Counted from the first letter of the stretch, positions 1-64,000 are shown. The stretch is 64,000 nucleotides of DNA from Calorimonas adulescens (GCF_008274215.1 NZ_VTPS01000006.1:62001-126000), one strand, 5' to 3'. Program-made: numbers and translations. Notes: generated by a model not told the origin, from the sequence alone.

Positions 1-203
1 GCCATGACCTCTCCAAGCAGCCCTATGATAATGGCTGATAGCACCGTGGCTGCGACAGGAGACTGAAAACGGTCCATTATGATGGTATAACCGGCCTGGC
101 CCACAGCTGCGCTCAGGGCAGCCAGAGGCAACATCTTCATTGGCAGGTTAAATATTATCCCAAAACCTATTACAGAAAAGAACATATATATCACATTTAA
201 CAT
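1..203 (-). CDS. ThrE/YjjB-like exporter subunit, C-terminal end outside window
   Basis: Reading leftwards from the ATG at 203 the frame stays open to the window edge and gives a hydrophobic protein (MLNVIYMFFSVIGFGIIFNL...) of at least 67 residues. It starts directly after the stop of the YjjP-like gene, so the two are translationally linked. Small hydrophobic YjjB-type proteins (ThrE_2) normally follow YjjP and complete the two-part threonine/serine or dicarboxylate exporter. One GGCCTGGCC motif lies inside (93-101). The assignment rests on position and hydrophobicity; the rest of the gene is not visible. Confidence 0.7.
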   Translation of the reverse strand, partial: MLNVIYMFFSVIGFGIIFNLPMKMLPLAALSAAVGQAGYTIIMDRFQSPVAATVLSAIIIGLLGEVM

Positions 204-965
204 TTATATCCCCCTCAGATAAAACCATACCTGCAGCGTAACACCTACGCCGACAGCTATAGCCGCAGCGTTCATCACAGCCTCTGCCGTCCTGGCGGTA
301 CCAGATATCAGGTCGCCTGACATGAAGTCCCTTGCCCCGTTGGTTATGGCAACACCGGGCACAAGAGGCATTATAGAACCGATGATTATCTTATTTAGAT
401 TCTGGCCAAAACCCAGATATGTAAATGATAGGGCAAACAGACTTATTATTATACTCCCAAGTAAATTGGTAAGAAATACGGAAAACTCATATCTCTCAAT
501 GTTATACAGTAGACTTAAGGTTATGAAGACCGTTACAAATGTAGGCAGGAAGTCCGCCCATGTCCCTCCAAATATGAGCATGGACATGGATGCGCCAAGA
601 CAGCCGCCCAATACACGGTAGAGAGGCCTGTATCGCGGCTTTCTATCGATCTCACTTAAGTATTCAATACCATCATCCAAGCTGATTTTACCCATACAAA
701 AATCCCTGGAAAAGCTGTTTACCATATCCACCTTGGAAAGGTCTATAATGCGGGAATGAACCCTCCTTATGGCCGTCTCCAGTTTTCCGCTTTCGTCCTC
801 TATGGATATTATTATGGTAGTAGGGGTAACAAAGGTATGGGATATGTACCCGAGGCTTGATAGTATCATGTCTGCCGTAGTCTCTATACGGTTTGTCTCT
901 GCTCCGTTTTTTAAAAGGATTTGTGCTGCCATAATGGCAAGGTTTAAAGCCCTTTCATTTTCCAT
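204..965 (-). CDS. YjjP/ThrE N-terminal family membrane protein
   Basis: This 253-residue protein has a soluble N-terminal half (about 1-115) followed by several membrane segments (about 118-250), the layout of the ThrE/YjjP family of threonine/serine or succinate exporters. The start, including GAET near residue 20, and the loop PLVPGVAITNGARD near residue 205 match the conserved family blocks. The ATG at 965 follows an AGGTGG-type RBS, and a TATAAT-like hexamer lies upstream on the minus strand at 984-989. The gene is transcribed leftwards with the YjjB-like gene. Substrate specificity cannot be read from the sequence. Confidence 0.8.
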   Translation of the reverse strand: MENERALNLAIMAAQILLKNGAETNRIETTADMILSSLGYISHTFVTPTTIIISIEDESGKLETAIRRVHSRIIDLSKVDMVNSFSRDFCMGKISLDDGIEYLSEIDRKPRYRPLYRVLGGCLGASMSMLIFGGTWADFLPTFVTVFITLSLLYNIERYEFSVFLTNLLGSIIISLFALSFTYLGFGQNLNKIIIGSIMPLVPGVAITNGARDFMSGDLISGTARTAEAVMNAAAIAVGVGVTLQVWFYLRGI

Positions 966-1017
966 AGCATCACCACCTAACCTATTATATCATATCCGAT
1001 TAACTGCTGCCTTCTGA

Positions 1018-1399
1018 CCTGAAGTTTCACTGCTATTTTTGTCTATTTGATTACCCTTCCCTTTCATATGGGGTACCTTCCTGTCTGGGCAATCCTGTAT
1101 TCCATTGACAGCGTTTAATATTTACTATAAATGAAAGTATAAGCCTGGCGTTTGTTAAAGCACACGGCACGCCAAAAACAGTGCGATCACTCTTGATGCC
1201 ACAACTACTTTAAAAACTTTAATTATAAACTTAGACGTAAGCATGTTTTTGCTGTTTTATTTCAAATGCACTGAAGGTAATCGTTATAGTAAACGATATT
1301 CAAGTAAAATATATGATAATTCAAGTAAATTTTGCTTGATAAGTAAACTAGGCCAATTTATAATTTATCTTGAGAAAACGATTTTCAGAGGTGCTAATC
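1018..1399 (+). promoter_or_regulatory. LacI gene control region: promoter and candidate operators
   Basis: This is the 380-bp gap between divergent genes. A good sigma-A promoter, TTGATA-17-TATAAT, spans 1336-1364. Around it are the direct repeat TTCAAGTAAA (1299-1308 and 1320-1329, 21 bp apart), a related GATAAGTAAA at 1338-1347, the inverted repeat TCAAG-N9-CTTGA (1321-1339) overlapping the -35, and ATCGTT-N6-AACGAT (1280-1297). The placement suggests autoregulation by the adjacent LacI protein. The left part (1018-1270) is AT-rich and shows only a TGGCGT...ACGCCA inverted repeat near 1147-1173 and an isolated TTGACA at 1105. Confidence 0.55.
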
Positions 1400-2449
1400 T
1401 TGAATCCAATTAAAAGAAAAAAAATTACAATGAGAGATATTGCTGACGTGCTGAACCTGTCAGTTAATGCTGTCTCACTGGCTTTAAATGATAAAGTGGG
1501 TGTGAGCGAAGAAACAAGGAATTTGGTTATAAAAACTGCGGACGAAATGGGGTATTTCGATGAAAATCCCTCTTTTATTGCCAGGAATCGCCTCAGGAAT
1601 ATCTGCCTAATGGTTGAAGAGAGAAATTTTCGCGATACTCATTTTTATACGAAGGTAATTTTAGGAATAGAAAATGAGGCTAAAAGAAATGATTATGATA
1701 TTTTAGTAAACTTCATGACCAGTGATAAGTTTGAGATTCCATCAAGCGTTGAGAGGAGGAAGGTCTCTGGAGTTATAGTTGTAGGTACTATAAAAGATGA
1801 ACATCTTGAAAAATTATTGAAGTATGATATACCAACTGTCCTTGTTGACCATTGTTCATTTACTATAAGTACAGATGCTGTATTAACTCAAAATATGTCC
1901 GGATCATATATGGCAACGCAATATCTTATTCGAAAAGGACATACACAAATAGGTTTTTTTGGTGAAATCGATTTTTCTTTAAGTTTTAAAGAAAGATGGT
2001 TAGGCTTTAACGAGGCGATGAGAAATGCAGGACTTAATGTAGATCCCATATTTAATGTAAATCCTGGATATTGCGTAATAGGACAGGTAGAACAATATGT
2101 TTTAAGCAAAAACTACAAAGAGGTAGCAAATATTATCTCGAAGTTAGATAAACTTCCTACTGCATGGGTATGCTCCAATGACAGTGCTGCTATTACCTTG
2201 TACAATGCATTGAACATTTTGGGTATAAAAGTACCTGACGATATCTCTGTAGTTGGTTTTGATGATATTGATATATGCAACATTGTGACACCACATTTGA
2301 CCACCATAAGAGTTAATAAGGAACTTATGGGTATAAAAGCTGTAAAAAGGCTTTTGTGGAGAATGGATAACCCAAAAGAACCTCACGACCATATAAGAAT
2401 GGAGGTCAAGCTGGTAGTGAGGGAGTCAGTGAAGGAGATTAAAAATTAA
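1400..2449 (+). CDS. LacI-family sugar-responsive transcriptional regulator
   Basis: The N-terminal helix-turn-helix (about residues 10-35, MRDIADVLNLSVNAVSLALN) and a type 1 periplasmic-binding-fold effector domain (about 65-345, ending with the VVGFDDIDICNIVTPHLTTIR block) define a LacI/GalR repressor of 349 residues. I chose the TTG at 1400 because AGAGGTG lies 8 bp upstream. The earlier in-frame TTG at 1370 sits at the expected transcription start of the TATAAT promoter at 1359-1364. The gene heads the mannoside uptake and cleavage operon and is the obvious candidate for its regulator; the inducer is unknown. Confidence 0.85.
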   Translation: MNPIKRKKITMRDIADVLNLSVNAVSLALNDKVGVSEETRNLVIKTADEMGYFDENPSFIARNRLRNICLMVEERNFRDTHFYTKVILGIENEAKRNDYDILVNFMTSDKFEIPSSVERRKVSGVIVVGTIKDEHLEKLLKYDIPTVLVDHCSFTISTDAVLTQNMSGSYMATQYLIRKGHTQIGFFGEIDFSLSFKERWLGFNEAMRNAGLNVDPIFNVNPGYCVIGQVEQYVLSKNYKEVANIISKLDKLPTAWVCSNDSAAITLYNALNILGIKVPDDISVVGFDDIDICNIVTPHLTTIRVNKELMGIKAVKRLLWRMDNPKEPHDHIRMEVKLVVRESVKEIKN

Positions 2450-2524
2450 GGCTTTTGATAAAGGACAAGAGAACAACATTTAAGTTGTTTTCTAAATAAA
2501 ATTAATTAGATGGAGGTGCACTTT

Positions 2525-3850
2525 ATGAAAAAGATAGCTAAAGGCATTCTGGTTTTTGTCCTTGTCGCATCACTTTTATCAGGGTGTGGGACTAGCACAA
2601 AATCAGAAAATGAGGCATCACAGACGAGTAAGGAAGGGGTTGTGACAATCGATTTTTGGGCTGCTCCAAATCCTCCGCAACAAACTTTCTGGAAACAAAT
2701 GGCTGAAGAGTTCTCAAAGGTCAACCCAAATATCAAAGTAAATGTAAGCCCAATGCCAGAGACACCATCATCTGAGGCTGGTATACAGGCGGCTCTAGCA
2801 GGTGGCAATGCTCCTACAATTTCTGAAAACATTTCCCGTGGTTTTGCGGCACAACTTGTGGATAGCAAAGCTTTAGTTCCCCTTGATTCAATGGATGGTT
2901 GGAATGACATTATAAAGAGCAGAAATATGGAAGATACAATCCAGGCATGGAAATTTGCAGATGGTCATCAATATGTGTTGCCTATATATTCAAACGCTAT
3001 GCTCTTTGCATGGAGGATTGATATTTTAAAACAATTAGGATATGATGAACCCCCAAAAACTTATAGTCAAATTATTGAATTAGGGAAAAAACTAAGAGAA
3101 AAATATCCAGATAAATATTTATGGGCAAATCCTGATTTAATTGACTCTACCTGGTGGAAAAGATGGTTTGACTTCTTTATGCTTTATGATGCGGCATCAA
3201 ACGGTAATAAATTTATAGAAGGCAATACGCTTGTTGCCGATGATAAAGCTGGTGTGGCTACACTTAAATTCCTTGAAGATATGGCAAAAAATAAACTTTT
3301 ATTGACACAAGTGGCGACGGATCCCTTTGAAACGGCGGTGAGTGTTTGGACGACAATTGGACCTTGGACATTTGGCACATGGAAAGACAAATATCCGGAA
3401 CTTAAATTGAATGAAACTTATGTACTTACACCGCCTCCGGTACCGGATGGAATGAGTACAAACAATGTAAAGACATTTGCTGACACAAAGGGTCTTGTAA
3501 TATATGCACAATCTAGCCTTGAAAAGCAAGAAGCAGCGATGGAGTTCATAAAATGGGTATATTCTAATCCTGAAAACGATATGAAATGGTTTGAAATTAC
3601 AAACCTTCCGCCTGCAAGGGATGATGTTAATACAAACGAACAATTTAAGGCATATCTGAAAGATCATCCAGAGCTTCAACTTTATGCGGAATCGATACCT
3701 AATGCTATTCCGCCGTTTGATAATGTTAAATTTAATGATATCCAGACATTAATTGGACAGAAGGCTGTAAATCCAGTTGTTGCAGGACAAATAGATGCTC
3801 AAAAAGCCTGGGATGATATGAAACAAGCTGTTCAGGGGGTTCTTAAATGA
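2525..3850 (+). CDS. ABC transporter sugar-binding lipoprotein
   Basis: This is a 441-residue family 1 extracellular solute-binding protein. The N-terminus has a lysine-rich start, a hydrophobic stretch and a lipobox LLSGC, so it should be processed to a membrane-anchored lipoprotein. The mature part has the WAAPNPPQQTFWKQMAEEF opening typical of oligosaccharide binders. The ATG at 2525 is used because GGAGGTG precedes it; the ATG at 2510 lies upstream of that RBS. It overlaps the first permease by 4 bp (ATGA), and context points to a beta-mannoside ligand. Confidence 0.85.
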   Translation: MKKIAKGILVFVLVASLLSGCGTSTKSENEASQTSKEGVVTIDFWAAPNPPQQTFWKQMAEEFSKVNPNIKVNVSPMPETPSSEAGIQAALAGGNAPTISENISRGFAAQLVDSKALVPLDSMDGWNDIIKSRNMEDTIQAWKFADGHQYVLPIYSNAMLFAWRIDILKQLGYDEPPKTYSQIIELGKKLREKYPDKYLWANPDLIDSTWWKRWFDFFMLYDAASNGNKFIEGNTLVADDKAGVATLKFLEDMAKNKLLLTQVATDPFETAVSVWTTIGPWTFGTWKDKYPELKLNETYVLTPPPVPDGMSTNNVKTFADTKGLVIYAQSSLEKQEAAMEFIKWVYSNPENDMKWFEITNLPPARDDVNTNEQFKAYLKDHPELQLYAESIPNAIPPFDNVKFNDIQTLIGQKAVNPVVAGQIDAQKAWDDMKQAVQGVLK

Positions 3851-4725
3851 AAAGAAGGCAGGAAAAATTGGGTTGGCTTTTTGCCAGCCCATACCTCTTA
3901 TATAGTTTAATATTTTTTGTAATTCCACTCTTTGGAGCGTTATTTTTATCTTTTACTAACTGGAATCTCATTTCGCCTCAATATGAGAATGTTGGCTTTT
4001 TAAACTTTGTTAAAGCTGTAAAAAGCCAAGAAGTTAGGGCTGCGTTTTTTGTGACTTATAAATTTATGGCAATGTTTGTGCCCATTGTATTAATTGGTTC
4101 TTTGGCAATTTCCCTTATTATAAACAGCTTGCCGAGGTTTAAAAGTCTGTTTTCTGTAGGATATTTTTTGCCTTACCTTGCTTCTGGCGTTGCCACCTCA
4201 ATAGTTGTAAGAGGTATTTTGTCATATAACAGTGCTTTAAATGTATGGCTGAGGAACACGTGGGATTTGAATATTGATTGGCTCGGCTCATCAACGCTTG
4301 CCCCATTGATTATTTCTGTCATGATAGCGTGGAAATTTATGGGGTATTATTCGCTCATACTGACATCAGGTTTAGAGAGTATACCTACCGAAGTATATGA
4401 AGCTGCTGCCATAGATGGTGCAACAGGTTGGGTGAGATTCTTTAAAATTACGCTGCCGCTTTTATACCCAGCCATGTTTACTGTAACTATACTGGCAGTT
4501 GGGCTTGTATTTGGTATTTTTACAGAACCGTATGTGTTGACAGGAGGGGGTCCGGGACTTTCAACAAATACCTGGCAGATGGAAATATATAACCAGGCTT
4601 TTAGTAAGCTAAACGCAGGTTATGGCTCTGCAATTGCAATTATTGATTCTGTGGTGACATTTATTACTATTTTAGTAGTTCGTAAACTATTGGAAGTTTG
4701 GGGTGAAAAATATGGTTGGGACTAA
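3847..4725 (+). CDS. ABC sugar transporter permease (MalF type)
   Basis: This 292-residue integral membrane protein has six predicted helices and the EAA loop EAAAIDGATGWVRFFKITLPLL (residues about 180-201) that contacts the ATPase. It starts in the ATGA overlap with the binding-protein gene and overlaps the next permease, so the three are co-translated. It is the MalF/UgpA-type partner. No ATPase gene is in the cluster, so a shared MsmK-type ATPase encoded elsewhere probably powers the importer, as is common in Firmicutes. Confidence 0.88.
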   Translation: MKRRQEKLGWLFASPYLLYSLIFFVIPLFGALFLSFTNWNLISPQYENVGFLNFVKAVKSQEVRAAFFVTYKFMAMFVPIVLIGSLAISLIINSLPRFKSLFSVGYFLPYLASGVATSIVVRGILSYNSALNVWLRNTWDLNIDWLGSSTLAPLIISVMIAWKFMGYYSLILTSGLESIPTEVYEAAAIDGATGWVRFFKITLPLLYPAMFTVTILAVGLVFGIFTEPYVLTGGGPGLSTNTWQMEIYNQAFSKLNAGYGSAIAIIDSVVTFITILVVRKLLEVWGEKYGWD

Positions 4726-5548
4726 AAATAAAAAATTGCAAACTGTATTATTATACACATTAGCGATTATTGTTTTGATTATAATGATGTACCCATATGT
4801 ATATATGATATTAAATTCACTTGCGCCATGGGATCAAGTTGATAGAAGAATAATACCAACAGGACTTACCTTGAAATCTTATATATGGCTTCTGTTTGGG
4901 GGAACCGATGTTATGCCGCGACCATGGCTTAGAGCTTTTGCTAATAGTATGATTGTAACTGTTTCTTCTACTTTTTTAATGATGGTCACAGCGATATTAG
5001 TAGCCTATGCCTTATCAAAATTGGTTTTTAAAGGTAAAAAAACAATAAACAATGTTATTATGTTTCAAATGTTTTATCCCTCAATTATTCTTTTAATACC
5101 TACATTTATACTAGTGAGGAAGTTGGGATTGTATGATACCTATTGGGGCATGATAATTCCAAAATCTGTAAGCTTGTGGGCAATATTTATGTATACAAAT
5201 TTTTTTAAAGCGATACCAAATGAGTTAATTGAAGCCGCAAAGATAGATGGTGCAAATGAGATAAAAATACTTTTTAAAATCGTTTTGCCAATGTCAAAAT
5301 CAATTACCACAGTTATTTTTCTGTTTTTGTTTATGGAAAGGTGGGTAGAGCTTTTATGGGATATGCTTGTTGTGCATAATCAGAACCTTCTTACTCTGAA
5401 TGTTATGCTGGCACAGATGTTTGGGCCATATGGTGCATATCCAGGTCCGATGTATGCTGCATCTGTAATTTTGACACTTCCAATACTTATTTTGTTTATA
5501 ATTTTTAGCAAGAATTTTAAAGAAGGCATACAGTTTGTCTTAAAATGA
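4712..5548 (+). CDS. ABC sugar transporter permease (MalG type)
   Basis: This 278-residue CUT1-family permease has hydrophobic helices and the EAA motif EAAKIDGANEIKILFKIVLPM (about residues 175-195). I prefer the ATG at 4712, which has GGGGTG six bases upstream; an in-frame GTG at 4703 lies within that RBS. It overlaps the end of the first permease gene. With the binding lipoprotein it forms a three-component importer lacking an adjacent ATPase. Confidence 0.88.
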   Translation: MVGTKNKKLQTVLLYTLAIIVLIIMMYPYVYMILNSLAPWDQVDRRIIPTGLTLKSYIWLLFGGTDVMPRPWLRAFANSMIVTVSSTFLMMVTAILVAYALSKLVFKGKKTINNVIMFQMFYPSIILLIPTFILVRKLGLYDTYWGMIIPKSVSLWAIFMYTNFFKAIPNELIEAAKIDGANEIKILFKIVLPMSKSITTVIFLFLFMERWVELLWDMLVVHNQNLLTLNVMLAQMFGPYGAYPGPMYAASVILTLPILILFIIFSKNFKEGIQFVLK

Positions 5549-5566
5549 TGTGACGGAGGTGGGGTT

Positions 5567-7444
5567 ATGACAAAATTTACTGATGAATTTGTAATAGGAG
5601 CTAACTACTGGCCAAGAAATCATGGTATCGAGATGTGGAAAGAGTGGAACTATGATGAGATAAAAAGTGAATTTATTGAGGCGAAAAGATTAGGTATTAA
5701 TGTAATGAGAATAAATCTTTTTTGGGAGGATTTTCAGCCAAAGCCTGATGTAATATCAGAAAAAGCGATAGAGAAATTTGATGAGCTCATTAAAATATGC
5801 CATGAAGTGGATATGAAAATTGCTCCCACTTTTTTTGTGGGGCACATGAGCGGTGAGAATTGGGATGTGCCGTGGAGAGAAGGTAGGAATATATACAGTG
5901 ATTCATTTATGTTGAGGTACCAACTTAAGCTGGTGCGATTTTTTACAGAAAGGTATAAAGACGAACCTGCTATTTTGTTTTGGGACCTTTCAAATGAGCC
6001 AGATAATTATGTAAAAGCAGAGTCAAGACATGATGCCTGGTTGTGGAACTATGTCTTATCGAATGAGATAAAAAAATACGACAAAAATCATCCCGTAACA
6101 CTTGGAATGCACCAGGCATCTCTTCTTACCGATAATAATTTTTATCCTGAAGACATGCAAGAAGGCAACGATTTTCTGTGTATGCACGCATATCCGATTT
6201 ACACAGACGCATGTATAGATCCTGTAAATTCTATAAGAAGCACTTACATAGCGCCATTCGCCTCTAAACTTACTCAGGCTATGGGCGGCAAAAAAGTGTT
6301 ACTCGAAGAATTTGGTGCAACCACCCTCATGATGTCCGAAAACATAGAAGGGGATTATTACAGGGTAGTGCTTTACAGTCTCCTTGCGAATGAATCGATA
6401 GGTGCAATAGCGTGGTGTTTTGGAGATTTTTCTGTTGGTGAAAGGCTTCCGTATAATTCCACGCCCTTTGAAACGCAATTTGGGATAACAGCAGCTGATG
6501 GCAGAGTTAAAAAAGCAGGACTTGAAATAAAAGCTTTTTCTGATTTTATAGATAAGATTGAATATAGACGGCTTAATCCCAGAAAATGTGATGCTGCAAT
6601 AATCGTTCCAGACAAATATTACAATGCGTTATTTGTGGGAGATGACTATACTCCAGAAAGAAATTTTAGAGTCCTTTTAAATAGCTTTATACTTGCAAAA
6701 GAAGCAGGTATAGACGTTGAATTGGTAAGAGCTGATGGGGACTTTAACAGGTATAAAATGCTTATCTTGCCTTCCGCTTATAGAAAAGGGCATTTAAATT
6801 ATGATCAGTGGCTTAAGGTTATGGGATTTATCAAAAATGGCGGCACTTTATATACATCATATGACGGAATATCTATAGAAGGTTTTGATGAGGTATTTGG
6901 AGTTAAAACGCAATACTCTATGGTGCCCAAAAATAAGACAGTATCAATGCATTGTGAGGAACTTGAGATTGATTTAAATTACAGGGCTCTTAAATTTAAT
7001 AAAAGGCTTTTTGTAAAACCGACAACAGGTCATGTAATTGCCGATGATGCTGAGGGACATCCAGCAGTGGTTGTAAATAGATATGGCAATGGGAAAACAA
7101 TTCTTGTCACGTATCCTATTGAACTTTATTTAAGCTATATGCCAGATGTATATAAAGCTGACAAGTCTTATTTGATCTATAGATATGCCAAGGAGTTAAG
7201 TGGAATAAGGTACGATGTAAGTGTAGACTCCCCCTATATTGAGGTTAAGGAGTTTGATTATGAAGATAAAACCCTTATAATTTTTATAAACCATGAAGAT
7301 ATGGATATAAAAAGTAAAATAAACTTAAAAGATGTGAAAGAAAACAGAAATAATGAGAGAATACAAGATTTGATTACCGGAAAGCAGATTGATTTAGAAA
7401 GTTTTACTGTAAATGCGAATGGAGCAGTTGCAATCTTAATATAA
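5567..7444 (+). CDS. GH5-like clan A glycoside hydrolase with C-terminal domains
   Basis: The protein has 625 residues. Residues about 1-330 form a clan GH-A (beta/alpha)8 barrel with the acid/base glutamate in LSNEPDNY (E144) and the likely nucleophile in VLLEEFGATT (E248). A second part (about 335-530) resembles the beta-galactosidase trimerisation fold (LILPSAYRKGHLNYDQWLKVM), followed by a short beta domain. There is no signal peptide, so it acts inside the cell on imported oligosaccharides. A strong GGAGGTGGGG RBS precedes the ATG. Between an importer and two GH130 genes it is best read as a beta-mannosidase or mannanase-like enzyme; the exact linkage is inference. Confidence 0.75.
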   Translation: MTKFTDEFVIGANYWPRNHGIEMWKEWNYDEIKSEFIEAKRLGINVMRINLFWEDFQPKPDVISEKAIEKFDELIKICHEVDMKIAPTFFVGHMSGENWDVPWREGRNIYSDSFMLRYQLKLVRFFTERYKDEPAILFWDLSNEPDNYVKAESRHDAWLWNYVLSNEIKKYDKNHPVTLGMHQASLLTDNNFYPEDMQEGNDFLCMHAYPIYTDACIDPVNSIRSTYIAPFASKLTQAMGGKKVLLEEFGATTLMMSENIEGDYYRVVLYSLLANESIGAIAWCFGDFSVGERLPYNSTPFETQFGITAADGRVKKAGLEIKAFSDFIDKIEYRRLNPRKCDAAIIVPDKYYNALFVGDDYTPERNFRVLLNSFILAKEAGIDVELVRADGDFNRYKMLILPSAYRKGHLNYDQWLKVMGFIKNGGTLYTSYDGISIEGFDEVFGVKTQYSMVPKNKTVSMHCEELEIDLNYRALKFNKRLFVKPTTGHVIADDAEGHPAVVVNRYGNGKTILVTYPIELYLSYMPDVYKADKSYLIYRYAKELSGIRYDVSVDSPYIEVKEFDYEDKTLIIFINHEDMDIKSKINLKDVKENRNNERIQDLITGKQIDLESFTVNANGAVAILI

Positions 7445-7457
7445 GGGGGGTATAAAT

Positions 7458-8366
7458 ATGTTCAGGCTGAAGAGGCTCAGTGATAATCCTGTATTGTTAC
7501 CAATAAAAGAACATGAGTGGGAGAGGGAGGCAGTTTTTAATGCGGCGGTAATTTATGAGAATAATAAATTCCATTTGTTTTACAGGGCTTCTAATAATAA
7601 GTTTATTCTAAATACAGAGAAGCCAGAAAAAAATTATAAATTTGTATCCTCAATTGGGTATGCTGTAAGCGAGGATGGTATCAATTTTAAAAGATTTGAC
7701 CAGCCTGTTTTAAAGGGAGAAACCCCACAAGAGGCGTGGGGAGTAGAGGATCCGCGAATTACAAGAATTGACAATAAGTATTATATTCTCTACACAGGTT
7801 TTGGGGGAAGGAGCTGGTTGGATTTTAGGATATGTATGGCGTGGTCCGATGATTTAAAGAATTGGGAGGGACACAGGGTAGTTCTTGATGAGTCCAATAA
7901 AGATGCGGCGCTTTTGCCCGAAAAAATAAATGGCAGGTATGTGCTTTTTCATAGAAGGATGCCTGACATTTGGGTTGCATATTCTGATGATTTGACTGTT
8001 TGGTATGATCATAGAATTATAATGTCTCCAATACCTGGTACATGGGAATCAAAAAAGATTGGTATAGCAGGGCCTCCTGTAAAAATGGAGGATGGGTGGC
8101 TTCTTATATACCACGGAGTTGATGAAAATGACGTGTATAGATTAGGAGCAGCTCTTTTGGATTTAAATGACCCGTCAAGGGTTATTGCAAGACAGAGAGA
8201 GGCTATTTTGGAGCCTGAGCTCGATTGGGAAATAAATGGGCTTGTGCCTAATGTGGTATTCAGTTGTGGCACGGTAGAGGTAAATGGTGTGTATTATGTT
8301 TATTACGGTGCGGCAGATACCGTAATTGGTGTAGCAGTCATTGAAAAAGAAAAAGTAAAATTTTAA
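7458..8366 (+). CDS. GH130 beta-mannoside phosphorylase (first copy)
   Basis: This 302-residue enzyme has the five-bladed propeller signature of family GH130. It starts MFRLKRLSDNPVLLP, has the catalytic-acid segment GVEDPRITRI (D98), the HRRMPDIW block and LIYHGVDEND, whose Arg and His residues usually bind phosphate. Their presence argues for a phosphorylase that releases alpha-mannose 1-phosphate, rather than a GH130 hydrolase. It is cytoplasmic and 13 bp downstream of the glycosidase gene. Tandem GH130 pairs are known from Thermoanaerobacter as 1,2-beta-oligomannan and beta-1,2-mannobiose phosphorylases, an attractive but unproven match. Confidence 0.88.
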   Translation: MFRLKRLSDNPVLLPIKEHEWEREAVFNAAVIYENNKFHLFYRASNNKFILNTEKPEKNYKFVSSIGYAVSEDGINFKRFDQPVLKGETPQEAWGVEDPRITRIDNKYYILYTGFGGRSWLDFRICMAWSDDLKNWEGHRVVLDESNKDAALLPEKINGRYVLFHRRMPDIWVAYSDDLTVWYDHRIIMSPIPGTWESKKIGIAGPPVKMEDGWLLIYHGVDENDVYRLGAALLDLNDPSRVIARQREAILEPELDWEINGLVPNVVFSCGTVEVNGVYYVYYGAADTVIGVAVIEKEKVKF

Positions 8367-8380
8367 GAAGGGTGGATAAA

Positions 8381-9259
8381 GTGATCAAACTGAAGAGATT
8401 ATCGGATAAGCCAGTGCTTGTTCCTAAAGACAAAGAAGGGCATGAGTGGGAAAAAGCAGCGGTTTTTAATACGGCAGCTATTTATGACAATGGTTTGTTT
8501 CACCTTATTTACAGAGCAACTGACGTGGGACCTCATGCTAAATATGGTGAATATGTCTCAAGATTGGGATATGCAGTAAGTAAAGATGGGATAAATTTTA
8601 TGAGGTTGGACAAGCCTATTTTTACTAATGAAACACCTCAGGAGGCGAAGGGGATAGAGGACCCTCGAATAGTGAAAATTGATGGTATTTATTATATGAT
8701 GTATGTAGCCTTTGGTGGTAGATTCGATGGCGATTACAGGATATGTTTGGCGACTTCTACGAATTTGATTGACTGGGAGAGACATGGCGTTGTGTTGGAT
8801 GAACCCAATAAGGACGCATCCTTGTTTCCCGAAAAGATTAACGGGAAATATGTGATGTTACATAGAAGGTATCCCAATATCTGGATAGCATTTTCTGATG
8901 ATTTAAAGAGCTGGTATGGCCATAAGCCTATAATAAAGCCTATCCCGGGAACATGGGAGAGTGCAAGAGTGGGTATTGGAGGACCGCCGGTTAAGACGAA
9001 GGATGGTTGGTTTTTAATATACCATGCAGCTGACGAGGACAATGTGTATAGGCTTGGGGTGGCTCTTCTTGACTTGGAAGACCCATCAAAGGTTATCTCA
9101 AGACAGAAAGAGCCTATCTTAGAGCCTGAGCTGGATTGGGAGAGGGAAGGGCACATTCCTAATGTTGTGTTTAGCTGTGGCAATGCGGTTAAAGGCGATA
9201 CTATTTACGTTTATTATGGCGGTGCGGATACAGTTATAGGCGGCGCAGTCCTGGTATAA
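8381..9259 (+). CDS. GH130 beta-mannoside phosphorylase (second copy)
   Basis: A 292-residue paralogue of the preceding gene, colinear over its whole length (MIKLKRLSDKPVLVP, GIEDPRIVKI with D94, HRRYPNIW, LIYHAADEDN). The GTG at 8381 is chosen because AAGAAGGGTGG ends six bases upstream and this start aligns exactly with the first copy; the GTG at 8372 is inside the RBS. The HAAD in place of HGVD and the different acceptor-side loop after residue 45 suggest a different chain-length or acceptor preference. It is the last gene of the sugar operon. Confidence 0.88.
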   Translation: MIKLKRLSDKPVLVPKDKEGHEWEKAAVFNTAAIYDNGLFHLIYRATDVGPHAKYGEYVSRLGYAVSKDGINFMRLDKPIFTNETPQEAKGIEDPRIVKIDGIYYMMYVAFGGRFDGDYRICLATSTNLIDWERHGVVLDEPNKDASLFPEKINGKYVMLHRRYPNIWIAFSDDLKSWYGHKPIIKPIPGTWESARVGIGGPPVKTKDGWFLIYHAADEDNVYRLGVALLDLEDPSKVISRQKEPILEPELDWEREGHIPNVVFSCGNAVKGDTIYVYYGGADTVIGGAVLV

Positions 9260-9346
9260 AGTATTCTTGACATATACCATCTGATTCTGAGGCTTGATTT
9301 CACAAGGTAATTGTTCTATACTGATTATAAATATATAGATTTACAG

Positions 9347-9377
9347 GGGAGTTACTGCATTTTTATGCAGTACTCCC
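9347..9377 (+). terminator. Hairpin after the GH130 operon
   Basis: GGGAGT(T)ACTGCAT pairs with ATGCAGTACTCCC across a TTTT loop with one bulged T. It lies between the sugar operon and the MATE gene. The tail is only moderately T-rich (TTAATATTTTGG), so it may be a terminator or a leader hairpin for the MATE gene. The 85 bp before it show no other clear signal. Confidence 0.5.
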
Positions 9378-9405
9378 TTAATATTTTGGTTGAGGGGGGA
9401 TACAG

Positions 9406-10821
9406 GTGAATGATGGAGAAACTGAACTGGGTTCTGAAAGGGAACCGTCAAGGGGCGAGATTGTAACTCAGGTAACAGACCTGGCCTGGCCAGCCCTGGT
9501 GGAGCTGCTTATGGCTACACTCTTCGGTATGGTGGATATGATGATGGTTGGCCATATTCCTGATGGACCTGTGGCTATAACGGCCATAGGACTCACCAAC
9601 CAGCCTGTGTTTATGGGCCTGGCCGCTTTTCAGGCATTTACCGTAGGCGCAACGGCAGTGGTGGCGTGGTCTGTTGGTGCAGGAAGGGCGGATGACGCTG
9701 ATAATGCAACCTTTATAACGGTTGTTTTGACATCCGTGCTTGGCGTAATTGTCAGTTTGATAGGGGTATTGCTTTCAGAAGATATATATAAGTTTATGGG
9801 TGCAGAGCCCATAGTAATAAAAGAAGGCTTGGGATATATGCAGGTGGTCATGGGTGGTATTGTATTTGAGGCTGTGTCCATGGGCATAGCAGGTATACTC
9901 AGGGGCGTTGGGGACAGCAGGACACCTATGACTGTAAACCTGTATGCCAATCTGCTCAATGTATTCGGCAACTATGTCCTGATTTTTGGGAAACTTGGCT
10001 TTCCGATGCTGGGAGTAACAGGAGCGGGCATATCAACCACACTTTCGAGGGCTGTAGCAATGGTAATCTTCCTTTATATTATGGTACGAGGTGAGAAAAC
10101 CATAAGGCTGGACTTAAAAGAGCATCACACCCTTGACAGGGAACTTACCAAAAAAATTATTACGATCAGCCTTCCAGCAGCAGGCGAGCAGCTTGTGCTG
10201 CGCGGCGGCCAGATAATGTACGCCAGGGTTGTGGCAGGTCTTGGGACTACAGTGTATGCGGCGCACCAGATTGCCATAAATATATTTGGGCTTTCATTCT
10301 GCCCCGGCCAGGCCTATGGCATGGCAGCGACGACCCTGACAGGTCAGAGCCTTGGTGCGAAGAAACCCGATATGGCGCAAAAATATACCTACGAGGCCAG
10401 GCGTCAAGGCATGTATATAGCCATAGGAATGGCCCTTATATTTGTATTCCTGGGAAGGCAGTTAGCTATGCTGTATACTTCCGACCCTGAGGTAATATCC
10501 CAATCAGCCATAGCACTTATAATAATAGCTATGGTACAACCCATGCAGTCCACCCAGTTTATATTATCAGGGTCTCTGAGAGGTGCCGGGGATACAAGGT
10601 GGCCGCTCTATTCTACCCTCATAGGTATGTGGGGATTTAGAGTTTTATTTGCTCATATATTCATAAGATACTTTGGATGGGGAATAGTAGGAGCGTGGAT
10701 AGCCACTGCATGCGACCAGACCATGCGTTCCATAGTAATCCAGTGGAGATACAGGAGCGGGCTCTGGAAACATGCGAGCATACTGGGTGAATCTAATACA
10801 TCATCTTCCACACAGGAATAA
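9406..10821 (+). CDS. MATE-family multidrug/cation efflux protein
   Basis: A 471-residue membrane protein with two MATE domains, each about six helices. Typical family segments are VDMMMVGHIPDGPVAITAIG near the start and RGVGDSRTPM and RGAGDTRWPL in the two halves. Members export drugs or metabolites in exchange for Na+ or H+. Translation starts at GTG 9406 after GAGGGGGG. It stands alone between terminator-like hairpins and carries three GGCCWGGCC motifs (9483, 9616, 10306). The substrate is unknown. Confidence 0.9.
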   Translation: MNDGETELGSEREPSRGEIVTQVTDLAWPALVELLMATLFGMVDMMMVGHIPDGPVAITAIGLTNQPVFMGLAAFQAFTVGATAVVAWSVGAGRADDADNATFITVVLTSVLGVIVSLIGVLLSEDIYKFMGAEPIVIKEGLGYMQVVMGGIVFEAVSMGIAGILRGVGDSRTPMTVNLYANLLNVFGNYVLIFGKLGFPMLGVTGAGISTTLSRAVAMVIFLYIMVRGEKTIRLDLKEHHTLDRELTKKIITISLPAAGEQLVLRGGQIMYARVVAGLGTTVYAAHQIAINIFGLSFCPGQAYGMAATTLTGQSLGAKKPDMAQKYTYEARRQGMYIAIGMALIFVFLGRQLAMLYTSDPEVISQSAIALIIIAMVQPMQSTQFILSGSLRGAGDTRWPLYSTLIGMWGFRVLFAHIFIRYFGWGIVGAWIATACDQTMRSIVIQWRYRSGLWKHASILGESNTSSSTQE

Positions 10822-10827
10822 TATAAA

Positions 10828-10862
10828 AATGTGGCCATGTATGTTTCTACACGCAGGCCACA
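10828..10862 (-). terminator. Convergent terminator, MATE gene and secreted protein gene
   Basis: ATGTGGCC pairs with GGCCACAT over a 19-nt loop. Read leftwards it is followed by TTTTTAT, so it mainly serves the minus-strand gene that ends at 10888; it may also act on the MATE transcript. Confidence 0.55.
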
Positions 10863-10887
10863 TGTAAATTCCCCTCTTTTAAGTTTG

Positions 10888-11709
10888 CTACATCCCATCA
10901 GAAATCATGCATGTTGAGTATTCGGCGTTTTCAATAACCCACCTGCCATCTGAATATTTCCATATAGACTCCACATTGGATATCCTGTTGACATGTGCAA
11001 CACCTGAAATACTCTGATAGCCATGCAGGCAATAGGTCCCGTCTCCATCATAATCCACAGGGTCAAGAGTAGAGAATGGGTCTATCCACGGCTCTACGTC
11101 TATGAGGAGCTTGCCATCCTTACTGTAGGTGCCGCCTTCTATATACATATCTTTAAACGCTTGCAGGTCTATAGTAAACTCCATGCCCAACTGCTCTACC
11201 TTGATGTCAGCTTTAAAGCCGTCAACGAATTTGCCTGTGATGGCCAGGCCGGAATTGTCTTTCTCTTCAAATATAACCTTAGGTATACCTCCCGACACAC
11301 TTACTATTCTGTTATCAATTATGCCGCCGCTTCCGCCAGTCGGCGCACTTATCATTATATCCTTTATCTTGTCACCGGTAAAATCACCGATAAAGAGTTT
11401 TGGATCATACCCGGCAAGACCGCTTATGCCAGCATCAATAACCCTGTTATTTGCTGAATCTATTATCCTTACATTAATATTGGTAAAAAATACTAAGTTA
11501 TCGCCATAGGCCCTTGTGCCTATAAGGATAATACCATCTTTAACACCATCCCCTGTAACATCTTCTGAAGATGTCGCAATAACTGTTGTCTTACCTGTAT
11601 TTGTCTGAGAAACATTGCTTTCAGCCATTGTACCTGCTATAGGGGGCATGGTAAGGATGAACAGGAGCAGAAAAAGTAGCAGAAAAAGTACTGTGGCTCT
11701 TTTACACAT
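10888..11709 (-). CDS. Exported protein with FG-GAP/VCBS-like calcium-loop repeats
   Basis: A 273-residue protein with a long hydrophobic N-terminal segment (residues 6-28) that should direct export. Three loops, DVTGDGVKDG, DFTGDKIKD and DYDGDGTY, have the Asp spacing of FG-GAP/VCBS or dockerin-like Ca2+ loops in beta-propeller proteins. No catalytic motif is recognised. The ATG at 11709 follows AGGAGGG, and TATAAT lies upstream on the minus strand (11743-11748). A similar small extracytoplasmic Firmicute family exists, but its function is not clear to me. Confidence 0.65.
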   Translation of the reverse strand: MCKRATVLFLLLFLLLFILTMPPIAGTMAESNVSQTNTGKTTVIATSSEDVTGDGVKDGIILIGTRAYGDNLVFFTNINVRIIDSANNRVIDAGISGLAGYDPKLFIGDFTGDKIKDIMISAPTGGSGGIIDNRIVSVSGGIPKVIFEEKDNSGLAITGKFVDGFKADIKVEQLGMEFTIDLQAFKDMYIEGGTYSKDGKLLIDVEPWIDPFSTLDPVDYDGDGTYCLHGYQSISGVAHVNRISNVESIWKYSDGRWVIENAEYSTCMISDGM

Positions 11710-12113
11710 GATTAAGCCCTCCTAAAAATTATTTATATTAATATTATAAGACCTTTTCATGAAAAATAGGTTAACAAAAGGTTAAATATTTGTCTTATAT
11801 GCAGGGGTTTTGGAAGTTATGTAGAATTAATACAACACATTTTTAGTTTGTCATTCTTTTATATTTCTCACTCAACAGCGGGGGTTTTTAGCAAATACCC
11901 TGCATTAAATATAATTCTGTTTATTCCTGTATCCATCCTGACCTATTTTGTCACAATGTTATTTAAGAAGTATGTCTATATGATATATATTTTAAGGAGG
12001 ATGATAGCATAAGCGGTGCATTTATACCAGATGTATAAATTTACCTATAAGCATGTCGTTATTGTAATTTTTACTCTTTTCTGCAATAATAAATAATAGA
12101 GGTGAATACGGAT
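11710..12113 (+). promoter_or_regulatory. 400-bp intergenic region with several promoter-like elements
   Basis: Leftward TATAAT at 11743-11748 for the secreted-protein gene is preceded by an 11-bp-spaced repeat, TTAACA-N5-TTAAAT (11771-11787). Rightward, GCAGGGGTT-11-GTAGAATTA (11801-11829) fits a sigma-H promoter. Further right is an RBS-like AAGGAGG at 11995 followed only by a three-codon frame, and a perfect hairpin TTTATAC-N5-GTATAAA (12021-12039). The stretch may be the remains of a small gene, now the leader of the Uma2 gene. Confidence 0.45.
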
Positions 12114-12698
12114 ATGAGTACGCCAGAAAAGGAATTGAAGAAGGGCTACACATATGGTGACTATCTCAAGTGGGATGAAGATGAGCGGTGGGAGATAGTA
12201 GAAGGGGAGGCTTATAATATGAGTCCATCCCCATCAAGATTGCATCAGGCTATATTGCGAGAGTTGTTATATCAATTCACAGCCTATCTGCATGATAAGA
12301 CATGTGAGGTCTACTCTGCACCATTTGATGTAAGACTTCCAAAGGAGCAGGAAAGTGAAGAGGATATCGATACAGTGGTCCAGCCCGACATTGTAGTGGT
12401 GTGTGACCCTGCAAAACTGGACGATAGAGGTTGCAAAGGCGCCCCAGATCTTGTGATTGAAATAGTCTCACCTCACACGATAAAGAAAGACCTGAAGATA
12501 AAACTTGGTCTCTATGAGAAGGCAGGGGTGAAAGAGTATTGGATCGTCTACCCTGAGGATGGTGTTGTTATGGTATTTAAAATGGGAGATGACAATAAAT
12601 ATGGCAGACCATACGTGTATGGGGATGAGGACAGCGTAAGGGTTGGAATATTTGATGACCTTGTAGTAGATCTAAAGCAGGTGTTCAAAAAAGAGTGA
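12114..12698 (+). CDS. Uma2-family putative endonuclease (DUF820)
   Basis: A 194-residue protein of the Uma2 family, which has a PD-(D/E)XK nuclease fold. Visible family blocks are YTYGDYLKWDEDERWEIVEGEAY (about 13-35), VQPDIVVVCDPAKLD (about 88-102) and GAPDLVIEIVSPHTIKKDLKIKLGLYEKAGVKEYWIVYP (about 108-146), with Asp/Glu/Lys residues in the catalytic spacing. Such proteins are common singletons in Cyanobacteria and Firmicutes and their role is unsettled. I chose the ATG at 12114, nine bases after AGAGGTG, over the GTG inside the RBS. It stands alone. Confidence 0.8.
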   Translation: MSTPEKELKKGYTYGDYLKWDEDERWEIVEGEAYNMSPSPSRLHQAILRELLYQFTAYLHDKTCEVYSAPFDVRLPKEQESEEDIDTVVQPDIVVVCDPAKLDDRGCKGAPDLVIEIVSPHTIKKDLKIKLGLYEKAGVKEYWIVYPEDGVVMVFKMGDDNKYGRPYVYGDEDSVRVGIFDDLVVDLKQVFKKE

Positions 12699-12861
12699 AG
12701 GGGCATCACTACCTTTTTGAATTCAGCTTTACCCTGTGACCGAATTTCTTTACGAAGCCCCGGACTTTTTGGTTGACTATGGCTTCTCTTTGCACAGCCA
12801 GTTTATCCTTTATTTGTGTACCTGACGCTGGTCATAGTCTGATGATATTTGAAAACTGTTT

Positions 12862-14196
12862 CTATAGCTCTATCTTCTTCCATCCACCTTTTTTGAACCT
12901 GTATCCCATGAGCATGGCCTCTGTTAGGAACTGGAATACAGTAACGAGCCATACATATTCGATATTCTTTTTCCATACAAAGACTATCATAAATATGAGA
13001 GGTAGCCGTATAAGCCATGTGCTTATAAGCGAAACGTAGAATGGCCCCTTGGTGTCGCCTGCACCCTTTAGCGCACCGGAGAGTGTCATGGAGAGGGCCA
13101 TTGTAGGCTGCTCAAAAGCTCCTATTCTTATACACCTTGATGCAAGTTCCCTTACCTCTCCTATGTTTGTGAAGAATCCCATTATCTGATAGGGTATGGT
13201 TAAGAATAAAAGGCCGATAATGCTCATGAGAGATACAGCCTGTTTTGCTGATTCTATGGCGGCCTGCTCAGCCTTTTTCTCGTCTTTGGCCCCCAGGGCC
13301 TGGCCGACCATGGTTGAGGCGGACACAGAAAACCCGAACCCCGGCATGAATGATACGGATTCTGCGCTTACCGCTACCTGATTGGCGGCAAATGCCACAG
13401 GGCCGAGTCTGGAGAGCCATAATGAGGATATGAGCCTGCTGCCACTATCGGAAAGCTCAAATAGAGATGCGGGTATGCTCAAGGATATCAGCTTCTTTAA
13501 TATAGCATAGTCCAGGTTTATGATATTATTCATTTTCAGCCTTATGCTGCCCTTATTAAATATCAGATATCCTGTAGTTACACAGAAGGCCAGGCTTTGT
13601 GATATAGTCGTGGCAACTGCAGCACCGGCGACACCCATCCGTGGAAAACCGAAATTTCCAAAAATGAGTACATAGTCACCAAATATATTAAATAGGTCGG
13701 CTGTAAGTGTAGCTATCATGGGCACCCTGGTATTGCCGGAGCCCCTTAAAGCCGAGTTTAAGACCATGGTTGGAACCATTATTAGCCCGCCTATGGATAT
13801 GATGCGGGTGTATGTTATGCCTGGCCTTGCCACATCGGCCTGGCCTACCAGCACATTAAAAAAGTACCCCACGCTCGCATTGGTTATTGTAAGCAGAAGT
13901 GCACCTATAAATATAGAAAGAACAAAAGACTGGCCGAGTACGCGCTCCGCCCTGTCGTATTCCTCTGCCCCGCAGTACCTTGCTACCATTGCTGCAGAGC
14001 CCACGCCCACAGCCGAAAGGACAAATAAAAGTGTATATATAAGCTGGCCGCCAAGACCAACGGCGCTCAGGGCTGCAGCACTTAAGCGTCCTACCATGGC
14101 AGTGTCGAATATCCATACTGAAGTCTCCAGTACCATCTCAAAGATAGCAGGCCAGGCCAGGTTAAATACCTCTCTCCTTATCTTATCCTTACTCAT
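12862..14196 (-). CDS. MATE-family efflux protein (second)
   Basis: A 444-residue MATE transporter with segments EMVLETSVWIFDTAMVGRLS, NSALRGSGNTRVPM and SGALKGAGDTKGPF marking the two pseudo-symmetric halves. It is only distantly related to the first MATE protein and on the opposite strand. AGAGGTG lies upstream of the ATG at 14196. Three GGCCWGGCC motifs are inside (13297, 13837, 14150). The 160 bp between its stop and the Uma2 gene hold no strong signal. Confidence 0.9.
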   Translation of the reverse strand: MSKDKIRREVFNLAWPAIFEMVLETSVWIFDTAMVGRLSAAALSAVGLGGQLIYTLLFVLSAVGVGSAAMVARYCGAEEYDRAERVLGQSFVLSIFIGALLLTITNASVGYFFNVLVGQADVARPGITYTRIISIGGLIMVPTMVLNSALRGSGNTRVPMIATLTADLFNIFGDYVLIFGNFGFPRMGVAGAAVATTISQSLAFCVTTGYLIFNKGSIRLKMNNIINLDYAILKKLISLSIPASLFELSDSGSRLISSLWLSRLGPVAFAANQVAVSAESVSFMPGFGFSVSASTMVGQALGAKDEKKAEQAAIESAKQAVSLMSIIGLLFLTIPYQIMGFFTNIGEVRELASRCIRIGAFEQPTMALSMTLSGALKGAGDTKGPFYVSLISTWLIRLPLIFMIVFVWKKNIEYVWLVTVFQFLTEAMLMGYRFKKGGWKKIEL

Positions 14197-14302
14197 AAAT
14201 CACCTCTTCTAAGCTGTAATTGACTGGTGCCAGGTCCGTCTTTTTAATTTTATTGCAGAATAAAAATCCCCCTACTATTATAAAATATTTTCTCATACAA
14301 AA

Positions 14303-14332
14303 GAAGGATTTTTGGAAACAGATGGAGAAATG
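14303..14332 (+). promoter_or_regulatory. Possible sigma-H-like promoter before the CuAO-N exoprotein gene
   Basis: GAAGGATTT, a 12-bp gap and GGAGAAATG resemble RnAGGAwww / RnnGAATww with two mismatches in the -10. It ends 39 bp before the ATG at 14371, and no better sigma-A promoter was seen in the 174-bp gap. Confidence 0.35.
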
Positions 14333-14370
14333 ATAACAAAGGGGCCAAATATATTCTGGAGGGATAGTGT

Positions 14371-15432
14371 ATGAAAAAAAAGCTTTCTATTTTAGTTGCG
14401 GTTTTACTCATTGTTTCTACTTTATTTGCTACGGCAGCTTTTGCTGCGACCTCAGGCGGATTCAAAGCCATCAATGCCTGGTTTGGCGGTATAAAGATAG
14501 TCGCCAACGGCAAAACCCTGACATCAGATACTCAGCCTTTGATGTATAATAACAGCGTGTATGTACCGATAAGGCTGGTGAGTGAGGCTCTGGGCCAAAA
14601 GGTGACATGGGACCAGAATAGCTACTCGGTGATAATTTCAGGTTCTACAGCTGATGTGGATTCATTGAAGGCGCAGATAGCCCAGAAGGATGCCACCATA
14701 GCAAGCCTGCAGAGCGATAATGCTGCAAAGGCTGCACGTATAGCAGAACTGGAGGCTCAATTGAAGAACCAGGAAGAAAGCAAGAAAACAGCCTCAGACC
14801 TTGAGGACTACCTGGATGATGAATACTCCACCTGGAACAGGATGGACTTCAGCTTTGATGCCCGTGGAGATGCCGATGACCTGAAACTTACTATAGAGAT
14901 AGATTTGTCCGAGGACGGCACCAGATGGAGTAATACAGATGAGGGCGATATAGAGGACTGGCTGAATGACATATATGATTATGTTCAGGATGAGTATCCC
15001 GATGCTGACTTTTCAGGCGAGATAGTGGACAGCGACAGTGATGATACACTGGTAGAGTTTGAATCATCGGGCAGCAAGCTCAAGGTCACGTTTAATAAGG
15101 TTGCTGATCCTGATGACCTGGAGTATTACCTGGACAAGAATCTGAGCGATGACCTTGACTGGTACAGTTCAGCATTTGGTAGTATGAAGGTGGACTTTGA
15201 CGTTACAAGCAACAAGAGCAGGGAGAGGATATATATAACTGTCACTGTACCCGGTGAGTATCTTGACGAATGGGAAAGTGTTTATGATACCAAGGGTGCT
15301 GATAACTGGATAGATGACATAATTGACGCTGCTTATGACTATTTTGATGATAATTATGAGATCGTCGGTGAGATAGTAGACTCGGATGGCAATACCCTTG
15401 TAAACTTTGATGAGGATGGAGCTGACTGGTAA
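14371..15432 (+). CDS. Secreted protein with copper-amine-oxidase N-like domain and coiled coil
   Basis: 353 residues. A signal peptide (1-26, ending AAFAA) is followed by a copper amine oxidase N-terminal-like domain (about 30-90: VNGK/VANGKTLTSDTQPLMYNNSVYVPIRLVSEAL), a coiled coil (about 92-135: LKAQIAQKDATIASLQSDN) and two acidic repeats (about 145-240 and 245-350), each ending with GEIVDSD(S/G). The last part is very rich in Asp/Glu, suggesting Ca2+ binding or cell-wall contact. ATG 14371 follows GGAGGG. The CuAO-N domain here is a wall-associated module, not an oxidase; the role is unknown. Confidence 0.75.
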   Translation: MKKKLSILVAVLLIVSTLFATAAFAATSGGFKAINAWFGGIKIVANGKTLTSDTQPLMYNNSVYVPIRLVSEALGQKVTWDQNSYSVIISGSTADVDSLKAQIAQKDATIASLQSDNAAKAARIAELEAQLKNQEESKKTASDLEDYLDDEYSTWNRMDFSFDARGDADDLKLTIEIDLSEDGTRWSNTDEGDIEDWLNDIYDYVQDEYPDADFSGEIVDSDSDDTLVEFESSGSKLKVTFNKVADPDDLEYYLDKNLSDDLDWYSSAFGSMKVDFDVTSNKSRERIYITVTVPGEYLDEWESVYDTKGADNWIDDIIDAAYDYFDDNYEIVGEIVDSDGNTLVNFDEDGADW

Positions 15433-15433
15433 G

Positions 15434-15464
15434 AAAAGGCCTGGGGACTATTCCCAGGCCTTTT
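15434..15464. terminator. Bidirectional terminator
   Basis: AAAAGGCCTGGG pairs perfectly with CCCAGGCCTTTT over a 7-nt loop, with A/T tracts on both sides. It separates the exoprotein gene from the convergent ferredoxin gene. Confidence 0.85.
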
Positions 15465-15654
15465 ACATCTCATGTATGGCCTCTACGGGACAGTTATACA
15501 TGGCCTGGCCTGCCAGGTCTTCAAACTCCGCCGGTATATCTGTATCAATGGCTAAGGCCATGGTGCCGTCCTCATTCCAGTGGAATACCTCTGGGCATGT
15601 ATATATGCAGTCGCCGCAGCCTATGCAGCTTTCTTCATCTACATACAGTCTCAT
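15463..15654 (-). CDS. Single-cluster [4Fe-4S] ferredoxin
   Basis: A 63-residue ferredoxin with CIGCGDCIYTCP (residues 11-22) and a distal NCPVEAI cysteine (about 54-60). These give the CxxCxxC...CP ligand set of one [4Fe-4S] cluster, with Asp-rich loops between. The usual second cluster motif is absent, as in the Bacillus/Thermotoga single-cluster type. An AGGAGG RBS precedes ATG 15654. It is an electron carrier for anaerobic metabolism and is monocistronic. Confidence 0.92.
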   Translation of the reverse strand: MRLYVDEESCIGCGDCIYTCPEVFHWNEDGTMALAIDTDIPAEFEDLAGQAMYNCPVEAIHEM

Positions 15655-15734
15655 TTACAATTCCTCCTCTCGATTTCTGCTTTAATTATCCTGCTTTCTT
15701 ATAAACCAGACTATGACAATACTCAAGTTTTGAG

Positions 15735-15748
15735 GTGATTTAAATCAC
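15735..15748. promoter_or_regulatory. Perfect palindrome resembling a CRP/FNR-type operator
   Basis: GTGATTTAAATCAC is a perfect 14-bp palindrome with the GTGA-N6-TCAC spacing of CRP/FNR-family sites. It lies between the divergent ferredoxin gene and the GT-GH130 fusion gene. A rightward TATAAT at 15786-15791 lies 38 bp away, with no good -35, as expected if an activator helps. Confidence 0.5.
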
Positions 15749-15827
15749 AAAGAGACAAAAATTATTATTTTACACCTCATTGATATATAATAATTAATAT
15801 AGTAAAAACAGAAGTGAGGTATATGGT

Positions 15828-18800
15828 ATGGACATTCAGTACATAAGGCAGATGGAAGACCGGTTTTATAACAAGATTGATGAGGCTATGAGCGAGATAC
15901 AGGATATGGACTATATTGACACAGTGGTTGGCATTCCTTTCTATAATGAAAAGGAAACCTTGAGGAATGTAATAAAGACAGCAGAGGAAGGTCTCAAAGG
16001 CTTTCCTGACATGAAAAAACTAATAGTATGCGCTGGAGATCCTGCAGGCAGGGAGGCACTGGAGGCCATAAAAGGGATTGACTGCGAGGTACCGTGCCTC
16101 TTTTTCCTTATGGAGTCCGGTATAAATGGTAGGGGTTTCAGCATAAGGGCTATAATGGAGATAGCAAAGAGGCTGGAGGCGGATGTTATCCTTCTTGAAG
16201 CAGACCTGAAAAGGGAAGGGAAATGGGGTTTTAAGCCCTCATGGCTGAAAAGGCTTATATATCCCCTCAATGAGGGGTATGATATGGTCTTTACGAGTTT
16301 TAGAAGGCATTACTTTGAAGATACCACCGGCGACCTCTTTGTAAAGCCAATCCTTGAGGCATTGTATGGATGTCAATTGAAGGACCCCTTGAGCGGAATA
16401 TATGGAATTTCCCATGATATGGTGGAGGCATACTGCGCAGAGGCCGGGCATTGGTATGAATACACGGGTGGATACGGTATAGACCCGTGGATGGTAACCA
16501 GGGCAGTCATCTGGGACAAGAAATTATGTGAGGTGAGCCTCGGGGCGAAACTTACTCCCCCATCAACAGGAAAGAGGGCCTATGTTTTCAAAGAGGTGGC
16601 AAGGGCAATTTTTGAGTGTCTCAAGGACGATCAGGATTACTGGCTAAAATCACATATGATATTGAAGCGTCCTGACATATATGGGCTTGAAGACAGAGAC
16701 AGGCCTATGGAGATATCCTGCCGCCTCACTGACTTTGTGCAGGCGTTTCAGTCAGGGTATGAGAGGTACAGGGTTATATATGAAAAGATACTCCCTGAAG
16801 GTTTAAAAAGGCAGATCGAAGAGGTATATAGCCTTCCGTATAAAAATTTCAGGTTTAATGAGGACCTATGGGCACAGATTATATATCAGTTTTTGCAGGT
16901 CTATTGTTTTAAGAGCAATGTACCCCAGGAGGATATACTGGATGCTTTTACCATTATGTACGAAGGGCGTATAGCCGGATATATAAAACAGGTGAGAGGG
17001 TTTCGCGATTATCTTATAGATATCAAAGGAATTGATATGGATGAGCTTACCTATAAAAAGACAGGGGACTATTATGCCTGTCAGGTGGAGACTCTTCTGT
17101 CTATGAAGGAAAGCTTTGTAAAGACCTGGATAGAGAAGACCATGGAGGTACAACCGGTCATAACACCACTTGACTATCTTGAATTTGTGCCGGGCGTGCC
17201 CATTGTATTGCCCAAGGAACTGAAAGGATTGGGCGGCAGTATCATAAGGACCAGTGAGGTGTTCAGGAGGGTTGAGAAAAAATATTCTAATGATTTTTAT
17301 GATTTTGTACACAACATGTTAAAGATACCGGAGGGCTTATCTCCGTCGGATGTGTGCAATGGAGTAAAGGAATTTATGTTGCATCTTGAAGATGCTGTGA
17401 ACAAGGTATTCCCGGGGGACCTATATTCCAGCAGCGGTGTTGCGGATGTGGTGAAGGGGATATTTAATCTATTGCCTCATGGCAAGGTCCTGATAGTAAG
17501 GCCAGAGATTTTGAGGAAACTGCTCTATGAGTTCCCCCCGTTAAATCTTATGCTCCGCGTGGGCTATAAGAATGTTACTGAACTATTAAACAACATGAAC
17601 CCACGATATGCCTTGACTCTTGCCAATATAACGGAAGAGAGGCAGTATGTAGATAAGGTTACACTGTGGCTGGAGGATAACCTGAGGCCTGACAGCATGG
17701 AAGAGGTTGACATAGAACCTATCGTACTCAGCAGAGAAGTGATACCAGATATTCCAGATATGAGGGATATTACAATATTGAACAAGATAACGGGTATGAT
17801 TGCTGTGAGCAGCCTGAGCAAGGGTATGGGTGGTGAATATCCCAAACTCAGGTATTTTACTCATATTGCAAAGAATATAGTGGAGGCGGAACACTATTCA
17901 TACATATGGAAGTTATACGCCAGAGAACGCAGGGGCTTTGGCATCAAGGTGGCAAACTCTATCCTCGGGCACCACGGCAGGGACATATTTTCAGCTCACA
18001 ATATGTTCGAAAACTGGCACCAGAGGGAGATGGTGGTCAGATTTAAAAGGCTGGCAGAGGGTCTTGAGTCAAAAGGAAACAAAGATGAGGCAAAAGCCTT
18101 TTATCTAATGGCAGAGGGATATGGGCTGTCGCTTACCTTGAATGATGGGACTTTTGTACCGTGCTCGGCATGGACATGGGCCAGTTACAGTTTCAGGGGT
18201 GGCAAAGGCATACCAACCCCACTTTCCCTGTATGTTGAGAGAGATTGGTTTAACAATGACCTTTTAGTAGAGATTTATAAGGAGATGGGCTACAGGCCCG
18301 GTGAGATACTCGAGGAGGTATACCAGCTTATTGGTGAAGGTAAGGAGAGTGACGACCTTATAAACATTATACTTGGTGTGAAGCCTCATGCCGATGCGGT
18401 AATGGTACAGGACGTGGAAAACTGGCCTGCAGCCGGTTACCTTTTACGCTATGACGGCAATCCCATTTTAAAACCCCTGCCGGACCACTGGTGGGAATCC
18501 AGGTATGTGCTGAACGCTGCAACCTTACGGATAAAGGACAGGGTATATATCCTATACAGGGCATTTGGGAAGGACAGCATATCCAGGATTGGCCTGGCCA
18601 TATCCGATGGGTACAATATAGTGGAGAGGCTACCTGAACCAGTTTTCTACCCTAAAAATAGCACTGAGAAAGATGGCTGTGAGGACCCGCGCGCGGTAAT
18701 CATAAACGATAAAATATATATGATGTACACCGCCTATGATGGAGTGGTGGCGCAGGTTGCTGCCGCCTCCATAAGCATAGATGATTTTTTAAACAGGGAC

Positions 18801-19391
18801 TTTGACAGGTGGGAGAGACTTGGCCTGGCCTTTCCAAACCTCTGGGATAAGGATGCTATACTTTTCCCTGAAAAAATTAACGGCAAATATGTCATGTACC
18901 ACAGGATAGAGCCCAGTATGTGGGTCTCATACTCAGACGAACTTAAGTTTCCATGGCCCAAGGATGGGCATAAAATAATAATCGGTCCACGGTCAGGAAT
19001 GATGTGGGACTCACTGAAGATAGGTGCAGGAACCCAGCCGTTGAAGACCAGGTATGGATGGCTGCTTATATATCATGGGGTAGACGATAATCTAATATAC
19101 AGGCTGGGCGTTATACTGGTAGACTTAAAAGACCCGGGAAGGCTGCTCTATCGTTCACCAAACCCAATCCTGTCGCCAGAGAAGGAGTACGAAACAGGTG
19201 ACAGGTCTACGGCATGGGTGCCCAATGTGGTTTTCACCTGCGGCGCAGTGCCTGCCGAGGATAAGGAGATGCTGGACGCTGAAGATGAGATACTGGTATA
19301 TTATGGAGCTGCAGATACCTACATTTGTGTAGCCCATGCAAAGGTTGGCGAGTTAATACCGGAGGAGGTCAGAAAAAGGATAGACAGATAA
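15828..19391 (+). CDS. Glycosyltransferase-GH130 fusion protein, probable mannoside synthase/phosphorylase
   Basis: 1187 residues. Residues about 25-290 form a GT-A glycosyltransferase (VVGIPFYNEKETL, a metal-site candidate in LLEADLKRE, then GDLFVKPILEALYG and DPLSGIYGIS), resembling the mannosylglycerate/glucosylglycerate synthase type. About 300-860 is a mostly helical region I do not recognise. Residues about 864-1187 are a full GH130 domain with CEDPRAVII (D953 as likely acid), YHRIEPSMW and LLIYHGVDDN, so phosphate-binding residues appear kept. It starts at ATG 15828 after GAGG and lacks a signal peptide, so it is cytoplasmic. It is convergent with GDP-mannose-type genes. A protein that both adds and phosphorolyses mannosyl units is inference. 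Confidence 0.75.
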   Translation: MDIQYIRQMEDRFYNKIDEAMSEIQDMDYIDTVVGIPFYNEKETLRNVIKTAEEGLKGFPDMKKLIVCAGDPAGREALEAIKGIDCEVPCLFFLMESGINGRGFSIRAIMEIAKRLEADVILLEADLKREGKWGFKPSWLKRLIYPLNEGYDMVFTSFRRHYFEDTTGDLFVKPILEALYGCQLKDPLSGIYGISHDMVEAYCAEAGHWYEYTGGYGIDPWMVTRAVIWDKKLCEVSLGAKLTPPSTGKRAYVFKEVARAIFECLKDDQDYWLKSHMILKRPDIYGLEDRDRPMEISCRLTDFVQAFQSGYERYRVIYEKILPEGLKRQIEEVYSLPYKNFRFNEDLWAQIIYQFLQVYCFKSNVPQEDILDAFTIMYEGRIAGYIKQVRGFRDYLIDIKGIDMDELTYKKTGDYYACQVETLLSMKESFVKTWIEKTMEVQPVITPLDYLEFVPGVPIVLPKELKGLGGSIIRTSEVFRRVEKKYSNDFYDFVHNMLKIPEGLSPSDVCNGVKEFMLHLEDAVNKVFPGDLYSSSGVADVVKGIFNLLPHGKVLIVRPEILRKLLYEFPPLNLMLRVGYKNVTELLNNMNPRYALTLANITEERQYVDKVTLWLEDNLRPDSMEEVDIEPIVLSREVIPDIPDMRDITILNKITGMIAVSSLSKGMGGEYPKLRYFTHIAKNIVEAEHYSYIWKLYARERRGFGIKVANSILGHHGRDIFSAHNMFENWHQREMVVRFKRLAEGLESKGNKDEAKAFYLMAEGYGLSLTLNDGTFVPCSAWTWASYSFRGGKGIPTPLSLYVERDWFNNDLLVEIYKEMGYRPGEILEEVYQLIGEGKESDDLINIILGVKPHADAVMVQDVENWPAAGYLLRYDGNPILKPLPDHWWESRYVLNAATLRIKDRVYILYRAFGKDSISRIGLAISDGYNIVERLPEPVFYPKNSTEKDGCEDPRAVIINDKIYMMYTAYDGVVAQVAAASISIDDFLNRDFDRWERLGLAFPNLWDKDAILFPEKINGKYVMYHRIEPSMWVSYSDELKFPWPKDGHKIIIGPRSGMMWDSLKIGAGTQPLKTRYGWLLIYHGVDDNLIYRLGVILVDLKDPGRLLYRSPNPILSPEKEYETGDRSTAWVPNVVFTCGAVPAEDKEMLDAEDEILVYYGAADTYICVAHAKVGELIPEEVRKRIDR

Positions 19392-19581
19392 CAGGGCAGT
19401 ATATTTACTCCGATAGTACATCATGGAAGGCTGTTTCTGCGTCTTTTTGGGTGGGTACTGGAAAGTCCGATAATCTATGCTGCAGGCCTTGTCCACACAG
19501 CTCCGGGGCAACCACCTGCAGAGTATGTCAGGTGGTTTATACAGAGATAGATTCATAGATGAGACTGGGGTATAAATTCAA

Positions 19582-19602
19582 AAAGGGAGGGAACCTCCCT
19601 TT
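19582..19602. terminator. Bidirectional terminator
   Basis: AAAGGGAGG-GAA-CCTCCCTTT with A/T flanks lies between the convergent GT-GH130 and phosphohexomutase genes and overlaps the mutase stop codon. The 190 bp before it show no gene. Confidence 0.75.
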
Positions 19603-20959
19603 AAAATTTCAACGGTACAGCTTTTCTAAGTTCGTCCAGAATCTTTTCCAGGCCCTCCTCTGTCTTTGCCTCTGCCCTCAAAATCACCTCAGGACCTGTA
19701 TTGGATGCTCTGGCTAAGCACCATCCGTCGTATATATACGCCCTCACCCCGTCTACATCCACAACGGAGCACCCTTTTTCAATGAAATATCTTTTGGCGT
19801 TTTCAACTATGGTGAATTTTTCTTTGTCGTCGCTCTCTGCCCTTATCTCCGGAGTAGACACATAGGAAGGAACATCCGAGAGCAGTTCTGACAGCTTTTT
19901 GCCGCTTTTTGAAATTATCCTCAAGAGCCTGCCTGCCGAATAAAGCGCATCATCAAACCCATAGTACTCGTCAGCAAAGAACATATGTCCTGACATCTCA
20001 CCGGTGAAAGGCGAATCCAGTTCCCGCATCTTCGCCTTTATAAGGGAATGTCCTGTCTTATAGAAGAACGGCTTCCCTCCAAGGCGTTTAATTTCGTCTA
20101 CAAGCGCTTCTGAGCACTTTACCTCCACAATACAGTCTATACCCGGATATTTTGGCAGGATCTCCCTCCAAAAGAGGGACATCATAGTATCGCCCCATAT
20201 TATGTTTCCCTTATCGTCCACAACTCCTATCCGGTCGCCGTCTCCGTCAAAACCTATACCCAGGTCTGCTCCTGTCTTTAAGACAACGTCCCTCAATGCC
20301 TTGAGGTTTTCTTCTTTTACAGGGTCAGGGAAATGATTTGGGAAATTGGGGTCGGATTCAGAGTATATGGGTATAACATTGCATCCCCATAGTTCCAGTA
20401 CCTGGGGGCCTATAATAGAAGTAGTGCCGTTTCCGCAGTCAACTGCCACCTTGAGTTTTCTTTCCAGTTTTATCTTTTCCTTCAGCATATCAGCATAGCC
20501 GAATATGGGATAGGAATAGCTTATATCTCCCCTGGGGGCATCCATAAAATCGTCGTTTTCAATCATGCGGCAGATATCCTGCAGGTCATCGCCATACAGG
20601 GTAGCCGGGCCAAAGCATACTTTAAACCCGTTATACTGAGGAGGGTTATGACTTGCTGTTATCATCAGTCCGGGGTTTACACTGTAAAGTATTCTGGAAT
20701 AATAAAACATTGGGGTTGTTAAGAGCCCCACATTCAATACATTTGTGCCCGTACTTAAGAGACCATCTATAACTGCATCCATGAGGTCTAATGAAGAAGC
20801 CCTGTTGTCGTGCCCAACAAGGCATACATCCTCATTTCTCCTCTTGAGGTATGTCCCAAAGGCCTTTCCTATAAGATATGCTGTATTCCTGTTCAGTTCT
20901 TCAGGGACAACTCCCCTTATATCATACTGCCGGAATATAGTAGGGTTTATCTTTGCCAT
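19601..20959 (-). CDS. Phosphomannomutase/phosphoglucomutase
   Basis: 452 residues of the alpha-D-phosphohexomutase superfamily. It has the phosphoserine loop TASHNPPQYNGFK (about residues 98-110), the metal loop GFDGDGDRIG (about 238-247), the sugar-binding GEMSGHMFF (about 318-326) and the phosphate-binding RASNTGPEVILRAE near the C-terminus. It interconverts mannose 6-P (or glucose 6-P) and the 1-phosphate. A GGAGGAGG RBS precedes ATG 20959. It is the last gene of the nucleotidyltransferase operon and overlaps the preceding gene by 38 bp. It could also take up mannose 1-phosphate made by GH130 phosphorylases. Confidence 0.92.
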   Translation of the reverse strand: MAKINPTIFRQYDIRGVVPEELNRNTAYLIGKAFGTYLKRRNEDVCLVGHDNRASSLDLMDAVIDGLLSTGTNVLNVGLLTTPMFYYSRILYSVNPGLMITASHNPPQYNGFKVCFGPATLYGDDLQDICRMIENDDFMDAPRGDISYSYPIFGYADMLKEKIKLERKLKVAVDCGNGTTSIIGPQVLELWGCNVIPIYSESDPNFPNHFPDPVKEENLKALRDVVLKTGADLGIGFDGDGDRIGVVDDKGNIIWGDTMMSLFWREILPKYPGIDCIVEVKCSEALVDEIKRLGGKPFFYKTGHSLIKAKMRELDSPFTGEMSGHMFFADEYYGFDDALYSAGRLLRIISKSGKKLSELLSDVPSYVSTPEIRAESDDKEKFTIVENAKRYFIEKGCSVVDVDGVRAYIYDGWCLARASNTGPEVILRAEAKTEEGLEKILDELRKAVPLKF

Positions 20960-21983
20960 GTATTACCTCCTCCCTTTCTTTTAGTATCGCATTCATCATT
21001 TGATAAGTCAAGAGGAAGCTTACCAGCGCCTCTGCACCCTGATTAGGATTCAAGCCTTCTGGCACCAGGGCGTCATGACACCCTCCCGAATTTTCATTAT
21101 ATAGATTTAATCTGTTTATGTTTTTCCCCCAGTACCACTCATAGGAAAGGATTGCTTTTGACAGATACTCTCTCTTTCCCGTGGCAGTGTATCCTTCGAG
21201 GCAGGCCAAGGTAATTGATGCCGCATCCACAGGCTGCTGGTCAAATGGTGGTATAACACCGTTTCTCTGCCACCACCCCCTATTGCCTACAATGGACAGG
21301 TACCCGTTTTTAAAAAGCGAATCTGTTAAAAACCCCAGGGACTCCTCAGCAACATTAAGCGAGTTCCTGTCGCTGGAGATTTTATAGTAAGAGAATAAGG
21401 AGTGGGGCAATACTGCATTGCAGTAAGTAAGCCATTCCTCAAACCATTTCCAGGTATCGGTCCTGTTATCTGCATAGTTTTTCTTCAGATAGGAGGCCAT
21501 GTCGCCTGCCACCTTATAGAGGTTGTCATAGCTATACCCGTTTGTTATCAAATATATCAGGCCGATAAGTGAGTATGCTACAGCCCTCAAGGACTTCATC
21601 CTTGATATTACAGGCAATGCCCTGCTTATTATGTCTTTTGACTGTTTCTTTATGCTATCATGAGTATCGTCACTGCATAGGACATAACAACACGCCAGAA
21701 ATGCACGCCCTATGCTGTCTTCAGAATCAATGGTTGGAAGAAATGTATCAGCTACCTTGAGGTTGATAAAACTTCCGTCCGGACGCTGAGCACTTTTTAT
21801 AAAGTCCAGATATGTTTTGGCGAATCCTGCATCATCGTCCTCCATATTAATAGCAACAAGGAGAGCCCTGGCGTTATCATCCACTGTATACCCGCTCTCC
21901 TTTAAAGGTTCATCATGCCTTGAAAACTGTATTATACCTGTTTTATCAGTCATCCTTCTAAGGTGCCTGTAAGACACTCCCAT
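20922..21983 (-). CDS. (alpha/alpha)6-type carbohydrate-active protein, function unknown
   Basis: About 353 residues without signal peptide. Repeated helix-rich units with conserved acidic/aromatic motifs (SGYTVDDNARAL, RPDGSFINL, DTWKWFEEWLTYCNAVLPHSL, DQQPVDAASITL, GGCHDAL, NQGAEALVSFL) fit an (alpha/alpha)6 barrel glycosidase, phosphorylase or epimerase fold. I do not recognise a named family. The ATG at 21983 is preferred (GAGGGGG seven bases upstream); a GTG at 22001 is also open. It overlaps the GT4 gene by 26 bp, showing tight coupling. Possible roles are trimming or priming of the mannose-containing product. Confidence 0.6.
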   Translation of the reverse strand: MGVSYRHLRRMTDKTGIIQFSRHDEPLKESGYTVDDNARALLVAINMEDDDAGFAKTYLDFIKSAQRPDGSFINLKVADTFLPTIDSEDSIGRAFLACCYVLCSDDTHDSIKKQSKDIISRALPVISRMKSLRAVAYSLIGLIYLITNGYSYDNLYKVAGDMASYLKKNYADNRTDTWKWFEEWLTYCNAVLPHSLFSYYKISSDRNSLNVAEESLGFLTDSLFKNGYLSIVGNRGWWQRNGVIPPFDQQPVDAASITLACLEGYTATGKREYLSKAILSYEWYWGKNINRLNLYNENSGGCHDALVPEGLNPNQGAEALVSFLLTYQMMNAILKEREEVIHGKDKPYYIPAV

Positions 21984-23133
21984 ACCCATTCCCCCTCGCA
22001 CTGTTTTGAATTACGAGTCCCATAAGATTTATATACTGTTTTGCCACACTGGTCCATGTCATGGTTTTGCCAAGCTTGGACGCCCTTTCCTCCAGGCTGT
22101 GTTTTAGCGTCGGATTATCTATTATGTTCTCTATAAGTGTGGCAAGTTCCATATAGTTATTGCTGCTCTTTGCTATAAGGCCCCTGCCATTACCAAGTAT
22201 CTCCAGGGCATACTCGTAAGGGGTTGACACTATAGCTCTTCCACAACCCACAGCATAGGTTAATGTACCGCTAACGGCCTGGTTTTTATCAGGATAAGGG
22301 GTCATATACACATCTGTCATATACAGATAGTCACCAAGTTCGTCCAGGGATAGATAGTGATTGACAAATTGGACATTATCTGTCAGGTGCATATGCTCAA
22401 CCAGGTCTATCAGCGACTCTCTGTATGTCTCACCGAACTTTTTAACCAGGGAAGGATGGGTTTCACCCAGTACAAGATATAGTATTTCGGGATGTCTTGA
22501 TGCCACTTCCCCTATAGCTTTGATGCCATTTTCGATACCCTTGCCAGGCCCTATAAGACCGAAAGTGGAAACTATAGTCCTTTTGCTGTATCCATACATC
22601 GATTTTAACTGCTCTCTGTTTTTCTGCTTAAAACTGGGAACACCGTGGGGTATTACATAAATTTTGTCTTTAGGGACTCCATAGATATCCTCCAAGAGGC
22701 TTGCTGACCTTCCAGTCATACAGGCAACAGCGGCTGCTGCGCTGCCGAGTCCCCTGAGTATCCATTTCTGTCTAAAGTTAGGGGATGGCAGAACAGTATG
22801 TGTGGTGAGGATAAAAGGCTTTCTCAGGTGGGCAGCAAAGTCCAGGACATATTTCCCATCAAGCCCACCAAATATCCCATACTCGTGTTCCACTATTACC
22901 ACATCTATAAAGGAATCGTTCACGAAATGAGCAGCCTTGATGAACTCATCCCTCTCATCTTGATTAATTTCGAATATAACCTCAGGTGGGTAGTTATAAC
23001 TGGCTCCGCTATCTGTGATGGCAAGTAGTTTCACATTTTTGCCCATCTTGACGAAATTGTCTCTCAAGTCCTTTGAAAATGATGCAATGCCGCATTCTCT
23101 TGGTGGATAAGTGCTTAAAATGGCTATATTCAT
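21958..23133 (-). CDS. GT4-family glycosyltransferase
   Basis: 391 residues with the GT-B layout: N-terminal MNIAILSTYPPRECGIASFSKDL acceptor domain, then VSTFGLIGPGKGIENGIKAI and the donor-binding PYPDKNQAVSGTLTYAVGCGRAIVSTPYEYALEIL, the E-x7-E-type region of retaining GT4 enzymes. The ATG at 23133 follows AAGGAAGGG; a longer frame starting at TTG 23160 overlaps the upstream stop. Cytoplasmic or peripheral. Encoded between the nucleotidyltransferase and the (alpha/alpha)6 protein, it probably uses the nucleotide sugar made by its neighbour. Confidence 0.88.
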   Translation of the reverse strand: MNIAILSTYPPRECGIASFSKDLRDNFVKMGKNVKLLAITDSGASYNYPPEVIFEINQDERDEFIKAAHFVNDSFIDVVIVEHEYGIFGGLDGKYVLDFAAHLRKPFILTTHTVLPSPNFRQKWILRGLGSAAAAVACMTGRSASLLEDIYGVPKDKIYVIPHGVPSFKQKNREQLKSMYGYSKRTIVSTFGLIGPGKGIENGIKAIGEVASRHPEILYLVLGETHPSLVKKFGETYRESLIDLVEHMHLTDNVQFVNHYLSLDELGDYLYMTDVYMTPYPDKNQAVSGTLTYAVGCGRAIVSTPYEYALEILGNGRGLIAKSSNNYMELATLIENIIDNPTLKHSLEERASKLGKTMTWTSVAKQYINLMGLVIQNSARGNGYGSVLQAP

Positions 23134-23149
23134 TTGCATCCCTTCCTTT

Positions 23150-24172
23150 TTAATACGCAATCACACCATAAGACACGTCTTTGTTATCTCCAATGGTACA
23201 GTTGATACCTATGATGGTATTGCTCAATTTTGAACCACTGCCTATCTTACACCCTTCCCATATGATCGAATTCCTTATATAGCTACCCGGCCCGATCTCA
23301 ATATTGTTGCCGATAACAGCCCTGGGACCTATTATCACATCATTGCCTATATAACAGTTATCCCCAATCGCTATTGGGGGAATCAATTTTGCTGTGGGGC
23401 TTATATAGGAGTTTTTACCTATAACTATGCGGTTTTTATAATCCATCTCTATAAATGGATAAGTAAACAGACCATCCAGTATGCTGTTGTGCAGCTCCAA
23501 ATACTTATGCGGCGTACCTATGTCAATCCAGTAGTTGTTATTTTTATATGCGTACATCTTAACGCCAGCCGATAATAGGCCTGGATAAACCTCTTTTTCT
23601 ACAGAAACCTCACGTCCCGCAGGTATAAAATCAAGGACATCCCTCTCAAACACGTATATACCAGCATTGATAAAGTTTGTAGTTATCTCTTCAGGCCTTG
23701 GTTTTTCCTTAAATGCAGTTATCCGGCCATCATTGTCCGTTTCCACAAGACCGTATGCACTTGGATTATCAACCCTGGTAAGGGCAATGGTCACCCTTGC
23801 TCCTGATGCCATATGATAGTCTATCAGATCTCTAAGGTTGATGTCGGTAATTATATCGGAGTTGAATATCAGGAATGTATCATCCAAATACCTCTCTGCA
23901 TTCTTTATAGCTCCGCCTGTACCCAGCGGGCTCTCCTCAATACAATAGTATATCTTTACACCAAATCTACTGCCGTCTTTAAAGTAATTCATGATCTGTT
24001 CAGGCTGATAGCACAGACTCATGACTATCTCATCTATGCCATAGCCTTTAATATAGTTTATGGTTCTCTCCAAAAGAGGCTTGTTGAGTACTGGGACCAT
24101 TGGCTTTGGTATGGAATGAGTAAGAGGATACAGCCTGGTACCCTTTCCTCCGGCAAGTAAGAGTGCCTTCAT
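23150..24172 (-). CDS. Sugar-1-phosphate nucleotidyltransferase (probable mannose-1-P guanylyltransferase)
   Basis: 340 residues. An N-terminal nucleotidyltransferase domain (about 1-230: MKALLLAGGKGTRLYPLTHS, KPMVPVLNKPLLERTI, FNSDII) is joined to C-terminal hexapeptide repeats forming a left-handed beta-helix (about 250-340: IGDNCYIGNDVIIGPRAVIG). This is the two-domain GMPP/GlmU-like layout used for GDP-mannose or related nucleotide sugars. ATG 24172 follows AAGGAGGTGG, and a longer frame to 24268 lacks an RBS. It is first in an operon with a GT4 enzyme and phosphohexomutase, supporting GDP-mannose, but UDP- or dTDP-sugar cannot be excluded. Confidence 0.82.
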   Translation of the reverse strand: MKALLLAGGKGTRLYPLTHSIPKPMVPVLNKPLLERTINYIKGYGIDEIVMSLCYQPEQIMNYFKDGSRFGVKIYYCIEESPLGTGGAIKNAERYLDDTFLIFNSDIITDINLRDLIDYHMASGARVTIALTRVDNPSAYGLVETDNDGRITAFKEKPRPEEITTNFINAGIYVFERDVLDFIPAGREVSVEKEVYPGLLSAGVKMYAYKNNNYWIDIGTPHKYLELHNSILDGLFTYPFIEMDYKNRIVIGKNSYISPTAKLIPPIAIGDNCYIGNDVIIGPRAVIGNNIEIGPGSYIRNSIIWEGCKIGSGSKLSNTIIGINCTIGDNKDVSYGVIAY

Positions 24173-24542
24173 TAAACCACCTCCTTGAAAAATTATCCAA
24201 TTTACAACTCTATTGTATACATGAGTGTGTCTGTTTGTCAAACCTGATTTTTGTCCCTTTTTGTACAAAAATGCGTAATATTATTGTATATATCATTGTG
24301 ATATATATTTTTTTAAACAAATTAGTATATATCATTTAAATATACTGTTGTTTACTAATAATCTACGTGCACACTTATTATTATATTTAATGTCCCTGTT
24401 CTTTATACCTTATAACAGGACTCTTTGCTATTCAGTTAAATTGTCTTGTAATCAAAATTTAATATTCCGTTAACCATTTTTTAACCGAATTACCATCAGG
24501 CCTGTGGTATAATCAAATTACAATTGGCAGAAAGGGGTCTGT
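24173..24542. promoter_or_regulatory. Divergent promoter region with 11-bp-spaced TTAA repeats
   Basis: Leftward, TTGACA-18-TACAAT (24241-24212) serves the nucleotidyltransferase operon. Rightward, TATAAT at 24508-24513 lacks a good -35 but is preceded by TTAATA (24459), TTAACC (24470) and TTAACC (24481), each 11 bp apart. That spacing and hexamer resemble Gram-positive PhoP boxes, so the deacetylase gene may be activated by a PhoP-like regulator. The middle is very AT-rich without other signals. Confidence 0.5.
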
Positions 24543-25964
24543 ATGAAAAGATATATCTCTGAAGTTTTTATTTTGTTTGTTTTTATTTTCGTTATGGCGT
24601 TGCCAGAAAGCGCATGGGGTGCTGGAAAAACTTATGTACCTGTCCTCATGTATCACAATATAATAGATGGCGCAATAAAGCCCTCGGAGGCCGGTGTGAC
24701 AGTCAACTATGAAAGGTTCATGGAGCAGATGGAGTATTTAAAGCTGGCAGGTTACAATACCATAAGTGTGGATGATTATATAGGTTTTATGGAGGGAAAC
24801 AAACCGTTGCCTCCGAACCCGATAATGATAACCTTTGATGATGGTTACGAGAGCAATTATAAATATGCCTATCCAATTTTAAAGAAACTGGGTATGAGGG
24901 CTGTTATAAACGTGATTGTATCAGAGACGAAAGGGGAGCCCAACTATCATTATTGGGACCCGACCCATCTCACTTGGGAAGAGATGAAAGAGATAAGTGA
25001 TTCCGGTGTGATTGATATTGAGAGTCATACCTATGACCTTCACTACTATGCCTCAAATGGCAAAAAAAAGATACCGGCAGCTTCAGGCCAGATAGAGATT
25101 AATGGAAAGCTGGAGAGCTTTGATGAGTACACCACAAGGGTAAAGAATGACTTTAAAAAATCAAAGGATATGATTGAAAAAAATGTGGGGAAGAGGGTGA
25201 AGGTGCTGTCATATCCCTATGGTGTTGGCAACAGCACCACTAAGAAACTGGCAAGAGAGGTGGGTTACGAGGCCATGTTTACCATAAAGGAAGGGGTGAT
25301 GAGGCAGGGCGACGACATCATGTCCGGCAAAAGGATTAAGGTAAAGGGCACTGAAACTGGTTTTGACATTGTAAGGAATATTTACAGGGCTGCCGGAGTT
25401 AAAGGAAATGTACCTTTTTATGACCTTGAAAAACACTGGGCCAGCAACGATATAATGGAGATGATGCTAAAGGGGTACATGAAAGGGTACCCCGATAAGA
25501 CATTCAGACCAGATAGTCCTGTCACCAGAGCAGAGATGGCTACTATGGTTTCCTCTGTTTTTGGCCTCAAGCCTGATGGTAAGGCTCTGCCGTTTAATGA
25601 TGTGATGAAAAACGCATGGTATTATGTGCCTGTCAGTTCCTGCTACGCTGATGGTATAATAGGTTTTTATGGTAACAGTTTTGGGCCGGATATAAAGGCC
25701 ACACGCGAGGAGGTAGTATCTGTACTTTCACCATTTATAAAAAGTGGACAGTCTGCAGACCTCTCCATATATAAGGATACTGATGAGATTTCACCATTTG
25801 CTGTCCATGCTATGGAGAAGGCTGTTGCTGCAGGTATAATCAAAGGGAAAGGAGAGGGGCGTCTCTCACCGAAGGACGATGTAACCAGGGCAGAGCTTGC
25901 TGTTATGATTGAGAGGGTATTAAACCAGCAAAGTTATGATAACAGGCAGTCTCTTTGGGAATAA
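24543..25964 (+). CDS. SLH-anchored polysaccharide deacetylase
   Basis: 473 residues. Signal peptide (1-26) is followed by a NodB-type carbohydrate esterase 4 domain (about 30-270). It has VLMYHNI, the metal-binding ITFDDGYESN (DD pair) and IESHTYDLHYY (SHTxxxH), and YPYGVGN near the end. Three SLH modules follow (about 295-465: HWASNDIMEMMLKGYMKGYPDKTFRPD and two similar units). It should be held to the wall by its SLH domains and deacetylate peptidoglycan or a wall polysaccharide. ATG 24543 follows AAAGGGG. The possible PhoP-type promoter upstream would fit cell-wall remodelling under phosphate limitation. Confidence 0.9.
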   Translation: MKRYISEVFILFVFIFVMALPESAWGAGKTYVPVLMYHNIIDGAIKPSEAGVTVNYERFMEQMEYLKLAGYNTISVDDYIGFMEGNKPLPPNPIMITFDDGYESNYKYAYPILKKLGMRAVINVIVSETKGEPNYHYWDPTHLTWEEMKEISDSGVIDIESHTYDLHYYASNGKKKIPAASGQIEINGKLESFDEYTTRVKNDFKKSKDMIEKNVGKRVKVLSYPYGVGNSTTKKLAREVGYEAMFTIKEGVMRQGDDIMSGKRIKVKGTETGFDIVRNIYRAAGVKGNVPFYDLEKHWASNDIMEMMLKGYMKGYPDKTFRPDSPVTRAEMATMVSSVFGLKPDGKALPFNDVMKNAWYYVPVSSCYADGIIGFYGNSFGPDIKATREEVVSVLSPFIKSGQSADLSIYKDTDEISPFAVHAMEKAVAAGIIKGKGEGRLSPKDDVTRAELAVMIERVLNQQSYDNRQSLWE

Positions 25965-26266
25965 TGTACAGCTCAGGTGGAATGCGGCGGCAAATACTAG
26001 GATGCCGTAACAAGTGGCCAGGCAAATGGATACGGTTATCATGCTGATATGTAGTTAATTATTGATGTGACCTGCAGGGATTATGGTATAATGTTGGTAG
26101 GAAAGAGAGCACAGGGAGGGAAGATCTTTCAAAAGAATCGATCAGTGGATTTTTGAATTACTTTATGTCTTGTCTGCCTACTTTCATCAGCGAAAAGCTT
26201 GTATTATGTTCCTGCGAAAGCTGTGACAATATTATAATAATTAATTACATATGTGAGGGTTAAAAC
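25965..26266 (+). promoter_or_regulatory. Intergenic region, possible promoter for tetR-like gene
   Basis: TTGATG-19-TATAAT (26062-26092) is the best promoter-like pair, leaving a 170-nt leader; a second TATAAT at 26233-26238 sits nearer the start codon without a clear -35. No gene or stable hairpin was recognised in these 300 bp. Confidence 0.35.
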
Positions 26267-26851
26267 ATGAGCAAAGAATCAAAGATTCCAACGAAAAAGC
26301 GTATCATCGAGACTGCTATAGAACTTTTTCGTAAAAATGGTTATGACAAGGTAACAATAAAGGACATTTGTGAAAAGAGCGGTATTTCTAAAAGCACTTT
26401 TTATTATTATTTTGATTCAAAGGATTCGATAATAGCTGATTTTAAATTTTACTCCGATGTATATGTTGAAGAGAATTTTAACAAACTCATTACTTCATCT
26501 AATTATGTCGAGCAACTCTGGAATTTTTATGAGATGTATTCAAAACCCACCTATGAGGCAGGAGTTGAAATATCAAAGCAAATTTTTATCTCCAATTTAC
26601 ATGAAGACCATCATTTTTTTGCACCAGGTGATATTAAGCTGTGGGAGACAGAAAAACTACTAATCCAAAAAGCCCAGCAAAGTGGACAAATATTAAATAC
26701 TGCAAGCCCCGAGAAACTGGCCGAAAGCTTAATTTTTGCAATGGAAGGTGTTGTCTTAGTTTGGTGTATAAAAAATGGTGACTTTGACCTTTTTGCAAGA
26801 ATCAAACAGGTTTTTGAGACTATACTTATGGTAAAACCAGGTTATTTCTAA
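26267..26851 (+). CDS. TetR-family transcriptional regulator
   Basis: 194 residues with an N-terminal TetR helix-turn-helix (about 10-57: TKKRIIETAIELFRKNGYD, VTIKDICEKSGISKSTFYYYF) and a divergent ligand domain. ATG 26267 follows GAGGG. It sits before an ene-reductase gene whose promoter carries two palindromic TACTRTAGTA sites, found again before the SDR gene 3.2 kb away. Together these suggest that it represses both enzymes and is relieved by a lipophilic or enone-like ligand. Confidence 0.88.
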   Translation: MSKESKIPTKKRIIETAIELFRKNGYDKVTIKDICEKSGISKSTFYYYFDSKDSIIADFKFYSDVYVEENFNKLITSSNYVEQLWNFYEMYSKPTYEAGVEISKQIFISNLHEDHHFFAPGDIKLWETEKLLIQKAQQSGQILNTASPEKLAESLIFAMEGVVLVWCIKNGDFDLFARIKQVFETILMVKPGYF

Positions 26852-26888
26852 GATTGATGAACTTAATTTTTCTCAAGTTTGAAAGTAG

Positions 26889-26969
26889 AAACCTGGGAAC
26901 ATGCTATTTTAACCATTCCTGTCTTTAAAGAATGAAAGTTGTCCCCGGGTTTCCTTTTTCTTAACTGTA
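26889..26969 (+). terminator. Terminator-like hairpin after tetR-like gene
   Basis: GAAACCTGGGA pairs with TCCCCGGGTTTC (one mismatch) across a 50-nt AT-rich insert, followed by CCTTTTTCTT. The loop is long for a terminator. Confidence 0.35.
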
Positions 26970-27031
26970 AAGCAGTCATCAATTTCTGCTTTCGCATTGA
27001 TATTCCTTGGTAGTTTCAATTTAAACTTTTT

Positions 27032-27062
27032 AAAAAATCAGCTTCCAGGAAGCTGATTTTTT
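27032..27062. terminator. Strong bidirectional hairpin
   Basis: AAAAAATCAGCTTC and GAAGCTGATTTTTT form a 14-bp stem with a three-base loop. It insulates the ene-reductase promoter from upstream transcription. Confidence 0.75.
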
Positions 27063-27109
27063 ATTTTAATGAAAACTTCCTCACGCAAAAAGCCCTTTAA
27101 ATAACGCTG

Positions 27110-27173
27110 TTGACAAAAATATAACACGGTCGTATTATATATACTGTAGTACAAAATATTTTATACTATAGTA
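27110..27173 (+). promoter_or_regulatory. Ene-reductase promoter with two operator copies
   Basis: TTGACA-17-TATTAT (27110-27138) is a near-consensus sigma-A promoter. Just downstream TACTGTAGTA (27142-27151) and the perfect palindrome TACTATAGTA (27164-27173) are 22 bp apart, about two helical turns. They overlap the expected transcription start, a classic repressor arrangement. The remaining 175 bp to the ATG form a leader with no clear structure. Confidence 0.7.
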
Positions 27174-27349
27174 CGATTTTATATGAAGGGAGTCTGATAG
27201 TCTGATATAATCGTTCTTTCGCAGGATTTCGTTTTTTCATAGATAATCTATGATACCCTACGTATCTTCTTTCTTGTTATCTGCATAGAGTTGTGGTCTA
27301 AGTTAGTATATGAAAGTTATCATAAGTATTTTTTAGGAGGGCTATTATT

Positions 27350-29284
27350 ATGAATACGTTATTTGATGAAATTAAAATCGGTAATATGGTGTTAAAAAAC
27401 AGAATAGTCATGACACCTATGGGATTTCCGGCAACAGATTTGGATTGCGGTGTATCTCAAAGAGAAATGGATTACTATGTCGAAAGAGCTAAAGGTGGTT
27501 TCGGTCTAATATTTCTGCCGTGTCATGTTGTTACTGACAAATATGAAACTGTTGCTTGTGTTAATCTGCTAACAAAATTCACTCACTCTGTCAGGCTTGC
27601 GACTGCAATAGAAAAAATCCATCACTACGGCGCCAAAGTTTGTATTCAGCTTTCTATGGGCATGGGACGTGTATCTTTAATCGATCCATTTACTGCTCCA
27701 TATTCATCCAGCGCTATACCCTCATTCTGGTTTAAAGACCTCATTTGTAAGCCTTTATCCAAGGAGCAGATAAAAGATATTGTTAAGAGTTTTGGCTATG
27801 CAGCATTTTTGGCCAAACGAGCCGGTGCAGACGCCGTAGAGATACATGCATACGGCGGGTATTTAATTGACCAATTTATTACTTCAATCTGGAATAAGAG
27901 GACAGATGAATATGGCGGCAGTTTAGAAAATAGGCTGCGCATTGTATTTGAACTAAGAGATGAGATATGGAAAAACTGTGGAAAAGATTTTCCAATTTCA
28001 ATTAAATTTACACCTGTTCATGGTTTTGAAGGTGGTAGGACTTTAGAAGAAGGTCTTGAAATAGCCAAAATTTTTGACAACAGTGGATTTTCATTACTCC
28101 ATGTTGACTTCGGCTCTTATGAATGCCAAAACAAAAGTGTAACCACAGTATATGAAAAAGAAGGTCTTCAGTTACATATAGCTGAAGCGTTGAAGAAGGC
28201 TGGTATTAAGACACCTATACTTGGGCAAGGTAAACTCGGTCGTCCGGAATTTGCTAAAGAAGTTATAGAAAAAGGAATTATTGACTTACTTGGTCTTGGC
28301 CATACATCCATTGCAGAACCATACTGGCCTAATAAAGTAAAAGACGGAAAACTTGATGATGTGAGGCCATGCATAGGATGCAATGAATGTGTTCTAAGAG
28401 CATCTAATGCAAGACCCCTTTCCTGTACAGTCAATCCATATGCAGGCTTTGAAAAAGATTATGTTCTTACTCCTGCCAAAGACAAGAAATCCATACTTAT
28501 TGTGGGCGGTGGGCCTGGAGGCATAATGGCTGCTCTAACGGCGGATCAGCGTGGTTTTGATGTAGAGCTGTGGGAAAAGAATAGTGAACTTGGCGGTGCG
28601 TTGTTGGCAGCAGGAGCGCCAGAATTTAAGCGTGATGTAGCAAGGTATGTATCGTATTTGAAAGCACAAATAGCTAAGAGCAATGTAAAAGTTATCTTGA
28701 ACAAAGAAGCTACTTCTGAGGAAATACTGGCAAGAAAACCGGATGTAGTGATTTTGGCTGGCGGTGCAGAACCTATAGTACCTAATATTCCTGGTATTAA
28801 TAGTGACAGGGTGATTTTAGCAAATGATTTGCTCAGAAACAAAAATATCGACGGCGAAAAGATTGTTGTGGTCGGTGGCGGCCTGGTTGGCTGTGAGGCT
28901 GCTTTAATGCTAGACAATATGGGCAAAAAAGTCACGATTGTAGAGATGTTAGATAAACTATTGGCAACAGCGGTACATGCATACCAAAACCATATATCTA
29001 TTACAGAAATGCTAAATGCCAGCAATATTCAACAAATGACTAAAACTTCTCTCAAATCTATTGATGCAGGCAGCGTCACAGTTGAAAAAGATGGAAGAGA
29101 AATCGCCATTGAATGTGATAGAGTCGTTTTGGCTATTGGTTACAAGCCGAACTTAAAGCTAAAGGAAGCGTTAGAGGGAAAGATAGAGAAAGTATTTACA
29201 ATAGGTGACAATGTAAAAGCTGGTAAAATTATCGATGCTACACATCAAGGTTTCCATATAATTCGCCTTCTGGAAGAATTGTAA
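27350..29284 (+). CDS. OYE-type enoate/dienoyl-CoA reductase flavoprotein
   Basis: 644 residues in the layout of 2,4-dienoyl-CoA reductase and 2-enoate reductase. There is an FMN-binding TIM barrel (about 1-330, starting LFDEIKIGNMVLKNRIVMTPM), an Fe-S cysteine set (CIGCNECVLRASNARPLSC, about 343-361), an FAD loop ILIVGGGPGGIMAA (about 384) and an NAD(P) loop VVVGGGLVGCEAA (about 506). Electrons would pass from NAD(P)H through FAD and [4Fe-4S] to FMN to reduce an activated C=C bond. BaiCD-like steroid reductases share the layout. ATG follows AGGAGGG. Base composition is lower in GC than most of the window. Confidence 0.9.
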   Translation: MNTLFDEIKIGNMVLKNRIVMTPMGFPATDLDCGVSQREMDYYVERAKGGFGLIFLPCHVVTDKYETVACVNLLTKFTHSVRLATAIEKIHHYGAKVCIQLSMGMGRVSLIDPFTAPYSSSAIPSFWFKDLICKPLSKEQIKDIVKSFGYAAFLAKRAGADAVEIHAYGGYLIDQFITSIWNKRTDEYGGSLENRLRIVFELRDEIWKNCGKDFPISIKFTPVHGFEGGRTLEEGLEIAKIFDNSGFSLLHVDFGSYECQNKSVTTVYEKEGLQLHIAEALKKAGIKTPILGQGKLGRPEFAKEVIEKGIIDLLGLGHTSIAEPYWPNKVKDGKLDDVRPCIGCNECVLRASNARPLSCTVNPYAGFEKDYVLTPAKDKKSILIVGGGPGGIMAALTADQRGFDVELWEKNSELGGALLAAGAPEFKRDVARYVSYLKAQIAKSNVKVILNKEATSEEILARKPDVVILAGGAEPIVPNIPGINSDRVILANDLLRNKNIDGEKIVVVGGGLVGCEAALMLDNMGKKVTIVEMLDKLLATAVHAYQNHISITEMLNASNIQQMTKTSLKSIDAGSVTVEKDGREIAIECDRVVLAIGYKPNLKLKEALEGKIEKVFTIGDNVKAGKIIDATHQGFHIIRLLEEL

Positions 29285-29424
29285 AATTCGGAAGCAATTT
29301 TTATTAAAAATATGAAGCCCTGGGGCTGCTGGCTCAGAGTAAGTTAAAACTTCATAAAAAATTTCGGATTGATATAAATATAAAGGTTGAAGTTAATAAG
29401 AATATAATTTCATTTTTAAACGAT

Positions 29425-29456
29425 AAAAATAAAAGCCCTTTTGGGCTTTTATTTTT
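29425..29456. terminator. Bidirectional terminator
   Basis: AAAAATAAAAGCCC-TTTT-GGGCTTTTATTTTT is a perfect 14-bp stem with T tracts both ways, placed between the convergent ene-reductase and SDR genes. Confidence 0.85.
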
Positions 29457-29537
29457 CTTATGATGCGGAGAGCGGTAATCGAACCAGAACGGTTTCTGCA
29501 ATTTCTTTATATTGTATACTTTTTTCCTAATGTTAAC

Positions 29538-30299
29538 TTAGTCAGCTACCATGCCTCCGTCAACAGGCAAAGCAATACCCGTAATTGCTGCAGCTTTTTC
29601 TGAGCAAAGAAATACACAAGCTGCCGCTACTTCATCCTGACCAATGAATCTTCCAATGGGAACATCTACAAGATATTGATCTCCAAAATGCGGGTCCTTC
29701 TCCAAAGCCTTTTTCATCCCGATAGATAACATCGGCCCAGGACAGACACAGTTAATCCTAACACCTTGTGCGGCAAAATCTAAAGCAGCGGCCTTTGTCA
29801 TCCCAACAACAGCAAATTTTGCAGCGTTATATAAACCTTGCTTGCGCTGACCGACAAGACCTCCAGCAGATGCCATATTGACAATAGATCCACCACCGGA
29901 TTTTATCATAGCGGGTATTTGATATTTCATTCCTAAATATGTACTCCGTGTACAGATATAAAACATTTTATCGAAATTTTCTGCAGGCACCTGTGTGATG
30001 TCGGTAAAATCCGTATTTGTACCTACAATATTAATAGCAAAATTGAGTCCACCATATGTTTCAACAGCAAAGTTGACAGCAGCTTTAATATCCTCTTCAC
30101 TGGTTACATCACATTTAATGAAATAAGCTTCACCACCGACTGCCTTTACTATATTTACGGTTTCCTGCCCTGCTTCTTCACTGATGTCTGCTACCACTAC
30201 TTTGACACCTTCTTGTGCAAACATAGTAGAAGTTATTCTTCCTGACCCGCCGCCTCCACCAATGACAAGAGCTACTTTGCCTTGCATACCGTAATCCAT
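29538..30299 (-). CDS. Short-chain dehydrogenase/reductase (SDR)
   Basis: 253 residues, classical SDR. The NAD-binding loop reads GGGGGSGRI (about 14-22, variant of TGxxxGxG), then the acidic VADI, NMASAGG with the catalytic Ser, and LYNAAK with the YxxxK pair (about 153-159). CPGPML follows. It oxidises or reduces an alcohol/ketone, with the Asp after beta-2 favouring NAD+. AGGAGGAAAAT precedes ATG 30299. Its promoter shares operator sequences with the ene-reductase, so both likely act on one substrate class such as cyclic enones or steroids. Confidence 0.9.
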   Translation of the reverse strand: MDYGMQGKVALVIGGGGGSGRITSTMFAQEGVKVVVADISEEAGQETVNIVKAVGGEAYFIKCDVTSEEDIKAAVNFAVETYGGLNFAINIVGTNTDFTDITQVPAENFDKMFYICTRSTYLGMKYQIPAMIKSGGGSIVNMASAGGLVGQRKQGLYNAAKFAVVGMTKAAALDFAAQGVRINCVCPGPMLSIGMKKALEKDPHFGDQYLVDVPIGRFIGQDEVAAACVFLCSEKAAAITGIALPVDGGMVAD

Positions 30300-30421
30300 A
30301 ATTATTTTCCTCCTTCATCTCTTTCACAGATTTCAATGCACTTGAATACACCCGGTCTTCTGTTTGGATGTTGTCCTGATTTCAGCAAAAAATGTTTTGT
30401 ACTGTTTTACTAATAGTTTAT

Positions 30422-30468
30422 TACTATAGTACTAAATTAATAGTACTACATTTCAAATTGAATGTCAA
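30422..30468 (-). promoter_or_regulatory. SDR promoter with the shared TetR-type operator
   Basis: On the minus strand TTGACA (30468-30463), 17 bp and TACTAT (30445-30440) form the promoter. The -10 is itself part of an AGTACTATTAAT element, and the perfect palindrome TACTATAGTA lies at 30422-30431, just downstream of it. This is the same 10-mer as before the ene-reductase gene. Confidence 0.65.
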
Positions 30469-30546
30469 GCAGTTTTGTGTAAATTCAAAACTGAAATACG
30501 AAAGTTATTTTTTCAGAAATTCTACCTATATAGCCCCCTAAAATAG

Positions 30547-30892
30547 CTAAGCAATCTACTGCCTGACTTTGGAGAAGACCTTGCCATAGACAGCAAAGCA
30601 ATACAATCTTTTGCAACCTATCCCAACAAAAATAAAGAAGAAGGCGGCAGAAGAGATATAGATGCAGACAAAGGCTATGATGGCATTAAACTCATAAAAG
30701 GACTCTATGACGGCTATGACATAAAACCTATTTATAGACATAAGGGACATGTGGAAAGACCCTGATAAAACCAGGCATTTAAATGACAAATGTGAAAATG
30801 CCGTCTACGACTATAGAGGGAATGCGTACTGTTACTGCCTTGGTATCAATACCAAAAGAGAAATGGCATCAGGAGGATTTGAAAAAAGATAG
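30547..30892 (+). pseudogene. Decayed transposase fragment (DDE type)
   Basis: From 30547 one frame reads LSNLLPDFGEDLAIDSKAIQSF and on through DADKGYDGIKLIKGLYDGYD, then stops. After a frameshift near 30750 the next frame continues DPDKTRHLNDKCENAVYDYR, GNAYCYCLGI and FEKR before a stop at 30890. Both parts match the middle of transposases of Clostridial insertion sequences, where DADKGYD and a YDYxGxxYCYC block are typical. Both ends are missing and no terminal repeats were seen. It marks past insertion next to the tRNA genes. Confidence 0.7.
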
Positions 30893-30916
30893 AAAAAAGT
30901 CCAGCATAAAAAATAC

Positions 30917-30945
30917 TTGCATGAATGGAAAACTCATGTTATAAT
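30917..30945 (+). promoter_or_regulatory. tRNA operon promoter
   Basis: TTGCAT-17-TATAAT, a strong sigma-A match, ends 18 bp before the first base of tRNA-Gln. Confidence 0.75.
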
Positions 30946-30963
30946 ATCAATCGTCAGTTGAAT

Positions 30964-31037
30964 TGCGGGATTGTGTAATGGTAGCACGCATGACTCTGGA
31001 TCATGCTGTCTAGGTTCGAATCCTAGTCCCGCAGCCA
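30964..31037 (+). tRNA. tRNA-Gln (anticodon CTG)
   Basis: Acceptor arms TGCGGGA and TCCCGCA pair fully, the anticodon arm is CATGA-CTCTGGA-TCATG with CTG at positions 34-36, and the T arm is CTAGG-TTCGAAT-CCTAG. CCA is encoded. Confidence 0.92.
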
Positions 31038-31042
31038 TTTGT

Positions 31043-31118
31043 GGCCCCCTGGTCTAGCGGCCTAGGACGCCGCCCTCTCACGGCGGTAACAGGGGTTCGA
31101 ATCCCCTGGGGGCTACCA
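31043..31118 (+). tRNA. tRNA-Glu (anticodon CTC)
   Basis: Acceptor GGCCCCC pairs with GGGGGCT (terminal G-U), the anticodon arm is CCGCC-CTCTCAC-GGCGG with CTC at 34-36, and the T arm is AGGGG-TTCGAAT-CCCCT. CCA is encoded. It follows tRNA-Gln by five bases, so both are cut from one transcript. Confidence 0.92.
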
Positions 31119-31145
31119 TTTACATAAGAAAATATTTATTGTGTT

Positions 31146-31173
31146 TAAGAGGCAGGTTTTTACCTGCCTCTTA
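31146..31173 (+). terminator. Terminator of the tRNA operon
   Basis: TAAGAGGCAGGT-TTTT-ACCTGCCTCTTA is a perfect 12-bp stem followed by GTTGTTTT, 28 bp after tRNA-Glu. Confidence 0.75.
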
Positions 31174-31230
31174 GTTGTTTTGTGGACACTTTTTAAGCAC
31201 TGCACATCTTTGCCCACTCCCTGCGCTACC

Positions 31231-31336
31231 TTAATTCATACTAAATTACATGGAATTAAAATGCTTAATTCCTATTGATTTACTATGAATTTAGTGTTAA
31301 AATAGGCATATAATTCACAGTAAATTAGTATGAATT
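31231..31336 (+). promoter_or_regulatory. Promoter of the methyltransferase-mccBA-luxS operon with three repeat sites
   Basis: TTGATT-17-TAAAAT (31275-31303) is the promoter. The 14-mer ATTTAGTATGAATT occurs three times with at most one mismatch: inverted at 31233-31246, direct at 31278-31291 inside the promoter, and direct at 31323-31336 just before the RBS. A second inverted repeat, GGAATTAA-N5-TTAATTCC, is at 31252-31272. This looks like a repressor-controlled promoter; no S-box or T-box is present. Confidence 0.65.
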
Positions 31337-31348
31337 AGGAGGATGAAG

Positions 31349-31972
31349 ATGGATGTGGTGGGATATTTCAACAAAGTGGCGTATAAGTGGGACAGAATGA
31401 GGAAGGGATATTTTGGCGACGAACTGAGAGAGCTTTTGTTACAGGAGATAGATGGTTTTCCAGGCCTTATAGTGGATATTGGATGCGGTACTGGATTTTT
31501 GACTATAGAACTGGCAAGGAATGCGGGTTGGGTCCTTGGTATAGACCCAACGGAGAAGATGATGAATGAGGCTAAGAAAAATGCCTCTGCTGCAGGAGTA
31601 AACAATATAACATTTATAAAGGCTGCCATGGAAGAGATACCACTCCTTTCTGATTCGGCTGACATGATTTTTGCCAATATGGTGCTTCACCATGTGGGCA
31701 AGCCGCCAACCGGTTTGAGAGAGGTCAGGAGGGTATTAAAGCCTGGTGGCAAACTCGTGCTCAGTGATGTGGAGGAACACCATAAGTCCTGGGCCAGGGA
31801 TGAGATGGCTGACGTATGGCTGGGTTTTGGGCTTGATACTATAAGAGAGTGGCTTGGAGAGGCAGGATTTACAGAATATGAGGTGTCATATTCCGGGTTT
31901 AATGCGAGGGCAGTTTCAAGGTCAGGCGACATATGCGAGCCCGCAATATTTATAGCAAAAGCAATAAAGTGA
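31349..31972 (+). CDS. Class I SAM-dependent methyltransferase (UbiG/YrrT-like)
   Basis: 207 residues with the Rossmann motif VDIGCGTGFLTIELA (about 33-47), acidic GIDPTEKMM at strand beta-2, and LRGVRRVLKPGGKLVLSDV-like motif III (here LREVRRVLKPGGKLVLSDVE). ATG 31349 lies six bases after AGGAGG; the ATG at 31343 touches the RBS. In Clostridia and Bacilli such a gene heads the methionine-to-cysteine (ubiG/yrrT-mccBA) operon and is thought to use SAM there. The substrate is unknown. Confidence 0.85.
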   Translation: MDVVGYFNKVAYKWDRMRKGYFGDELRELLLQEIDGFPGLIVDIGCGTGFLTIELARNAGWVLGIDPTEKMMNEAKKNASAAGVNNITFIKAAMEEIPLLSDSADMIFANMVLHHVGKPPTGLREVRRVLKPGGKLVLSDVEEHHKSWARDEMADVWLGFGLDTIREWLGEAGFTEYEVSYSGFNARAVSRSGDICEPAIFIAKAIK

Positions 31973-31983
31973 GGAGGCTTATA

Positions 31984-33120
31984 ATGGGTATAAATACAAG
32001 GCTGATTCATGGCGGTATATCATGGGATAAACAGACAGGGGCAGTCAACATACCAATCTATCAGACATCAACCTTTAAACAAAAGAGTCTTGGCGAAACG
32101 TACGGATACGAGTATTCCAGAACGGGAAACCCGACACGGGAGGCGCTGGAGTCTCTGATAGCAGAACTGGAGGGCGGCCTGGCCGGTTTTGCCTTTTCCT
32201 CAGGCATGGCCGCAATATCCTCTGTCTTTATGCTGTTTAACTCTGGGGATAAGATAGTCCTGCCAGACAACATATATGGTGGCACATACAGGGTAATGGA
32301 GAATGTATTTAAAAGGTTTGGGCTGAGAGCAGTATACATTGATACCACAAAAATAGAAGAGGTAGAGAAAGCCTTTGAGGGTAAAGCCAGGGCTATCTTC
32401 ATTGAGACGCCCACGAACCCCCTTATGGACGTTACGGACATAAGGAGAGTGGCGGAGGTCGCAAAAAGGGCGGGAGGTTTAACCATTGTGGACAACACCT
32501 TTATGACGCCTTACCTGCAAAGGCCTATAGAGCTAGGGGCTGATATAGTGGTACACTCCGCCACAAAGTACCTGGGAGGACACTCTGATGTGGTGGCAGG
32601 CCTGGCCGTAACAGCCACCGAAGAACTAAAGGAAAGGCTGCATTTTATCCAGAACTCCGTCGGTGCTGTACTGGGTCCTCAGGACAGCTACTACATCATA
32701 AGGGGCGTAAAGACCTTAGGTGTCAGGATGGACAGACATGAGGAAAACGCCATGAAGGTAGCAAAATGGCTTAGAACTCAGGAAGGGATAGAAAAGGTCT
32801 ATTACCCGGGTCTTCCCGACCACCCCGGACACAAGATAATGAAAGGCCAGGCCGACGGCTTTGGCGGTATACTCTCATTCAGGACATCAACTCCACAACT
32901 GGCCTTAAAGATATTAAACGGGGTCAGACTCATCACCCTGGGAGAGAGCCTGGGAGGGGTAGAGAGCCTGATATGCCAGCCTGCCACCATGACCCATGCA
33001 TCATTCCCAGAGGACATTAGAGGCAGACTGGGCATAGACGACTGCCTTGTCAGGCTGTCGGTAGGCATTGAGGATGCGGACGATATAATAGAAGACCTCA
33101 GGACGGCAATGGGGGGTTAG
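31984..33120 (+). CDS. mccB: Cystathionine gamma-lyase/homocysteine gamma-lyase
   Basis: 378 residues of the Cys/Met-metabolism PLP enzyme family: YEYSRTGNPTREALE (about 47-61), FSSGMAAI with the PLP phosphate contacts, IVDNTFMTPYLQRP, and VVHSATKYLGGHSD with the Schiff-base lysine (about 198). It follows the methyltransferase by 11 bp and is coupled to the cysteine synthase homologue, so it most likely splits cystathionine to cysteine (MccB). A cystathionine gamma-synthase role (MetB) is the alternative. Two GGCCTGGCC sites (32176, 32599) and one GGCCAGGCC (32845) are inside. Confidence 0.87.
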   Translation: MGINTRLIHGGISWDKQTGAVNIPIYQTSTFKQKSLGETYGYEYSRTGNPTREALESLIAELEGGLAGFAFSSGMAAISSVFMLFNSGDKIVLPDNIYGGTYRVMENVFKRFGLRAVYIDTTKIEEVEKAFEGKARAIFIETPTNPLMDVTDIRRVAEVAKRAGGLTIVDNTFMTPYLQRPIELGADIVVHSATKYLGGHSDVVAGLAVTATEELKERLHFIQNSVGAVLGPQDSYYIIRGVKTLGVRMDRHEENAMKVAKWLRTQEGIEKVYYPGLPDHPGHKIMKGQADGFGGILSFRTSTPQLALKILNGVRLITLGESLGGVESLICQPATMTHASFPEDIRGRLGIDDCLVRLSVGIEDADDIIEDLRTAMGG

Positions 33121-33123
33121 GGG

Positions 33124-34047
33124 ATGGGTTACTATAACGATATAAGGGAGATAATAGGCAAGACACCGCTTCTAAAACTGAATCACCTTGATATCCCACA
33201 TGGAGTAAACATATTTGCCAAGCTGGAGTACCTCAACCCCGGTGGAAGCGTAAAGGACAGGACCTGTCTCTATATAATAAAAGAGGCAGAGGAAGAGGGC
33301 CTCATAAGGCCTGGCTCCACTATCATAGAACCTACGGCCGGCAATACCGGGATAGGTTTAGCTATGGCCTGCCTCAATAAAGATTACAGACTGATACTGG
33401 TGGTGCCGACCAAGTTTTCTGTAGAGAAACAGCAGCTAATGAGGGCACTGGGGGCAGAGATAATAAATACACCAAGGGAGGACGGGATGATGGGGGCACT
33501 AAAAAAGGCAGAGGAACTGGCAGCGCAAATACCGGCTTCATTTATACCCAACCAGTTTGCAAACCCTGCCAATCCGAAGGCCCACTACGAGACCACAGGC
33601 CCGGAGATATGGGATGACCTTGATGGGGATATAGATGCCGTGGTAATGGGCGCTGGTACGGGAGGCACATTCACAGGGGTAATGAGATATCTAAAGGAGA
33701 GAAGACCGGAGATCAAAGGGGTTTTGGCCGACCCTGTGGGCTCCATAATAGGCGGCGGTGATATTAAAGGCTGCTATAAGATAGAAGGGATAGGCAATGA
33801 CTTTATACCTGAAACCATGGATATAAGCCTTATAGACCATGTGGAAAAAATCTGCGATGAAGAGGCCTTTGCCATGGTGAGTGAGCTGGCACGAAAAGAG
33901 GGACTCACTGTTGGTTCCTCGTCGGGTGCCAATGTGTGTGCGGCATTAAAGTATGCTAAAATAGAAGGCAGGGGGAATATAGTCGTGATACTGCCCGACA
34001 GGAGCGACAGATACTTCTCCGAGGGCATATATGGATTGGAGGGATAA
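33124..34047 (+). CDS. mccA: Cystathionine beta-synthase/O-acetylserine sulfhydrylase family
   Basis: 307 residues, fold-type II PLP enzyme. LNPGGSVKDRTCLYII carries the PLP lysine (about 42), PTAGNTGIGLAMAC follows, and GTGGTFTGVMRYLKE binds phosphate. VGSSSGANVCAAL is near the C-terminus. The gene starts four bases after the mccB stop. In this operon type it acts as cystathionine beta-synthase using homocysteine from LuxS, ahead of the gamma-lyase step (reverse transsulfuration), although plain cysteine synthase is possible. Confidence 0.88.
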   Translation: MGYYNDIREIIGKTPLLKLNHLDIPHGVNIFAKLEYLNPGGSVKDRTCLYIIKEAEEEGLIRPGSTIIEPTAGNTGIGLAMACLNKDYRLILVVPTKFSVEKQQLMRALGAEIINTPREDGMMGALKKAEELAAQIPASFIPNQFANPANPKAHYETTGPEIWDDLDGDIDAVVMGAGTGGTFTGVMRYLKERRPEIKGVLADPVGSIIGGGDIKGCYKIEGIGNDFIPETMDISLIDHVEKICDEEAFAMVSELARKEGLTVGSSSGANVCAALKYAKIEGRGNIVVILPDRSDRYFSEGIYGLEG

Positions 34048-34048
34048 C

Positions 34049-34492
34049 ATGGCAAGAGTGGAGAGTTTTGAACTGGACCATACAAAGGTAAAGGCGCCAT
34101 ATGTCCGCCTTGCTGCCGTGGAAGAAGGAGAAAAGGGTGACAAGGTTGCAAAATACGACATAAGGTTTATTACGCCCAACACAGGAGCTATGTCCACAGG
34201 TGGGATGCATACATTAGAACACCTCTTGGCAGGATACTTCAGGGATGAACTGGATGGGGTCATAGATGTATCACCCATGGGATGCAGGACAGGCTTTTAC
34301 CTCATAAAATTCGGCGTCTCATCACTGGAGGATATAAAAAGAGCTTTTGAAAACTCACTTAAGAAGGTGCTGGAGACAGAGGAGGTCCCCGCTGCCAATG
34401 AGAGGCAGTGCGGCAACTACAAAGACCATTCTCTTGAGGACGCCAGACAGCACGCAAAGAGAGTCCTTGATGAGGGGATAGGTATTGTGTGA
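34049..34492 (+). CDS. luxS: S-ribosylhomocysteine lyase
   Basis: 147 residues of LuxS. The metal ligands are visible in GGMHTLEHLLAGYF (HxxEH, about 53-57) and ERQCGNYKDHSLEDAR (catalytic Cys region). The N-terminal VESFELDHTKVKAPYVRL fits the family. It makes homocysteine and DPD (autoinducer-2 precursor). The start at ATG 34049 is one base after the mccA stop, with GGAGGG overlapping the mccA end. It supplies homocysteine to MccA/MccB; the nucleosidase Pfs gene is not in the operon. Confidence 0.95.
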   Translation: MARVESFELDHTKVKAPYVRLAAVEEGEKGDKVAKYDIRFITPNTGAMSTGGMHTLEHLLAGYFRDELDGVIDVSPMGCRTGFYLIKFGVSSLEDIKRAFENSLKKVLETEEVPAANERQCGNYKDHSLEDARQHAKRVLDEGIGIV

Positions 34493-34507
34493 AAACATGA
34501 TAATATA

Positions 34508-34536
34508 TTGACGATAAATAAAATGAGTGGTACAAT
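34508..34536 (+). promoter_or_regulatory. Promoter of the riboflavin operon
   Basis: TTGACG-17-TACAAT lies 20 bp before the FMN riboswitch. It is the only close match in the short gap after luxS. Confidence 0.7.
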
Positions 34537-34554
34537 TAATATAATGAAAACTGA

Positions 34555-34670
34555 AGAAAATACCTTCAGGGCAGGGTGAAATTCCCGACCGGCGGTAAAG
34601 CCCGCGAGCCGTAAGGCAGATCCGTTGTAACTACGGGGCCGACAGTATAGTCTGGATGGAAGAAGGGTAG
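34555..34670 (+). ncRNA. FMN riboswitch (RFN element)
   Basis: The conserved RFN blocks are present in order: CCTTCAGGGCAGGGTGAAAT, TCCCGACCGGCGGTA, AGCCCGCGAGCC, GGCAGATCCG and GGCCGACAGTATAGTCTGGA ending TGGAAGAAGG. It precedes ribD and a terminator, giving FMN-dependent premature termination of the rib operon. Confidence 0.97.
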
Positions 34671-34701
34671 ATGCAGTGTGTCTATCTGTGTATGCAGGTA
34701 T

Positions 34702-34729
34702 GCTCTGGAGTATTTTTCCAGAGCTTTTT
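34702..34729 (+). terminator. Riboswitch-controlled terminator
   Basis: GCTCTGG and CCAGAGC form the stem, followed by TTTTTATTTT. It is the expression platform of the FMN riboswitch, 30 bp before ribD. Confidence 0.85.
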
Positions 34730-34755
34730 ATTTTATACGTAAAGGAGGCCAGGCC

Positions 34756-35841
34756 ATGGATGAAGTATTCATGAAGAGGGCGTTGGAGCTTGCCTTAGAA
34801 GGTGCCGGCAGGGCCAATCCCAATCCCCTTGTAGGCGCTGTTATAGTAAAGGATGGCGAAATTGTTGGGGAGGGATACCATAAGATTTATGGAGATGCTC
34901 ATGCCGAGGTGAACGCTATAAAGGCCGCAGGAAGGAGGGCAGAGGGCGCCACGCTGTATGTAAATCTCGAGCCATGCTGCCACTATGGCAAGACGCCGCC
35001 CTGCACCGAGGTTTTAATAGACGCCTCTATCAAAAGGGTGGTGGTTGCCATGAGGGATCCAAACCCGCTGGTAGATGGCGAGGGTATAGCAAGGCTCAAA
35101 GAGGCAGGTATAGAGGTTAGCTGTGGTGTGCTGGAAGGGGAGGCAAAGGCGCTGAACGAGATATATATAAAGTTTATAACGACACACCTGCCTTTTGTTA
35201 TATTAAAGGCAGCCATGAGTTTAGACGGCAAGATTTGCACATCTGAAGGAGACTCTAAATGGATAAGCTCGGAGACATCCAGGGCTTATGTCCATTCTAT
35301 AAGAAACAGGGTTTCAGCTGTAATGGTGGGGCTAAACACTGTGATTGCTGATAATCCACATCTGACCACCAGGATCAAGAACGGGAGAGATGCCAGGCCT
35401 GTAATAGTAGATTCTCTGGCTTCCATCCCCATATCAGCCAATGTGCTGTCAGGCAACAGGCCCATAGTGGTTGTTACAGAGAGGGCCCCTATTGAAAGGG
35501 TGAGTACCCTTAAGGATAAAGGGGCAGAGGTCATCTATACAGGAGAGGACGAAAATGGCATGGTAGACCTGAATGAGCTTATGTATAAACTGGGTGATAT
35601 GGGCATAGACAGTATCCTCCTTGAAGGAGGGGGAAGCCTCAATTGGAGCGCCGTAAAGAAGGGTATAGTGGATAAGTTCTTGTTCTTTGTAGCCCCCGTG
35701 ATTATTGGAGGAGCATCTGCCCTAACACCGGTTGAAGGAGAAGGATTTAAGACGGTATCAGGGGCATTAAGACTTAAAAGGCTAAGCCTTAAAAGCTTAA
35801 GTGATGACATCTTAATTGAAGGGTATCCTGAAAGAAGGTGA
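34756..35841 (+). CDS. ribD: Bifunctional riboflavin deaminase/reductase RibD
   Basis: 361 residues. An N-terminal deaminase domain (about 1-145) has the zinc site HAEVNAIK and PCCHYGKTPPCTE; a C-terminal reductase domain (about 146-361) has KAAMSLDGKI, KWISSE and LLEGGGSLN. It deaminates and then reduces the pyrimidine intermediate of riboflavin synthesis. ATG 34756 is preceded by AAAGGAGG, and a GGCCAGGCC motif overlaps the end of this RBS and runs up to the start codon (34747-34755). A longer frame from 34678 would run through the terminator. Confidence 0.96.
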   Translation: MDEVFMKRALELALEGAGRANPNPLVGAVIVKDGEIVGEGYHKIYGDAHAEVNAIKAAGRRAEGATLYVNLEPCCHYGKTPPCTEVLIDASIKRVVVAMRDPNPLVDGEGIARLKEAGIEVSCGVLEGEAKALNEIYIKFITTHLPFVILKAAMSLDGKICTSEGDSKWISSETSRAYVHSIRNRVSAVMVGLNTVIADNPHLTTRIKNGRDARPVIVDSLASIPISANVLSGNRPIVVVTERAPIERVSTLKDKGAEVIYTGEDENGMVDLNELMYKLGDMGIDSILLEGGGSLNWSAVKKGIVDKFLFFVAPVIIGGASALTPVEGEGFKTVSGALRLKRLSLKSLSDDILIEGYPERR

Positions 35842-35847
35842 TTGGCT

Positions 35848-36483
35848 GTGTTTACTGGAATTGTTGAAGAGATGGGTAGGGTAAGGCACCTAAATCGCAC
35901 AGGCGGAGGTATATCTCTGGCAGTAGAGTGCGAGAAAATCCTTCAGGGGATGGCCGTAGGCGATAGTATAGCCGTAAACGGCATATGCCTCACTGCTACA
36001 GGAGTAATGGGGAACCATTTTACCGCCGATGTTATGCCTGAGAGTATCCTGAGGTCCTCACTCAAGAACATCCGCATAGGTGACCACGTAAACCTTGAGA
36101 GAGCTCTGCCTGCAGATGGAAGGTTTGGCGGACATATTGTGGCAGGACATGTAGATGGTACAGGGACTATAGCCTCTATCAGGAATGAAGGGAATTCAAG
36201 GAGGATATGTATAAGGGCTGATAATTCAATTCTAATGTATATAGTGGAGAAGGGTTCTGTAGCTTTAGATGGGGTAAGCCTCACTGTCTCTATGGTCTTT
36301 GAGGACACCTTTGAGGTATCTGTCATCCCTCATACCCTGTCGTCTACCACCATAGGTAAAAAAAGGGTTGGAGACATGGTGAACATAGAGTGTGACGTGA
36401 TTGGGAAATATATAAGGAAGTTTTTGGCTGGAGAAAAAGGGAATGGCCTTGCTGAAAAGCTTAAAGAAAACGGCTATATTTGA
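35848..36483 (+). CDS. ribE: Riboflavin synthase alpha subunit
   Basis: 211 residues made of two similar lumazine-binding halves: MFTGIVEEMG at the start, NGICLTATG (about 48) and GVSLTVSMV (about 146). It forms riboflavin by dismutation of dimethylribityllumazine. GTG 35848 gives the canonical MFTGIVEE start and has AGAAGG nine bases upstream; an alternative TTG at 35842 is too near. It follows ribD by six bases. Confidence 0.95.
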   Translation: MFTGIVEEMGRVRHLNRTGGGISLAVECEKILQGMAVGDSIAVNGICLTATGVMGNHFTADVMPESILRSSLKNIRIGDHVNLERALPADGRFGGHIVAGHVDGTGTIASIRNEGNSRRICIRADNSILMYIVEKGSVALDGVSLTVSMVFEDTFEVSVIPHTLSSTTIGKKRVGDMVNIECDVIGKYIRKFLAGEKGNGLAEKLKENGYI

Positions 36484-36495
36484 GGAGGGATATAA

Positions 36496-37689
36496 ATGTT
36501 AAATTCTATAGAAGAAGTCATAGAAGACATCAGAAACGGCAAAATGGTTATAGTCGTGGACAATGAGGACAGAGAAAATGAGGGTGATATCGTAGCTGCG
36601 GCAGAGATGGTGACACCCGAGGTCATAAACTTCATGGCAGGATATGGACGCGGACTGATATGTGTGTCCATCCCTTCATACAGGGCAAGGGAGCTTATGC
36701 TTTCACCTATGGTCCAGAAAAATAGCGACAGCCATGAGACTGCTTTTACAATCTCTGTGGACGCCAGGGAAACCTCTACAGGTATTTCGGCATATGAAAG
36801 GGCAAAGACTATAAAAAAATTGATATCGCCAGATGCCGTGCCTGAAGACTTTAACCGGCCTGGCCACGTCTTTCCGCTTATCGCAAGGGATGGCGGGGTT
36901 TTGGAAAGGCCAGGCCATACCGAAGCCTCCTCTGACCTTGCCCGTCTTGCCGGCCTCTATCCCGCAGGTGTCATATGCGAGATAATGAATGATGACGGCA
37001 CCATGGCGCGCCTGCCGCAGCTCATTGAATTTGCAAAAAGACATGACCTTAAGATAACATCTGTGGAAAAGCTTATAGAATACAGGCTTAAAGCGAATAA
37101 TGGTATGCAGATGAGTGTAAAGACACATCTTCCCACAGCCTATGGAGACTTTACACTTGTGGCCTATCCTGATTCCAACTCGAGTGAGCCCCATATAGTG
37201 CTGCTCATGGGTGATGTATCAGGGGATAAGGCCAGGCCAGTTCTTACAAGGATACATTCAGAGTGTATGACCGGTGATGTATTTGGGTCTTTAAGATGCG
37301 ACTGCGGCAGCCAGCTTCACAGGGCTCTCCGGATGATAGCCCGTGAAGGGCGGGGCATCCTCATATATATGAGGCAGGAAGGCAGGGGTATAGGACTCAT
37401 GAATAAACTAAAGGCCTATAGACTTCAGGATGAGGGTTACGATACTGTAGATGCCAACCTTCAACTGGGATTTCCGCCAGACCTCAGGGACTACAGGACA
37501 GCAGCAGCTATATTGAAGGACCTCGGTATAAACAGCATTAGGCTTCTTACAAATAACCCCGATAAGATTTCGGACATTGAAAAATATGGTATTCATGTAG
37601 CAGAAAGAGTTCCATTGATAACCGGCAGGAATAACATAAACAGCCAGTACCTCAACACAAAGAGGGAAAAAATGGGCCATATGATATAG
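36496..37689 (+). CDS. ribBA: DHBP synthase/GTP cyclohydrolase II RibBA
   Basis: 397 residues. An N-terminal DHBP synthase domain (about 1-200) contains VDNEDRENEGDIV and GHTEASSDL; a C-terminal GTP cyclohydrolase II domain (about 205-397) has RIHSECMTGDVFGSLRCDCG with the three zinc cysteines and YMRQEGRGIG. It supplies both precursors of lumazine. AGGAGGG precedes ATG 36496. Three GGCCWGGCC motifs (36857, 36908, 37230) occur in it. Confidence 0.96.
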   Translation: MLNSIEEVIEDIRNGKMVIVVDNEDRENEGDIVAAAEMVTPEVINFMAGYGRGLICVSIPSYRARELMLSPMVQKNSDSHETAFTISVDARETSTGISAYERAKTIKKLISPDAVPEDFNRPGHVFPLIARDGGVLERPGHTEASSDLARLAGLYPAGVICEIMNDDGTMARLPQLIEFAKRHDLKITSVEKLIEYRLKANNGMQMSVKTHLPTAYGDFTLVAYPDSNSSEPHIVLLMGDVSGDKARPVLTRIHSECMTGDVFGSLRCDCGSQLHRALRMIAREGRGILIYMRQEGRGIGLMNKLKAYRLQDEGYDTVDANLQLGFPPDLRDYRTAAAILKDLGINSIRLLTNNPDKISDIEKYGIHVAERVPLITGRNNINSQYLNTKREKMGHMI

Positions 37690-37703
37690 AGGAGGAATAA
37701 TTT

Positions 37704-38180
37704 ATGAATGTATACGAAGGCAAACTGATTGGAAGCGGTCTTAAGTTCTCCATAGTGGTCTCCAGGTTTAACGAGTTTATAACCTCAAAGCTTTTGGAGG
37801 GCTGCCTTGATGCCCTCAGAAGGCATGGGGTTGAGGATGAAAACATAGATATTGTCTGGGTACCTGGTGCCTTTGAAATACCCCTTGCTGCTAAGAAACT
37901 GGCCGGAGCTCACAGATACGATGCAGTCATATGCCTTGGATCTGTGATAAGGGGTGCCACACCACACTTTGACTATGTGGCAGCAGAGGTCTCAAAGGGT
38001 GTGGCCCATGTCTCACTGGAATCAGGTGTTCCCACCATATTCGGCGTGCTCACTACAGACACAATTGAGCAGGCAATAGAAAGATCCGGTACAAAGAGCG
38101 GCAATAAGGGGTACGACGCAGCAATGACAGCCATAGAGATGGCAAATCTGAACCATTCCTTAGATGAAGATATAATTTGA
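37704..38180 (+). CDS. ribH: 6,7-dimethyl-8-ribityllumazine synthase
   Basis: 158 residues with the family blocks [53 protein letters not shown] and [24 protein letters not shown], including the catalytic His (about 90). The enzyme forms 60-subunit shells in many bacteria. It is the last rib gene, 14 bp after ribBA, with AGGAGG upstream. Confidence 0.96.
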
Positions 38181-38184
38181 AAAC

Positions 38185-38202
38185 AGGAGGCTTAAGCCTC
38201 CT
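38185..38202. terminator. Terminator-like perfect palindrome after ribH
   Basis: AGGAGGCTTAAGCCTCCT is an 18-bp perfect palindrome five bases after the ribH stop, followed by ATTCTTT. It may terminate both the rib operon and the convergent small gene. Confidence 0.55.
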
Positions 38203-38275
38203 ATTCTTTATGCAAAGGTGTACTACCCCACCTTAAAGGCCTTCTCCTTGCAGTTTACCGCTGAAGGAGCAGGTC

Positions 38276-38464
38276 CTAATTGGCCCTGCTCTCGCTGTCA
38301 TAAGTCATCTCCATCTCTATCTGTGCAGATTTTCTGGCTATATCAGTCCTGGTTATGATTCCCTTATCAATAAGGGTCTCTATGATACTTATTATGGCTA
38401 AGGTGTTCTTATAATCTATCTCTTTAAGCCTTGCCATTTGAGCATATATATCCAATTCTTTCAC
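38276..38464 (-). CDS. Small conserved helical protein, function unknown
   Basis: A 62-residue protein (MKELDIYAQMARLKEIDYKN...) predicted almost wholly helical with alternating charged residues, and no cysteines or signal peptide. The GTG at 38464 has a clear AGGAGG RBS eight bases upstream, so it is likely real. It is divergent from the ferritin-like gene, with 134 bp between them holding promoter-like elements. I do not recognise its family; a link to the neighbour is only positional. Confidence 0.6.
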   Translation of the reverse strand: MKELDIYAQMARLKEIDYKNTLAIISIIETLIDKGIITRTDIARKSAQIEMEMTYDSESRAN

Positions 38465-38535
38465 AGTAAACGCCTCCTTTTAAGTAATTATTTCCAGTAT
38501 AAAGCTGCTTTATTCAAATAACTTTTATTTATAAA

Positions 38536-38564
38536 GAAGGGTTTTCCGGCAGAATGTCGAAATA
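38536..38564 (+). promoter_or_regulatory. Sigma-H-like promoter before the ferritin-like gene
   Basis: GAAGGGTTT-11-GTCGAAATA resembles RnAGGAwww / RnnGAATww with one mismatch in each box. It ends 34 bp before the ATG at 38599 and matches the pattern seen elsewhere in the window. Confidence 0.45.
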
Positions 38565-38637
38565 TATGTACAAATAATATTTTTGGAGGTGTATATCTAT
38601 GGCATAGGAAAGAGAACTGGGAGTACTTAAGTTCGGT

Positions 38638-39114
38638 ATGGCCATGGAGAATCAGGGCCTGGCCTTTTACATGGACTTTCTACCAAAGGTAAAAGACTCC
38701 GGCACAAAAGCACTTTTCGAAGCACTGGTCAAGATGGAAAAAGACCATTATGACTATTTAAGCGAGCAGTATCAAAACCTCTCCCGCGGTAAGGAGGTAG
38801 AAGACATAAAAGAAGAGTATGAATCCCCTGAAATATTCGTTGCAAGGATGGAACAGCAGGACGTATCACCAGAGGAGCCGTCTTTGGAGGAGCTTTCTAC
38901 CCTGCGTATGGCGGTACTCATAGAGGACAACTTTATGAACTTCTATCAAAAGGCCGCTGCAGACGAAGAAGAACGCAGTGTAAAGAAACTCTTAAGCAAT
39001 CTGGCGCAATGGGAGAAGAGCCACAAGGATGCACTTGGTGCCCGATATAAAAAGCTTATGGAAAAGTCTAATCTCTACAACCTTGGAGATATGAGCAGGT
39101 ACCTTATGCTATAA
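38638..39114 (+). CDS. Ferritin/rubrerythrin-like protein, in-frame stop near the original start
   Basis: 158 residues of the ferritin-like four-helix type, with AMENQGLAFYMDF, EKDHYDYL and ALLIEDNFMNFY-like (here AVLIEDNFMNFYQKAA) iron-ligand segments. Most relatives begin 10-15 residues earlier. Here an ATG at 38599 with a strong GGAGGTG opens the same frame, but codon 3 is TAG (38605-38607). The frame is then open again to 39114. Translation probably restarts at ATG 38638 or 38644, or the TAG is a mutation, readthrough site or sequence error. No rubredoxin cysteines are present. Confidence 0.7.
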   Translation: MAMENQGLAFYMDFLPKVKDSGTKALFEALVKMEKDHYDYLSEQYQNLSRGKEVEDIKEEYESPEIFVARMEQQDVSPEEPSLEELSTLRMAVLIEDNFMNFYQKAAADEEERSVKKLLSNLAQWEKSHKDALGARYKKLMEKSNLYNLGDMSRYLML

Positions 39115-39120
39115 TTAATC

Positions 39121-39149
39121 TTGCATTTATGGATAAACTATACTATAAT
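39121..39149 (+). promoter_or_regulatory. Promoter of the serS T-box leader
   Basis: TTGCAT-17-TATAAT, directly after the ferritin-like gene. Confidence 0.7.
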
Positions 39150-39376
39150 CTATAACAAAGCGATGAAGGAAAATAGTAGCCCCTGAACACTTGAAGAGAG
39201 TCGGCGGGTGGTGCGAGCCGGCAGGATAGGGGGTGAATCCATTCCGGAGCTGCGGGCTGAAACAGCAGTAAGCCTTGCCGGGAAGACCGTTATGCAGTTG
39301 AGCCGGGCTTTTGGCCAAGCAGGGTGGCAACGCGGGTAATTATGCTCGTCCCTTTTCAGGGACGGGCTTTTTATTT
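39150..39376 (+). ncRNA. T-box leader of serS
   Basis: The T-box core AGGGTGGCAACGCGGG (about 39320-39335) is followed by a terminator with stem CGTCCC-TTTTCA-GGGACG and a GGGCTTTTTATTT tail. Upstream is the long stem I region with AAGAGAGTCGGCGGGTGGTG. It senses uncharged tRNA-Ser and reads through to serS on serine starvation. The specifier codon was not assigned. Confidence 0.93.
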
Positions 39377-39402
39377 ATACGATGGGAGGAAGGATGGTTA
39401 AT

Positions 39403-40701
39403 ATGTTAGACCCAAAGAGGATAAGAAACAATCCAGATGAGATCAGAGAATCACTCATCAAGAGAAACGAGTCCACAGAAAACCTGGACAGGTTTTTAGA
39501 GCTGGATGAAAAGAGGAGGAGCATCCTTGCCGAACTGGAAAAGCTCAAAAACCTGAGAAACAGCGAGTCTGAAGAGATTGCCAGGCTGAAGAGGGAGGGC
39601 AAGGACGCAAGTAAAAAGATTGAGGAGATGAGGGAGGTCTCGGATAAGATTAAATCCATGGAGGCTGATCTGAATGAGGTCGAGAGTGAGTTCAATCTGG
39701 TGCTCATGTCTATCCCCAATGTGCCTCATCCATCTGTGCCGATCGGGAAGAGCGAGGATGATAATATAGAGGTAAGGCGCTGGGGCGAGCCCACTAAATT
39801 TGACTTTGAACCAAAAGCACACTGGGATGTAGGTGAAGACCTTGGTATACTTGACTTTACCACAGCCTCGAAGGTCACAGGCTCACGCTTTGTATTTTTA
39901 AAGGGACTTGGCGCAAAGCTGGAGATGGCACTCATCAACTTCATGCTCACCATGCACACCACTAAACACGGCTATGTGGAGGTCTTTCCACCCTTTATGG
40001 TACACAGGCACAGTATGGAGGGCACAGGACAGCTTCCGAAGTTTGAGGAGGATGCCTTCAAGGTGGCAGGCACAGACTATTTCCTGATACCGACGGCGGA
40101 GGTGCCGGTCACCAATATGTACAGGGAACAGATACTGGACAGATCAGATCTCCCCATATACCATGTGGCATACAGCGCCTGCTTCAGGTCGGAGGCCGGT
40201 TCAGCAGGCAGGGACACAAGGGGCCTTATAAGGCAGCACCAGTTCAACAAGGTTGAGATGGTAAAGATAGTTGAGCCCGAAACATCATATGACGAACTGG
40301 AGAAGATGGTGAACGATGCTGAGGATGTGCTTCAGACTCTGGGTATCCCATACAGGGTGGTGGCCATAAGCACGGCAGACTTGGGGTTTACAGCAGCCAA
40401 GAAATATGACCTGGAGGTGTGGATGCCCAGCTACGGCAGGTATGTGGAGATATCCTCCTGCAGCAACTGCGAGGACTTTCAGGCCAGGAGGGCGGAAATG
40501 AAGTACAGGCCAGGCCAGGGTGAGAAGGCCAGATATGTCCATACCCTCAATGGTTCGGGTGTGGCTGTAGGCCGTACTGCAGCTGCCATACTGGAAAACT
40601 ACCAGCAGCCTGATGGGAGCGTGGTAATCCCAGAGGCGCTGAGGCCGTTTATGGGTGGCATAGAGAAAATAACCAGGGAGAATGCAAAAGGCCGCAGATG
40701 A
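39403..40701 (+). CDS. serS: Seryl-tRNA synthetase
   Basis: 432 residues. An N-terminal antiparallel coiled coil (about 25-105) is followed by the class II core with motif 2 [21 protein letters not shown] (about 268-288) and motif 3 [15 protein letters not shown] (about 382-396). ATG 39403 ([10 protein letters not shown]) matches the usual start, with GGAGGAAGG upstream; ATG 39394 is also open. It is regulated by the T-box before it. Confidence 0.96.
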
Positions 40702-40713
40702 TGCGGCCTTTTT
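40686..40713 (+). terminator. serS terminator
   Basis: AAAAGGCCGCA-GATGA-TGCGGCCTTTTT, overlapping the serS stop codon. Confidence 0.85.
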
Positions 40714-41025
40714 GTTGCAAAATGTGATTCAGGCCATTGCTAAATTTATTTAATTTTGTTATTATGATTACAATAATTGTTTCGGTGTATAAGGCTCATG
40801 TCAGCAACATCCATGTACCTGACACTCGTTCTGATCTAATATTTGTAGCTCATTTTGCCGGGTGCGCCTCCATCTGGCATCCATGCCAGATGCCAGGACT
40901 CCATTTGCCGCTTATTAAGAGTATTATGGACGTGCTTTAAGGCTGAATTTGATGTTGCATGTCATCTTCCATGGGCTTCTTACACTAAAATCAATAGTAA
41001 TTCCATTGGAAACAGGGGGATATTA
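40714..41025 (+). promoter_or_regulatory. Intergenic region with a perfect inverted repeat before the signalling operon
   Basis: CATCTGGCAT-CC-ATGCCAGATG (40871-40892) is a 10-bp perfect stem, and TGTCAG-N14-CTGACA spans 40799-40824. No strong sigma-A promoter and no gene were seen. These could be operators or a structured leader of the receiver-kinase operon. Confidence 0.4.
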
Positions 41026-41394
41026 ATGAAGAAGATTCTCATAGCGGACGATGAAAGGTCTATAAGGATACTTCTCAGAGGGACCATGGAGGTATTAGAT
41101 GATGTGGAGTTGATTGAAGCATCAGACGGTATTGAGGCACTTGAAAAAGTGATGGAATCAAAACCTGATTTAGCTGTCTTAGATGTGATGATGCCGGGGA
41201 TGACGGGTCTTGAGGCATGTCGGGCCATCAAATCCAATGAAAGCCTTAAAGATACAAGGGTTATCATATTGACTGCTAAGGTGCAAAAATCGGATATGGA
41301 TGATGCAGCAAATGCAGGAGCTGATAGGTACATATTCAAACCCTTTAGTCCATCTGAGCTCCTTGATGTCGTTGAGGAGATCCTTAATGAATAG
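41026..41394 (+). CDS. Single-domain response regulator (CheY-like)
   Basis: 122 residues, receiver domain only: ILIADDERSIRILL (acidic pocket), LAVLDVMMPGMTGLEA (phosphoacceptor Asp, about 53), ILTAKVQ and the Lys in YIFKPFSP (about 105). ATG 41026 follows AGGGGG. The next gene overlaps it by 8 bp. Without an output domain it probably passes phosphate or acts by protein contact within the three-protein signalling set. Confidence 0.93.
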   Translation: MKKILIADDERSIRILLRGTMEVLDDVELIEASDGIEALEKVMESKPDLAVLDVMMPGMTGLEACRAIKSNESLKDTRVIILTAKVQKSDMDDAANAGADRYIFKPFSPSELLDVVEEILNE

Positions 41395-43561
41395 GCGTAC
41401 GTTGTATCTTGTCCTTATAGTGGTTCTTCTCATTGTCGTCATGTTGACTGCCGTAAACATATTTAACATAATTGAAGAATACAGCATACGTAATATACAG
41501 GCTGTAGATAGCCAGATAACCGGTGAGATACGTACATATATAAACGACAAACTGGAGAAGGCAGACTCAGATGCCCTTTTCCTTGCGGAGTTCATGGGCA
41601 GTTCCAGTGTGTTAAACTCTGATGTTGATGTGGACTATGATTACAATCTAAAGCGTGTGCAGGACATATTTGTCAGGTTTGCCGCAATAAATAACCTGTA
41701 CAGCCAGGTGCGCTTTATAAATGATGAAGGAGATGAGATCATCAGGGTTGATAATGATGGCAGGGAAACCCAATTGATTCAGGATGATAAACTGCAAAAT
41801 AAGGCAGATAGACCATATTTTAGAAATATTATAAACCAGCAAAAAGGCAGTGTATATGTCTCACCAATTGACTTGAATGTAGAAAACGGGGAGATAGAGG
41901 TGCCATTAAATCCTGTGCTCAGGGTCGGCGCTCCTGTATATGATAGGTCAAACCGGCTCAAGGGTGTAATTGTTCTCAATATCTCGGGGGACAGGCTTCT
42001 GAAATTTCTTGACGATTATGACAATATCTCAATTATAAACCAGGACGGTATGTATATATACAACCGGGACAGCTCAAAAAGATGGGGTAAAATCTTAGGA
42101 ACAGGTAAGGAGTTCCAAAAGGACTTTTCAGCTGACACCATGGCGAGGATTGTTCGAGCAGGGGAAGGGTATATAGAGGAGAATGGAAAGCTGATTACAT
42201 TTAAGCGCTTTGATGCTGGACATGAATTGTGGTATGTGCTTCTCAGCAACGACATGGCGGCAATAGCCAAGCCGTATAATGACCTGAAAAGGGCACTCCT
42301 GATAGCGACCATAGCTGGTTCTGCTGTTGCAGGGCTCCTGTTTGGGCTTTTTCTCAGAGAGTACCGCCGCTCTGTAACCAGTGAGAAACTGGAGGAGACC
42401 AACAGGCTGCTGATTGCAAAGCAAAGCGAGTTAGAGGAGGACTATGCTCTGGTTGAGGAGCTCAATGCTCAACTGGACGAGCAGACAAAAAATTTAAGAA
42501 AGCAGAGGGATATCACGCTAGCTGTGGTAGACTCTGTGGATGACTATATTATTCTTTTCCGTGAGGACGGCACAATAACTATTAATAGGAATGCAAAGGG
42601 CCTCTTTAATTTTGAAGCGGATGATACCGTAAAGGCTGAGGAATGGGCGAGGGTATTCTTTAAGCCGTTCACACCGGATGGCCTGGCCGATGAGCTGGTT
42701 TCTTTGTTGAGTGATAGGTTTTCTTCTCTGCAGAAGGAGATCTATCTGATACCACGCTCAATGTACTTTAAACTCTATTCAGTCCCGGTAAGTATGGAAA
42801 GCGGAGAGTACATAGGAAGGCTTGTGGTCCTCCACGACATAACCAGGGAGAAGGAGGTAGACAGGCTAAAATCTGAACTGATAAGCACTGTAAGCCATGA
42901 GCTCAGAACACCTATGAGCAGCATACTTGGCTTTGCTGAGCTTTTGACTACCAGACAGCTTGCTGAGGGAAAAAAGAAGGAGTATATAGGTATAATCCAG
43001 TCTGAAGCTAAGAGGCTCACGCAGCTTATAAACGACTTTTTGGATATTCAGAGGATGGAGAGCGGCAGGCAGGTATATAACATGAGAAAGGTTGACATAA
43101 AGGCTGTTGCAGAGGAAACAGTCAGGCTTTACAGGGATTCATCGGGCAGGGATATCCTCCTTGAGACAAGCAGCACGATACCCTTTGTCTACGGTGATGA
43201 AGATAAGATAAAACAGGTTTTTTCAAACCTTATATCCAATGCCGTCAAATACTCCAGTGAAGGGGATATCAGGATAAGCCTGTCCAGAGACGGCATGATG
43301 GTTAAATGTTCAGTGTCAGATAGGGGCATAGGCATACCGGATGAGGAAAAGGACAAGATATTTGAAAGGTTTTTCAGGGTACACAGTGAAGACACCAGAG
43401 AGATAGGCGGTACGGGTCTTGGCCTGGCCATATGCAGGGAGATAGTGACGGCCCATGGCGGTGACATATGGTTTGAATCGGAAGTGGGTAAGGGCAGCAC
43501 CTTCAGTTTTACCATACCCATATACAGAGAAGTAAAGGAGGACAGTAGACATGACGAGTGA
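41387..43561 (+). CDS. Membrane sensor histidine kinase (Cache-PAS-HisKA-HATPase)
   Basis: 724 residues. Transmembrane helix about 5-27, extracytoplasmic double-Cache-type sensor about 30-300, second helix about 303-322, coiled coil, PAS-like domain about 375-490, then HisKA with SHELRTPMSSILGF (H504) and HATPase_c with NLISNAVKYS, DRGIGIPDEE and GGTGLGLAI. ATG 41387 overlaps the receiver gene and follows GAGGAG. Its C-terminus overlaps the next gene by 11 bp, so all three are coupled. The external ligand is unknown; Cache domains often bind small organic acids or amino acids. Confidence 0.9.
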   Translation: MNRRTLYLVLIVVLLIVVMLTAVNIFNIIEEYSIRNIQAVDSQITGEIRTYINDKLEKADSDALFLAEFMGSSSVLNSDVDVDYDYNLKRVQDIFVRFAAINNLYSQVRFINDEGDEIIRVDNDGRETQLIQDDKLQNKADRPYFRNIINQQKGSVYVSPIDLNVENGEIEVPLNPVLRVGAPVYDRSNRLKGVIVLNISGDRLLKFLDDYDNISIINQDGMYIYNRDSSKRWGKILGTGKEFQKDFSADTMARIVRAGEGYIEENGKLITFKRFDAGHELWYVLLSNDMAAIAKPYNDLKRALLIATIAGSAVAGLLFGLFLREYRRSVTSEKLEETNRLLIAKQSELEEDYALVEELNAQLDEQTKNLRKQRDITLAVVDSVDDYIILFREDGTITINRNAKGLFNFEADDTVKAEEWARVFFKPFTPDGLADELVSLLSDRFSSLQKEIYLIPRSMYFKLYSVPVSMESGEYIGRLVVLHDITREKEVDRLKSELISTVSHELRTPMSSILGFAELLTTRQLAEGKKKEYIGIIQSEAKRLTQLINDFLDIQRMESGRQVYNMRKVDIKAVAEETVRLYRDSSGRDILLETSSTIPFVYGDEDKIKQVFSNLISNAVKYSSEGDIRISLSRDGMMVKCSVSDRGIGIPDEEKDKIFERFFRVHSEDTREIGGTGLGLAICREIVTAHGGDIWFESEVGKGSTFSFTIPIYREVKEDSRHDE

Positions 43562-45188
43562 CAAAAGCAGGATGGAGCGGCTTATGGAAAAAGCAAGAGA
43601 AAGCTTTTATGAAGAACTGGAAAAGAAACTTTTACGAATGATAGAGATCCTCAGCAAGGGGAAGGACATAGATGAGTCGGAATCAGAGGAGCTGAAAAGA
43701 TTTTTTCACTCTATTAAAGGCACTGCTGCAACGCTGGGTTTGAGCGAACTGGCAGAGATTGGCCTTAATGGCGAGGAGCTGTTAGAGGACCAGGATGTAG
43801 TGGATAACATTGAAGAGTTAACATTTTACATTTTCAAGATAAAAGAAAAACTCTCAGAGTACAATAAAATACCACGCAACCAGGCCTCACCCGGCTTTAA
43901 CGGTACATATACCAATATAGAGCACCGCGGCATGATACTTATAGTAGATGATGACCCAATCATACTGAGCCTTTTAGAGAGTGCTTTTGAAGATGAAGGC
44001 TATTCTGTAGGTATTCTGGATAACCCTCTGGAGATAGAGGACGCCATAGATAAAAATCCTCCGGACATAGTCCTTTTGGACGTAGTCATGCCGGAGATGG
44101 ACGGCTATGAAGCGCTTAAAATAATAAAGAGCAAGTACCAGGATATGCCTGTAGTATTTATAACCGGCCGTTCAGGCATAGAGGACCGAATCAAGGGGTT
44201 AAAGGCTGATGTGGACGACTACATCATAAAGCCATTTAATGTCGAGGAACTTGTATCAAGGATAGAGTTGATATTGAAACGCTACAACAGGCTTAAAGAA
44301 AAACTCATATATGACCAGCTTACCGGTGCACATACCAGGCAGTATTTAAATGAGAGGCTTGAAGAGGAATTTGCAAGGTACGAGAGGGGTGGCAGACCGT
44401 TTTCTGTTGCATTCTTAGATATTGACAGGTTTAAGGATTTCAACGATACCTATGGACACGCAGCCGGCGACTATGTGCTTAAGGGATTTGCGGAGTTTAT
44501 ATTAAACTCTATCCGCAAGAGCGACAGCCTCTATAGGTACGGAGGCGAGGAGTTTGTACTTCTAATGCCAGACACCTCTGAAATACAAGCAATGCTGGCT
44601 GTAGAAAGGATAAGAGAGGAACTTTCTAAAAAGACCTTCAACTTTGAGGGGCATGAGTTTAAGATTACGTTCAGTGCGGGTGTAAAAGAGGCGGAGAGGG
44701 AAGCGGATGACCCGCAGGGGATTATAAGGCAGGCTGACAGGGCTATGTACGCTGCTAAGGAGGCGGGGAGAAACAGGGTCGTAATATATTCTGAGATAGA
44801 GAAGGGAAAACCTAAAAAGAGAAAAAGGGTAATGATAGTTGATGATGAGAATGTCATAGCCATGCTTATAAAGTCAAGTATGAGGGACATAGGTGTGGAT
44901 GTAACGGTGGCAGGAGATGGAGATGCTGCTGTGAAAAAAGCTGTGGAAGAAAAACCCGACCTGATTATCCTGGACCTCATGCTTCCCAAAATGAGCGGTT
45001 TTGAGGTATTGGAGTCACTGAAGTCAAAACTTGAGACAAAAGACATAAAAGTAATTGTAGTGTCATCCAAGAAACAGGATGAGGATATAGCTAAAGTCTT
45101 TGAGCTTGGTGCCGATGACTATGTTAGAAAGCCATTTTCCATAGGTGAACTGAAGATGAGAGTCATAAAACATCTTAACGAAATATAA
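43551..45188 (+). CDS. Hpt-REC-GGDEF-REC hybrid diguanylate cyclase
   Basis: 545 residues. Hpt domain (about 1-105) with FFHSIKGTAATLG (H53), first receiver (about 125-240: LIVDDDPIIL, VLLDVVMPEMDG), GGDEF domain (about 255-415: FLDIDRFKDFND, RYGGEEFVLLMP active site) and second receiver (about 425-545: MIVDDENVIA, IILDLMLPKMSG). With the upstream kinase it forms a phosphorelay ending in c-di-GMP synthesis. An RxxD inhibitory-site motif upstream of GGEEF was not looked for in detail. Confidence 0.92.
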   Translation: MTSDKSRMERLMEKARESFYEELEKKLLRMIEILSKGKDIDESESEELKRFFHSIKGTAATLGLSELAEIGLNGEELLEDQDVVDNIEELTFYIFKIKEKLSEYNKIPRNQASPGFNGTYTNIEHRGMILIVDDDPIILSLLESAFEDEGYSVGILDNPLEIEDAIDKNPPDIVLLDVVMPEMDGYEALKIIKSKYQDMPVVFITGRSGIEDRIKGLKADVDDYIIKPFNVEELVSRIELILKRYNRLKEKLIYDQLTGAHTRQYLNERLEEEFARYERGGRPFSVAFLDIDRFKDFNDTYGHAAGDYVLKGFAEFILNSIRKSDSLYRYGGEEFVLLMPDTSEIQAMLAVERIREELSKKTFNFEGHEFKITFSAGVKEAEREADDPQGIIRQADRAMYAAKEAGRNRVVIYSEIEKGKPKKRKRVMIVDDENVIAMLIKSSMRDIGVDVTVAGDGDAAVKKAVEEKPDLIILDLMLPKMSGFEVLESLKSKLETKDIKVIVVSSKKQDEDIAKVFELGADDYVRKPFSIGELKMRVIKHLNEI

Positions 45189-45206
45189 ACAGGGCGGGGT
45201 ATATCT

Positions 45207-45515
45207 ATGATTGTTTTATACATTTATATAGTAATGCTTGCAATGTTTATTCTCGATGCGGTCCTGTTCATGTATATATTATCTCAAATGTTTTTGCCAC
45301 AAGACAAAAAACAATTGCCTCTTGAATACTATGAGACCGGGAAACTCACTTTTGGCATCTCTGACGTTAGAAGCCCGGAGTATAATTCCCTCTCAGAGGC
45401 AGTTAACCTACCTATGCAGGAATATAGCTGGGCAAAGTGGGATATGCCAGGATATCACGAGAGACTGAAAAAGTCCTACTTTATACTGAAAGATGCTTTT
45501 AATGAGATAAACTGA
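45207..45515 (+). CDS. Small membrane protein, unknown function
   Basis: 102 residues with one N-terminal hydrophobic helix (about 3-28, LYIYIVMLAMFILDAVLFMY) and a soluble C-terminal tail ending SYFILKDAFNEIN. It starts 18 bp after the GGDEF protein, so it may belong to that operon. No motif is recognised. AGGGCGGGG lies upstream of ATG 45207. Confidence 0.6.
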   Translation: MIVLYIYIVMLAMFILDAVLFMYILSQMFLPQDKKQLPLEYYETGKLTFGISDVRSPEYNSLSEAVNLPMQEYSWAKWDMPGYHERLKKSYFILKDAFNEIN

Positions 45516-45535
45516 CAACTTGTACTTAGAACAAA

Positions 45536-45563
45536 AAAGAGGAGGCTCAAATGCCGCCTCTTT
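45536..45563. terminator. Convergent terminator
   Basis: AAAGAGGAGGC-TCAAAT-GCCGCCTCTTT (one mismatch); leftwards it has a run of six T. It lies between the small membrane protein and the P-type ATPase gene and overlaps the ATPase stop. Confidence 0.7.
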
Positions 45564-47643
45564 GTAACGTCCGCAGGGAGTTTAACACAGCTATTATAGT
45601 CACACCCGTGTCGGCAAATACTGACTCCCACATGGTGGCTATCCCAAGAGCACCCATGATGAGGAACAGGCCCTTTACCGCCAGTGCAAAGACTATATTC
45701 TGCCATGCGATAGAATTTGTTCTCCTGGCTATTCCTATGGCTTTTACAAGATCATAAGGGTTATCATTCATGAGGACGATGTCTGCAGCCTCAACAGCCG
45801 CATCGCTACCCAGTGCCCCCATGGCCACACCTATATCGGCTCTGGCTATAACAGGGGCGTCATTTATTCCGTCACCCACGAACACGACTGAACCCTTTTT
45901 CTTTTGTCTCTGCAGTTCCTCCAGTTTTGCTACCTTATCCTGAGGTAACAGCTCTGCGTAATATTCATCTATACCAAGCTTTTCAGCGATAAACTCTGCG
46001 GCATATCTGTTATCCCCTGTAAGCATTACCGTCTTTCTCACTCCGAGAGACTTTAGCGACCTTATAGCCTTATAGGAGTCATCTTTTGGCTCGTCAGCTA
46101 TGGTAATATATCCCAAATATGTTCTATTTAAAGCCACATGGACTACCGTAGCATTTATATTGCAGTCGCCGTGTTCTATATTTTCCAGATGGAGCATCCT
46201 GTCGTTTCCAGCAAGGATAAGCCCTTTATCAGTCCTGGCCTTAATGCCTGTGCCAGACACCTCCTCATAATTTTTTATCATGGATTCATCGACTGGCTTA
46301 CCGTATGCCTCTGCTATCGAACGCGCTATAGGGTGTGATGAATTGACCTCGGCTATGGCAGCGAATTTTAAGACGTCCTCCTTGCTAAAGCCGTTCCTTG
46401 GCACCACCTCTGTTACCTTGAATGTGCCCTTTGTCAGGGTGCCCGTCTTGTCAAACACCACAGAGTCCACCCTGTTTAATGCCTGTAGATAGTTTCCTCC
46501 CTTTGCCAGTATCCCCTCATGGGAAGCTCTTCCTATTCCTCCAAAGAAGGCTAATGGTACGGAAAGCACCAGGGCACATGGACAGGATATTACCAGAAAT
46601 ACCAGTGCCCTGTTTATATACTCTGAAAAGGTAACTCCTGTTATGAATAAAGGTGGGATAAAGGCTATAGTTGCGGCCAGGCCTACCACCACAGGTGTAT
46701 AGTATCTGGCAAATCTGGTTATAAACCTCTCTGTGGGGGCCTTCTCCGATGAGGCATTCTCCACAAGCTCCAGTATCCTGGTCACTGTTGACTCACCAAA
46801 ACCCCTGGTGACCCGAAGTTCTACAAGGGCGTCCGTGTCTATAAAGCCGCTCAAAACCTCCTGGCCCGGTCCAATGCTCCTTGGCGCTGACTCGCCCGTC
46901 AGGGCGGATGTGTCGAAGCTGGCCTGGCCTGCCTGCACCACCCCGTCTAAAGGCACCCTCTCGCCAGGCCTTACCACAATAACATCTCCTACATTTACCT
47001 CTTTAGGATTTACAGTGAAAATCCCATCATCCCTTTTAAGGTTAGCATAGTCCGGCCTTATATTTATAAGGGACTTAATGGATCTCCTTGACCTATCCAC
47101 AGCCATGTCCTCTAAGAGTTCTCCAATTGTATAAAAAAGCATGACGGCTATGGCCTCTGCATACTTTCCTATGGCAAAAGCACCCAATGTGGCTACACTC
47201 ATAAGGAAGCTTTCATCAAAGAACTCCAGATGAATGGCATTCTTAAAGGCCCTCCAGAGTACCATGTGTCCGGTTATTATATAGGAACCAACAAAAAGCG
47301 AAACCTCAAGCCACAGAGGCAGAGAGAACACCATGGGCACTGCAAGCAGCACAGCCCCAATTACTACAGTTATTATCCTGCCCCTGATATTTTCCTCATC
47401 TTCTTCTTTATCATCGTCGGCATCTTTTTCAGAAATTACAGTGACCTCCGGTTCCAGGTCCTTTATTGTACCTTTTACAATAAGGTCTACATCTGTATTC
47501 CCGTCGGCTGTGACCATCATCTTGCCTGAAGCAAAGTTGACAGTGCATTCGGCTATTCCATCTTTGTTAGCCACAGCCCTCTCTAGTTTCTGCGCGCACT
47601 CCGCACAGTCTAAATTTTCAAGCCGGTATATCTTTTTTTCCAT
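45547..47643 (-). CDS. P1B-type heavy-metal ATPase (Zn/Cd/Pb type)
   Basis: 698 residues. N-terminal HMA domain with LDCAECAQKLE (CxxC), then eight predicted helices, SCPCALVLS in helix 6 (metal site), DKTGTLTKG (phosphorylated Asp), TGDN and GDGINDAP. The SCPCALVLS...and HMA type fit the CadA/ZntA (P1B-2) group that exports Zn2+, Cd2+ or Pb2+. ATG 47643 follows TTGAGG. A 12-2-12-like operator for an ArsR/SmtB repressor lies at the promoter, but no such repressor gene is adjacent. Two motif sites (46675, 46921) are inside. Confidence 0.92.
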   Translation of the reverse strand: MEKKIYRLENLDCAECAQKLERAVANKDGIAECTVNFASGKMMVTADGNTDVDLIVKGTIKDLEPEVTVISEKDADDDKEEDEENIRGRIITVVIGAVLLAVPMVFSLPLWLEVSLFVGSYIITGHMVLWRAFKNAIHLEFFDESFLMSVATLGAFAIGKYAEAIAVMLFYTIGELLEDMAVDRSRRSIKSLINIRPDYANLKRDDGIFTVNPKEVNVGDVIVVRPGERVPLDGVVQAGQASFDTSALTGESAPRSIGPGQEVLSGFIDTDALVELRVTRGFGESTVTRILELVENASSEKAPTERFITRFARYYTPVVVGLAATIAFIPPLFITGVTFSEYINRALVFLVISCPCALVLSVPLAFFGGIGRASHEGILAKGGNYLQALNRVDSVVFDKTGTLTKGTFKVTEVVPRNGFSKEDVLKFAAIAEVNSSHPIARSIAEAYGKPVDESMIKNYEEVSGTGIKARTDKGLILAGNDRMLHLENIEHGDCNINATVVHVALNRTYLGYITIADEPKDDSYKAIRSLKSLGVRKTVMLTGDNRYAAEFIAEKLGIDEYYAELLPQDKVAKLEELQRQKKKGSVVFVGDGINDAPVIARADIGVAMGALGSDAAVEAADIVLMNDNPYDLVKAIGIARRTNSIAWQNIVFALAVKGLFLIMGALGIATMWESVFADTGVTIIAVLNSLRTLQRGGI

Positions 47644-47666
47644 TGAGGGCCTCAACTCCTCTCACA

Positions 47667-47720
47667 ATATATGAACAACTGCTCATATATAATATTATCA
47701 CATTTATCATCCCATATCAA
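47667..47720 (-). promoter_or_regulatory. Metal-ATPase promoter and ArsR/SmtB-type operator
   Basis: On the minus strand TTGATA (47720-47715), 17 bp, TAATAT (47697-47692) form the promoter. Just downstream ATATATGAGCA-GT-TGTTCATATAT (47667-47690) is an imperfect inverted repeat with one mismatch, very like ArsR-family (CadC/CzrA) operators. It would block transcription start until metal binds. Confidence 0.7.
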
Positions 47721-47721
47721 T

Positions 47722-47749
47722 AAAAAGACCCGGTTTTCCGGGTCTTTTT
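47722..47749 (-). terminator. Terminator of the YHS gene
   Basis: AAAAAGACCCGG-TTTT-CCGGGTCTTTTT, perfect 12-bp stem with T tracts. It separates the YHS gene from the ATPase gene, which therefore uses its own promoter. Confidence 0.85.
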
Positions 47750-47756
47750 GAGAAAG

Positions 47757-47900
47757 TTATTTCACATATTTTTTAGGGTCGCTGTCAAACTCCATCTTGC
47801 AGTGCTTTGAGCAGAAATAGTATATTTTGCCATTATACTCCGATGTCGCAGCTGCTTTCTTCTCATCCACGTTCATACCGCATACCGGGTCTTTCGCCAA
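47757..47900 (-). CDS. YHS-domain protein
   Basis: About 47 residues: MAKDPVCGMNVDEKKAAATS and YYFCSKHCKMEFDSDPKKY, the full YHS/TRASH-type domain with the cysteines expected to bind metal. The start at TTG 47900 after GGGGGCG is preferred over longer frames. Such small proteins often accompany heavy-metal ATPases, as here, and may sense or carry the metal. Confidence 0.85.
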   Translation of the reverse strand: MAKDPVCGMNVDEKKAAATSEYNGKIYYFCSKHCKMEFDSDPKKYVK

Positions 47901-48190
47901 AATGAACGCCCCCTTTCTATACCCCTGCAGGGTATCTGAATATATTATAACACATACCTGCCGCATCTGCAAAGCATCTTTTTTATTTGCAGACCTTTGT
48001 GCATGTACAGCCAGATAGGCATCAATAAACGAATTATATATTATTCATGGATTTTTTAAGGTGAATGCAATCACAAAATGCGTATTTTATCATAAGACCC
48101 CACCTAATTTTCCGAATATAAGTTTGTATTAATTTAACATATTGTTCCTTATACTGTATCCTTATCATGTCGCGATAATTTAAGAGGGTG

Positions 48191-48206
48191 CACCCTTCAA
48201 AGGGTG
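48191..48206 (+). promoter_or_regulatory. Hairpin covering the RBS of the sigma-factor gene
   Basis: CACCCT-TCAA-AGGGTG forms a 6-bp stem whose right arm is the Shine-Dalgarno AGGGTGG. A further AGGGTG at 48185-48190 could compete for the left arm. The geometry suggests control of translation by temperature or an antisense ligand. Confidence 0.5.
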
Positions 48207-48213
48207 GATATTG

Positions 48214-48780
48214 GTGGAAACAATAGTATTAAGTGACCTTGTCAGGATGGCTAAGTCGGGGGATGAGGAGGCTGCAGCGGAAATCATAAGGCGTTTTGCC
48301 CCACTCAAGATAAAGCTCATAAAGAACTATTTTGGATATGGCACCGACTGGGACGACTACCTCGCCGAAGGGGACAGGATGATACTAGAGTCTATAAGGG
48401 ACTATAATTTGGAAAAGAATGTTCCCTTTGAATCTTATTTAAAGATAAGGTTAAGATATCTTTACCAGAACCTCAGGGCGAAAGAGAGAGAACTCGTATA
48501 TTTGGACCGGGAGATAGAAGACGGCATCTCACTGGTTGATATCCTGGAGTCTGATGACCCTCCCTTATATGAGGCTATAATTGGCCAGGCCGAGAGGGAT
48601 GAGGTGAGGGAAGCTTTAAATGACCTTACCGAAAGACAAAAAACCATTATAGAGCTTCACTACTATCAAGACAAGAGCATAAGACGCTGCGCAGAGATAA
48701 TGGGAATATCATACCAGTCTGCCGTGGAATTAAAGGGACGTGCTATTGACGCCATGAGAGAACGGCTAAAAAATTTTTAA
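48214..48780 (+). CDS. Sigma-70 family sigma factor, small type
   Basis: 188 residues with a region 2 part (about 8-90: EEAAAEIIRRFAPLKIKLIKNY, DYNLEKNVPFESYLKIRLRYLY) and a region 4 helix-turn-helix (about 125-185: LTERQKTIIELHYYQDKSIRRCAEIMGISYQSAVELKGRAI). It resembles the SigO/TcdR-like or ECF-related sigma factors of Clostridia. GTG 48214 lies six bases after the RBS; TTG 48211 is an alternative. It is monocistronic. Target promoters are unknown. Confidence 0.82.
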   Translation: METIVLSDLVRMAKSGDEEAAAEIIRRFAPLKIKLIKNYFGYGTDWDDYLAEGDRMILESIRDYNLEKNVPFESYLKIRLRYLYQNLRAKERELVYLDREIEDGISLVDILESDDPPLYEAIIGQAERDEVREALNDLTERQKTIIELHYYQDKSIRRCAEIMGISYQSAVELKGRAIDAMRERLKNF

Positions 48781-48786
48781 AGACTA

Positions 48787-48815
48787 TTGTAAAGGTGAAA
48801 TAAATATTGTAAAAT
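48787..48815 (+). promoter_or_regulatory. Promoter of the manganese riboswitch transcript
   Basis: TTGTAA-17-TAAAAT, just after the sigma-factor gene and 45 bp before the riboswitch. Confidence 0.6.
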
Positions 48816-48860
48816 ATATCAAAGAAAGGACTGCGGAAAGATTGCTTTTTTGTTAAAGGA

Positions 48861-48980
48861 AAAAGGGGAGTAGTTCAAAACGATACCTCAACATAATGGG
48901 CAGCATTGCCCTGGGGTATCGGCAGCGAGCTGTGAACGAGACCTTTATTCCGCTTATACGGGATAAGGGTCTTTTATTTT
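48861..48980 (+). ncRNA. yybP-ykoY manganese riboswitch
   Basis: The conserved opening AAAGGGGAGTAG, the internal GGGCAGCATTGCCC helix and the closing CGAGACCTTTATT are the yybP-ykoY signature. The 3' part forms a terminator: GACCTTTATTCCG (48940-48952) with CGGGATAAGGGTC (48959-48971) and TTTTATTTTT. Mn2+ binding should favour readthrough into the UPF0016 gene. Confidence 0.88.
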
Positions 48981-48987
48981 TGAAATA

Positions 48988-49196
48988 ATGATAATGATTC
49001 TGCTGCAGAACCTTTTGGCATGGTGTATAACATCTAAGGACATCCTTAAAGCAAGTCCACTCTCATCTGTGCAGATCATCATCAAAGCAGAAGAGTATCT
49101 TTTGGCCTTGTTGTATCAAGACAAGATATCAGGTGCCGTGATGTTATTGACATGTTTTGAGGTCTATTGTAATAAATCAAAGATGGAGGGAACAGC
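48988..49196 (+). other. Unusual 200-bp leader with a fragment shared with the downstream MITE
   Basis: Between the riboswitch and the UPF0016 gene lies GTATCAAGAC-N5-ATCAGGTGC-N3-GATGTT (49113-49145). The same pattern with identical spacing occurs inside the MITE-like element at 49578-49610. An open frame runs here without a proper RBS and is likely not coding. The segment is probably a decayed copy of the same mobile or gene-derived sequence. Confidence 0.45.
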
Positions 49197-49508
49197 ATGG
49201 ACTGGAAACTTTTTTTCTTAGCCTTTGGTATGCTCTTCATAGCAGAACTGGGAGATAAGACCCAGCTCACCGTCTTTACCCTGGTCACCCAATACAATAA
49301 ACCGCTGCCAATATTCTTAGGGGCTTCTCTGGGACTGGTGCTTGTTACATTAATAGGTGCCCTCTTTGGCAATTTAGTTGCAAAATACATACCCACTCAC
49401 TACCTTCAGCTCATAGCGGGCCTTCTGTTTGTGGGCATAGGAATATATGTCCTCTATTCTGCACTGCCGGAGGTAATGAAGTCTTTGCAGATATTTTTTA
49501 AAAGATAA
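49197..49508 (+). CDS. Half-size UPF0016 (GDT1/TMEM165-like) manganese transporter
   Basis: 103 residues with three predicted helices and one ELGDKTQ motif (about residues 17-23). Full UPF0016 proteins have two such repeats in about 200 residues; this is a single repeat and would need to dimerise. AGATGGAGGG precedes ATG 49197. The upstream manganese riboswitch strongly supports Mn2+ export as its role. Confidence 0.87.
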   Translation: MDWKLFFLAFGMLFIAELGDKTQLTVFTLVTQYNKPLPIFLGASLGLVLVTLIGALFGNLVAKYIPTHYLQLIAGLLFVGIGIYVLYSALPEVMKSLQIFFKR

Positions 49509-49510
49509 TT

Positions 49511-49650
49511 TTGATTTAGGTGTAAGAACCATGTTGAGAATGATATGTAACATCAGATGCAACCACGAATTATTAGAGTATCAAGACGAACGATCAGGTG
49601 CATAGATGTTGTTATCATTCGTGGAATACTGCTTTGTACACCTAAATCAA
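49511..49650. mobile_element. 140-bp MITE-like element
   Basis: TTGATTTAGGTGTA (49511-49524) and TACACCTAAATCAA (49637-49650) are perfect 14-bp terminal inverted repeats. Inside are further inverted repeats (CCACGAAT...ATTCGTGG at about 49563-49622; GAATGATA...TATCATTC) that could fold the whole element. No transposase is present. The outer sequence (TTGATTTAGGTGTAAGAACC) is copied imperfectly next to the right end, inside the RelE 3' end. Confidence 0.6.
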
Positions 49651-49658
49651 CTTTGATT

Positions 49659-49949
49659 TTAGTGTAAGAACCGTTTCAATTCCTCATAGAAATTTTCACG
49701 GGTGCCGGCCAGTATAACAACAACTGTTGAGCTGCTTTCTTCAATGATTGTATAAGCCAGCTCATAATTTGTCCTGTTATAATAAATATCATAACAAAAG
49801 ACACCTGAAAGATCGCCCGTTTTAGGTTCGCCAATATAAGGATCCTTGAGGATTTCATCAACGGCTTTTTGGAAAGCTGCTTTAAGCGGTTTTTCTTTTA
49901 ACTTTTTTAAATAACGAGCAGCAGGAGGCAGAATAATAAGCTTGTACAT
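49659..49949 (-). CDS. RelE/ParE-family toxin
   Basis: 96 residues with the RelE fold pattern MYKLIILPPAARYLKKLKEKPLKAAF, a YELAYTIIEE strand and C-terminal ILAGTRENFYEELKR. It would cleave mRNA or block gyrase. It is two bases downstream of the antitoxin gene, the common antitoxin-first order. GGAGG precedes ATG 49949. Its 3' end abuts the MITE-like element. Confidence 0.85.
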   Translation of the reverse strand: MYKLIILPPAARYLKKLKEKPLKAAFQKAVDEILKDPYIGEPKTGDLSGVFCYDIYYNRTNYELAYTIIEESSSTVVVILAGTRENFYEELKRFLH

Positions 49950-49951
49950 TA

Positions 49952-50290
49952 TTAGTCCTCCGTACCAAAAACATCTTCGTATGTGAAAAATTTAGCTTTA
50001 CCGGCCGCAGCAAGACGAGCTTCGTCAAGCAGGTTTTCAACAGCGGGGCGGACCTTGCGCCGCATTTCCTTAAACCTTTCGAGAAGCTCAGTCCCGGAAA
50101 AGCCTTGAGATATTAAATCAGCAAGGATTTGTTCATCAAACTCGCCTGTGTTCTCGCGCACAGGGCGGATAACAAGGGCATTATTTTGAAGATAGCACTC
50201 AACTTCCTTTTCAATGCCAAGGATGTTAAAAAATTCTATAGGAATGGTTATCTGGCGCTTTTGTGATACGGAAATACGTTTTTTCAACAT
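49952..50290 (-). CDS. AbrB/SpoVT-like antitoxin
   Basis: 112 residues. The N-terminal swapped-hairpin domain (about 1-45: RISVSQKRQITIPIEFFNILGI) resembles AbrB/MazE DNA-binding antitoxins. The C-terminal helical part (about 55-110) likely holds the toxin. ATG 50290 follows GGGGAGG; a longer frame upstream is AT-rich leader. With RelE it forms a type II toxin-antitoxin pair that represses its own promoter. Confidence 0.8.
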   Translation of the reverse strand: MLKKRISVSQKRQITIPIEFFNILGIEKEVECYLQNNALVIRPVRENTGEFDEQILADLISQGFSGTELLERFKEMRRKVRPAVENLLDEARLAAAGKAKFFTYEDVFGTED

Positions 50291-52421
<2,131 letters not shown>

Positions 52422-52506
52422 AAAATTTATGATATATTATGCAGCTTTTTATGCCATATCTGGAAAGTATTATACTGACGGCAAGATAAAAAATTTTTAG
52501 ATACAA

Positions 52507-52535
52507 GCAGGAATTTGTAAAATCATGTAGAATAA
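52507..52535 (+). promoter_or_regulatory. Sigma-H-like promoter before the wzz-like gene
   Basis: GCAGGAATT-11-GTAGAATAA matches both sigma-H boxes fully (RnAGGAwww / RnnGAATww). It lies 175 bp before the wzz-like start, ahead of a hairpin. The same sequence, with the same spacer length, is found before the S-layer gene. Confidence 0.6.
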
Positions 52536-52604
52536 AGTTATATAGACAGAGAAGTTATTCTCATAATGATTCTCATGTCTTAAAAAGCACCCTATCCTAA
52601 GATA

Positions 52605-52633
52605 TGCCTACGTTCTGTAGGCAATTTTTTTTG
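52605..52633 (+). terminator. Terminator or attenuator before the wzz-like gene
   Basis: TGCCTAC-GTTCT-GTAGGCA followed by ATTTTTTTT. It lies inside the transcript started at the sigma-H-like promoter, so it may act as an attenuator. Confidence 0.7.
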
Positions 52634-52709
52634 GCACTTTGAGAGGATAAAGTAGGTTTTTGTAGAATAGAAAATAAAGGGGCCAATAATAAACAAGGAG
52701 GACATGCAG

Positions 52710-53969
52710 ATGGAAGAAGAGATTTCATTGAAGGAATTGATACAAACACTGTGGAAGGGTAGATATTTAGTTATAGGTATCACCATTGCAGCCATGATCA
52801 TAAGCGGAGTCTTAAGTTTTTTTGTCATAAGCCCTACATATGAGGCCTCAGCCAGCCTTATGGCATCGCCCATAAACACCAATGTAAACCAGAATCAGCA
52901 GAATGCAAACAATATATCCGAACTCCTAGACGCACTGACCACTACCCCTCAAATGAATGTGGAATCATACAAGACAATGATAAAAAGCCCCGAGGTGATA
53001 AATTCAGTCATTAAGGAATTAAACCTGGACCCTAAGAGGTATACCCTGCAGTCACTGACGGACAGCATTACGCTGGAGACTGTGCAGAATACCAACCTGA
53101 TACTGATAAAGGTAAAGGATAAAAGTCCTCAAATGGCAGCAGATATAGCCAACTCTCTCAGCAAGAACTTTGTAAGTTTTGTAAACCAGAAGGTGAGTGA
53201 ACAGGCATCAAAGACAGCCCAGGTGTTAAAGCAGCAGGAAGATGTGGAGGCACAGCGGCTGGATGAGGCCATGACGAAGCTTAAGGAGTTTCTCTCCCAG
53301 CCAAGGTCTGTGGATGAACTCCAGAGCGAGGTGACTGCAAAGATAACGCAGCTTACTGACTATAAGGGCAGGCTTTCAGAGGCACAAATAGAGGAAAAAG
53401 GCCTTGTGGCATCCCTCCAAAGTGCAAGGGAGCAACTAAAAGATACGCCGCAGACCATTAAGACTAACCAGGCAATAGATGGTGGTGGGGACGGTTCATT
53501 GATAAACCTTAATGGGCTTACGATAAACGGAGAGGTGGCAAATCCAGCTTATTCCAATCTGTTAGACCAGATAAATCAATTGGAGGTACAGCTTTCCCAG
53601 GTAAGGGCGCAAAAGGCGGCCCTTCAGGAGAGCATCGACAGCGCCCAGAAGGAGCTGAACCAGTTGCAGCTCGAGCTGGCAGAAAAGCAGTATCAGTATG
53701 ATAAGATAAATAATGATGTTACCATGGCTAAAAACAGTTATGAGGCACTCCAGCAGAAGTACCAGGAGACAAACATAGCCTCCTCGTCGCAGATAGGAGA
53801 GGCCAGCATCATACAGGTGTCTTCAGCCATACCGCCTGAGGAGCCTGTATCACCAAGGAAGCTCTTAAACATAGCCATAGCGGCAGTGCTGGGCCTCATG
53901 GTAGGCGTGTTTGCAGTATTCTTCATAGCCTACTGGAACTCTGAGCCTGACGCTGAGGGAGTGAAATAA
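52710..53969 (+). CDS. Wzz/chain-length-determinant family protein
   Basis: 419 residues with an N-terminal helix (about 18-40, GRYLVIGITIAAMIISGVLSFFVI), a long extracytoplasmic coiled-coil region (about 165-375) and a C-terminal helix after PEEPVSPRKLLNIAIAA (about 380-412). This is the polysaccharide co-polymerase layout. No tyrosine kinase domain is fused. ATG 52710 lies eight bases after AAGGAGG. It is coupled to the ligase/polymerase gene that starts at its stop codon. Confidence 0.88.
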   Translation: MEEEISLKELIQTLWKGRYLVIGITIAAMIISGVLSFFVISPTYEASASLMASPINTNVNQNQQNANNISELLDALTTTPQMNVESYKTMIKSPEVINSVIKELNLDPKRYTLQSLTDSITLETVQNTNLILIKVKDKSPQMAADIANSLSKNFVSFVNQKVSEQASKTAQVLKQQEDVEAQRLDEAMTKLKEFLSQPRSVDELQSEVTAKITQLTDYKGRLSEAQIEEKGLVASLQSAREQLKDTPQTIKTNQAIDGGGDGSLINLNGLTINGEVANPAYSNLLDQINQLEVQLSQVRAQKAALQESIDSAQKELNQLQLELAEKQYQYDKINNDVTMAKNSYEALQQKYQETNIASSSQIGEASIIQVSSAIPPEEPVSPRKLLNIAIAAVLGLMVGVFAVFFIAYWNSEPDAEGVK

Positions 53970-56921
53970 ATGGCAGGTCCAAGAGCGGATAAGAAAAACG
54001 CCAAGAAAAAACCAGATAAGAGAGATAGGATAAAGAGGACTTACAATACAGCGCCGCTGCACTGGATAGTAGTTGCAGGCATTGTATCTGTACTGATCCT
54101 GTCGCCGTTTTTCCGCGGACTTTACTTCAACTATGAGCTTTTATACTTTCAGATAGCAGTGGGCGTATTGTTCCTCATATATTCAGTAAAAAAATATTTA
54201 GATGGTACAGTCCTCTTTAAGGATACAGCCGTCCTTTTTGGGCTCATACTCACACTATGCTATCTTATCTCATTCGCATTTGCAGCGAACTACAGGCTGG
54301 CCTTCGGCACTGTCCTGAAGTACTTCACCTATGCCTTCCTGATGATGATGGCTGCAGGGGAGATAGAAGACAGGAGAGATATATACATAGTCCTCAATGG
54401 CATCATAATAGCAGGCGTAGCTGTGGCTGTAGCCGGAATAGGCTCTGCGGCAGGCACGTTTAACATAAACGGAGGTTTTGTGGGTGGCAGGATAAACTCC
54501 ACACTCCAGTATCCCAACACCCTGGCCTCCCTAATGATGGCCGTCTACTTTATAGCGATAGCTCTTATGGGCGAGACCGATAAATTGTATATGAAGGTCA
54601 TCTATGCCGGTGCTGCCTATACCCTCTTTCATACATTCATATTTACCTATTCCAGAGGGGCATGGGTCATGTTTCCTGTCCTTGCCTTACTGTTTGTAAT
54701 ACTTTCAAAGGAAAGGTGGATGGAGACTCTTATAAACGGCATACTTACCATAGCACCTATAGTCATCACGCTGCAGGGCTTCGGCAGTGCCATAGCAGAG
54801 GCCCCTCCAGCAGGGGCATGGAGATGGTTTTTTATCGGCCTTATAGCCTCTTTAGTCCTCGGCCTTTTAGCATATGTAGTTGACAGGTTTGCGGGGAAGG
54901 TGGACAGGAAGAAGGCTGCGGCTGCCTTTGCTGTGCTCTTAATAGCAGCATGTATAGCAGGGTATACAGCCATGACATCCACAATGCCACTTGCCTATTC
55001 CAATGATACAGATAAGGATACCTGGCAGCAGATAATAAGGTATGTGGATGTAAAACCCGACACAGGATACACACTGGAGGTAAAGGTACAGTGTGAGAAC
55101 AGGTCAGATAAACCGTGGGCCTACCAGGTGCTCATAGAGAGTATAGATGGCATGGGGGTAGCGAGCAATATAACTGCATATAACCCTAAAGCAGAGAGCG
55201 GTACTGCAGTTATAGATTTTAAGACATTTCCAGATACCCGGAGGCTAAGGATATACTTCAGGAACCTCTACGCCGGCACATCCGTGACATTCAGCGGGGC
55301 TGCCCTCAAAGGTGGGGGGCAGGAAATCTCGATACCGCTAAGATACAGGTACATACCAGAGAGTCTGGTAACAAGGATGCAGGACATAACGCTGTCCACC
55401 CAGAGTTCGTCGGAGAGGCTCATATTTTACAGGGACGCCTTTAAGATGTTCAAGGCCAGCCCCGTATTCGGCTTTGGCGGCGGAGGATGGCAGGCGGCAT
55501 ACTTTGCCTTCCAGTCATATATGTACTGGACCACTCAGGCACATAACTACTTTGCACAGATAATGGTGGAGACGGGCATACTGGGACTGGCTGCACTGGC
55601 AGGTTTGCTCTTAAGCCTCCTGTATGTCTCATACAGGATATGGAAAGGCACAGAGGACGTGTATTTATTCTTAGCACCTTTTATGGCTGTGCTCTCTCTA
55701 TATGCCCACTCAGCCATGGATTTTGACCTGTCCCTGTCTGCCGTGAGCTTTATGCTCTGGACTCTCATGGGCGTCATACTGTCAGAGGGCAGGGTATATA
55801 GCATTGACGTGGGAAGGATGAGGCTTGGGATAAACTTTAGACCGGCATACGGCGTAGTGCTCTCTGTAATAATGGTGATGATCTCATCAGGCCTCTCTTA
55901 TGCCCTGTCCTCAGCCCTTAAGGGCTCAGATGAAGCCAAGAGGGGAGACCTGGATAAGGCCATATATTACTATTCCAAAGCAGTAACCTTTGACAGGTTA
56001 AACCCGGACTACAGGGCAGACTACAGTAAAATATTGATGACAGCAGGCGATAACGAAAAAGACAGGGGCAAGATAGACAGGGCAAGGGGTATGATAGAGT
56101 CGGCGGTGACGCTGTCAAGGTATGACTCGTCTCTCTATGCGCAGCTCGCAGCCTTTTATCTAAGCCACGGCATAATAGACGAGGGATTGGAGGCTGTAGA
56201 AAAGTCAGTAGAGGTGCAGCCATTCAGGCCGCAGAACTACACCCAGAAGGCAGATGCCTACTATAAGGTGGGTATGGCTTACCTCAATGAGGATAAAAAA
56301 GACGAGGCAAGAAAGTACTTTGAGGCAGTCTCAAACATGAGGAAGGAGATACAGGGGGTAAATAAAAAGGCCTTAAAGCCAATGGATCTACTTCCCGAGA
56401 CGGTAAATTACATAGAGAGGGCAGACTATGTGCTGGCCAATATAGACAGCAGGGGGGCTGCCTTGATGGCTGACAGGGTGCTTTTAAACTCAAGGTTTGA
56501 TATAGATATCAATGGTGACAACACCCCGGACTTCTGGAGGGTGGCGCAGGGCAAGGACTCTGAACTTACGGCAGAATTTAAAGATGGCCAGGCCGCAGTA
56601 AAAAACAGTGGCAAGGGGGAAGGCTTCCTAATAAGAGACAGTCTTACCCTGGAGCCTGACACAAAATATGCGCTGGTCTTTCTTGCTAAAGGCACAGTAA
56701 AACCTGCAGCCTTTGAGGTCTTTGTGCTCTCTCCCTCGGGGGAAAATGTCCAGTTCAATGCCAACAATATCCAGCTTACCGATAAAACTCAGGTGTATAA
56801 CTATGAGTTTACGACCACAGGCGATATTAAACCGGGCAACCAGTATATACGTTTCGACCACAACGGCAATGACCCCGGCGAGATCGACATATCCAGTGTG
56901 ATGCTTATAAAGCTTGACTGA
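53970..56921 (+). CDS. O-antigen ligase/polymerase-like protein with TPR and C-terminal domain
   Basis: 983 residues. Residues about 28-640 hold some 12-14 helices with the WaaL/Wzy-type motif QAHNYFAQIMVETGILGL (about 530) after an extracytoplasmic insert (about 345-480). TPR-like helices follow (about 655-800: AIYYYSKAVTFDRLNPDYRADYSK), then a beta-rich C-terminal domain (about 830-983: DINGDNTPDFWRVAQG, FVLSPSGENVQF) resembling carbohydrate-binding modules. It starts directly after the wzz-like gene. It likely polymerises or ligates a surface polysaccharide. Confidence 0.85.
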   Translation: MAGPRADKKNAKKKPDKRDRIKRTYNTAPLHWIVVAGIVSVLILSPFFRGLYFNYELLYFQIAVGVLFLIYSVKKYLDGTVLFKDTAVLFGLILTLCYLISFAFAANYRLAFGTVLKYFTYAFLMMMAAGEIEDRRDIYIVLNGIIIAGVAVAVAGIGSAAGTFNINGGFVGGRINSTLQYPNTLASLMMAVYFIAIALMGETDKLYMKVIYAGAAYTLFHTFIFTYSRGAWVMFPVLALLFVILSKERWMETLINGILTIAPIVITLQGFGSAIAEAPPAGAWRWFFIGLIASLVLGLLAYVVDRFAGKVDRKKAAAAFAVLLIAACIAGYTAMTSTMPLAYSNDTDKDTWQQIIRYVDVKPDTGYTLEVKVQCENRSDKPWAYQVLIESIDGMGVASNITAYNPKAESGTAVIDFKTFPDTRRLRIYFRNLYAGTSVTFSGAALKGGGQEISIPLRYRYIPESLVTRMQDITLSTQSSSERLIFYRDAFKMFKASPVFGFGGGGWQAAYFAFQSYMYWTTQAHNYFAQIMVETGILGLAALAGLLLSLLYVSYRIWKGTEDVYLFLAPFMAVLSLYAHSAMDFDLSLSAVSFMLWTLMGVILSEGRVYSIDVGRMRLGINFRPAYGVVLSVIMVMISSGLSYALSSALKGSDEAKRGDLDKAIYYYSKAVTFDRLNPDYRADYSKILMTAGDNEKDRGKIDRARGMIESAVTLSRYDSSLYAQLAAFYLSHGIIDEGLEAVEKSVEVQPFRPQNYTQKADAYYKVGMAYLNEDKKDEARKYFEAVSNMRKEIQGVNKKALKPMDLLPETVNYIERADYVLANIDSRGAALMADRVLLNSRFDIDINGDNTPDFWRVAQGKDSELTAEFKDGQAAVKNSGKGEGFLIRDSLTLEPDTKYALVFLAKGTVKPAAFEVFVLSPSGENVQFNANNIQLTDKTQVYNYEFTTTGDIKPGNQYIRFDHNGNDPGEIDISSVMLIKLD

Positions 56922-56946
56922 CCTCCAGACGGAGGTCTTTTATTTT
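56920..56946 (+). terminator. Terminator of the polysaccharide operon
   Basis: GACCTCC-AGAC-GGAGGTC-TTTTATTTT, overlapping the stop codon. Confidence 0.85.
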
Positions 56947-57022
56947 ATAGATATAAAATATAGCAATAAAATTATTGTTAAAATAGAAAATAAGTTCTTA
57001 AAAGTATTTTTTTTGTTTTCTT

Positions 57023-57051
57023 GCAGGACATATTATTTAAGCGTCGAATAT
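57023..57051 (+). promoter_or_regulatory. Sigma-H-like promoter before the subtilase gene
   Basis: GCAGGACAT-11-GTCGAATAT matches the sigma-H consensus boxes. It ends 87 bp before ATG 57139. Confidence 0.55.
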
Positions 57052-57138
57052 ATACGTAAATATGCTGGATAAGGGGATGATTCAGAAATGACATAGCATC
57101 AGTTGTTACAGAATAATAAAGGTTAGAGGGGGATAGTT

Positions 57139-60100
57139 ATGGTTAAAAAGTTGCTCTCATTGTTCATGGTATTACTGCTTGGTCTGAACTGCTTCTATGC
57201 GGTGGCGTTTGCCGAAGGGACAGATGGTGAAGCTACTTCTACTGAGAAAGAGGCAGTAAGCAAGCCTCTGGCTAATCCTGACGGGTTGAGTATAAAGGCA
57301 CAAGCTTTATCAAAGCAGAGTGAAAGCAGGTTAAACCTTGTTATCTTATCGGACGGAAGGGATATAACGGCGCAGCTTAAGAAAATTGGTGCCGTAAATA
57401 TCAAGAAAAAGTCTGATATGGTATACTCTGCTACTCTAGCAAGGTCTAAGGTAATGAACCTCTTGAAGGTAAATGGAATAAAAGACTTTGGGCTTGATAA
57501 GGTATATACCTTAGACCCGAAGGAAAGGGTTGGCTTAAGCAGGCCTATAGATGAGTATAAGCCAAACCTCGAGACTACCCTTGATGATACTCAGGCAGAC
57601 TTGTTCAACGAAAAATTTGGTGATGGGACCGGTACAGTAATAGCAATAATAGACACCGGTGTTGACCCGGGGCATGAGATGCTTCAGTGGACTACAAATG
57701 GGGACATAAAGATAATTGACTGGCAGGATTTCAGTTATGAAGGAGACCTGGCCCTGGATACCAGAGTAACAGTCCAGAGTTCGGTATATGGCGAGGTATA
57801 CAGTGAGGTCTACAATTATGTTTACCTTCCGGATGACGGTATAAAGCTTACCCTGCCAGACGATATACCTGCTGGTACTGAGCTTTATGTGGGCAAGTTG
57901 GAGGAAGAAATATTACCGAATGAGATACTGTTTGGGTATAGGCCTGGCCCAAATACCGGCTTTGACTTCAACCTCGATGGGGATAAGACAGACAGCTATT
58001 ATGTTGCTGCAGCAGATAAAGACGGTGATGGTGAACCTGACCATGTGTATGTAGATACAAACCTTGATGATGCTTTTACCGATGAGGAACCGCTTATCCC
58101 ATACAGGGACGGGGTGAAAGAGAATAAGAGGATAATGGCCCATTTCCCTGAAGGAGAGGAAGGGGCTAAGGTCAACTTCGTGCTTACCGGTATATGGCCC
58201 GATGAGGATGTGGTATGGGTAAACCTCGGCTTTGATGGGGGCTCCCATGGCACCCATGTAGCCGGTATTGCGGCAGGGAACGGCACATTAAAAGGAGTTG
58301 CTCCCGGTGCCAAAATTATGGCATTGAAGGTACTGGGAAGCAATGTCGGCGGTGCTACATCCAGCATAATGGCAGCCATGGAATATGCAGCCGAGCACGG
58401 AGCTGATGTCATAAATATGAGCCTTGGGGCAACCGCGGATATAAACGACGGCAACAGCCCGGATTCACTTCTTGCCAATGAGTTGACAAAAGAGTATGGC
58501 GTGGTATTTGCCATATCGGCAGGCAATGAGGGGCCTGGCATAAATACTATAGGCTCACCCGGCGACAGTACAATGGCAGTGACCTCTGGTGCATACATAA
58601 ATAAGGACACATGGGAGGAGTACGGTGATAACAGTGTACCTGAAGGCACAGAGGGATTATGGTGGTTTTCGTCCATAGGGCCGCGGGAAGACGGCATGAT
58701 TAAACCGACAGTTGTTACCCCTGGTTCGGCAGTATCCAGCGTGCCGGAATGGGATGTATGGAGCGGCAGCGAATACAGAGGGCCCTATGACCTCTATCAG
58801 GGGACGAGCATGGCGTCGCCTCAGACTGCCGGTCTTGTTGCGCTCCTTAACGGGGCAGCCAGAAAAGAGGGCCTAATAGATGAAGGTGAGCACCTTGACC
58901 CTGTGCTTGTTCAGCAGGCATTGAAGTACTCGGCAAGGAAACTGGACGGGTACAATGCAGCAGAACAGGGAGGTGGCCTGGCCCAGGTCGTCGACGCCTA
59001 TGAATACATCAAGGAACATATATCAGATACGACGATTGACGACCTTACCATTACAACAGACTGCATAGAGAGGATACCGGAGACCCACGGCATATACGTT
59101 AGGAATGAACCGCTTCAGAACAAATATAAAGTAAGCATTACCAATAATGGTGATACTACTGCGTCCATCAACATTTCAGAAGAGGCAGATTGGATAAGCC
59201 TGTCCAAAAGGGTTATAAATGTTGTTCCAGGCCAGACGGGGAGCTTTACAGTATATATTGATAGAAACAAGTTAAGTAAAGGATTTAACAGTGAGATAAT
59301 CACACTGGACGACAGTGCAACTGGCCTTGTTGATGCTGAAGTGCCGGTGAGCATAGTTGTACCTGATGAACTGGACATATCCAATAATTATTCATCCAGC
59401 AAAGATGGTACTGTTATAGCGTCCAAGTATAACAGGTATTTCTACAGGGTGCCTGACGGGACGGCAAAGCTTACTGTATCGTTAAAGGGCATTGAGAAGG
59501 ATGGAACTGTCCCGTCGCTGAGGCCTGTGATATTCAACCCATACGGTGTAGGCATAGACCCCGATGACAGGACGTATACCACGAAAGAAAACCCGAGGGT
59601 TTATGAGATAGACAATCCATTGCCTGGAGTCTGGGAAGTGGATGTGTATGGAAACTTCAGGTCCGAACTGTCTCAGAATGATTATACGCTTGACGTGAAA
59701 CTTTCCGGTATAATACCAAAGCCGGACGCCTGGGACGTGGAGAGATCAGTAGGCACAACCGTGACATCTAACTTCCAGCTTACCAACCTTACGGATGATG
59801 CCAAAGATGTCAGAGTATCTGGGACAGGCCTGGTTGATTTGAACACGCCATCAAAGACCGTCACCAAGACCCTGGACCTGAATAATGACGACCTGGATGA
59901 TGATGACTATATTGAAGAAGTTACCATTACCCCTGATAATCCCAACTTTGTATTTGAGGTTTCAATAGGAAATACCTCTGATCCCGGGGCAGACCTTGAC
60001 CTCTATCTGTATAGATGGACTGAAGATGGGTACAGCCTTGTTGCGTATGAGGCAGACGGCGATTCTAATGAGAGCGTCAAGTTAAAGGCGCTTGCACCGG

Positions 60101-61440
60101 GTGATTATCTCATATTTGTGGATAGCTTTGCCATACCATCAGGGAAAACCACTTTTGACTATACCACCAGGATATTGAATGCCGACAGCGCTGTGGAAGG
60201 AAGCACCATAACAATAGCCAATGGGGAGCTCTCAATAAACAAAGGCGCTACCGCAGACTTTAAAGCGACCTTAACCGTGCCCACAACGCAGTCTGATTAT
60301 ACCGGCCTTCTCCTTGTAAATGATGGCGAAGGCAACCAGCTTACCAAAGTTGGCGTAAATGTTAAGGCGTTACCGGTTACTTCAGGTGGTGGTTCTTCCG
60401 GCGGCGGTTCATCAGGCGGAGGATCTTCTAGTGGCAGTTCTTCAGGAGGAACAACAGGTGGGACAGGGCAGCAGCCTGCCGCAAATGTCATTAAAAAGAC
60501 TGTCGGCCGGGAGGGAGGCATTGTATCTACAGCAGATAACGCTATGTCCATTGATATACCTGAGGATGCATTTACCGGCGATGTAAATGTGGAGATAAGT
60601 GTCATTGAACCTTCAAGTGTCAAGGTCAATGATGCTGCTTTGAGAATCATAGGGAATGTATATGAAATAAAAGCCGGTGCAGAGCTTAAGAAGCCTGTGA
60701 CATTAAAACTCAAGTATGACAGGAAGGGATTAAACTCCATCAGTCCTAAATTCCTTGCTGTCTATACACTAAATGAGTCGGACGGTAAATGGAATGTCGT
60801 CGGTGGTAAGGTAGACGAGGCCTCTGATACAGTATCAGTAAACCTCAACCATTTCAGCAGGTATGCCTTAATAATAAAGGAGGTCAGCTTCAATGACCTT
60901 AATGGACACTGGGCAGAGGAAGATATTAAGGTACTCGCATCCAGAAATATAATAAGCGGTTACCCTGACGGCAGTTTTAAACCTGAAAATAGTGTCACAA
61001 GAGCAGAATTTGCAAAGATGATTGTATCAGCGCTGAACGGTGGCATATATACTCCGCAGGCACCTTCATTTGAGGATGTGAAGCCTTCCGATTGGTTCTA
61101 TCCTTATGTGGAGACAGCAAAGCAGCTTGGCATTGTAAACGGCTTTAACGGTAGATTTGACCCCAATGGGCTGATCACAAGGCAGGAGATGACTGCCATG
61201 ATCATAAGGGCTATGCAGCAGAATAAAGGAGAAAAGTATTTCCCAACAGCAGATACCCAATTGAAATTCAAAGATAGCAGCAACATAGCTGATTGGGCAA
61301 AAGACTCAGTATCCATTGGTATAGAGAAGGGCATAGTGAGCGGACTGGATGATGAGACATTTGCTCCCGAAGCAAAGGCTACAAGGGCACAGGCAGCGGT
61401 TATGATAATGAGGCTATTAAAAAGCCTTGATATGATATAG
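57139..61440 (+). CDS. SLH-anchored subtilisin-like (S8) serine protease
   Basis: 1433 residues. Signal peptide (1-28), inhibitor I9-like propeptide (about 45-120), S8 domain (about 150-630). The catalytic Asp is in AIIDTGVDPGHEM, the His in GGSHGTHVAGIAAG and the Ser in GTSMASPQTAGLVAL. A Ca-loop insert (DLDGDKTDSYY-like, DKDGDGEPD) lies before the His. Then come beta-sandwich domains, a Gly/Ser linker (about 1080-1105), a ZU5-like domain (about 1115-1245) and three SLH modules (about 1250-1433). It is exported and wall-bound, for protein use or S-layer processing. ATG 57139 follows AGAGGGGG. Confidence 0.92.
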   Translation: MVKKLLSLFMVLLLGLNCFYAVAFAEGTDGEATSTEKEAVSKPLANPDGLSIKAQALSKQSESRLNLVILSDGRDITAQLKKIGAVNIKKKSDMVYSATLARSKVMNLLKVNGIKDFGLDKVYTLDPKERVGLSRPIDEYKPNLETTLDDTQADLFNEKFGDGTGTVIAIIDTGVDPGHEMLQWTTNGDIKIIDWQDFSYEGDLALDTRVTVQSSVYGEVYSEVYNYVYLPDDGIKLTLPDDIPAGTELYVGKLEEEILPNEILFGYRPGPNTGFDFNLDGDKTDSYYVAAADKDGDGEPDHVYVDTNLDDAFTDEEPLIPYRDGVKENKRIMAHFPEGEEGAKVNFVLTGIWPDEDVVWVNLGFDGGSHGTHVAGIAAGNGTLKGVAPGAKIMALKVLGSNVGGATSSIMAAMEYAAEHGADVINMSLGATADINDGNSPDSLLANELTKEYGVVFAISAGNEGPGINTIGSPGDSTMAVTSGAYINKDTWEEYGDNSVPEGTEGLWWFSSIGPREDGMIKPTVVTPGSAVSSVPEWDVWSGSEYRGPYDLYQGTSMASPQTAGLVALLNGAARKEGLIDEGEHLDPVLVQQALKYSARKLDGYNAAEQGGGLAQVVDAYEYIKEHISDTTIDDLTITTDCIERIPETHGIYVRNEPLQNKYKVSITNNGDTTASINISEEADWISLSKRVINVVPGQTGSFTVYIDRNKLSKGFNSEIITLDDSATGLVDAEVPVSIVVPDELDISNNYSSSKDGTVIASKYNRYFYRVPDGTAKLTVSLKGIEKDGTVPSLRPVIFNPYGVGIDPDDRTYTTKENPRVYEIDNPLPGVWEVDVYGNFRSELSQNDYTLDVKLSGIIPKPDAWDVERSVGTTVTSNFQLTNLTDDAKDVRVSGTGLVDLNTPSKTVTKTLDLNNDDLDDDDYIEEVTITPDNPNFVFEVSIGNTSDPGADLDLYLYRWTEDGYSLVAYEADGDSNESVKLKALAPGDYLIFVDSFAIPSGKTTFDYTTRILNADSAVEGSTITIANGELSINKGATADFKATLTVPTTQSDYTGLLLVNDGEGNQLTKVGVNVKALPVTSGGGSSGGGSSGGGSSSGSSSGGTTGGTGQQPAANVIKKTVGREGGIVSTADNAMSIDIPEDAFTGDVNVEISVIEPSSVKVNDAALRIIGNVYEIKAGAELKKPVTLKLKYDRKGLNSISPKFLAVYTLNESDGKWNVVGGKVDEASDTVSVNLNHFSRYALIIKEVSFNDLNGHWAEEDIKVLASRNIISGYPDGSFKPENSVTRAEFAKMIVSALNGGIYTPQAPSFEDVKPSDWFYPYVETAKQLGIVNGFNGRFDPNGLITRQEMTAMIIRAMQQNKGEKYFPTADTQLKFKDSSNIADWAKDSVSIGIEKGIVSGLDDETFAPEAKATRAQAAVMIMRLLKSLDMI

Positions 61441-61450
61441 GCTTAACTTC

Positions 61451-61476
61451 AGGGCCATGTTTAAGGCATGGCCCTA
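61451..61476. terminator. Bidirectional terminator
   Basis: AGGGCCATG-TTTAAGG-CATGGCCCT with an ATTTTATT tail, between the convergent subtilase and small regulator-like genes. Confidence 0.75.
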
Positions 61477-61992
61477 TTTTATTGTCCTGTAGAGGTACAG
61501 CCCCTCCCTCTCCAGCATCCTGAATATCTCAAGCTCTCTCTGGCTGTACATCTCCCTCTCTAAAAGCCGGGCGTTATTGAGCCTTTTATTGGCTGTGGCC
61601 CTCCTGTGAAATATCTGTATGTAAATACCAGATGCCATTTTTACAAATACATTCTCCTCCACCCTGGACAGCCCTTCTATGTATCTCAAGACAAAGTATC
61701 CCGTACACATATCCCCGCGTACCACAGGTTTTCTCACATAGAAGGGTACCCATACCTCGCCGCCTATGACTAAGGGGTTTGAATACCTTTGACCCAGTTT
61801 CTCCGCCGTATGGCTTGTCAGCGCTTTCAGGTCTGTATCGTAGAAATGGGCAAGGTCCTTCAGGTATTTCCTCGTGCGGATATCTGAAACCGATTCGGAG
61901 CCGTCAATATACACCACCCTTGTCCTGTCCCCGTCCTCGTAGACAGGGTAAAAACACTCGATACCTTTTTCAATATCCCGTTTTATGTTCAT
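61474..61992 (-). CDS. Hypothetical protein, distant ComK-like resemblance
   Basis: 172 residues, no signal or membrane segment. It has a central LTSHTAEKLGQRYSNPLVI and PFYVRKPVVRGDMCTGYFVL, and a basic C-terminal half (IFHRRATANKRLNNARLLER). The order (Ser-Tyr-Arg block, then a strand with Pro-rich and Cys residue, then a basic helix) recalls ComK-type competence regulators, but the similarity is weak and read by eye. ATG 61992 follows GGGGGACG; the longer frame to 62079 lacks an RBS. Divergent from the S-layer gene. Confidence 0.5.
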   Translation of the reverse strand: MNIKRDIEKGIECFYPVYEDGDRTRVVYIDGSESVSDIRTRKYLKDLAHFYDTDLKALTSHTAEKLGQRYSNPLVIGGEVWVPFYVRKPVVRGDMCTGYFVLRYIEGLSRVEENVFVKMASGIYIQIFHRRATANKRLNNARLLEREMYSQRELEIFRMLEREGLYLYRTIK

Positions 61993-62135
61993 AATTATCG
62001 TCCCCCCTTCGCATATTGTGTTTTTATTAAACCAAACTTTTATTTGGATATCAAGCCTGAAATTTACCCTGCTGTGCAAAATATCTCTGCTGATTGCACA
62101 TTTTTCTCCCTCAATCTAAAATTTTTATATTAAAA

Positions 62136-62164
62136 GCAGGAATTTTCAGGGATATGTAGAATAA
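62136..62164 (+). promoter_or_regulatory. Sigma-H-like promoter upstream of the S-layer gene
   Basis: GCAGGAATT-11-GTAGAATAA, identical in both boxes to the one before the wzz-like gene. It lies 105 bp upstream of a separate sigma-A promoter. Confidence 0.6.
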
Positions 62165-62199
62165 ATATCTATACAGGATGTCCAGAAGAGGCGTCTTGC

Positions 62200-62269
62200 G
62201 TTACAAACTTTACAACTATATTACAGTTTTGTAACATTTATTGAATCCCCAAAGCCCCCATGCTATAAT
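62200..62269 (+). promoter_or_regulatory. Main S-layer gene promoter with upstream inverted repeat
   Basis: TTGAAT-17-TATAAT (62241-62269) with an extended TGC before the -10. Directly upstream, GTTACAAA (62200-62207) and TTTGTAAC (62228-62235) form a perfect inverted repeat that may bind an activator. Confidence 0.65.
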
Positions 62270-62277
62270 TATTCACA

Positions 62278-62357
62278 GATTGGCAAAGTAAGGAGGCCAA
62301 TCGCCGTTGTACTGTCAAAAGGTTTTTGGAGGAAGGGTAATTCCCCCGTCTTCCAAG
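62278..62357 (+). promoter_or_regulatory. Structured 5' leader of the S-layer mRNA
   Basis: GATTGGC...GCCAATC (62278-62302) starts within a few bases of the predicted transcript start. A second stem TTGGAGGAAGGG...CCCCCGTCTTCCAA (62326-62356) follows. Stable 5' stems are typical of long-lived S-layer mRNAs. Confidence 0.55.
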
Positions 62358-62396
62358 AAATAAAATAAAATACAACATAAAAGGAGGAGTAGAGAT

Positions 62397-64000
62397 ATGC
62401 ACAATCTTAAAAAGGTTGTTGCCGTTATCGCGGTCTTAGCTATGGTGCTTGGGACCATGGTAACAGGCTTTGCTGCCACAGTCACTCCAGCAAAGGTCGG
62501 TAGTGACGTAGCTGGTACCGACTATGAGACAGCCGCTACAGAACTGGCAGCATTGGGCATTATGACTGGTTATCCAGACGGCACCTTTAAGCCGGGCAAC
62601 CAGATAACCAGGGCAGAGTTTGCTACTCTGGTAGTCAGGGCTTTAGGTCTTGAGAGTGCCGCTAAGCTCACAACCGCAAAGCCCGCTTTCAGTGATGTAA
62701 ACGCTGACTATCAGTGGGCATGGGGCTACATTACTGTAGCTACAGAGAATGGCATTATAAAGGGTTATCCGGATGGGACATTTGGTCCTGCAAAGCCGGT
62801 TACCTATGCGGAAGCAGTTGCCATGCTGGTAAGGGCTCTTGGTTATGAACCAGCAGTAACAGGCACGTGGCCAGTAGGATACCTCTCAAAGGGTTCTGAA
62901 CTGGGTATCACTGATGACGTAAAGGTCTCTGCTGATGGTTATGCCAACAGGGGCGATGTAGCAGTAATGCTTGACAACGCTCTTGACATTGACATGATGG
63001 AGCAGACCGGTTACGGCACAGATATAAGCTATGAAGTAAAAGAGGGCAAGACCTTATTAAGCGACAAGCTGAAGGTCGATGAGTATGAGGACTATGTAGT
63101 AACAGCTACCCCAAAGGTAGACAGCAGTCTTGACGACGATGAGATCAAGATGGTTGATGAAAACGGCAAGAATGAGGATACCTATACAGTAGCTGCAGGT
63201 ATCAATCCTGATGACCTCCTTGGCCTTAAGGTTACAGCCTGGGAGAAAGATGACAAGATAGTTTATGTAAAGTATGATACAGCCCAGGTTAAGACCGATG
63301 TAGTAGGTGAGGATGCGACAGAGGATTCAGTATATCTCTATGTTGCTGACGATACCTATGACTTTGCTAAGGACGCAGTAGTGTATATCAACAACGATAG
63401 TGCAGATCCTGAAGACCTGAAAACTGGCATGTATGGCAGGTTCATATTTGAAGACGGCGATGTAAGGTTTGCCGACGTATATGAACTGACGCAGACCAAT
63501 ATGGTAGTAACTGCTGTCAATAAAGACGATAAGACAATTGACTATATCGATTCTGATGGTTCAAAGTCGACATTAGACCTTACAAATGCTGATGAAGGCT
63601 ACAAGATATTCCTTGACGGCAAGACAATAGACCTCTCAGATGTAAAGGCCGACGATGTAATAAGCTATGCTGACATTAACGGTGACTGGTACTATCTCTT
63701 TGTGACCAGGAATGCCGTAGAGGGCAAGCTCACGAAGGTAAAGGACACCACCTTCTATGTTGACGGAACAGGCTACAGTACAAGTGCTGGTGATGGCCTG
63801 AATGGTGTAACTGTCTATACTCTGAACAATGGTGATGACTATTATGACTATGATGGCACAGATGCTACAATATTTGACGACGCCGTGGGTGAAGATGTAA
63901 AAATACTCCTCGACAATGTGGGAGAGGTTGCTTTCCTGACGACAGATGTAAAGGTTACATCTGATGAGATTTATGGTGTCCTGGAAGCAGTCAATACCTT
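62397..64000 (+). CDS. S-layer protein with N-terminal SLH modules, partial
   Basis: At least 534 residues, open to the window end. A signal peptide (1-26, ending TGFAA) is followed by three SLH modules (about 30-205: LAALGIMTGYPDGTFKPGNQITRAEFA, then NGIIKGYPDGTFGP and a third). A long Asp/Thr-rich, beta-type region follows. An AAAGGAGGAG RBS, strong promoter and structured leader fit a very highly expressed S-layer protein. The C-terminus lies outside the window. Confidence 0.9.
   Translation, partial: MHNLKKVVAVIAVLAMVLGTMVTGFAATVTPAKVGSDVAGTDYETAATELAALGIMTGYPDGTFKPGNQITRAEFATLVVRALGLESAAKLTTAKPAFSDVNADYQWAWGYITVATENGIIKGYPDGTFGPAKPVTYAEAVAMLVRALGYEPAVTGTWPVGYLSKGSELGITDDVKVSADGYANRGDVAVMLDNALDIDMMEQTGYGTDISYEVKEGKTLLSDKLKVDEYEDYVVTATPKVDSSLDDDEIKMVDENGKNEDTYTVAAGINPDDLLGLKVTAWEKDDKIVYVKYDTAQVKTDVVGEDATEDSVYLYVADDTYDFAKDAVVYINNDSADPEDLKTGMYGRFIFEDGDVRFADVYELTQTNMVVTAVNKDDKTIDYIDSDGSKSTLDLTNADEGYKIFLDGKTIDLSDVKADDVISYADINGDWYYLFVTRNAVEGKLTKVKDTTFYVDGTGYSTSAGDGLNGVTVYTLNNGDDYYDYDGTDATIFDDAVGEDVKILLDNVGEVAFLTTDVKVTSDEIYGVLEAVNT

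Follow-up and report, generated by a model that had tools for sequence, protein, structure and literature searches.

The fused gene, its distribution and its neighbours

The window, the whole stretch of 64,000 nucleotides from Calorimonas adulescens that was analysed, contained a single uninterrupted ORF of 1187 aa on the plus strand (15828..19391). The start codon was ATG, and the sequence AGTGAGG a few bases upstream is a plausible ribosome-binding site. The encoded protein consists of a glycosyltransferase (GT) unit (aa 1-443), a middle domain (aa 444-870) and a GH130 domain (aa 871-1177), and no hydrophobic stretch suitable for spanning a membrane was found in it. Pfam recognised only the GH130 domain in the window protein (aa 891-1177). 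AF2 gave a weak model of the whole protein (pLDDT 67.8, pTM 0.46), too weak for the packing of the domains. A total of 53 homologues of near full length (1163-1250 aa) from 11 families of the phylum were collected. An assembly error, frameshift or chance joining as the source of the fusion was rejected because of these 53 conserved loci, and the original prediction of a GT-A transferase and GH130 in one polypeptide was borne out. The prediction had known of no bacterial counterpart, and no description of the three-part architecture was found in the open-access literature, a search with subscription journals largely outside it. Judged from sequence, the conserved fusion appears to be a new architecture for a known kind of enzyme.

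The scan of species genomes showed 16 loci in Tepidanaerobacter, Thermosediminibacter, Fervidicola, Thermovorax and related genome bins. Across the phylum, aa 1-870 were matched in 53 of the 399 sampled genomes, a count separate from that of the 53 collected homologues and equal to it by coincidence. Reading of the table showed that 48 of these genomes carried the fused type (48/399 sampled), four carried stand-alone GTs (G149, G181, G206 and G226) and one was marginal (G259). The GT unit plus middle domain without GH130 was not found among the sampled genomes; the exceptions, G215:C34 and G339:C125 among them, were short open frames and are taken to be contig ends. Six genomes (G061, G100, G190, G202, G299 and G331) carried two fused copies each, often of different subgroups. 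In the plasmid search, the sole match to the first 870 aa was a distant haloarchaeal GT, and matches to the remainder of the protein were limited to the GH130 part.

The fused gene faces, in convergent orientation, a series of overlapping minus-strand genes encoding a phosphomannomutase/phosphoglucomutase (19601..20959; PF02878-PF02880 and PF00408; PgmG-like), an unnamed conserved protein, c2 (20922..22001), a GT4-type glycosyltransferase of cluster c1 (21958..23160; PF00534 and PF13439) and a mannose-1-phosphate guanylyltransferase-like nucleotidyltransferase (23150..24268; PF00483; NF052502 E 3.7e-91, below its cut-off). Over the 53 loci the commonest neighbours were GT4 (36), c2 (30), phosphomannomutase (20) and guanylyltransferase (19). 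No Pfam or NCBIfam name was obtained for c2 (340-365 aa), which is probably an α/α-toroid based on a 7tem profile match (E 4.5e-09), the relation to α/α-toroid structures being weak. c2 was present in 43/48 genomes with the fusion and 50/351 without it (raw counts, shared ancestry included). In addition, at least 14 genomes lacking the fusion had a stand-alone GH130 gene within approximately 5 kb of c2 (including L105, L106, L108 and L111; others read from coordinates), which suggests that the fusion takes the position of GH130 in a wider set of genes. A GT4-c2 pair without an adjoining GH130 gene in a genome of the same class (L102) indicated that the module is commonly but not universally linked to GH130.

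Several variations of the neighbourhood were observed. GT4 and c2 were themselves fused in L080 and L078 (GT4 by Pfam; profile A5 placed c2 at the same positions, within open frames of 774 and 817 aa), and probably in further genomes too. A mannose-6-phosphate isomerase-type cupin was fused to GT4 at L057:12841-14208 (Pfam), and c2 at L065:5566-6993 carried an extra C-terminal stretch that appeared cupin-like by eye. In Thermosediminibacterales-type loci (L045-L053, L009 and L015), GT4, c2 and the fusion were followed on the same strand by FtsE/FtsX-like, M23 peptidase and CtpB-like genes; a link of these downstream genes with the cell envelope is possible. In the window, a small ferredoxin-like gene (MRLYVDEESCIGCGDCIYTCPEV...) was located just upstream of the fusion on the opposite strand (15469..15654, minus strand) and a PgaB-like polysaccharide deacetylase beside the mannose genes (24543..25964, plus strand).

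The window also contained two stand-alone GH130 genes of the β-1,2-mannobiose phosphorylase type on the plus strand, at 7458..8366 (NF052550 536.6 bits against a cut-off of 450) and 8372..9259 (517.1 bits, same cut-off), to which the fused GH130 domain was approximately 40% identical. The two genes stand in tandem in a region (1370-9259) with a LacI regulator, an ABC sugar-binding protein and permease and a GH42-like protein, and the region looks like an oligomannoside uptake operon. Tandem GH130 genes behind LacI and ABC genes suit oligomannan taken up from outside, and an internal product may thus be the substrate of the fused enzyme. Finally, the own genome was searched for glycogen genes: no synthase scored above cut-off and no phosphorylase was found, a result compatible with some other reserve but no evidence of one.

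The GH130 domain and the middle domain

The GH130 domain (18438..19358, plus strand) matched PF04041 with an E value of 2.9e-56 and 191.2 bits in the fused protein, compared to a gathering score of 26. Its nearest PDB sequences were 7FIP (Teth514_1789, a β-1,2-mannobiose phosphorylase; E 1.8e-57) and 9FJ8 (Teth514_1788, a β-1,2-oligomannan phosphorylase; E 1.8e-55), while the mannoside synthase Uhgb_MS was also among the matches (E 1.9e-34). Teth514_1788 and Teth514_1789 are proven β-1,2-mannoside phosphorylases, in which the Asn/Asp/Asp set serves mannose recognition (PMC4264767). In GH130 enzymes the Asp is catalytic, the equivalent of Lys199 of BT3780 gives β-1,2 specificity, and basic residues are replaced by Glu in the hydrolases (PMC4599007). 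Ten residues, N896, R911, E952, D953, R955, K1008, R1026, K1064, H1083 and D1163, were invariant in all 53 fused proteins. These included the catalytic D953 (18684..18686), aligned to the Teth514 enzymes with roles taken from PMC4599007 and PMC4264767, and N896 and D1163, the counterparts of the Asn and Asp that bind mannose at the -1 position. K1008 (18849..18851), the counterpart of Lys199 (PMC4599007), aligned with the KD motif of Teth514_1789 and Teth514_1788. R1026 (18903..18905), K1064 (19017..19019; a Lys/Arg position) and H1083 (19074..19076) were assigned by HMMER alignment to basic residues common to proven phosphorylases, as putative phosphate contacts, and were kept basic with no replacement by Glu. 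A hydrolase of the BT3780 type was therefore rejected.

Overall, the GH130 domain was the best conserved part of the protein, with a mean majority of 0.78 and 85/307 positions invariant, compared to a mean majority of 0.57 and 4/253 invariant positions for the GT-A core. The original prediction of a complete domain with its catalytic Asp and apparent phosphate-binding residues, the loss of which would have spoken against it, agreed with this pattern. Its residues suggest a functional phosphorylase, the probable substrates being β-1,2-mannosides. Its score against NF052550, the NCBIfam model of β-1,2-mannobiose phosphorylase, was 253.8 bits, below the cut-off of 450, so the substrate or linkage may differ. 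The fusion shares with Teth514_1788 and Teth514_1789 the GH130 domain, the Asn/Asp/Asp set, the Glu preceding the catalytic Asp, the β-1,2 Lys, and a gene cluster for GDP-mannose that includes guanylyltransferase and GT4 (PMC4264767). However, those enzymes are single-domain proteins of 300 aa with neither a GT unit nor a middle domain.

The middle domain (17157..18437, plus strand) showed no recognised family or fold, and its segment at aa 761-840 was highly conserved. No Pfam or NCBIfam family was found, and comparison with PDB sequences gave no match (best E 0.05). The AF2 model of aa 441-872 reached a pLDDT of 74.6 and a pTM of 0.77 but was built from 16 sequences only, and two Foldseek searches with it (PDB and viral) produced nothing below E 0.04, with every TM below 0.2. 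With Pfam, NCBIfam, PDB sequences and both Foldseek searches all blank, the domain as a known enzyme was rejected. On a model that draws on few sequences, it is predicted to be mostly helical and without a recognised relative. Approximately 560 residues of unrecognised helical sequence had been predicted, of which aa 444-870 stood as unrecognised, while the remainder was found to be a helical tail common to stand-alone GT81/GT78-like proteins.

The GT unit and its altered site

The GT unit (15828..17156, plus strand) consists of a GT-A core (approximately aa 28-280) and the helical tail, and is GT81/GT78-like with a non-canonical predicted active site. Pfam alone missed it in the window protein (PF00535 E 0.1). 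A profile of the unit with its stand-alone relatives matched structures of GpgS, the glucosyl-3-phosphoglycerate synthases (E 5e-07), and a Foldseek search of the whole-protein AF2 model against PDB gave mannosylglycerate synthase as the top match (E 2.8e-12, target TM 0.74). The stand-alone relatives L082-L084 (413-437 aa) aligned with the fusion to approximately aa 443, the last stretch by eye, which places the helical tail in the GT unit and leaves only aa 444-870 unexplained. The GT-A fold and the motif order were those of GT81 glucosyl-3-phosphoglycerate synthase and GT78 mannosylglycerate synthase, but the fusion differs from both in an altered DxD motif, the loss of the metal His and of the acid of the acceptor motif, and the extra fused domains.

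Published work on GpgS describes a DSD motif whose first Asp is paired with Lys114 and Glu232 and whose second Asp is the metal ligand; ribose is bound by Glu54, and His258 occupies the place of the metal ligand His217 of mannosylglycerate synthase (PMC2581804). Alignment to GpgS and the stand-alone relatives placed E124-A-D126 (16197..16205) at the DxD position in the window protein, with Glu as the first acid instead of Asp. Over the fused proteins, the first acid (D134-equivalent) was Glu in 29/53, Ala, Ser, Thr, Lys, Val or Pro in 23/53 and Asp in one, which is without the second Asp, so that a complete D-x-D was present in none (0/53). The second, metal-binding Asp was kept in 43/53 and lost in 10/53 on several branches, which takes approximately five changes on the GH130-domain tree. 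The metal-binding His after the last core strand was absent in 51/53, the window protein included; the deepest-branch members L071 and L074 still had a His in this region. The acid of the acceptor motif (PLSGE/GGD) was lost in 50/53 and the Glu232-equivalent was Asp in 35/53. The ribose-contact Glu (E41) was retained in 48/53, a basic residue stood at the place of Lys114 in 53/53, and the basic GR/KG motif was kept. The fusion persists in members with a broken GT site.

Three stand-alone relatives retained DSD, the His and an acidic acceptor motif. Two of the stand-alone GT81/GT78-like genes, L082:9412-10698 and L084:2880-4193, with intact DSD and His, adjoin LacI-type regulators, and the latter also lies beside ABC sugar-transporter genes.

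On these residues, the GT unit is placed with the retaining GT81/GT78 enzymes with its predicted donor and metal site altered. The pattern fits a unit whose transferase chemistry has decayed but which still has some binding function. Since the window protein keeps E-A-D and the ribose Glu, it may have residual transferase activity.

Possible function of the fused protein

The reading that we favour, with modest confidence and from sequence comparison, is that the protein works in the cytosol as a β-1,2-mannoside phosphorylase, is part of a GDP-mannose/GT4 module, and carries a captured non-canonical GT81/GT78-type unit and a middle domain of unrecognised fold. The GH130 domain would reversibly convert a β-mannosyl-(1,2)-mannoside and phosphate to α-Man-1-P. 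The guanylyltransferase would then convert the released Man-1-P to GDP-mannose for GT4, or alternatively the mutase would route it to Man-6-P and glycolysis. The GT unit would most likely bind a glycan or nucleotide sugar or act as a scaffold, and the middle domain, above all the segment 761-840, would most likely shape the substrate sites of GH130. The broader gene set of the fusion resembles a cluster for which Chiku et al. proposed that imported oligomannan is salvaged to GDP-mannose (PMC4264767). Against this reading stand the NF052550 score, the weak AF2 model of the full-length protein and the retention of E-A-D and the ribose Glu in the window protein; in addition, GT4 and GT81/GT78 suggest α-mannosides, and the source of a β-linked substrate is not accounted for. 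An extension that we consider unlikely would make the GT unit, binding a nucleotide sugar, a sensor or substrate-delivery arm, through which the protein would keep Man-1-P release in a bacterial β-mannoside reserve in step with the consumption of GDP-mannose; the middle domain would couple the two sites.

GH130 working in the building direction, adding β-mannosyl caps from α-Man-1-P onto a GT4-made α-mannoside, appears quite unlikely. Uhgb_MS, a mixed-linkage mannoside synthase (9EQQ) with a GH130-related sequence that uses α-Man-1-P, would be the model, as it extends α-1,2-mannobiose from this donor (PMC8950772) and came up among the sequence matches, and GT4 was the commonest neighbour of the fusion. 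However, Uhgb_MS is a single-domain protein and more distant in sequence, the fused GH130 being closer to Teth514_1788 and Teth514_1789, which are described as degrading or salvage enzymes. The phosphate level in cells also usually favours phosphorolysis.

The original prediction was a store-and-release cycle in one protein as in Leishmania mannogen, in which GDP-mannose serves the GT unit for the synthesis of a mannoside that GH130 then phosphorolyses. The resemblance of the GT fold to the GDP-mannose-using mannosylglycerate synthase, the ribose Glu kept in most members, E-A-D in the window protein and the missing glycogen genes of the own genome are in its favour. However, the metal His, the acceptor acid and in ten members the metal Asp are lost, and the fusion endures where the GT site is broken. 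GT81/GT78 enzymes are retaining (α-linking) and GH130 acts on β-linkages, and it is thus not obvious that the bond made by one domain would be the one broken by the other. As no member has an unaltered metal and donor site, and some have a broken one, synthesis of the mannoside by the same polypeptide was not supported, and we consider this cycle very unlikely. The likeness to GT108 enzymes that had been drawn was also not supported by sequence, as no GT108 enzyme, 6Q50 (MTP4) included, was among the PDB sequence matches of the GH130 part up to E 0.1, and membership of GT108 was rejected on this result. Leishmania GT108 shares the β-propeller mannoside phosphorylase logic and the make-and-break idea but performs both reactions in one domain and has no GT-A unit. 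If there is a make-and-release cycle, the operon as a whole is a more plausible place for it than one protein; it may run there because neighbouring enzymes take Man-1-P to GDP-mannose and to Man-6-P.

Production of a small compatible solute akin to mannosylglycerate or mannosylglucosylglycerate, with the GT unit retaining that role, is highly improbable: the unit is closest to the mannosylglycerate and glucosyl-3-phosphoglycerate synthases and several hosts are thermophiles, judged by their names, but the acceptor motif is altered and a β-mannoside phosphorylase has no role in such pathways.

Overall, favouring the phosphorylase reading, the analysis defined a conserved three-part family with a domain without a recognised fold and an apparently repurposed transferase unit. 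In anaerobic Bacillota, the fusion connects GDP-mannose genes with the phosphorolysis of β-mannosides, and it makes testable whether these bacteria hold an internal β-mannoside and whether the GT unit serves as a catalyst, a binder or a sensor.

Follow-up and report, generated by a model that had tools for sequence, protein, structure and literature searches.

A conserved fusion of a GT78-like half and a GH130 phosphorylase-type domain beside GDP-mannose genes in Calorimonas adulescens

Layout and conservation of the fusion protein

The window analysed here, the whole stretch of 64,000 nucleotides from Calorimonas adulescens, contains one long open reading frame in which a GT78-like half, an unrecognised middle domain and a GH130 domain are joined. 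The features of the fusion, of the genes beside it and of the stand-alone GH130 genes upstream are as follows.

15828..19391, + strand: whole fusion protein (GT78-like, unrecognised middle domain, GH130), from the open reading frame and its orthologues
15909..16637, + strand: GT-A domain of GT78 type, residues 28-270 (VIA-align to 2y4k, residue tables, hhalign)
16638..17123, + strand: helical domain, residues 271-432, counterpart of the mannosylglycerate synthase C-terminal domain
17124..18431, + strand: middle domain, residues 433-868, about 435 aa, without a counterpart among families or in the PDB, seen in this fusion alone
18432..19388, + strand: GH130 domain, residues 869-1187 (PF04041, conservation in 41/41, tree)
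19601..20959, - strand: phosphomannomutase/phosphoglucomutase (PgmG 469 bits, below the 600-bit cut-off; PGM_PMM domains I-IV)
20922..22001, - strand: conserved partner of GT4, 359 aa, no family match, by eye only possibly an alpha/alpha toroid
21958..23160, - strand: GT4 glycosyltransferase (PF00534, E 1.4e-12; PF13439, E 4.9e-10)
23150..24268, - strand: mannose-1-phosphate guanylyltransferase-like nucleotidyltransferase (NF052502, E 3.7e-91, below its cut-off; PF00483, E 1.4e-56)
7458..8366, + strand: stand-alone GH130 outside the fusion, orthologue of Teth514_1789 (beta-1,2-mannobiose phosphorylase), by tree and alignment
8372..9259, + strand: stand-alone GH130 outside the fusion, orthologue of Teth514_1788 (1,2-beta-oligomannan phosphorylase), by NF052550 (517 bits against 450) and tree

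The fusion frame lies where the preliminary description placed it; it starts with ATG on the plus strand and encodes 1187 aa in four parts. A plausible GTGAGG-like ribosome-binding site was located about 9 bases 5' of the frame, and by eye the N-terminus has neither a signal peptide nor a membrane segment. Full-length orthologues with 38-84% identity were found in Tepidanaerobacter, Thermosediminibacter, Fervidicola, Thermovorax and other relatives, and comparison with the relative L024 showed purifying selection on all segments (pN/pS 0.08-0.24). Because of these orthologues and the low pN/pS on every segment, a chance frame or a frame error can be ruled out. The lowest pN/pS was observed in the GH130 domain (0.08) and the highest in the helical part of the GT78-like half (0.24); likewise, the mean conservation was 0.80 in GH130, the most constrained segment, versus 0.60 in the GT-A domain. 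In the full-length AlphaFold2 model, residues ~10-440 mostly had a pLDDT of 70-94, and GH130 was modelled poorly, often below 50, so the active-site geometry of that domain was not read from structure.

Nor is the architecture a local oddity, since a profile of the middle domain matched 48 of 398 genomes of the phylum; leaving aside fragments that are short or lie at a contig end, the matching frames are at least about 1,000 aa long. Residues 1-860 were matched in 53 of the 398, five of which were stand-alone glycosyltransferases only or marginal. A further scan, of 84,980 genomes, relied on exact peptide patterns, which pick up close relatives only, and thus barely covered occurrence outside the phylum. 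A literature search confined to open PMC text turned up no description of a GT78-GH130 fusion.

Active-site residues of the GH130 domain

Family membership of the C-terminal domain is clear, as PF04041 matched residues 891-1177 with an E-value of 2.9e-56 and 191 bits against a cut-off of 26. The closest solved relatives in a PDB sequence search were 7fip (E 1.8e-57) and 9fj8, and these entries belong to the GH130 enzymes of Thermoanaerobacter sp. X-514, Teth514_1788 (1,2-beta-oligomannan phosphorylase) and Teth514_1789 (beta-1,2-mannobiose phosphorylase) (PMC4264767). Nine residues, N896, R911, E952, D953, K1008, R1026, K1064, H1083 and D1163, are invariant in all 41 fused proteins. Among them, D953, N896, R911 and D1163 correspond to D142, N74, R89 and D363 of BT3780, that is, to the catalytic Asp and the residues binding the -1 mannose, an equivalence based on motif and on alignment to the Teth514 enzymes and BF0772 rather than on a residue-by-residue alignment with BT3780. 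The roles of the catalytic Asp, of the beta-1,2-linked lysine and of the basic residues that stand against the glutamates of mannosidases have been described for BT3780 and GH130 phosphorylases (PMC4599007). R1026, K1064 and H1083 align with the basic phosphate-site residues of characterised phosphorylases, whereas the mannosidase BT3780 has carboxylates there; phosphorylase activity is therefore predicted. A GH130 hydrolase (mannosidase) was ruled out by the same basic residues, together with the lack of a signal peptide visible by eye. Thus the complete GH130 domain with catalytic Asp and phosphate-binding residues that had been proposed holds in the form of an intact phosphorylase-type site in 41/41, and no loss of catalytic residues was seen among the 41 orthologues. 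Judged by its residues, the domain is very probably active as a phosphorylase.

The linkage of the substrate can be approached through K1008, which by motif spacing is equivalent to K199 of BT3780, a determinant of beta-1,2 specificity (PMC4599007). This lysine is present in 41/41 fused proteins and in both Teth514_1788 and Teth514_1789, and is replaced by Arg in the beta-1,4 enzyme BF0772. The single lysine and the family resemblance point to a beta-1,2-linked substrate as likely. The fused GH130s are distant from the characterised enzymes and could have a different acceptor. Against the equivalog model for beta-1,2-mannobiose phosphorylase, NF052550, the fusion scored 253.8 bits, below the cut-off of 450.

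In the GH130 tree, a check that the preliminary description had called for, the fused domains formed a group of their own, distinct from the clades of Teth514_1788 and Teth514_1789, to which the two stand-alone GH130s of the window belong. The support of their branch was 58/84, so a single origin is only moderately supported. The separate clades rule out that the GH130 of the fusion is a recent copy of the stand-alone pair in the window. The Teth514 enzymes share the GH130 fold and the active-site residues with the fusion, but they are single-domain proteins of ~300 aa that have no GT78-like or middle domain and carry other active-site loops. The Uhgb_MS 'mannoside synthase' (9eqq, 9erg, 9erh) also shares the GH130 domain (E 2e-34); it differs in being a single domain and is more distant from the fusion GH130 than the Teth514 enzymes are.

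The GT78-like half and the middle domain

By sequence, the evidence for an N-terminal GT-A domain was weak, with a sub-threshold Pfam match to PF00535 (GT2) at residues 34-54 (E 0.1); structure comparison confirmed it. The AlphaFold2 model of residues 32-432 aligned by VIA-align 2 to mannosylglycerate synthase (2y4k/2bo4) with Z 33.5 over 353/380 residues at 2.9 A, which indicates that the predicted GT78 fold is complete. Because the alignment runs over 32-432, residues 271-432 can be assigned to the GT78 C-terminal helical domain. The stretch of about 560 unrecognised helical residues described earlier is thereby reduced to residues 433-868 (~435). The mannosylglycerate synthase of Rhodothermus marinus (2bo4, 2y4k) resembles the fusion across both domains of residues 32-432, with an identity of 15%. 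Matches of the same half to GT81 were weaker (Z ~20, aligned length 225 versus 353 for GT78), and weak NCBIfam matches of GT81/GpgS type were found in 9/15 fusion members. Glucosyl-3-phosphoglycerate synthase GpgS, of GT81, shares the GT-A core, and the equivalents of its D134 and H258 are missing in the fusion (PMC2581804).

In GpgS and mannosylglycerate synthase (MgS), the metal ligands are the second DxD Asp and a His (H258/H217), the donor sugar lies among the first DxD Asp, a Lys and a Glu/Asp, and the ribose is contacted by a Glu (PMC2581804). In the window protein, the ribose-binding E41 is kept, the DxD motif reads E124-A-D126, and T243 stands where the metal His is expected; the replacements are conservative, with E124, R102 and D219 in place of D, K and D/E. 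The metal-ligand His (MgS H217/GpgS H258) is missing at its position in 41/41 fused orthologues. The first DxD Asp (MgS D100/GpgS D134) is never Asp: its position holds E in 26 proteins, A in 8, K in 2, and V, T, S and P in one each (together 14/41 with a residue other than Asp or Glu), the one gap being an incomplete sequence. On the other hand, D126 is kept in 37/41 and E41 in 39/41, and the PLSG loop is largely kept. Stand-alone glycosyltransferase homologues, whose profile aligns with this half over 381 columns at 99.9% probability (hhalign), retain D-S-D and the His in 4/4.

Since the His is absent and the first Asp is replaced in the fusions and both are kept in the stand-alone homologues, canonical metal-dependent transfer appears unlikely on this residue evidence, and we consider it fairly likely that the half is not a canonical GDP-mannose transferase. 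The half may still bind nucleotide and retain some catalytic activity, because D126 and E41 are mostly kept and the segment is under purifying selection. GT78 is a retaining, alpha-forming family and GH130 acts on beta-mannosides; therefore a canonical GT78 product would not be a substrate of the GH130 domain. The proposal that the transferase half makes the mannoside is not borne out by the 41 sequences and the opposed stereochemistry, and its lost residues make a simple make-and-break scheme in one chain doubtful. If true, the protein would clearly exemplify a glycosyltransferase domain that stayed under selection after losing its canonical metal site and was joined to an unrecognised domain.

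That middle domain gave no convincing Pfam match in the 14 orthologues checked. The fold search of the PDB returned no Foldseek hit below 0.001 and a best VIA Z of 6.6 (3o0y), for a model with a mean pLDDT of 69, so that a missing fold match does not mean a new fold. Searched by its own profile, the domain did not turn up as an independent protein in the 398 phylum genomes, and plasmids gave no match.

Gene setting and a possible mannoside cycle

Genes around the fusion were compared in 46 loci (L085-L131; L024-L037 were left out, as they repeat some of the same contigs). Within ~8 kb, GT4 and its partner were each found in 29 loci, and phosphomannomutase and a GDP-mannose pyrophosphorylase-type nucleotidyltransferase each in 18; at least one of the four genes was present in 33/46 and none in 13/46, some of these through a contig end. 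Nine relatives (L026, L028, L029, L030, L033-L037) have GT4, partner and fusion in this order on the same strand, separated by short gaps. GT4 and partner form one protein in L085 and L086, and more distant lineages also have ManC (TIGR01479-type) and phosphomannomutase beside GT4, the ~340-aa partner and the fusion. These results support a gene setting that fits making and releasing a mannoside. A similar set of mannose-1-phosphate guanylyltransferase, GT4 and a hypothetical gene accompanies Teth514_1788/1789, and a homologous set was seen in L092, a Thermoanaerobacterium, its genus inferred from kinship and gene content.

About 6.5 kb upstream of the fusion lies an ABC transporter and glycoside hydrolase operon with the two stand-alone GH130s (1370-9259). 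It is 85-92% identical to a locus in L092, which belongs to the same order, whereas GT4, partner and nucleotidyltransferase of the window are only 36-50% identical to those of L092. Because of this difference, the operon probably arrived by transfer and would stand outside the ancestral system.

We modestly favour a reading in which the fusion works in the cytosol as a beta-mannoside phosphorylase on a mannoside of the cell's own making, with the cycle spread over the operon. The GH130 domain would yield mannose 1-phosphate by reversible phosphorolysis of a beta-mannoside whose linkage is most likely beta-1,2. As the gene neighbourhood suggests, the mannoside may be made in the cell from GDP-mannose by GT4 and the ~340-aa partner, and an endogenous substrate is probable. 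The released mannose 1-phosphate could be recycled by GDP-mannose pyrophosphorylase or directed to glycolysis by phosphomannomutase. The GT78-derived half is most likely non-catalytic and may hold a glycan acceptor or sense a sugar nucleotide, and the middle domain, at a guess, is probably a linker or a glycan-handling module. The fusion would thus be the release step of a store-and-release cycle, and possibly the extension step too. The store-and-release idea of the preliminary description suits an operon with phosphomannomutase, GDP-mannose pyrophosphorylase and GT4 more than it suits a single chain. Altogether, the fusion and its setting point to a pathway, so far undescribed, by which heat-loving anaerobes would store or recycle mannose.

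A bifunctional synthase-phosphorylase, in which the GT half transfers from GDP-mannose independently of metal or with other ligands and GH130 reverses or extends the product, would agree with the complete fold, the retained E41, D126 and PLSG loop, the selection on the segment and the GDP-mannose genes adjoining the fusion. We regard it as rather unlikely, given the loss of the His and of the first Asp, the alpha/beta mismatch, and the separate GT4 beside the fusion in most loci. Beta-1,2-mannan is a carbohydrate reserve of Leishmania, and a single-chain bacterial counterpart of mannogen metabolism, with the GT half as a non-canonical, metal-independent mannan synthase or primer that depends on GDP-mannose, the middle domain holding the chain and GH130 extending or phosphorolysing it, would give thermophilic anaerobes an intracellular beta-1,2-mannan reserve; we consider this unlikely. 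Mannosylglycerate-type solutes are plausible in thermophile-type anaerobes, to which most of the named hosts belong, and the fold of the GT half best matches synthases of osmolytes (GT78, Z 33.5; GT81, Z ~20). The GT half might then bind a mannosylglycerate-type glycoside or glycerate, with GH130 releasing or adding mannose in compatible-solute turnover rather than polymer storage. This is decidedly unlikely, however: known mannosylglycerate is alpha-linked, the nearest relatives of the GH130 act on mannobiose and oligomannan, and no glycerate-pathway genes were noticed near the fusion.

GT4 transferases frequently serve envelope glycans, GH130 enzymes can also run in reverse, and the PDB includes a 'mannoside synthase' of this family (9eqq), so that GT4, partner and fusion might synthesise or trim a surface glycan carrying beta-mannose, which GH130 would cap with mannose from mannose 1-phosphate. 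Inspection by eye noticed no lipid carrier, flippase or polymerase genes consistently in the conserved loci, and with an N-terminus free of export signals this reading is very unlikely. That the fusion only degrades imported beta-mannooligosaccharides is highly improbable. The nearby transporter operon with its stand-alone GH130s would suit such a role, as salvage was suggested for the single-domain Teth514_1788/1789 and their GDP-mannose gene cluster by Chiku et al. 2014 (PMC4264767), but that operon has a separate history, and no sugar transporter homologous to that of the window is linked to the fusion in relatives. In addition, the fusion is the sole GH130 in 22/35 fusion genomes, a count that speaks against a primary role in salvaging imported mannan.

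When the Thermoanaerobacter phosphorylases were described, no bacterial source of beta-1,2-mannan had been identified (PMC4264767). Relative to that work, what is new to our knowledge is the joining of these domains in one protein and the fact that this protein is often the sole GH130 of its genome. The GT108 enzymes of Leishmania mannogen metabolism are dual-activity mannosyltransferase-phosphorylases with a five-bladed propeller (PMC8950772). They resemble the fusion in the concept of beta-1,2-mannan turnover and in a propeller fold like that of GH130, but both activities lie in one propeller domain, whereas the fusion combines a GH130 that is ordinary by sequence with an unrelated GT-A fold. 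GT108 (Leishmania MTP, PDB 6q50) was absent among the phmmer matches up to E 1, a comparison by single sequence only. We file the fusion as a variant of the GH130 phosphorylases rather than as a GT108 or an active GT78. A conserved fusion beside GDP-mannose genes, often as the sole GH130, makes an endogenous bacterial mannoside cycle testable in cultured genera, namely Thermosediminibacter, Fervidicola, Thermovorax and Tepidanaerobacter. Among the fusion genomes and others compared, which are related and thus not independent, the counts of Glyco_transf_5 (glycogen-synthase type, E <1e-30) are suggestive of the fusion as a glycogen replacement, with 10/35 fusion genomes carrying it against 21/40 others.

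Upstream sugar operon and neighbouring genes

The features in this part of the window were as follows.
1370-9259, sugar operon: LacI regulator, sugar ABC transporter, GH42-like hydrolase and two GH130 genes
9406-10821, MATE-type gene 1 (compared with families)
12862-14196, putative MATE-type gene 2 (named by eye)

The operon was 85-92% identical to a locus of L092, a relative's genome that belongs to the same order as the window genome and is probably Thermoanaerobacterium, whereas the genes for GT4, its partner and the nucleotidyltransferase were just 36-50% identical between the same two genomes. This difference in identity suggests that the operon was probably acquired by horizontal transfer. 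The two MATE-type genes were located on opposite strands, both inside a 5-kb stretch.

Probable GT4 partner, and transferases in related genomes

20922-22001 (-), conserved protein of about 340 aa, likely GT4 partner
L085 10845-13286 and L086 5984-8287, GT4-fused form
L070 2913-4199, stand-alone GT78/GT81-like transferase (others in L071, L072 and L073)

The partner accompanied GT4 in genomes with stand-alone GH130 as well as in those with fused GH130, and in relatives' loci L085 and L086 the two were joined in one protein. Pfam and NCBIfam gave no match to it and PDB no clear match; it is likely a GT4 partner not described before.

The D-S-D and His residues were intact in the stand-alone transferases of all four loci, where a LacI-type regulator gene adjoined the transferase gene, as did a sugar-binding protein gene in L070, L072 and L073. 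Within the phylum sample (G000-G413), 10 of the 35 fusion-bearing genomes had glycogen-synthase-type Glyco_transf_5 (E < 1e-30), compared with 21 of the 40 that lacked the fusion.

RNA elements

34558-38180, FMN riboswitch, then downstream genes
39154-39356, T-box leader (Rfam RF00230, 121 bits)

L026, L027, L028 and L037 carried homologues of the genes following the riboswitch, located directly downstream of the fusion.

Follow-up and report, generated by a model that had tools for sequence, protein, structure and literature searches.

Downstream of a beta-1,2-mannoside uptake operon in the thermophilic bacterium Calorimonas adulescens, a gene for a 1187-residue three-part protein (15828..19391, plus strand) faces four genes on the opposite strand, and the question raised by this arrangement is which sugar the five products handle and what they make of it. 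The original prediction, made on the whole 64,000-nucleotide stretch analysed here (the window), was of a convergent five-gene mannose module, and all five open reading frames are present. The minus-strand run extends from 24172 down to 19601, is separated from the fusion gene by 209 bases, and encodes a sugar-1-phosphate nucleotidyltransferase, probably a mannose-1-phosphate guanylyltransferase (23150..24172; NTP_transferase domain and hexapeptide repeats), a GT4 glycosyltransferase (21958..23160; Glycos_transf_1 and Glyco_transf_4 in Pfam), an (alpha/alpha)6-barrel protein of 359 residues that is likely a glycosidase and is paired with the GT4 gene (20922..22001; predicted fold), and a phosphomannomutase/phosphoglucomutase (19601..20959; Pfam PGM_PMM I-IV). 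With longest-ORF starts, neighbouring genes on this strand overlap by 11-44 nt, as in one transcript, and a terminator-like hairpin at 19582-19602, past the end of the mutase gene, closes the operon. Neither a hydrophobic segment nor an N-terminal signal is found in any of the five proteins, which agrees with the earlier claim that signal peptides are lacking, and by sequence all five are cytosolic in character. The best NCBIfam model for the mutase is PgmG (469 bits, under the cut-off of 600). Neither Pfam nor NCBIfam has a family that matches the (alpha/alpha)6 protein; its structural model (pLDDT 85) is an (alpha/alpha)6 barrel with 7tem as the best structure match (Z 35.6), and a DDNAR motif is invariant among its homologues.

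The fusion protein has homologues in the phylum, and its AlphaFold model was built with 34 of them as input (mean pLDDT 87). Its C-terminal part (residues 869-1180; 18432..19367, plus strand) is assigned by Pfam, by structure and by invariant residues as a GH130 beta-1,2-mannoside phosphorylase domain. Pfam family PF04041 matches residues 891-1177 with E=2.9e-56 and 191 bits against a cut-off of 26. In the model, this part adopts the five-bladed beta-propeller fold of GH130, and superposes on Teth514_1788 (PDB code 9fj8), a 1,2-beta-oligomannan phosphorylase (PMC4264767), with Z 40.3 and 1.6 A over 288 residues at 41% identity. The site residues of Teth514_1788, i.e., the mannose-site Asn28, the Glu91-Asp92 pair and Asp281 (PMC4264767), have N896, E952-D953 and D1163 as their equivalents in the fusion, all invariant in 37 of 37 homologues; among these are the Asn and Asp of the mannose site and the acid Asp. 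Over the whole domain, mean pairwise identity in these homologues is 69%, and 93 of 306 positions are invariant. The curated model for beta-1,2-mannobiose phosphorylase gives the fusion 254 bits, under its cut-off of 450, yet it is the best model for the protein; a hydrolase model reaches 91 bits on the GH130 part.

The N-terminal part (residues 32-432; 15921..17123, plus strand) is a glycosyltransferase part with the fold of mannosylglycerate synthase. In the model, 352 of about 380 residues superpose on 2y4m/2bo4 (Z 34.1, rmsd 2.8), and nearly the full GT78 length is matched, including the GT-A core and the C-terminal helical subdomain. The two-subdomain fold is thereby shared with the GT78 enzyme of Rhodothermus marinus, from which the fusion differs in sequence (15% identity), in the apparent loss of the metal-site histidine, and in carrying an attached phosphorylase. 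In GT78 and GT81 enzymes, this histidine is a metal ligand; in an alignment with GT81-like relatives, the fusion does not have it at the place where these show KVHD. Stand-alone proteins of the same phylum, 22-26% identical to the N-terminal part, score as glucosyl-3-phosphoglycerate synthase-like (GpgS-like), and because of the fold and this sequence bridge we place the N-terminal part in the GT78/GT81-like set. The GT81 model matches these stand-alone relatives, not the fusion itself, for which no significant GT81 match was obtained in NCBIfam.

The two terminal parts differ in conservation. Conservation is lowest in the transferase part, which has 38% mean pairwise identity and 6 of 363 positions invariant among the 37 homologues; the Asp of its DxD-like motif is kept in 31 and lost in 6. 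Because of this difference, the phosphorylase site is very probably active throughout the fusion homologues, whereas some members may have an inactive transferase part. The helical part in between (residues 433-866; 17124..18425, plus strand) has no known sequence relative: no match was found in Pfam or among PDB sequences, and a PDB profile search gave nothing credible. A relationship to the (alpha/alpha)6 protein was considered and rejected, since there is no profile match. In 299 genomes drawn from the phylum, this conserved domain occurs solely inside the fusion protein, which is common, and it belongs to no sequence family. As a separate observation, Syntrophomonas-type fusions (L061, L066, L069-L072) combine a degenerate DxD-like motif (SANM, SPDM, SSYL) with an intact phosphorylase site, and some genomes with fusions of this type hold two copies.

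The gene set is linked far beyond chance, and recurs with fusion homologues in distant families. The fusion is present in 38 and the (alpha/alpha)6 gene in 67 of the 299 genomes, the latter in 33 of the 38 fusion genomes as compared with 34 of the 261 others (p=4e-20, uncorrected for relatedness). We also collected 86 distinct fusion loci (<90% identical), 44 of them flanked by 6 kb or more on each side. At these 44 loci, the fusion lies beside a GT4 gene in 36, an (alpha/alpha)6 gene in 33, a GDP-mannose pyrophosphorylase gene in 27 and a mutase gene in 26; at least three of the four partners occur at 28 loci and all four at 16. Co-occurrence across genomes, by which the original prediction proposed to be judged, is therefore borne out. 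In relatives from Tepidanaerobacter, Thermosediminibacter and Fervidicola, the order GT4-(alpha/alpha)6-fusion is found on a single strand, and the (alpha/alpha)6 proteins encoded next to a fusion group together in one clade, apart from those of other operons (support 100/100). Next to the fusion, there is no recurrent gene for a transporter, flippase, polymerase, priming enzyme or membrane glycosyltransferase. Genes for glucose-6-phosphate isomerase and phosphofructokinase are 3-6 kb away from it in one family; a location beside a whole glycolytic operon was considered for that family and rejected, the next genes being those of a uridine-kinase-like protein and GroEL.

Fusion loci carry either ManC or a guanylyltransferase of the window type, together with PMM/PGM, GT4 and (alpha/alpha)6 genes. 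Where the nucleotidyltransferase next to a fusion gene differs from the window type, it resembles ManC and has the ManC beta-helix domain; with this domain and TIGR01479 scores of 335-368 bits, a GlgC-type (ADP-glucose) reading of these enzymes is out. One fusion-linked (alpha/alpha)6 protein (L059:6370-7791) carries a mannose-6-phosphate isomerase domain at its C-terminus (PF01050, E=7.8e-35), and ManC-isomerase-mutase fusions are found in sister operons that do not have the three-part fusion. For the window nucleotidyltransferase, the best NCBIfam model is man1P_GTase at 306 bits (cut-off 440), followed by Arch_glmU at 234, and specificity for mannose 1-phosphate is probable for this enzyme; a second enzyme, of ManC type, is encoded elsewhere in the genome. 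By gene content, mannose is almost certainly the sugar involved, and the five genes form a functionally linked set. In these two respects the original prediction of a mannose module is supported, while the product, its linkage type and the glycosyltransferase activity stay at the level of prediction.

The fusion genomes are also set apart by genes that they lack. Neither glgC nor glycogen phosphorylase (GT35) is found in any of the 38 fusion genomes, as compared with 87 and 88, respectively, of the 261 others. The exclusion has p of about 1e-6 by genome, 5e-5 (glgC) and 1e-4 (GT35) by genus, and 0.014 (glgC) by family. Because glgC occurs in 9 of 34 genomes that have the (alpha/alpha)6 gene without the fusion, i.e., there is no exclusion in these, the absence of glycogen genes goes with the fusion. 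A strong GlgA-type synthase domain is encoded in 8 of the 38 fusion genomes, and the missing glycogen genes may reflect ancestry or lifestyle.

The explanation that we favour, tentatively and at somewhat less than an even chance, is a cytosolic, GDP-mannose-fed cycle in which a beta-mannoside would be made and then recycled by phosphorolysis; this product is most likely a beta-1,2-mannan or oligomannoside kept inside the cell as a reserve in place of glycogen. This explanation is the best reading because the proteins are cytosolic, the phosphorylase is of the oligomannan type, genes for GDP-mannose supply and a mutase are at hand, transport and envelope genes do not recur, and glycogen genes are excluded; we infer the individual reactions, the linkage and the reserve role from these features. 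The guanylyltransferase would supply GDP-mannose, from which the GT4 enzyme and its (alpha/alpha)6 partner, probably also the mannosylglycerate-synthase-fold part, would start and build the mannoside. The GH130 part could extend the beta-1,2-linked mannose chain or, with phosphate, shorten it and free alpha-mannose 1-phosphate, which could either be recharged by the guanylyltransferase or be converted by the mutase to mannose 6-phosphate for glycolysis. Of the cycle of building, trimming and return of mannose originally predicted, mannose 1-phosphate fits well as the product of a beta-1,2-mannoside phosphorylase domain, while the reactions are still those that we would expect from the protein families.

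A known system with such a logic is the mannogen of Leishmania, a cytosolic beta-1,2-mannan with GDP-mannose-fed synthesis and phosphorylase turnover by the GT108 MTP enzymes (PMC8950772), and by analogy the module may be a bacterial counterpart of this mannose store. The beta-propeller fold is shared (6q50, Z 22.8), but the fusion propeller is nearer to GH130 than to GT108 (Z 40 as compared with 22-23), and the transferase and middle parts have no equivalent in the single-domain GT108 enzymes. As a conjecture, to which we give a chance of about a third, many syntrophic and thermophilic anaerobes without classical glycogen genes would store carbon as beta-1,2-mannan, a bacterial mannogen, and a single polypeptide in which a new middle domain joins a GDP-mannose transferase to a phosphorylase would both make and mobilise it. 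If so, Syntrophomonas, Pelotomaculum and Tepidanaerobacter would have an unrecognised carbon reserve. In the open-licence literature searched, neither a GT-GH130 fusion nor a bacterial beta-1,2-mannan reserve was found, and within this searchable literature the protein architecture and the glycogen-gene exclusion appear to be undescribed.

The fold relatives of the N-terminal part are retaining enzymes that form alpha-linkages, whereas GH130 enzymes act on beta-linkages, and this discrepancy counts against the reserve cycle. An alternative is a compatible-solute cycle, in which the N-terminal part would use GDP-mannose to make a small mannosylglycerate-like molecule and a beta-mannosyl unit would be taken off or recycled by the GH130 part. 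Mannosylglycerate was already the alternative in the original prediction, and the N-terminal fold speaks for it, given the whole-length superposition of mannosylglycerate synthase on residues 32-432 and the GpgS-like scores of the stand-alone relatives; several hosts are also thermophiles. Most homologues found come, however, from mesophilic-looking syntrophs and digester MAGs, mannosylglycerate is alpha-linked and would not be attacked by GH130, and the characterised relatives of the GH130 part act on beta-mannosides, the nearest being an oligomannan enzyme. Since this reading also gives no account of the GT4 gene or the (alpha/alpha)6 gene, we consider a solute cycle unlikely, and a beta-1,2-mannan reserve the more likely of the two.

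A link that the original prediction did not contain is provided by the uptake operon (1370..9259, plus strand), 6.5 kb upstream of the fusion module. It encodes a LacI regulator (1370-2449), an ABC binding protein (2510-3850), two permeases (3847-5548), a GH5-like protein (5567-7444) and two GH130 enzymes (7458-8366 and 8372-9259) that score 537 and 517 bits, over the beta-1,2-mannobiose phosphorylase cut-off of 450. The operon is complete and resembles that of Teth514_1788/1789; the nearest relative (L074) has it too, at 95-99% identity, and its gene content is that of a Thermoanaerobacter cluster (also seen in L073). In Thermoanaerobacter sp. X-514, Teth514_1785-1796 comprises ABC uptake, GH5, two GH130, guanylyltransferase, GT4 and hypothetical protein genes in one cluster (PMC4264767). 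The window has the uptake half as well as the guanylyltransferase-GT4 pair (21958-24172), but here the genes are split into two operons, and the trio, with a mutase gene, is convergent to a fusion that the X-514 cluster does not have. The hypothetical protein Teth514_1785 is a candidate (alpha/alpha)6 protein only; a relative with the same gene order (L222) has the same trio. Because uptake, phosphorylases, guanylyltransferase and GT4 form one cluster in X-514, a beta-1,2-mannoside shared by the two halves is supported.

A salvage route to GDP-mannose has been proposed for these enzymes by Chiku 2014 (PMC4264767), in line with which imported beta-1,2-oligomannosides would be phosphorolysed to mannose 1-phosphate to feed GDP-mannose for other glycans, the fusion being an extra phosphorylase with a degenerate transferase. 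The known uptake operon, the published model and the far better conservation of the GH130 part as compared with the transferase part are consistent with this route. Almost no other fusion locus, however, has the uptake operon (labels for its two GH130 genes occur at 8 of 86 loci, those for its transporter genes at none), conserved middle and transferase parts would be needless in a pure salvage enzyme, and the window already has two dedicated phosphorylases, which makes salvage a rather improbable role for the fusion. No source of beta-1,2-oligomannan was found in Thermoanaerobacter by Chiku 2014 (PMC4264767); should bacteria themselves turn out to produce it, this would provide a natural substrate for the uptake and phosphorylase enzymes already known. 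A lipid-linked or envelope mannan, i.e., a surface glycan built by the GT4 pair and the fusion with the phosphorylase editing chain length in the cytosol, is least probable, for although PimA-type mannosyltransferases are among the GT4 sequence relatives, none of the five proteins has a transmembrane segment and genes for flippases, polymerases or priming enzymes do not recur by the fusion.

The dependence of the preferred cycle on GDP-mannose is challenged by one family. The fusion without GDP-mannose genes, named in the original prediction as a finding that would speak against it, is partly realised in six draft genomes of this family (90-95% complete), in which GlmU is the sole protein of the nucleotidyltransferase superfamily and neither a GDP-mannose pyrophosphorylase nor a second mutase could be recognised; the (alpha/alpha)6 gene is missing in five of the six. 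In two relatives (one is a single contig), ManC, mutase and GT4 genes are still grouped, at a different locus, and the (alpha/alpha)6 gene was detected next to them. In one draft, GT4 and (alpha/alpha)6 genes sit on a 3.6-kb contig, so the missing genes may there be an assembly gap; in the other five, loss is likelier. Because these six drafts have the fusion without the pyrophosphorylase, they suggest that it can work without GDP-mannose, e.g., on mannose 1-phosphate alone.

The operon itself is not tied to the fusion as the original prediction had it. The guanylyltransferase-GT4-(alpha/alpha)6 trio, partly described in Thermoanaerobacter, is widespread without the fusion, mostly with a stand-alone GH130 gene ahead and a mutase or ManC gene behind, and the module is therefore best read as one form of an older mannose operon, with the phosphorylase now residing in a three-part protein. 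In the GH130 tree, stand-alone operon enzymes, Teth514-type enzymes and fusion domains form separate groups, with some long branches and an unsure branching order. A single protein of 729-808 aa combines GT4 with (alpha/alpha)6 in L206, L209, L211, L212 and L213, beside a stand-alone GH130 gene, and in L209 and L213 the fused gene adjoins a ManC-isomerase-mutase triple fusion. A related operon (L216:4895-7315) has a GH94-family phosphorylase (806 aa) between its (alpha/alpha)6 and mutase genes, i.e., this gene context also hosts a phosphorylase of a different family. Stand-alone GpgS-like glycosyltransferases of 413-437 aa (L224:6412-7695, L226:2880-4190, L225:852-2090) adjoin LacI-type regulators and ABC sugar transporter genes, possibly as a glycosylglycerate operon. 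Elsewhere in the window, the genes of two MATE-family efflux transporters (9406-10821 and 12862-14196), on opposite strands, separate the uptake operon from the fusion module, and S-layer-anchored proteins are encoded at 24543-25964 (a polysaccharide deacetylase) and 57139-61440 (a subtilase of 1433 aa).
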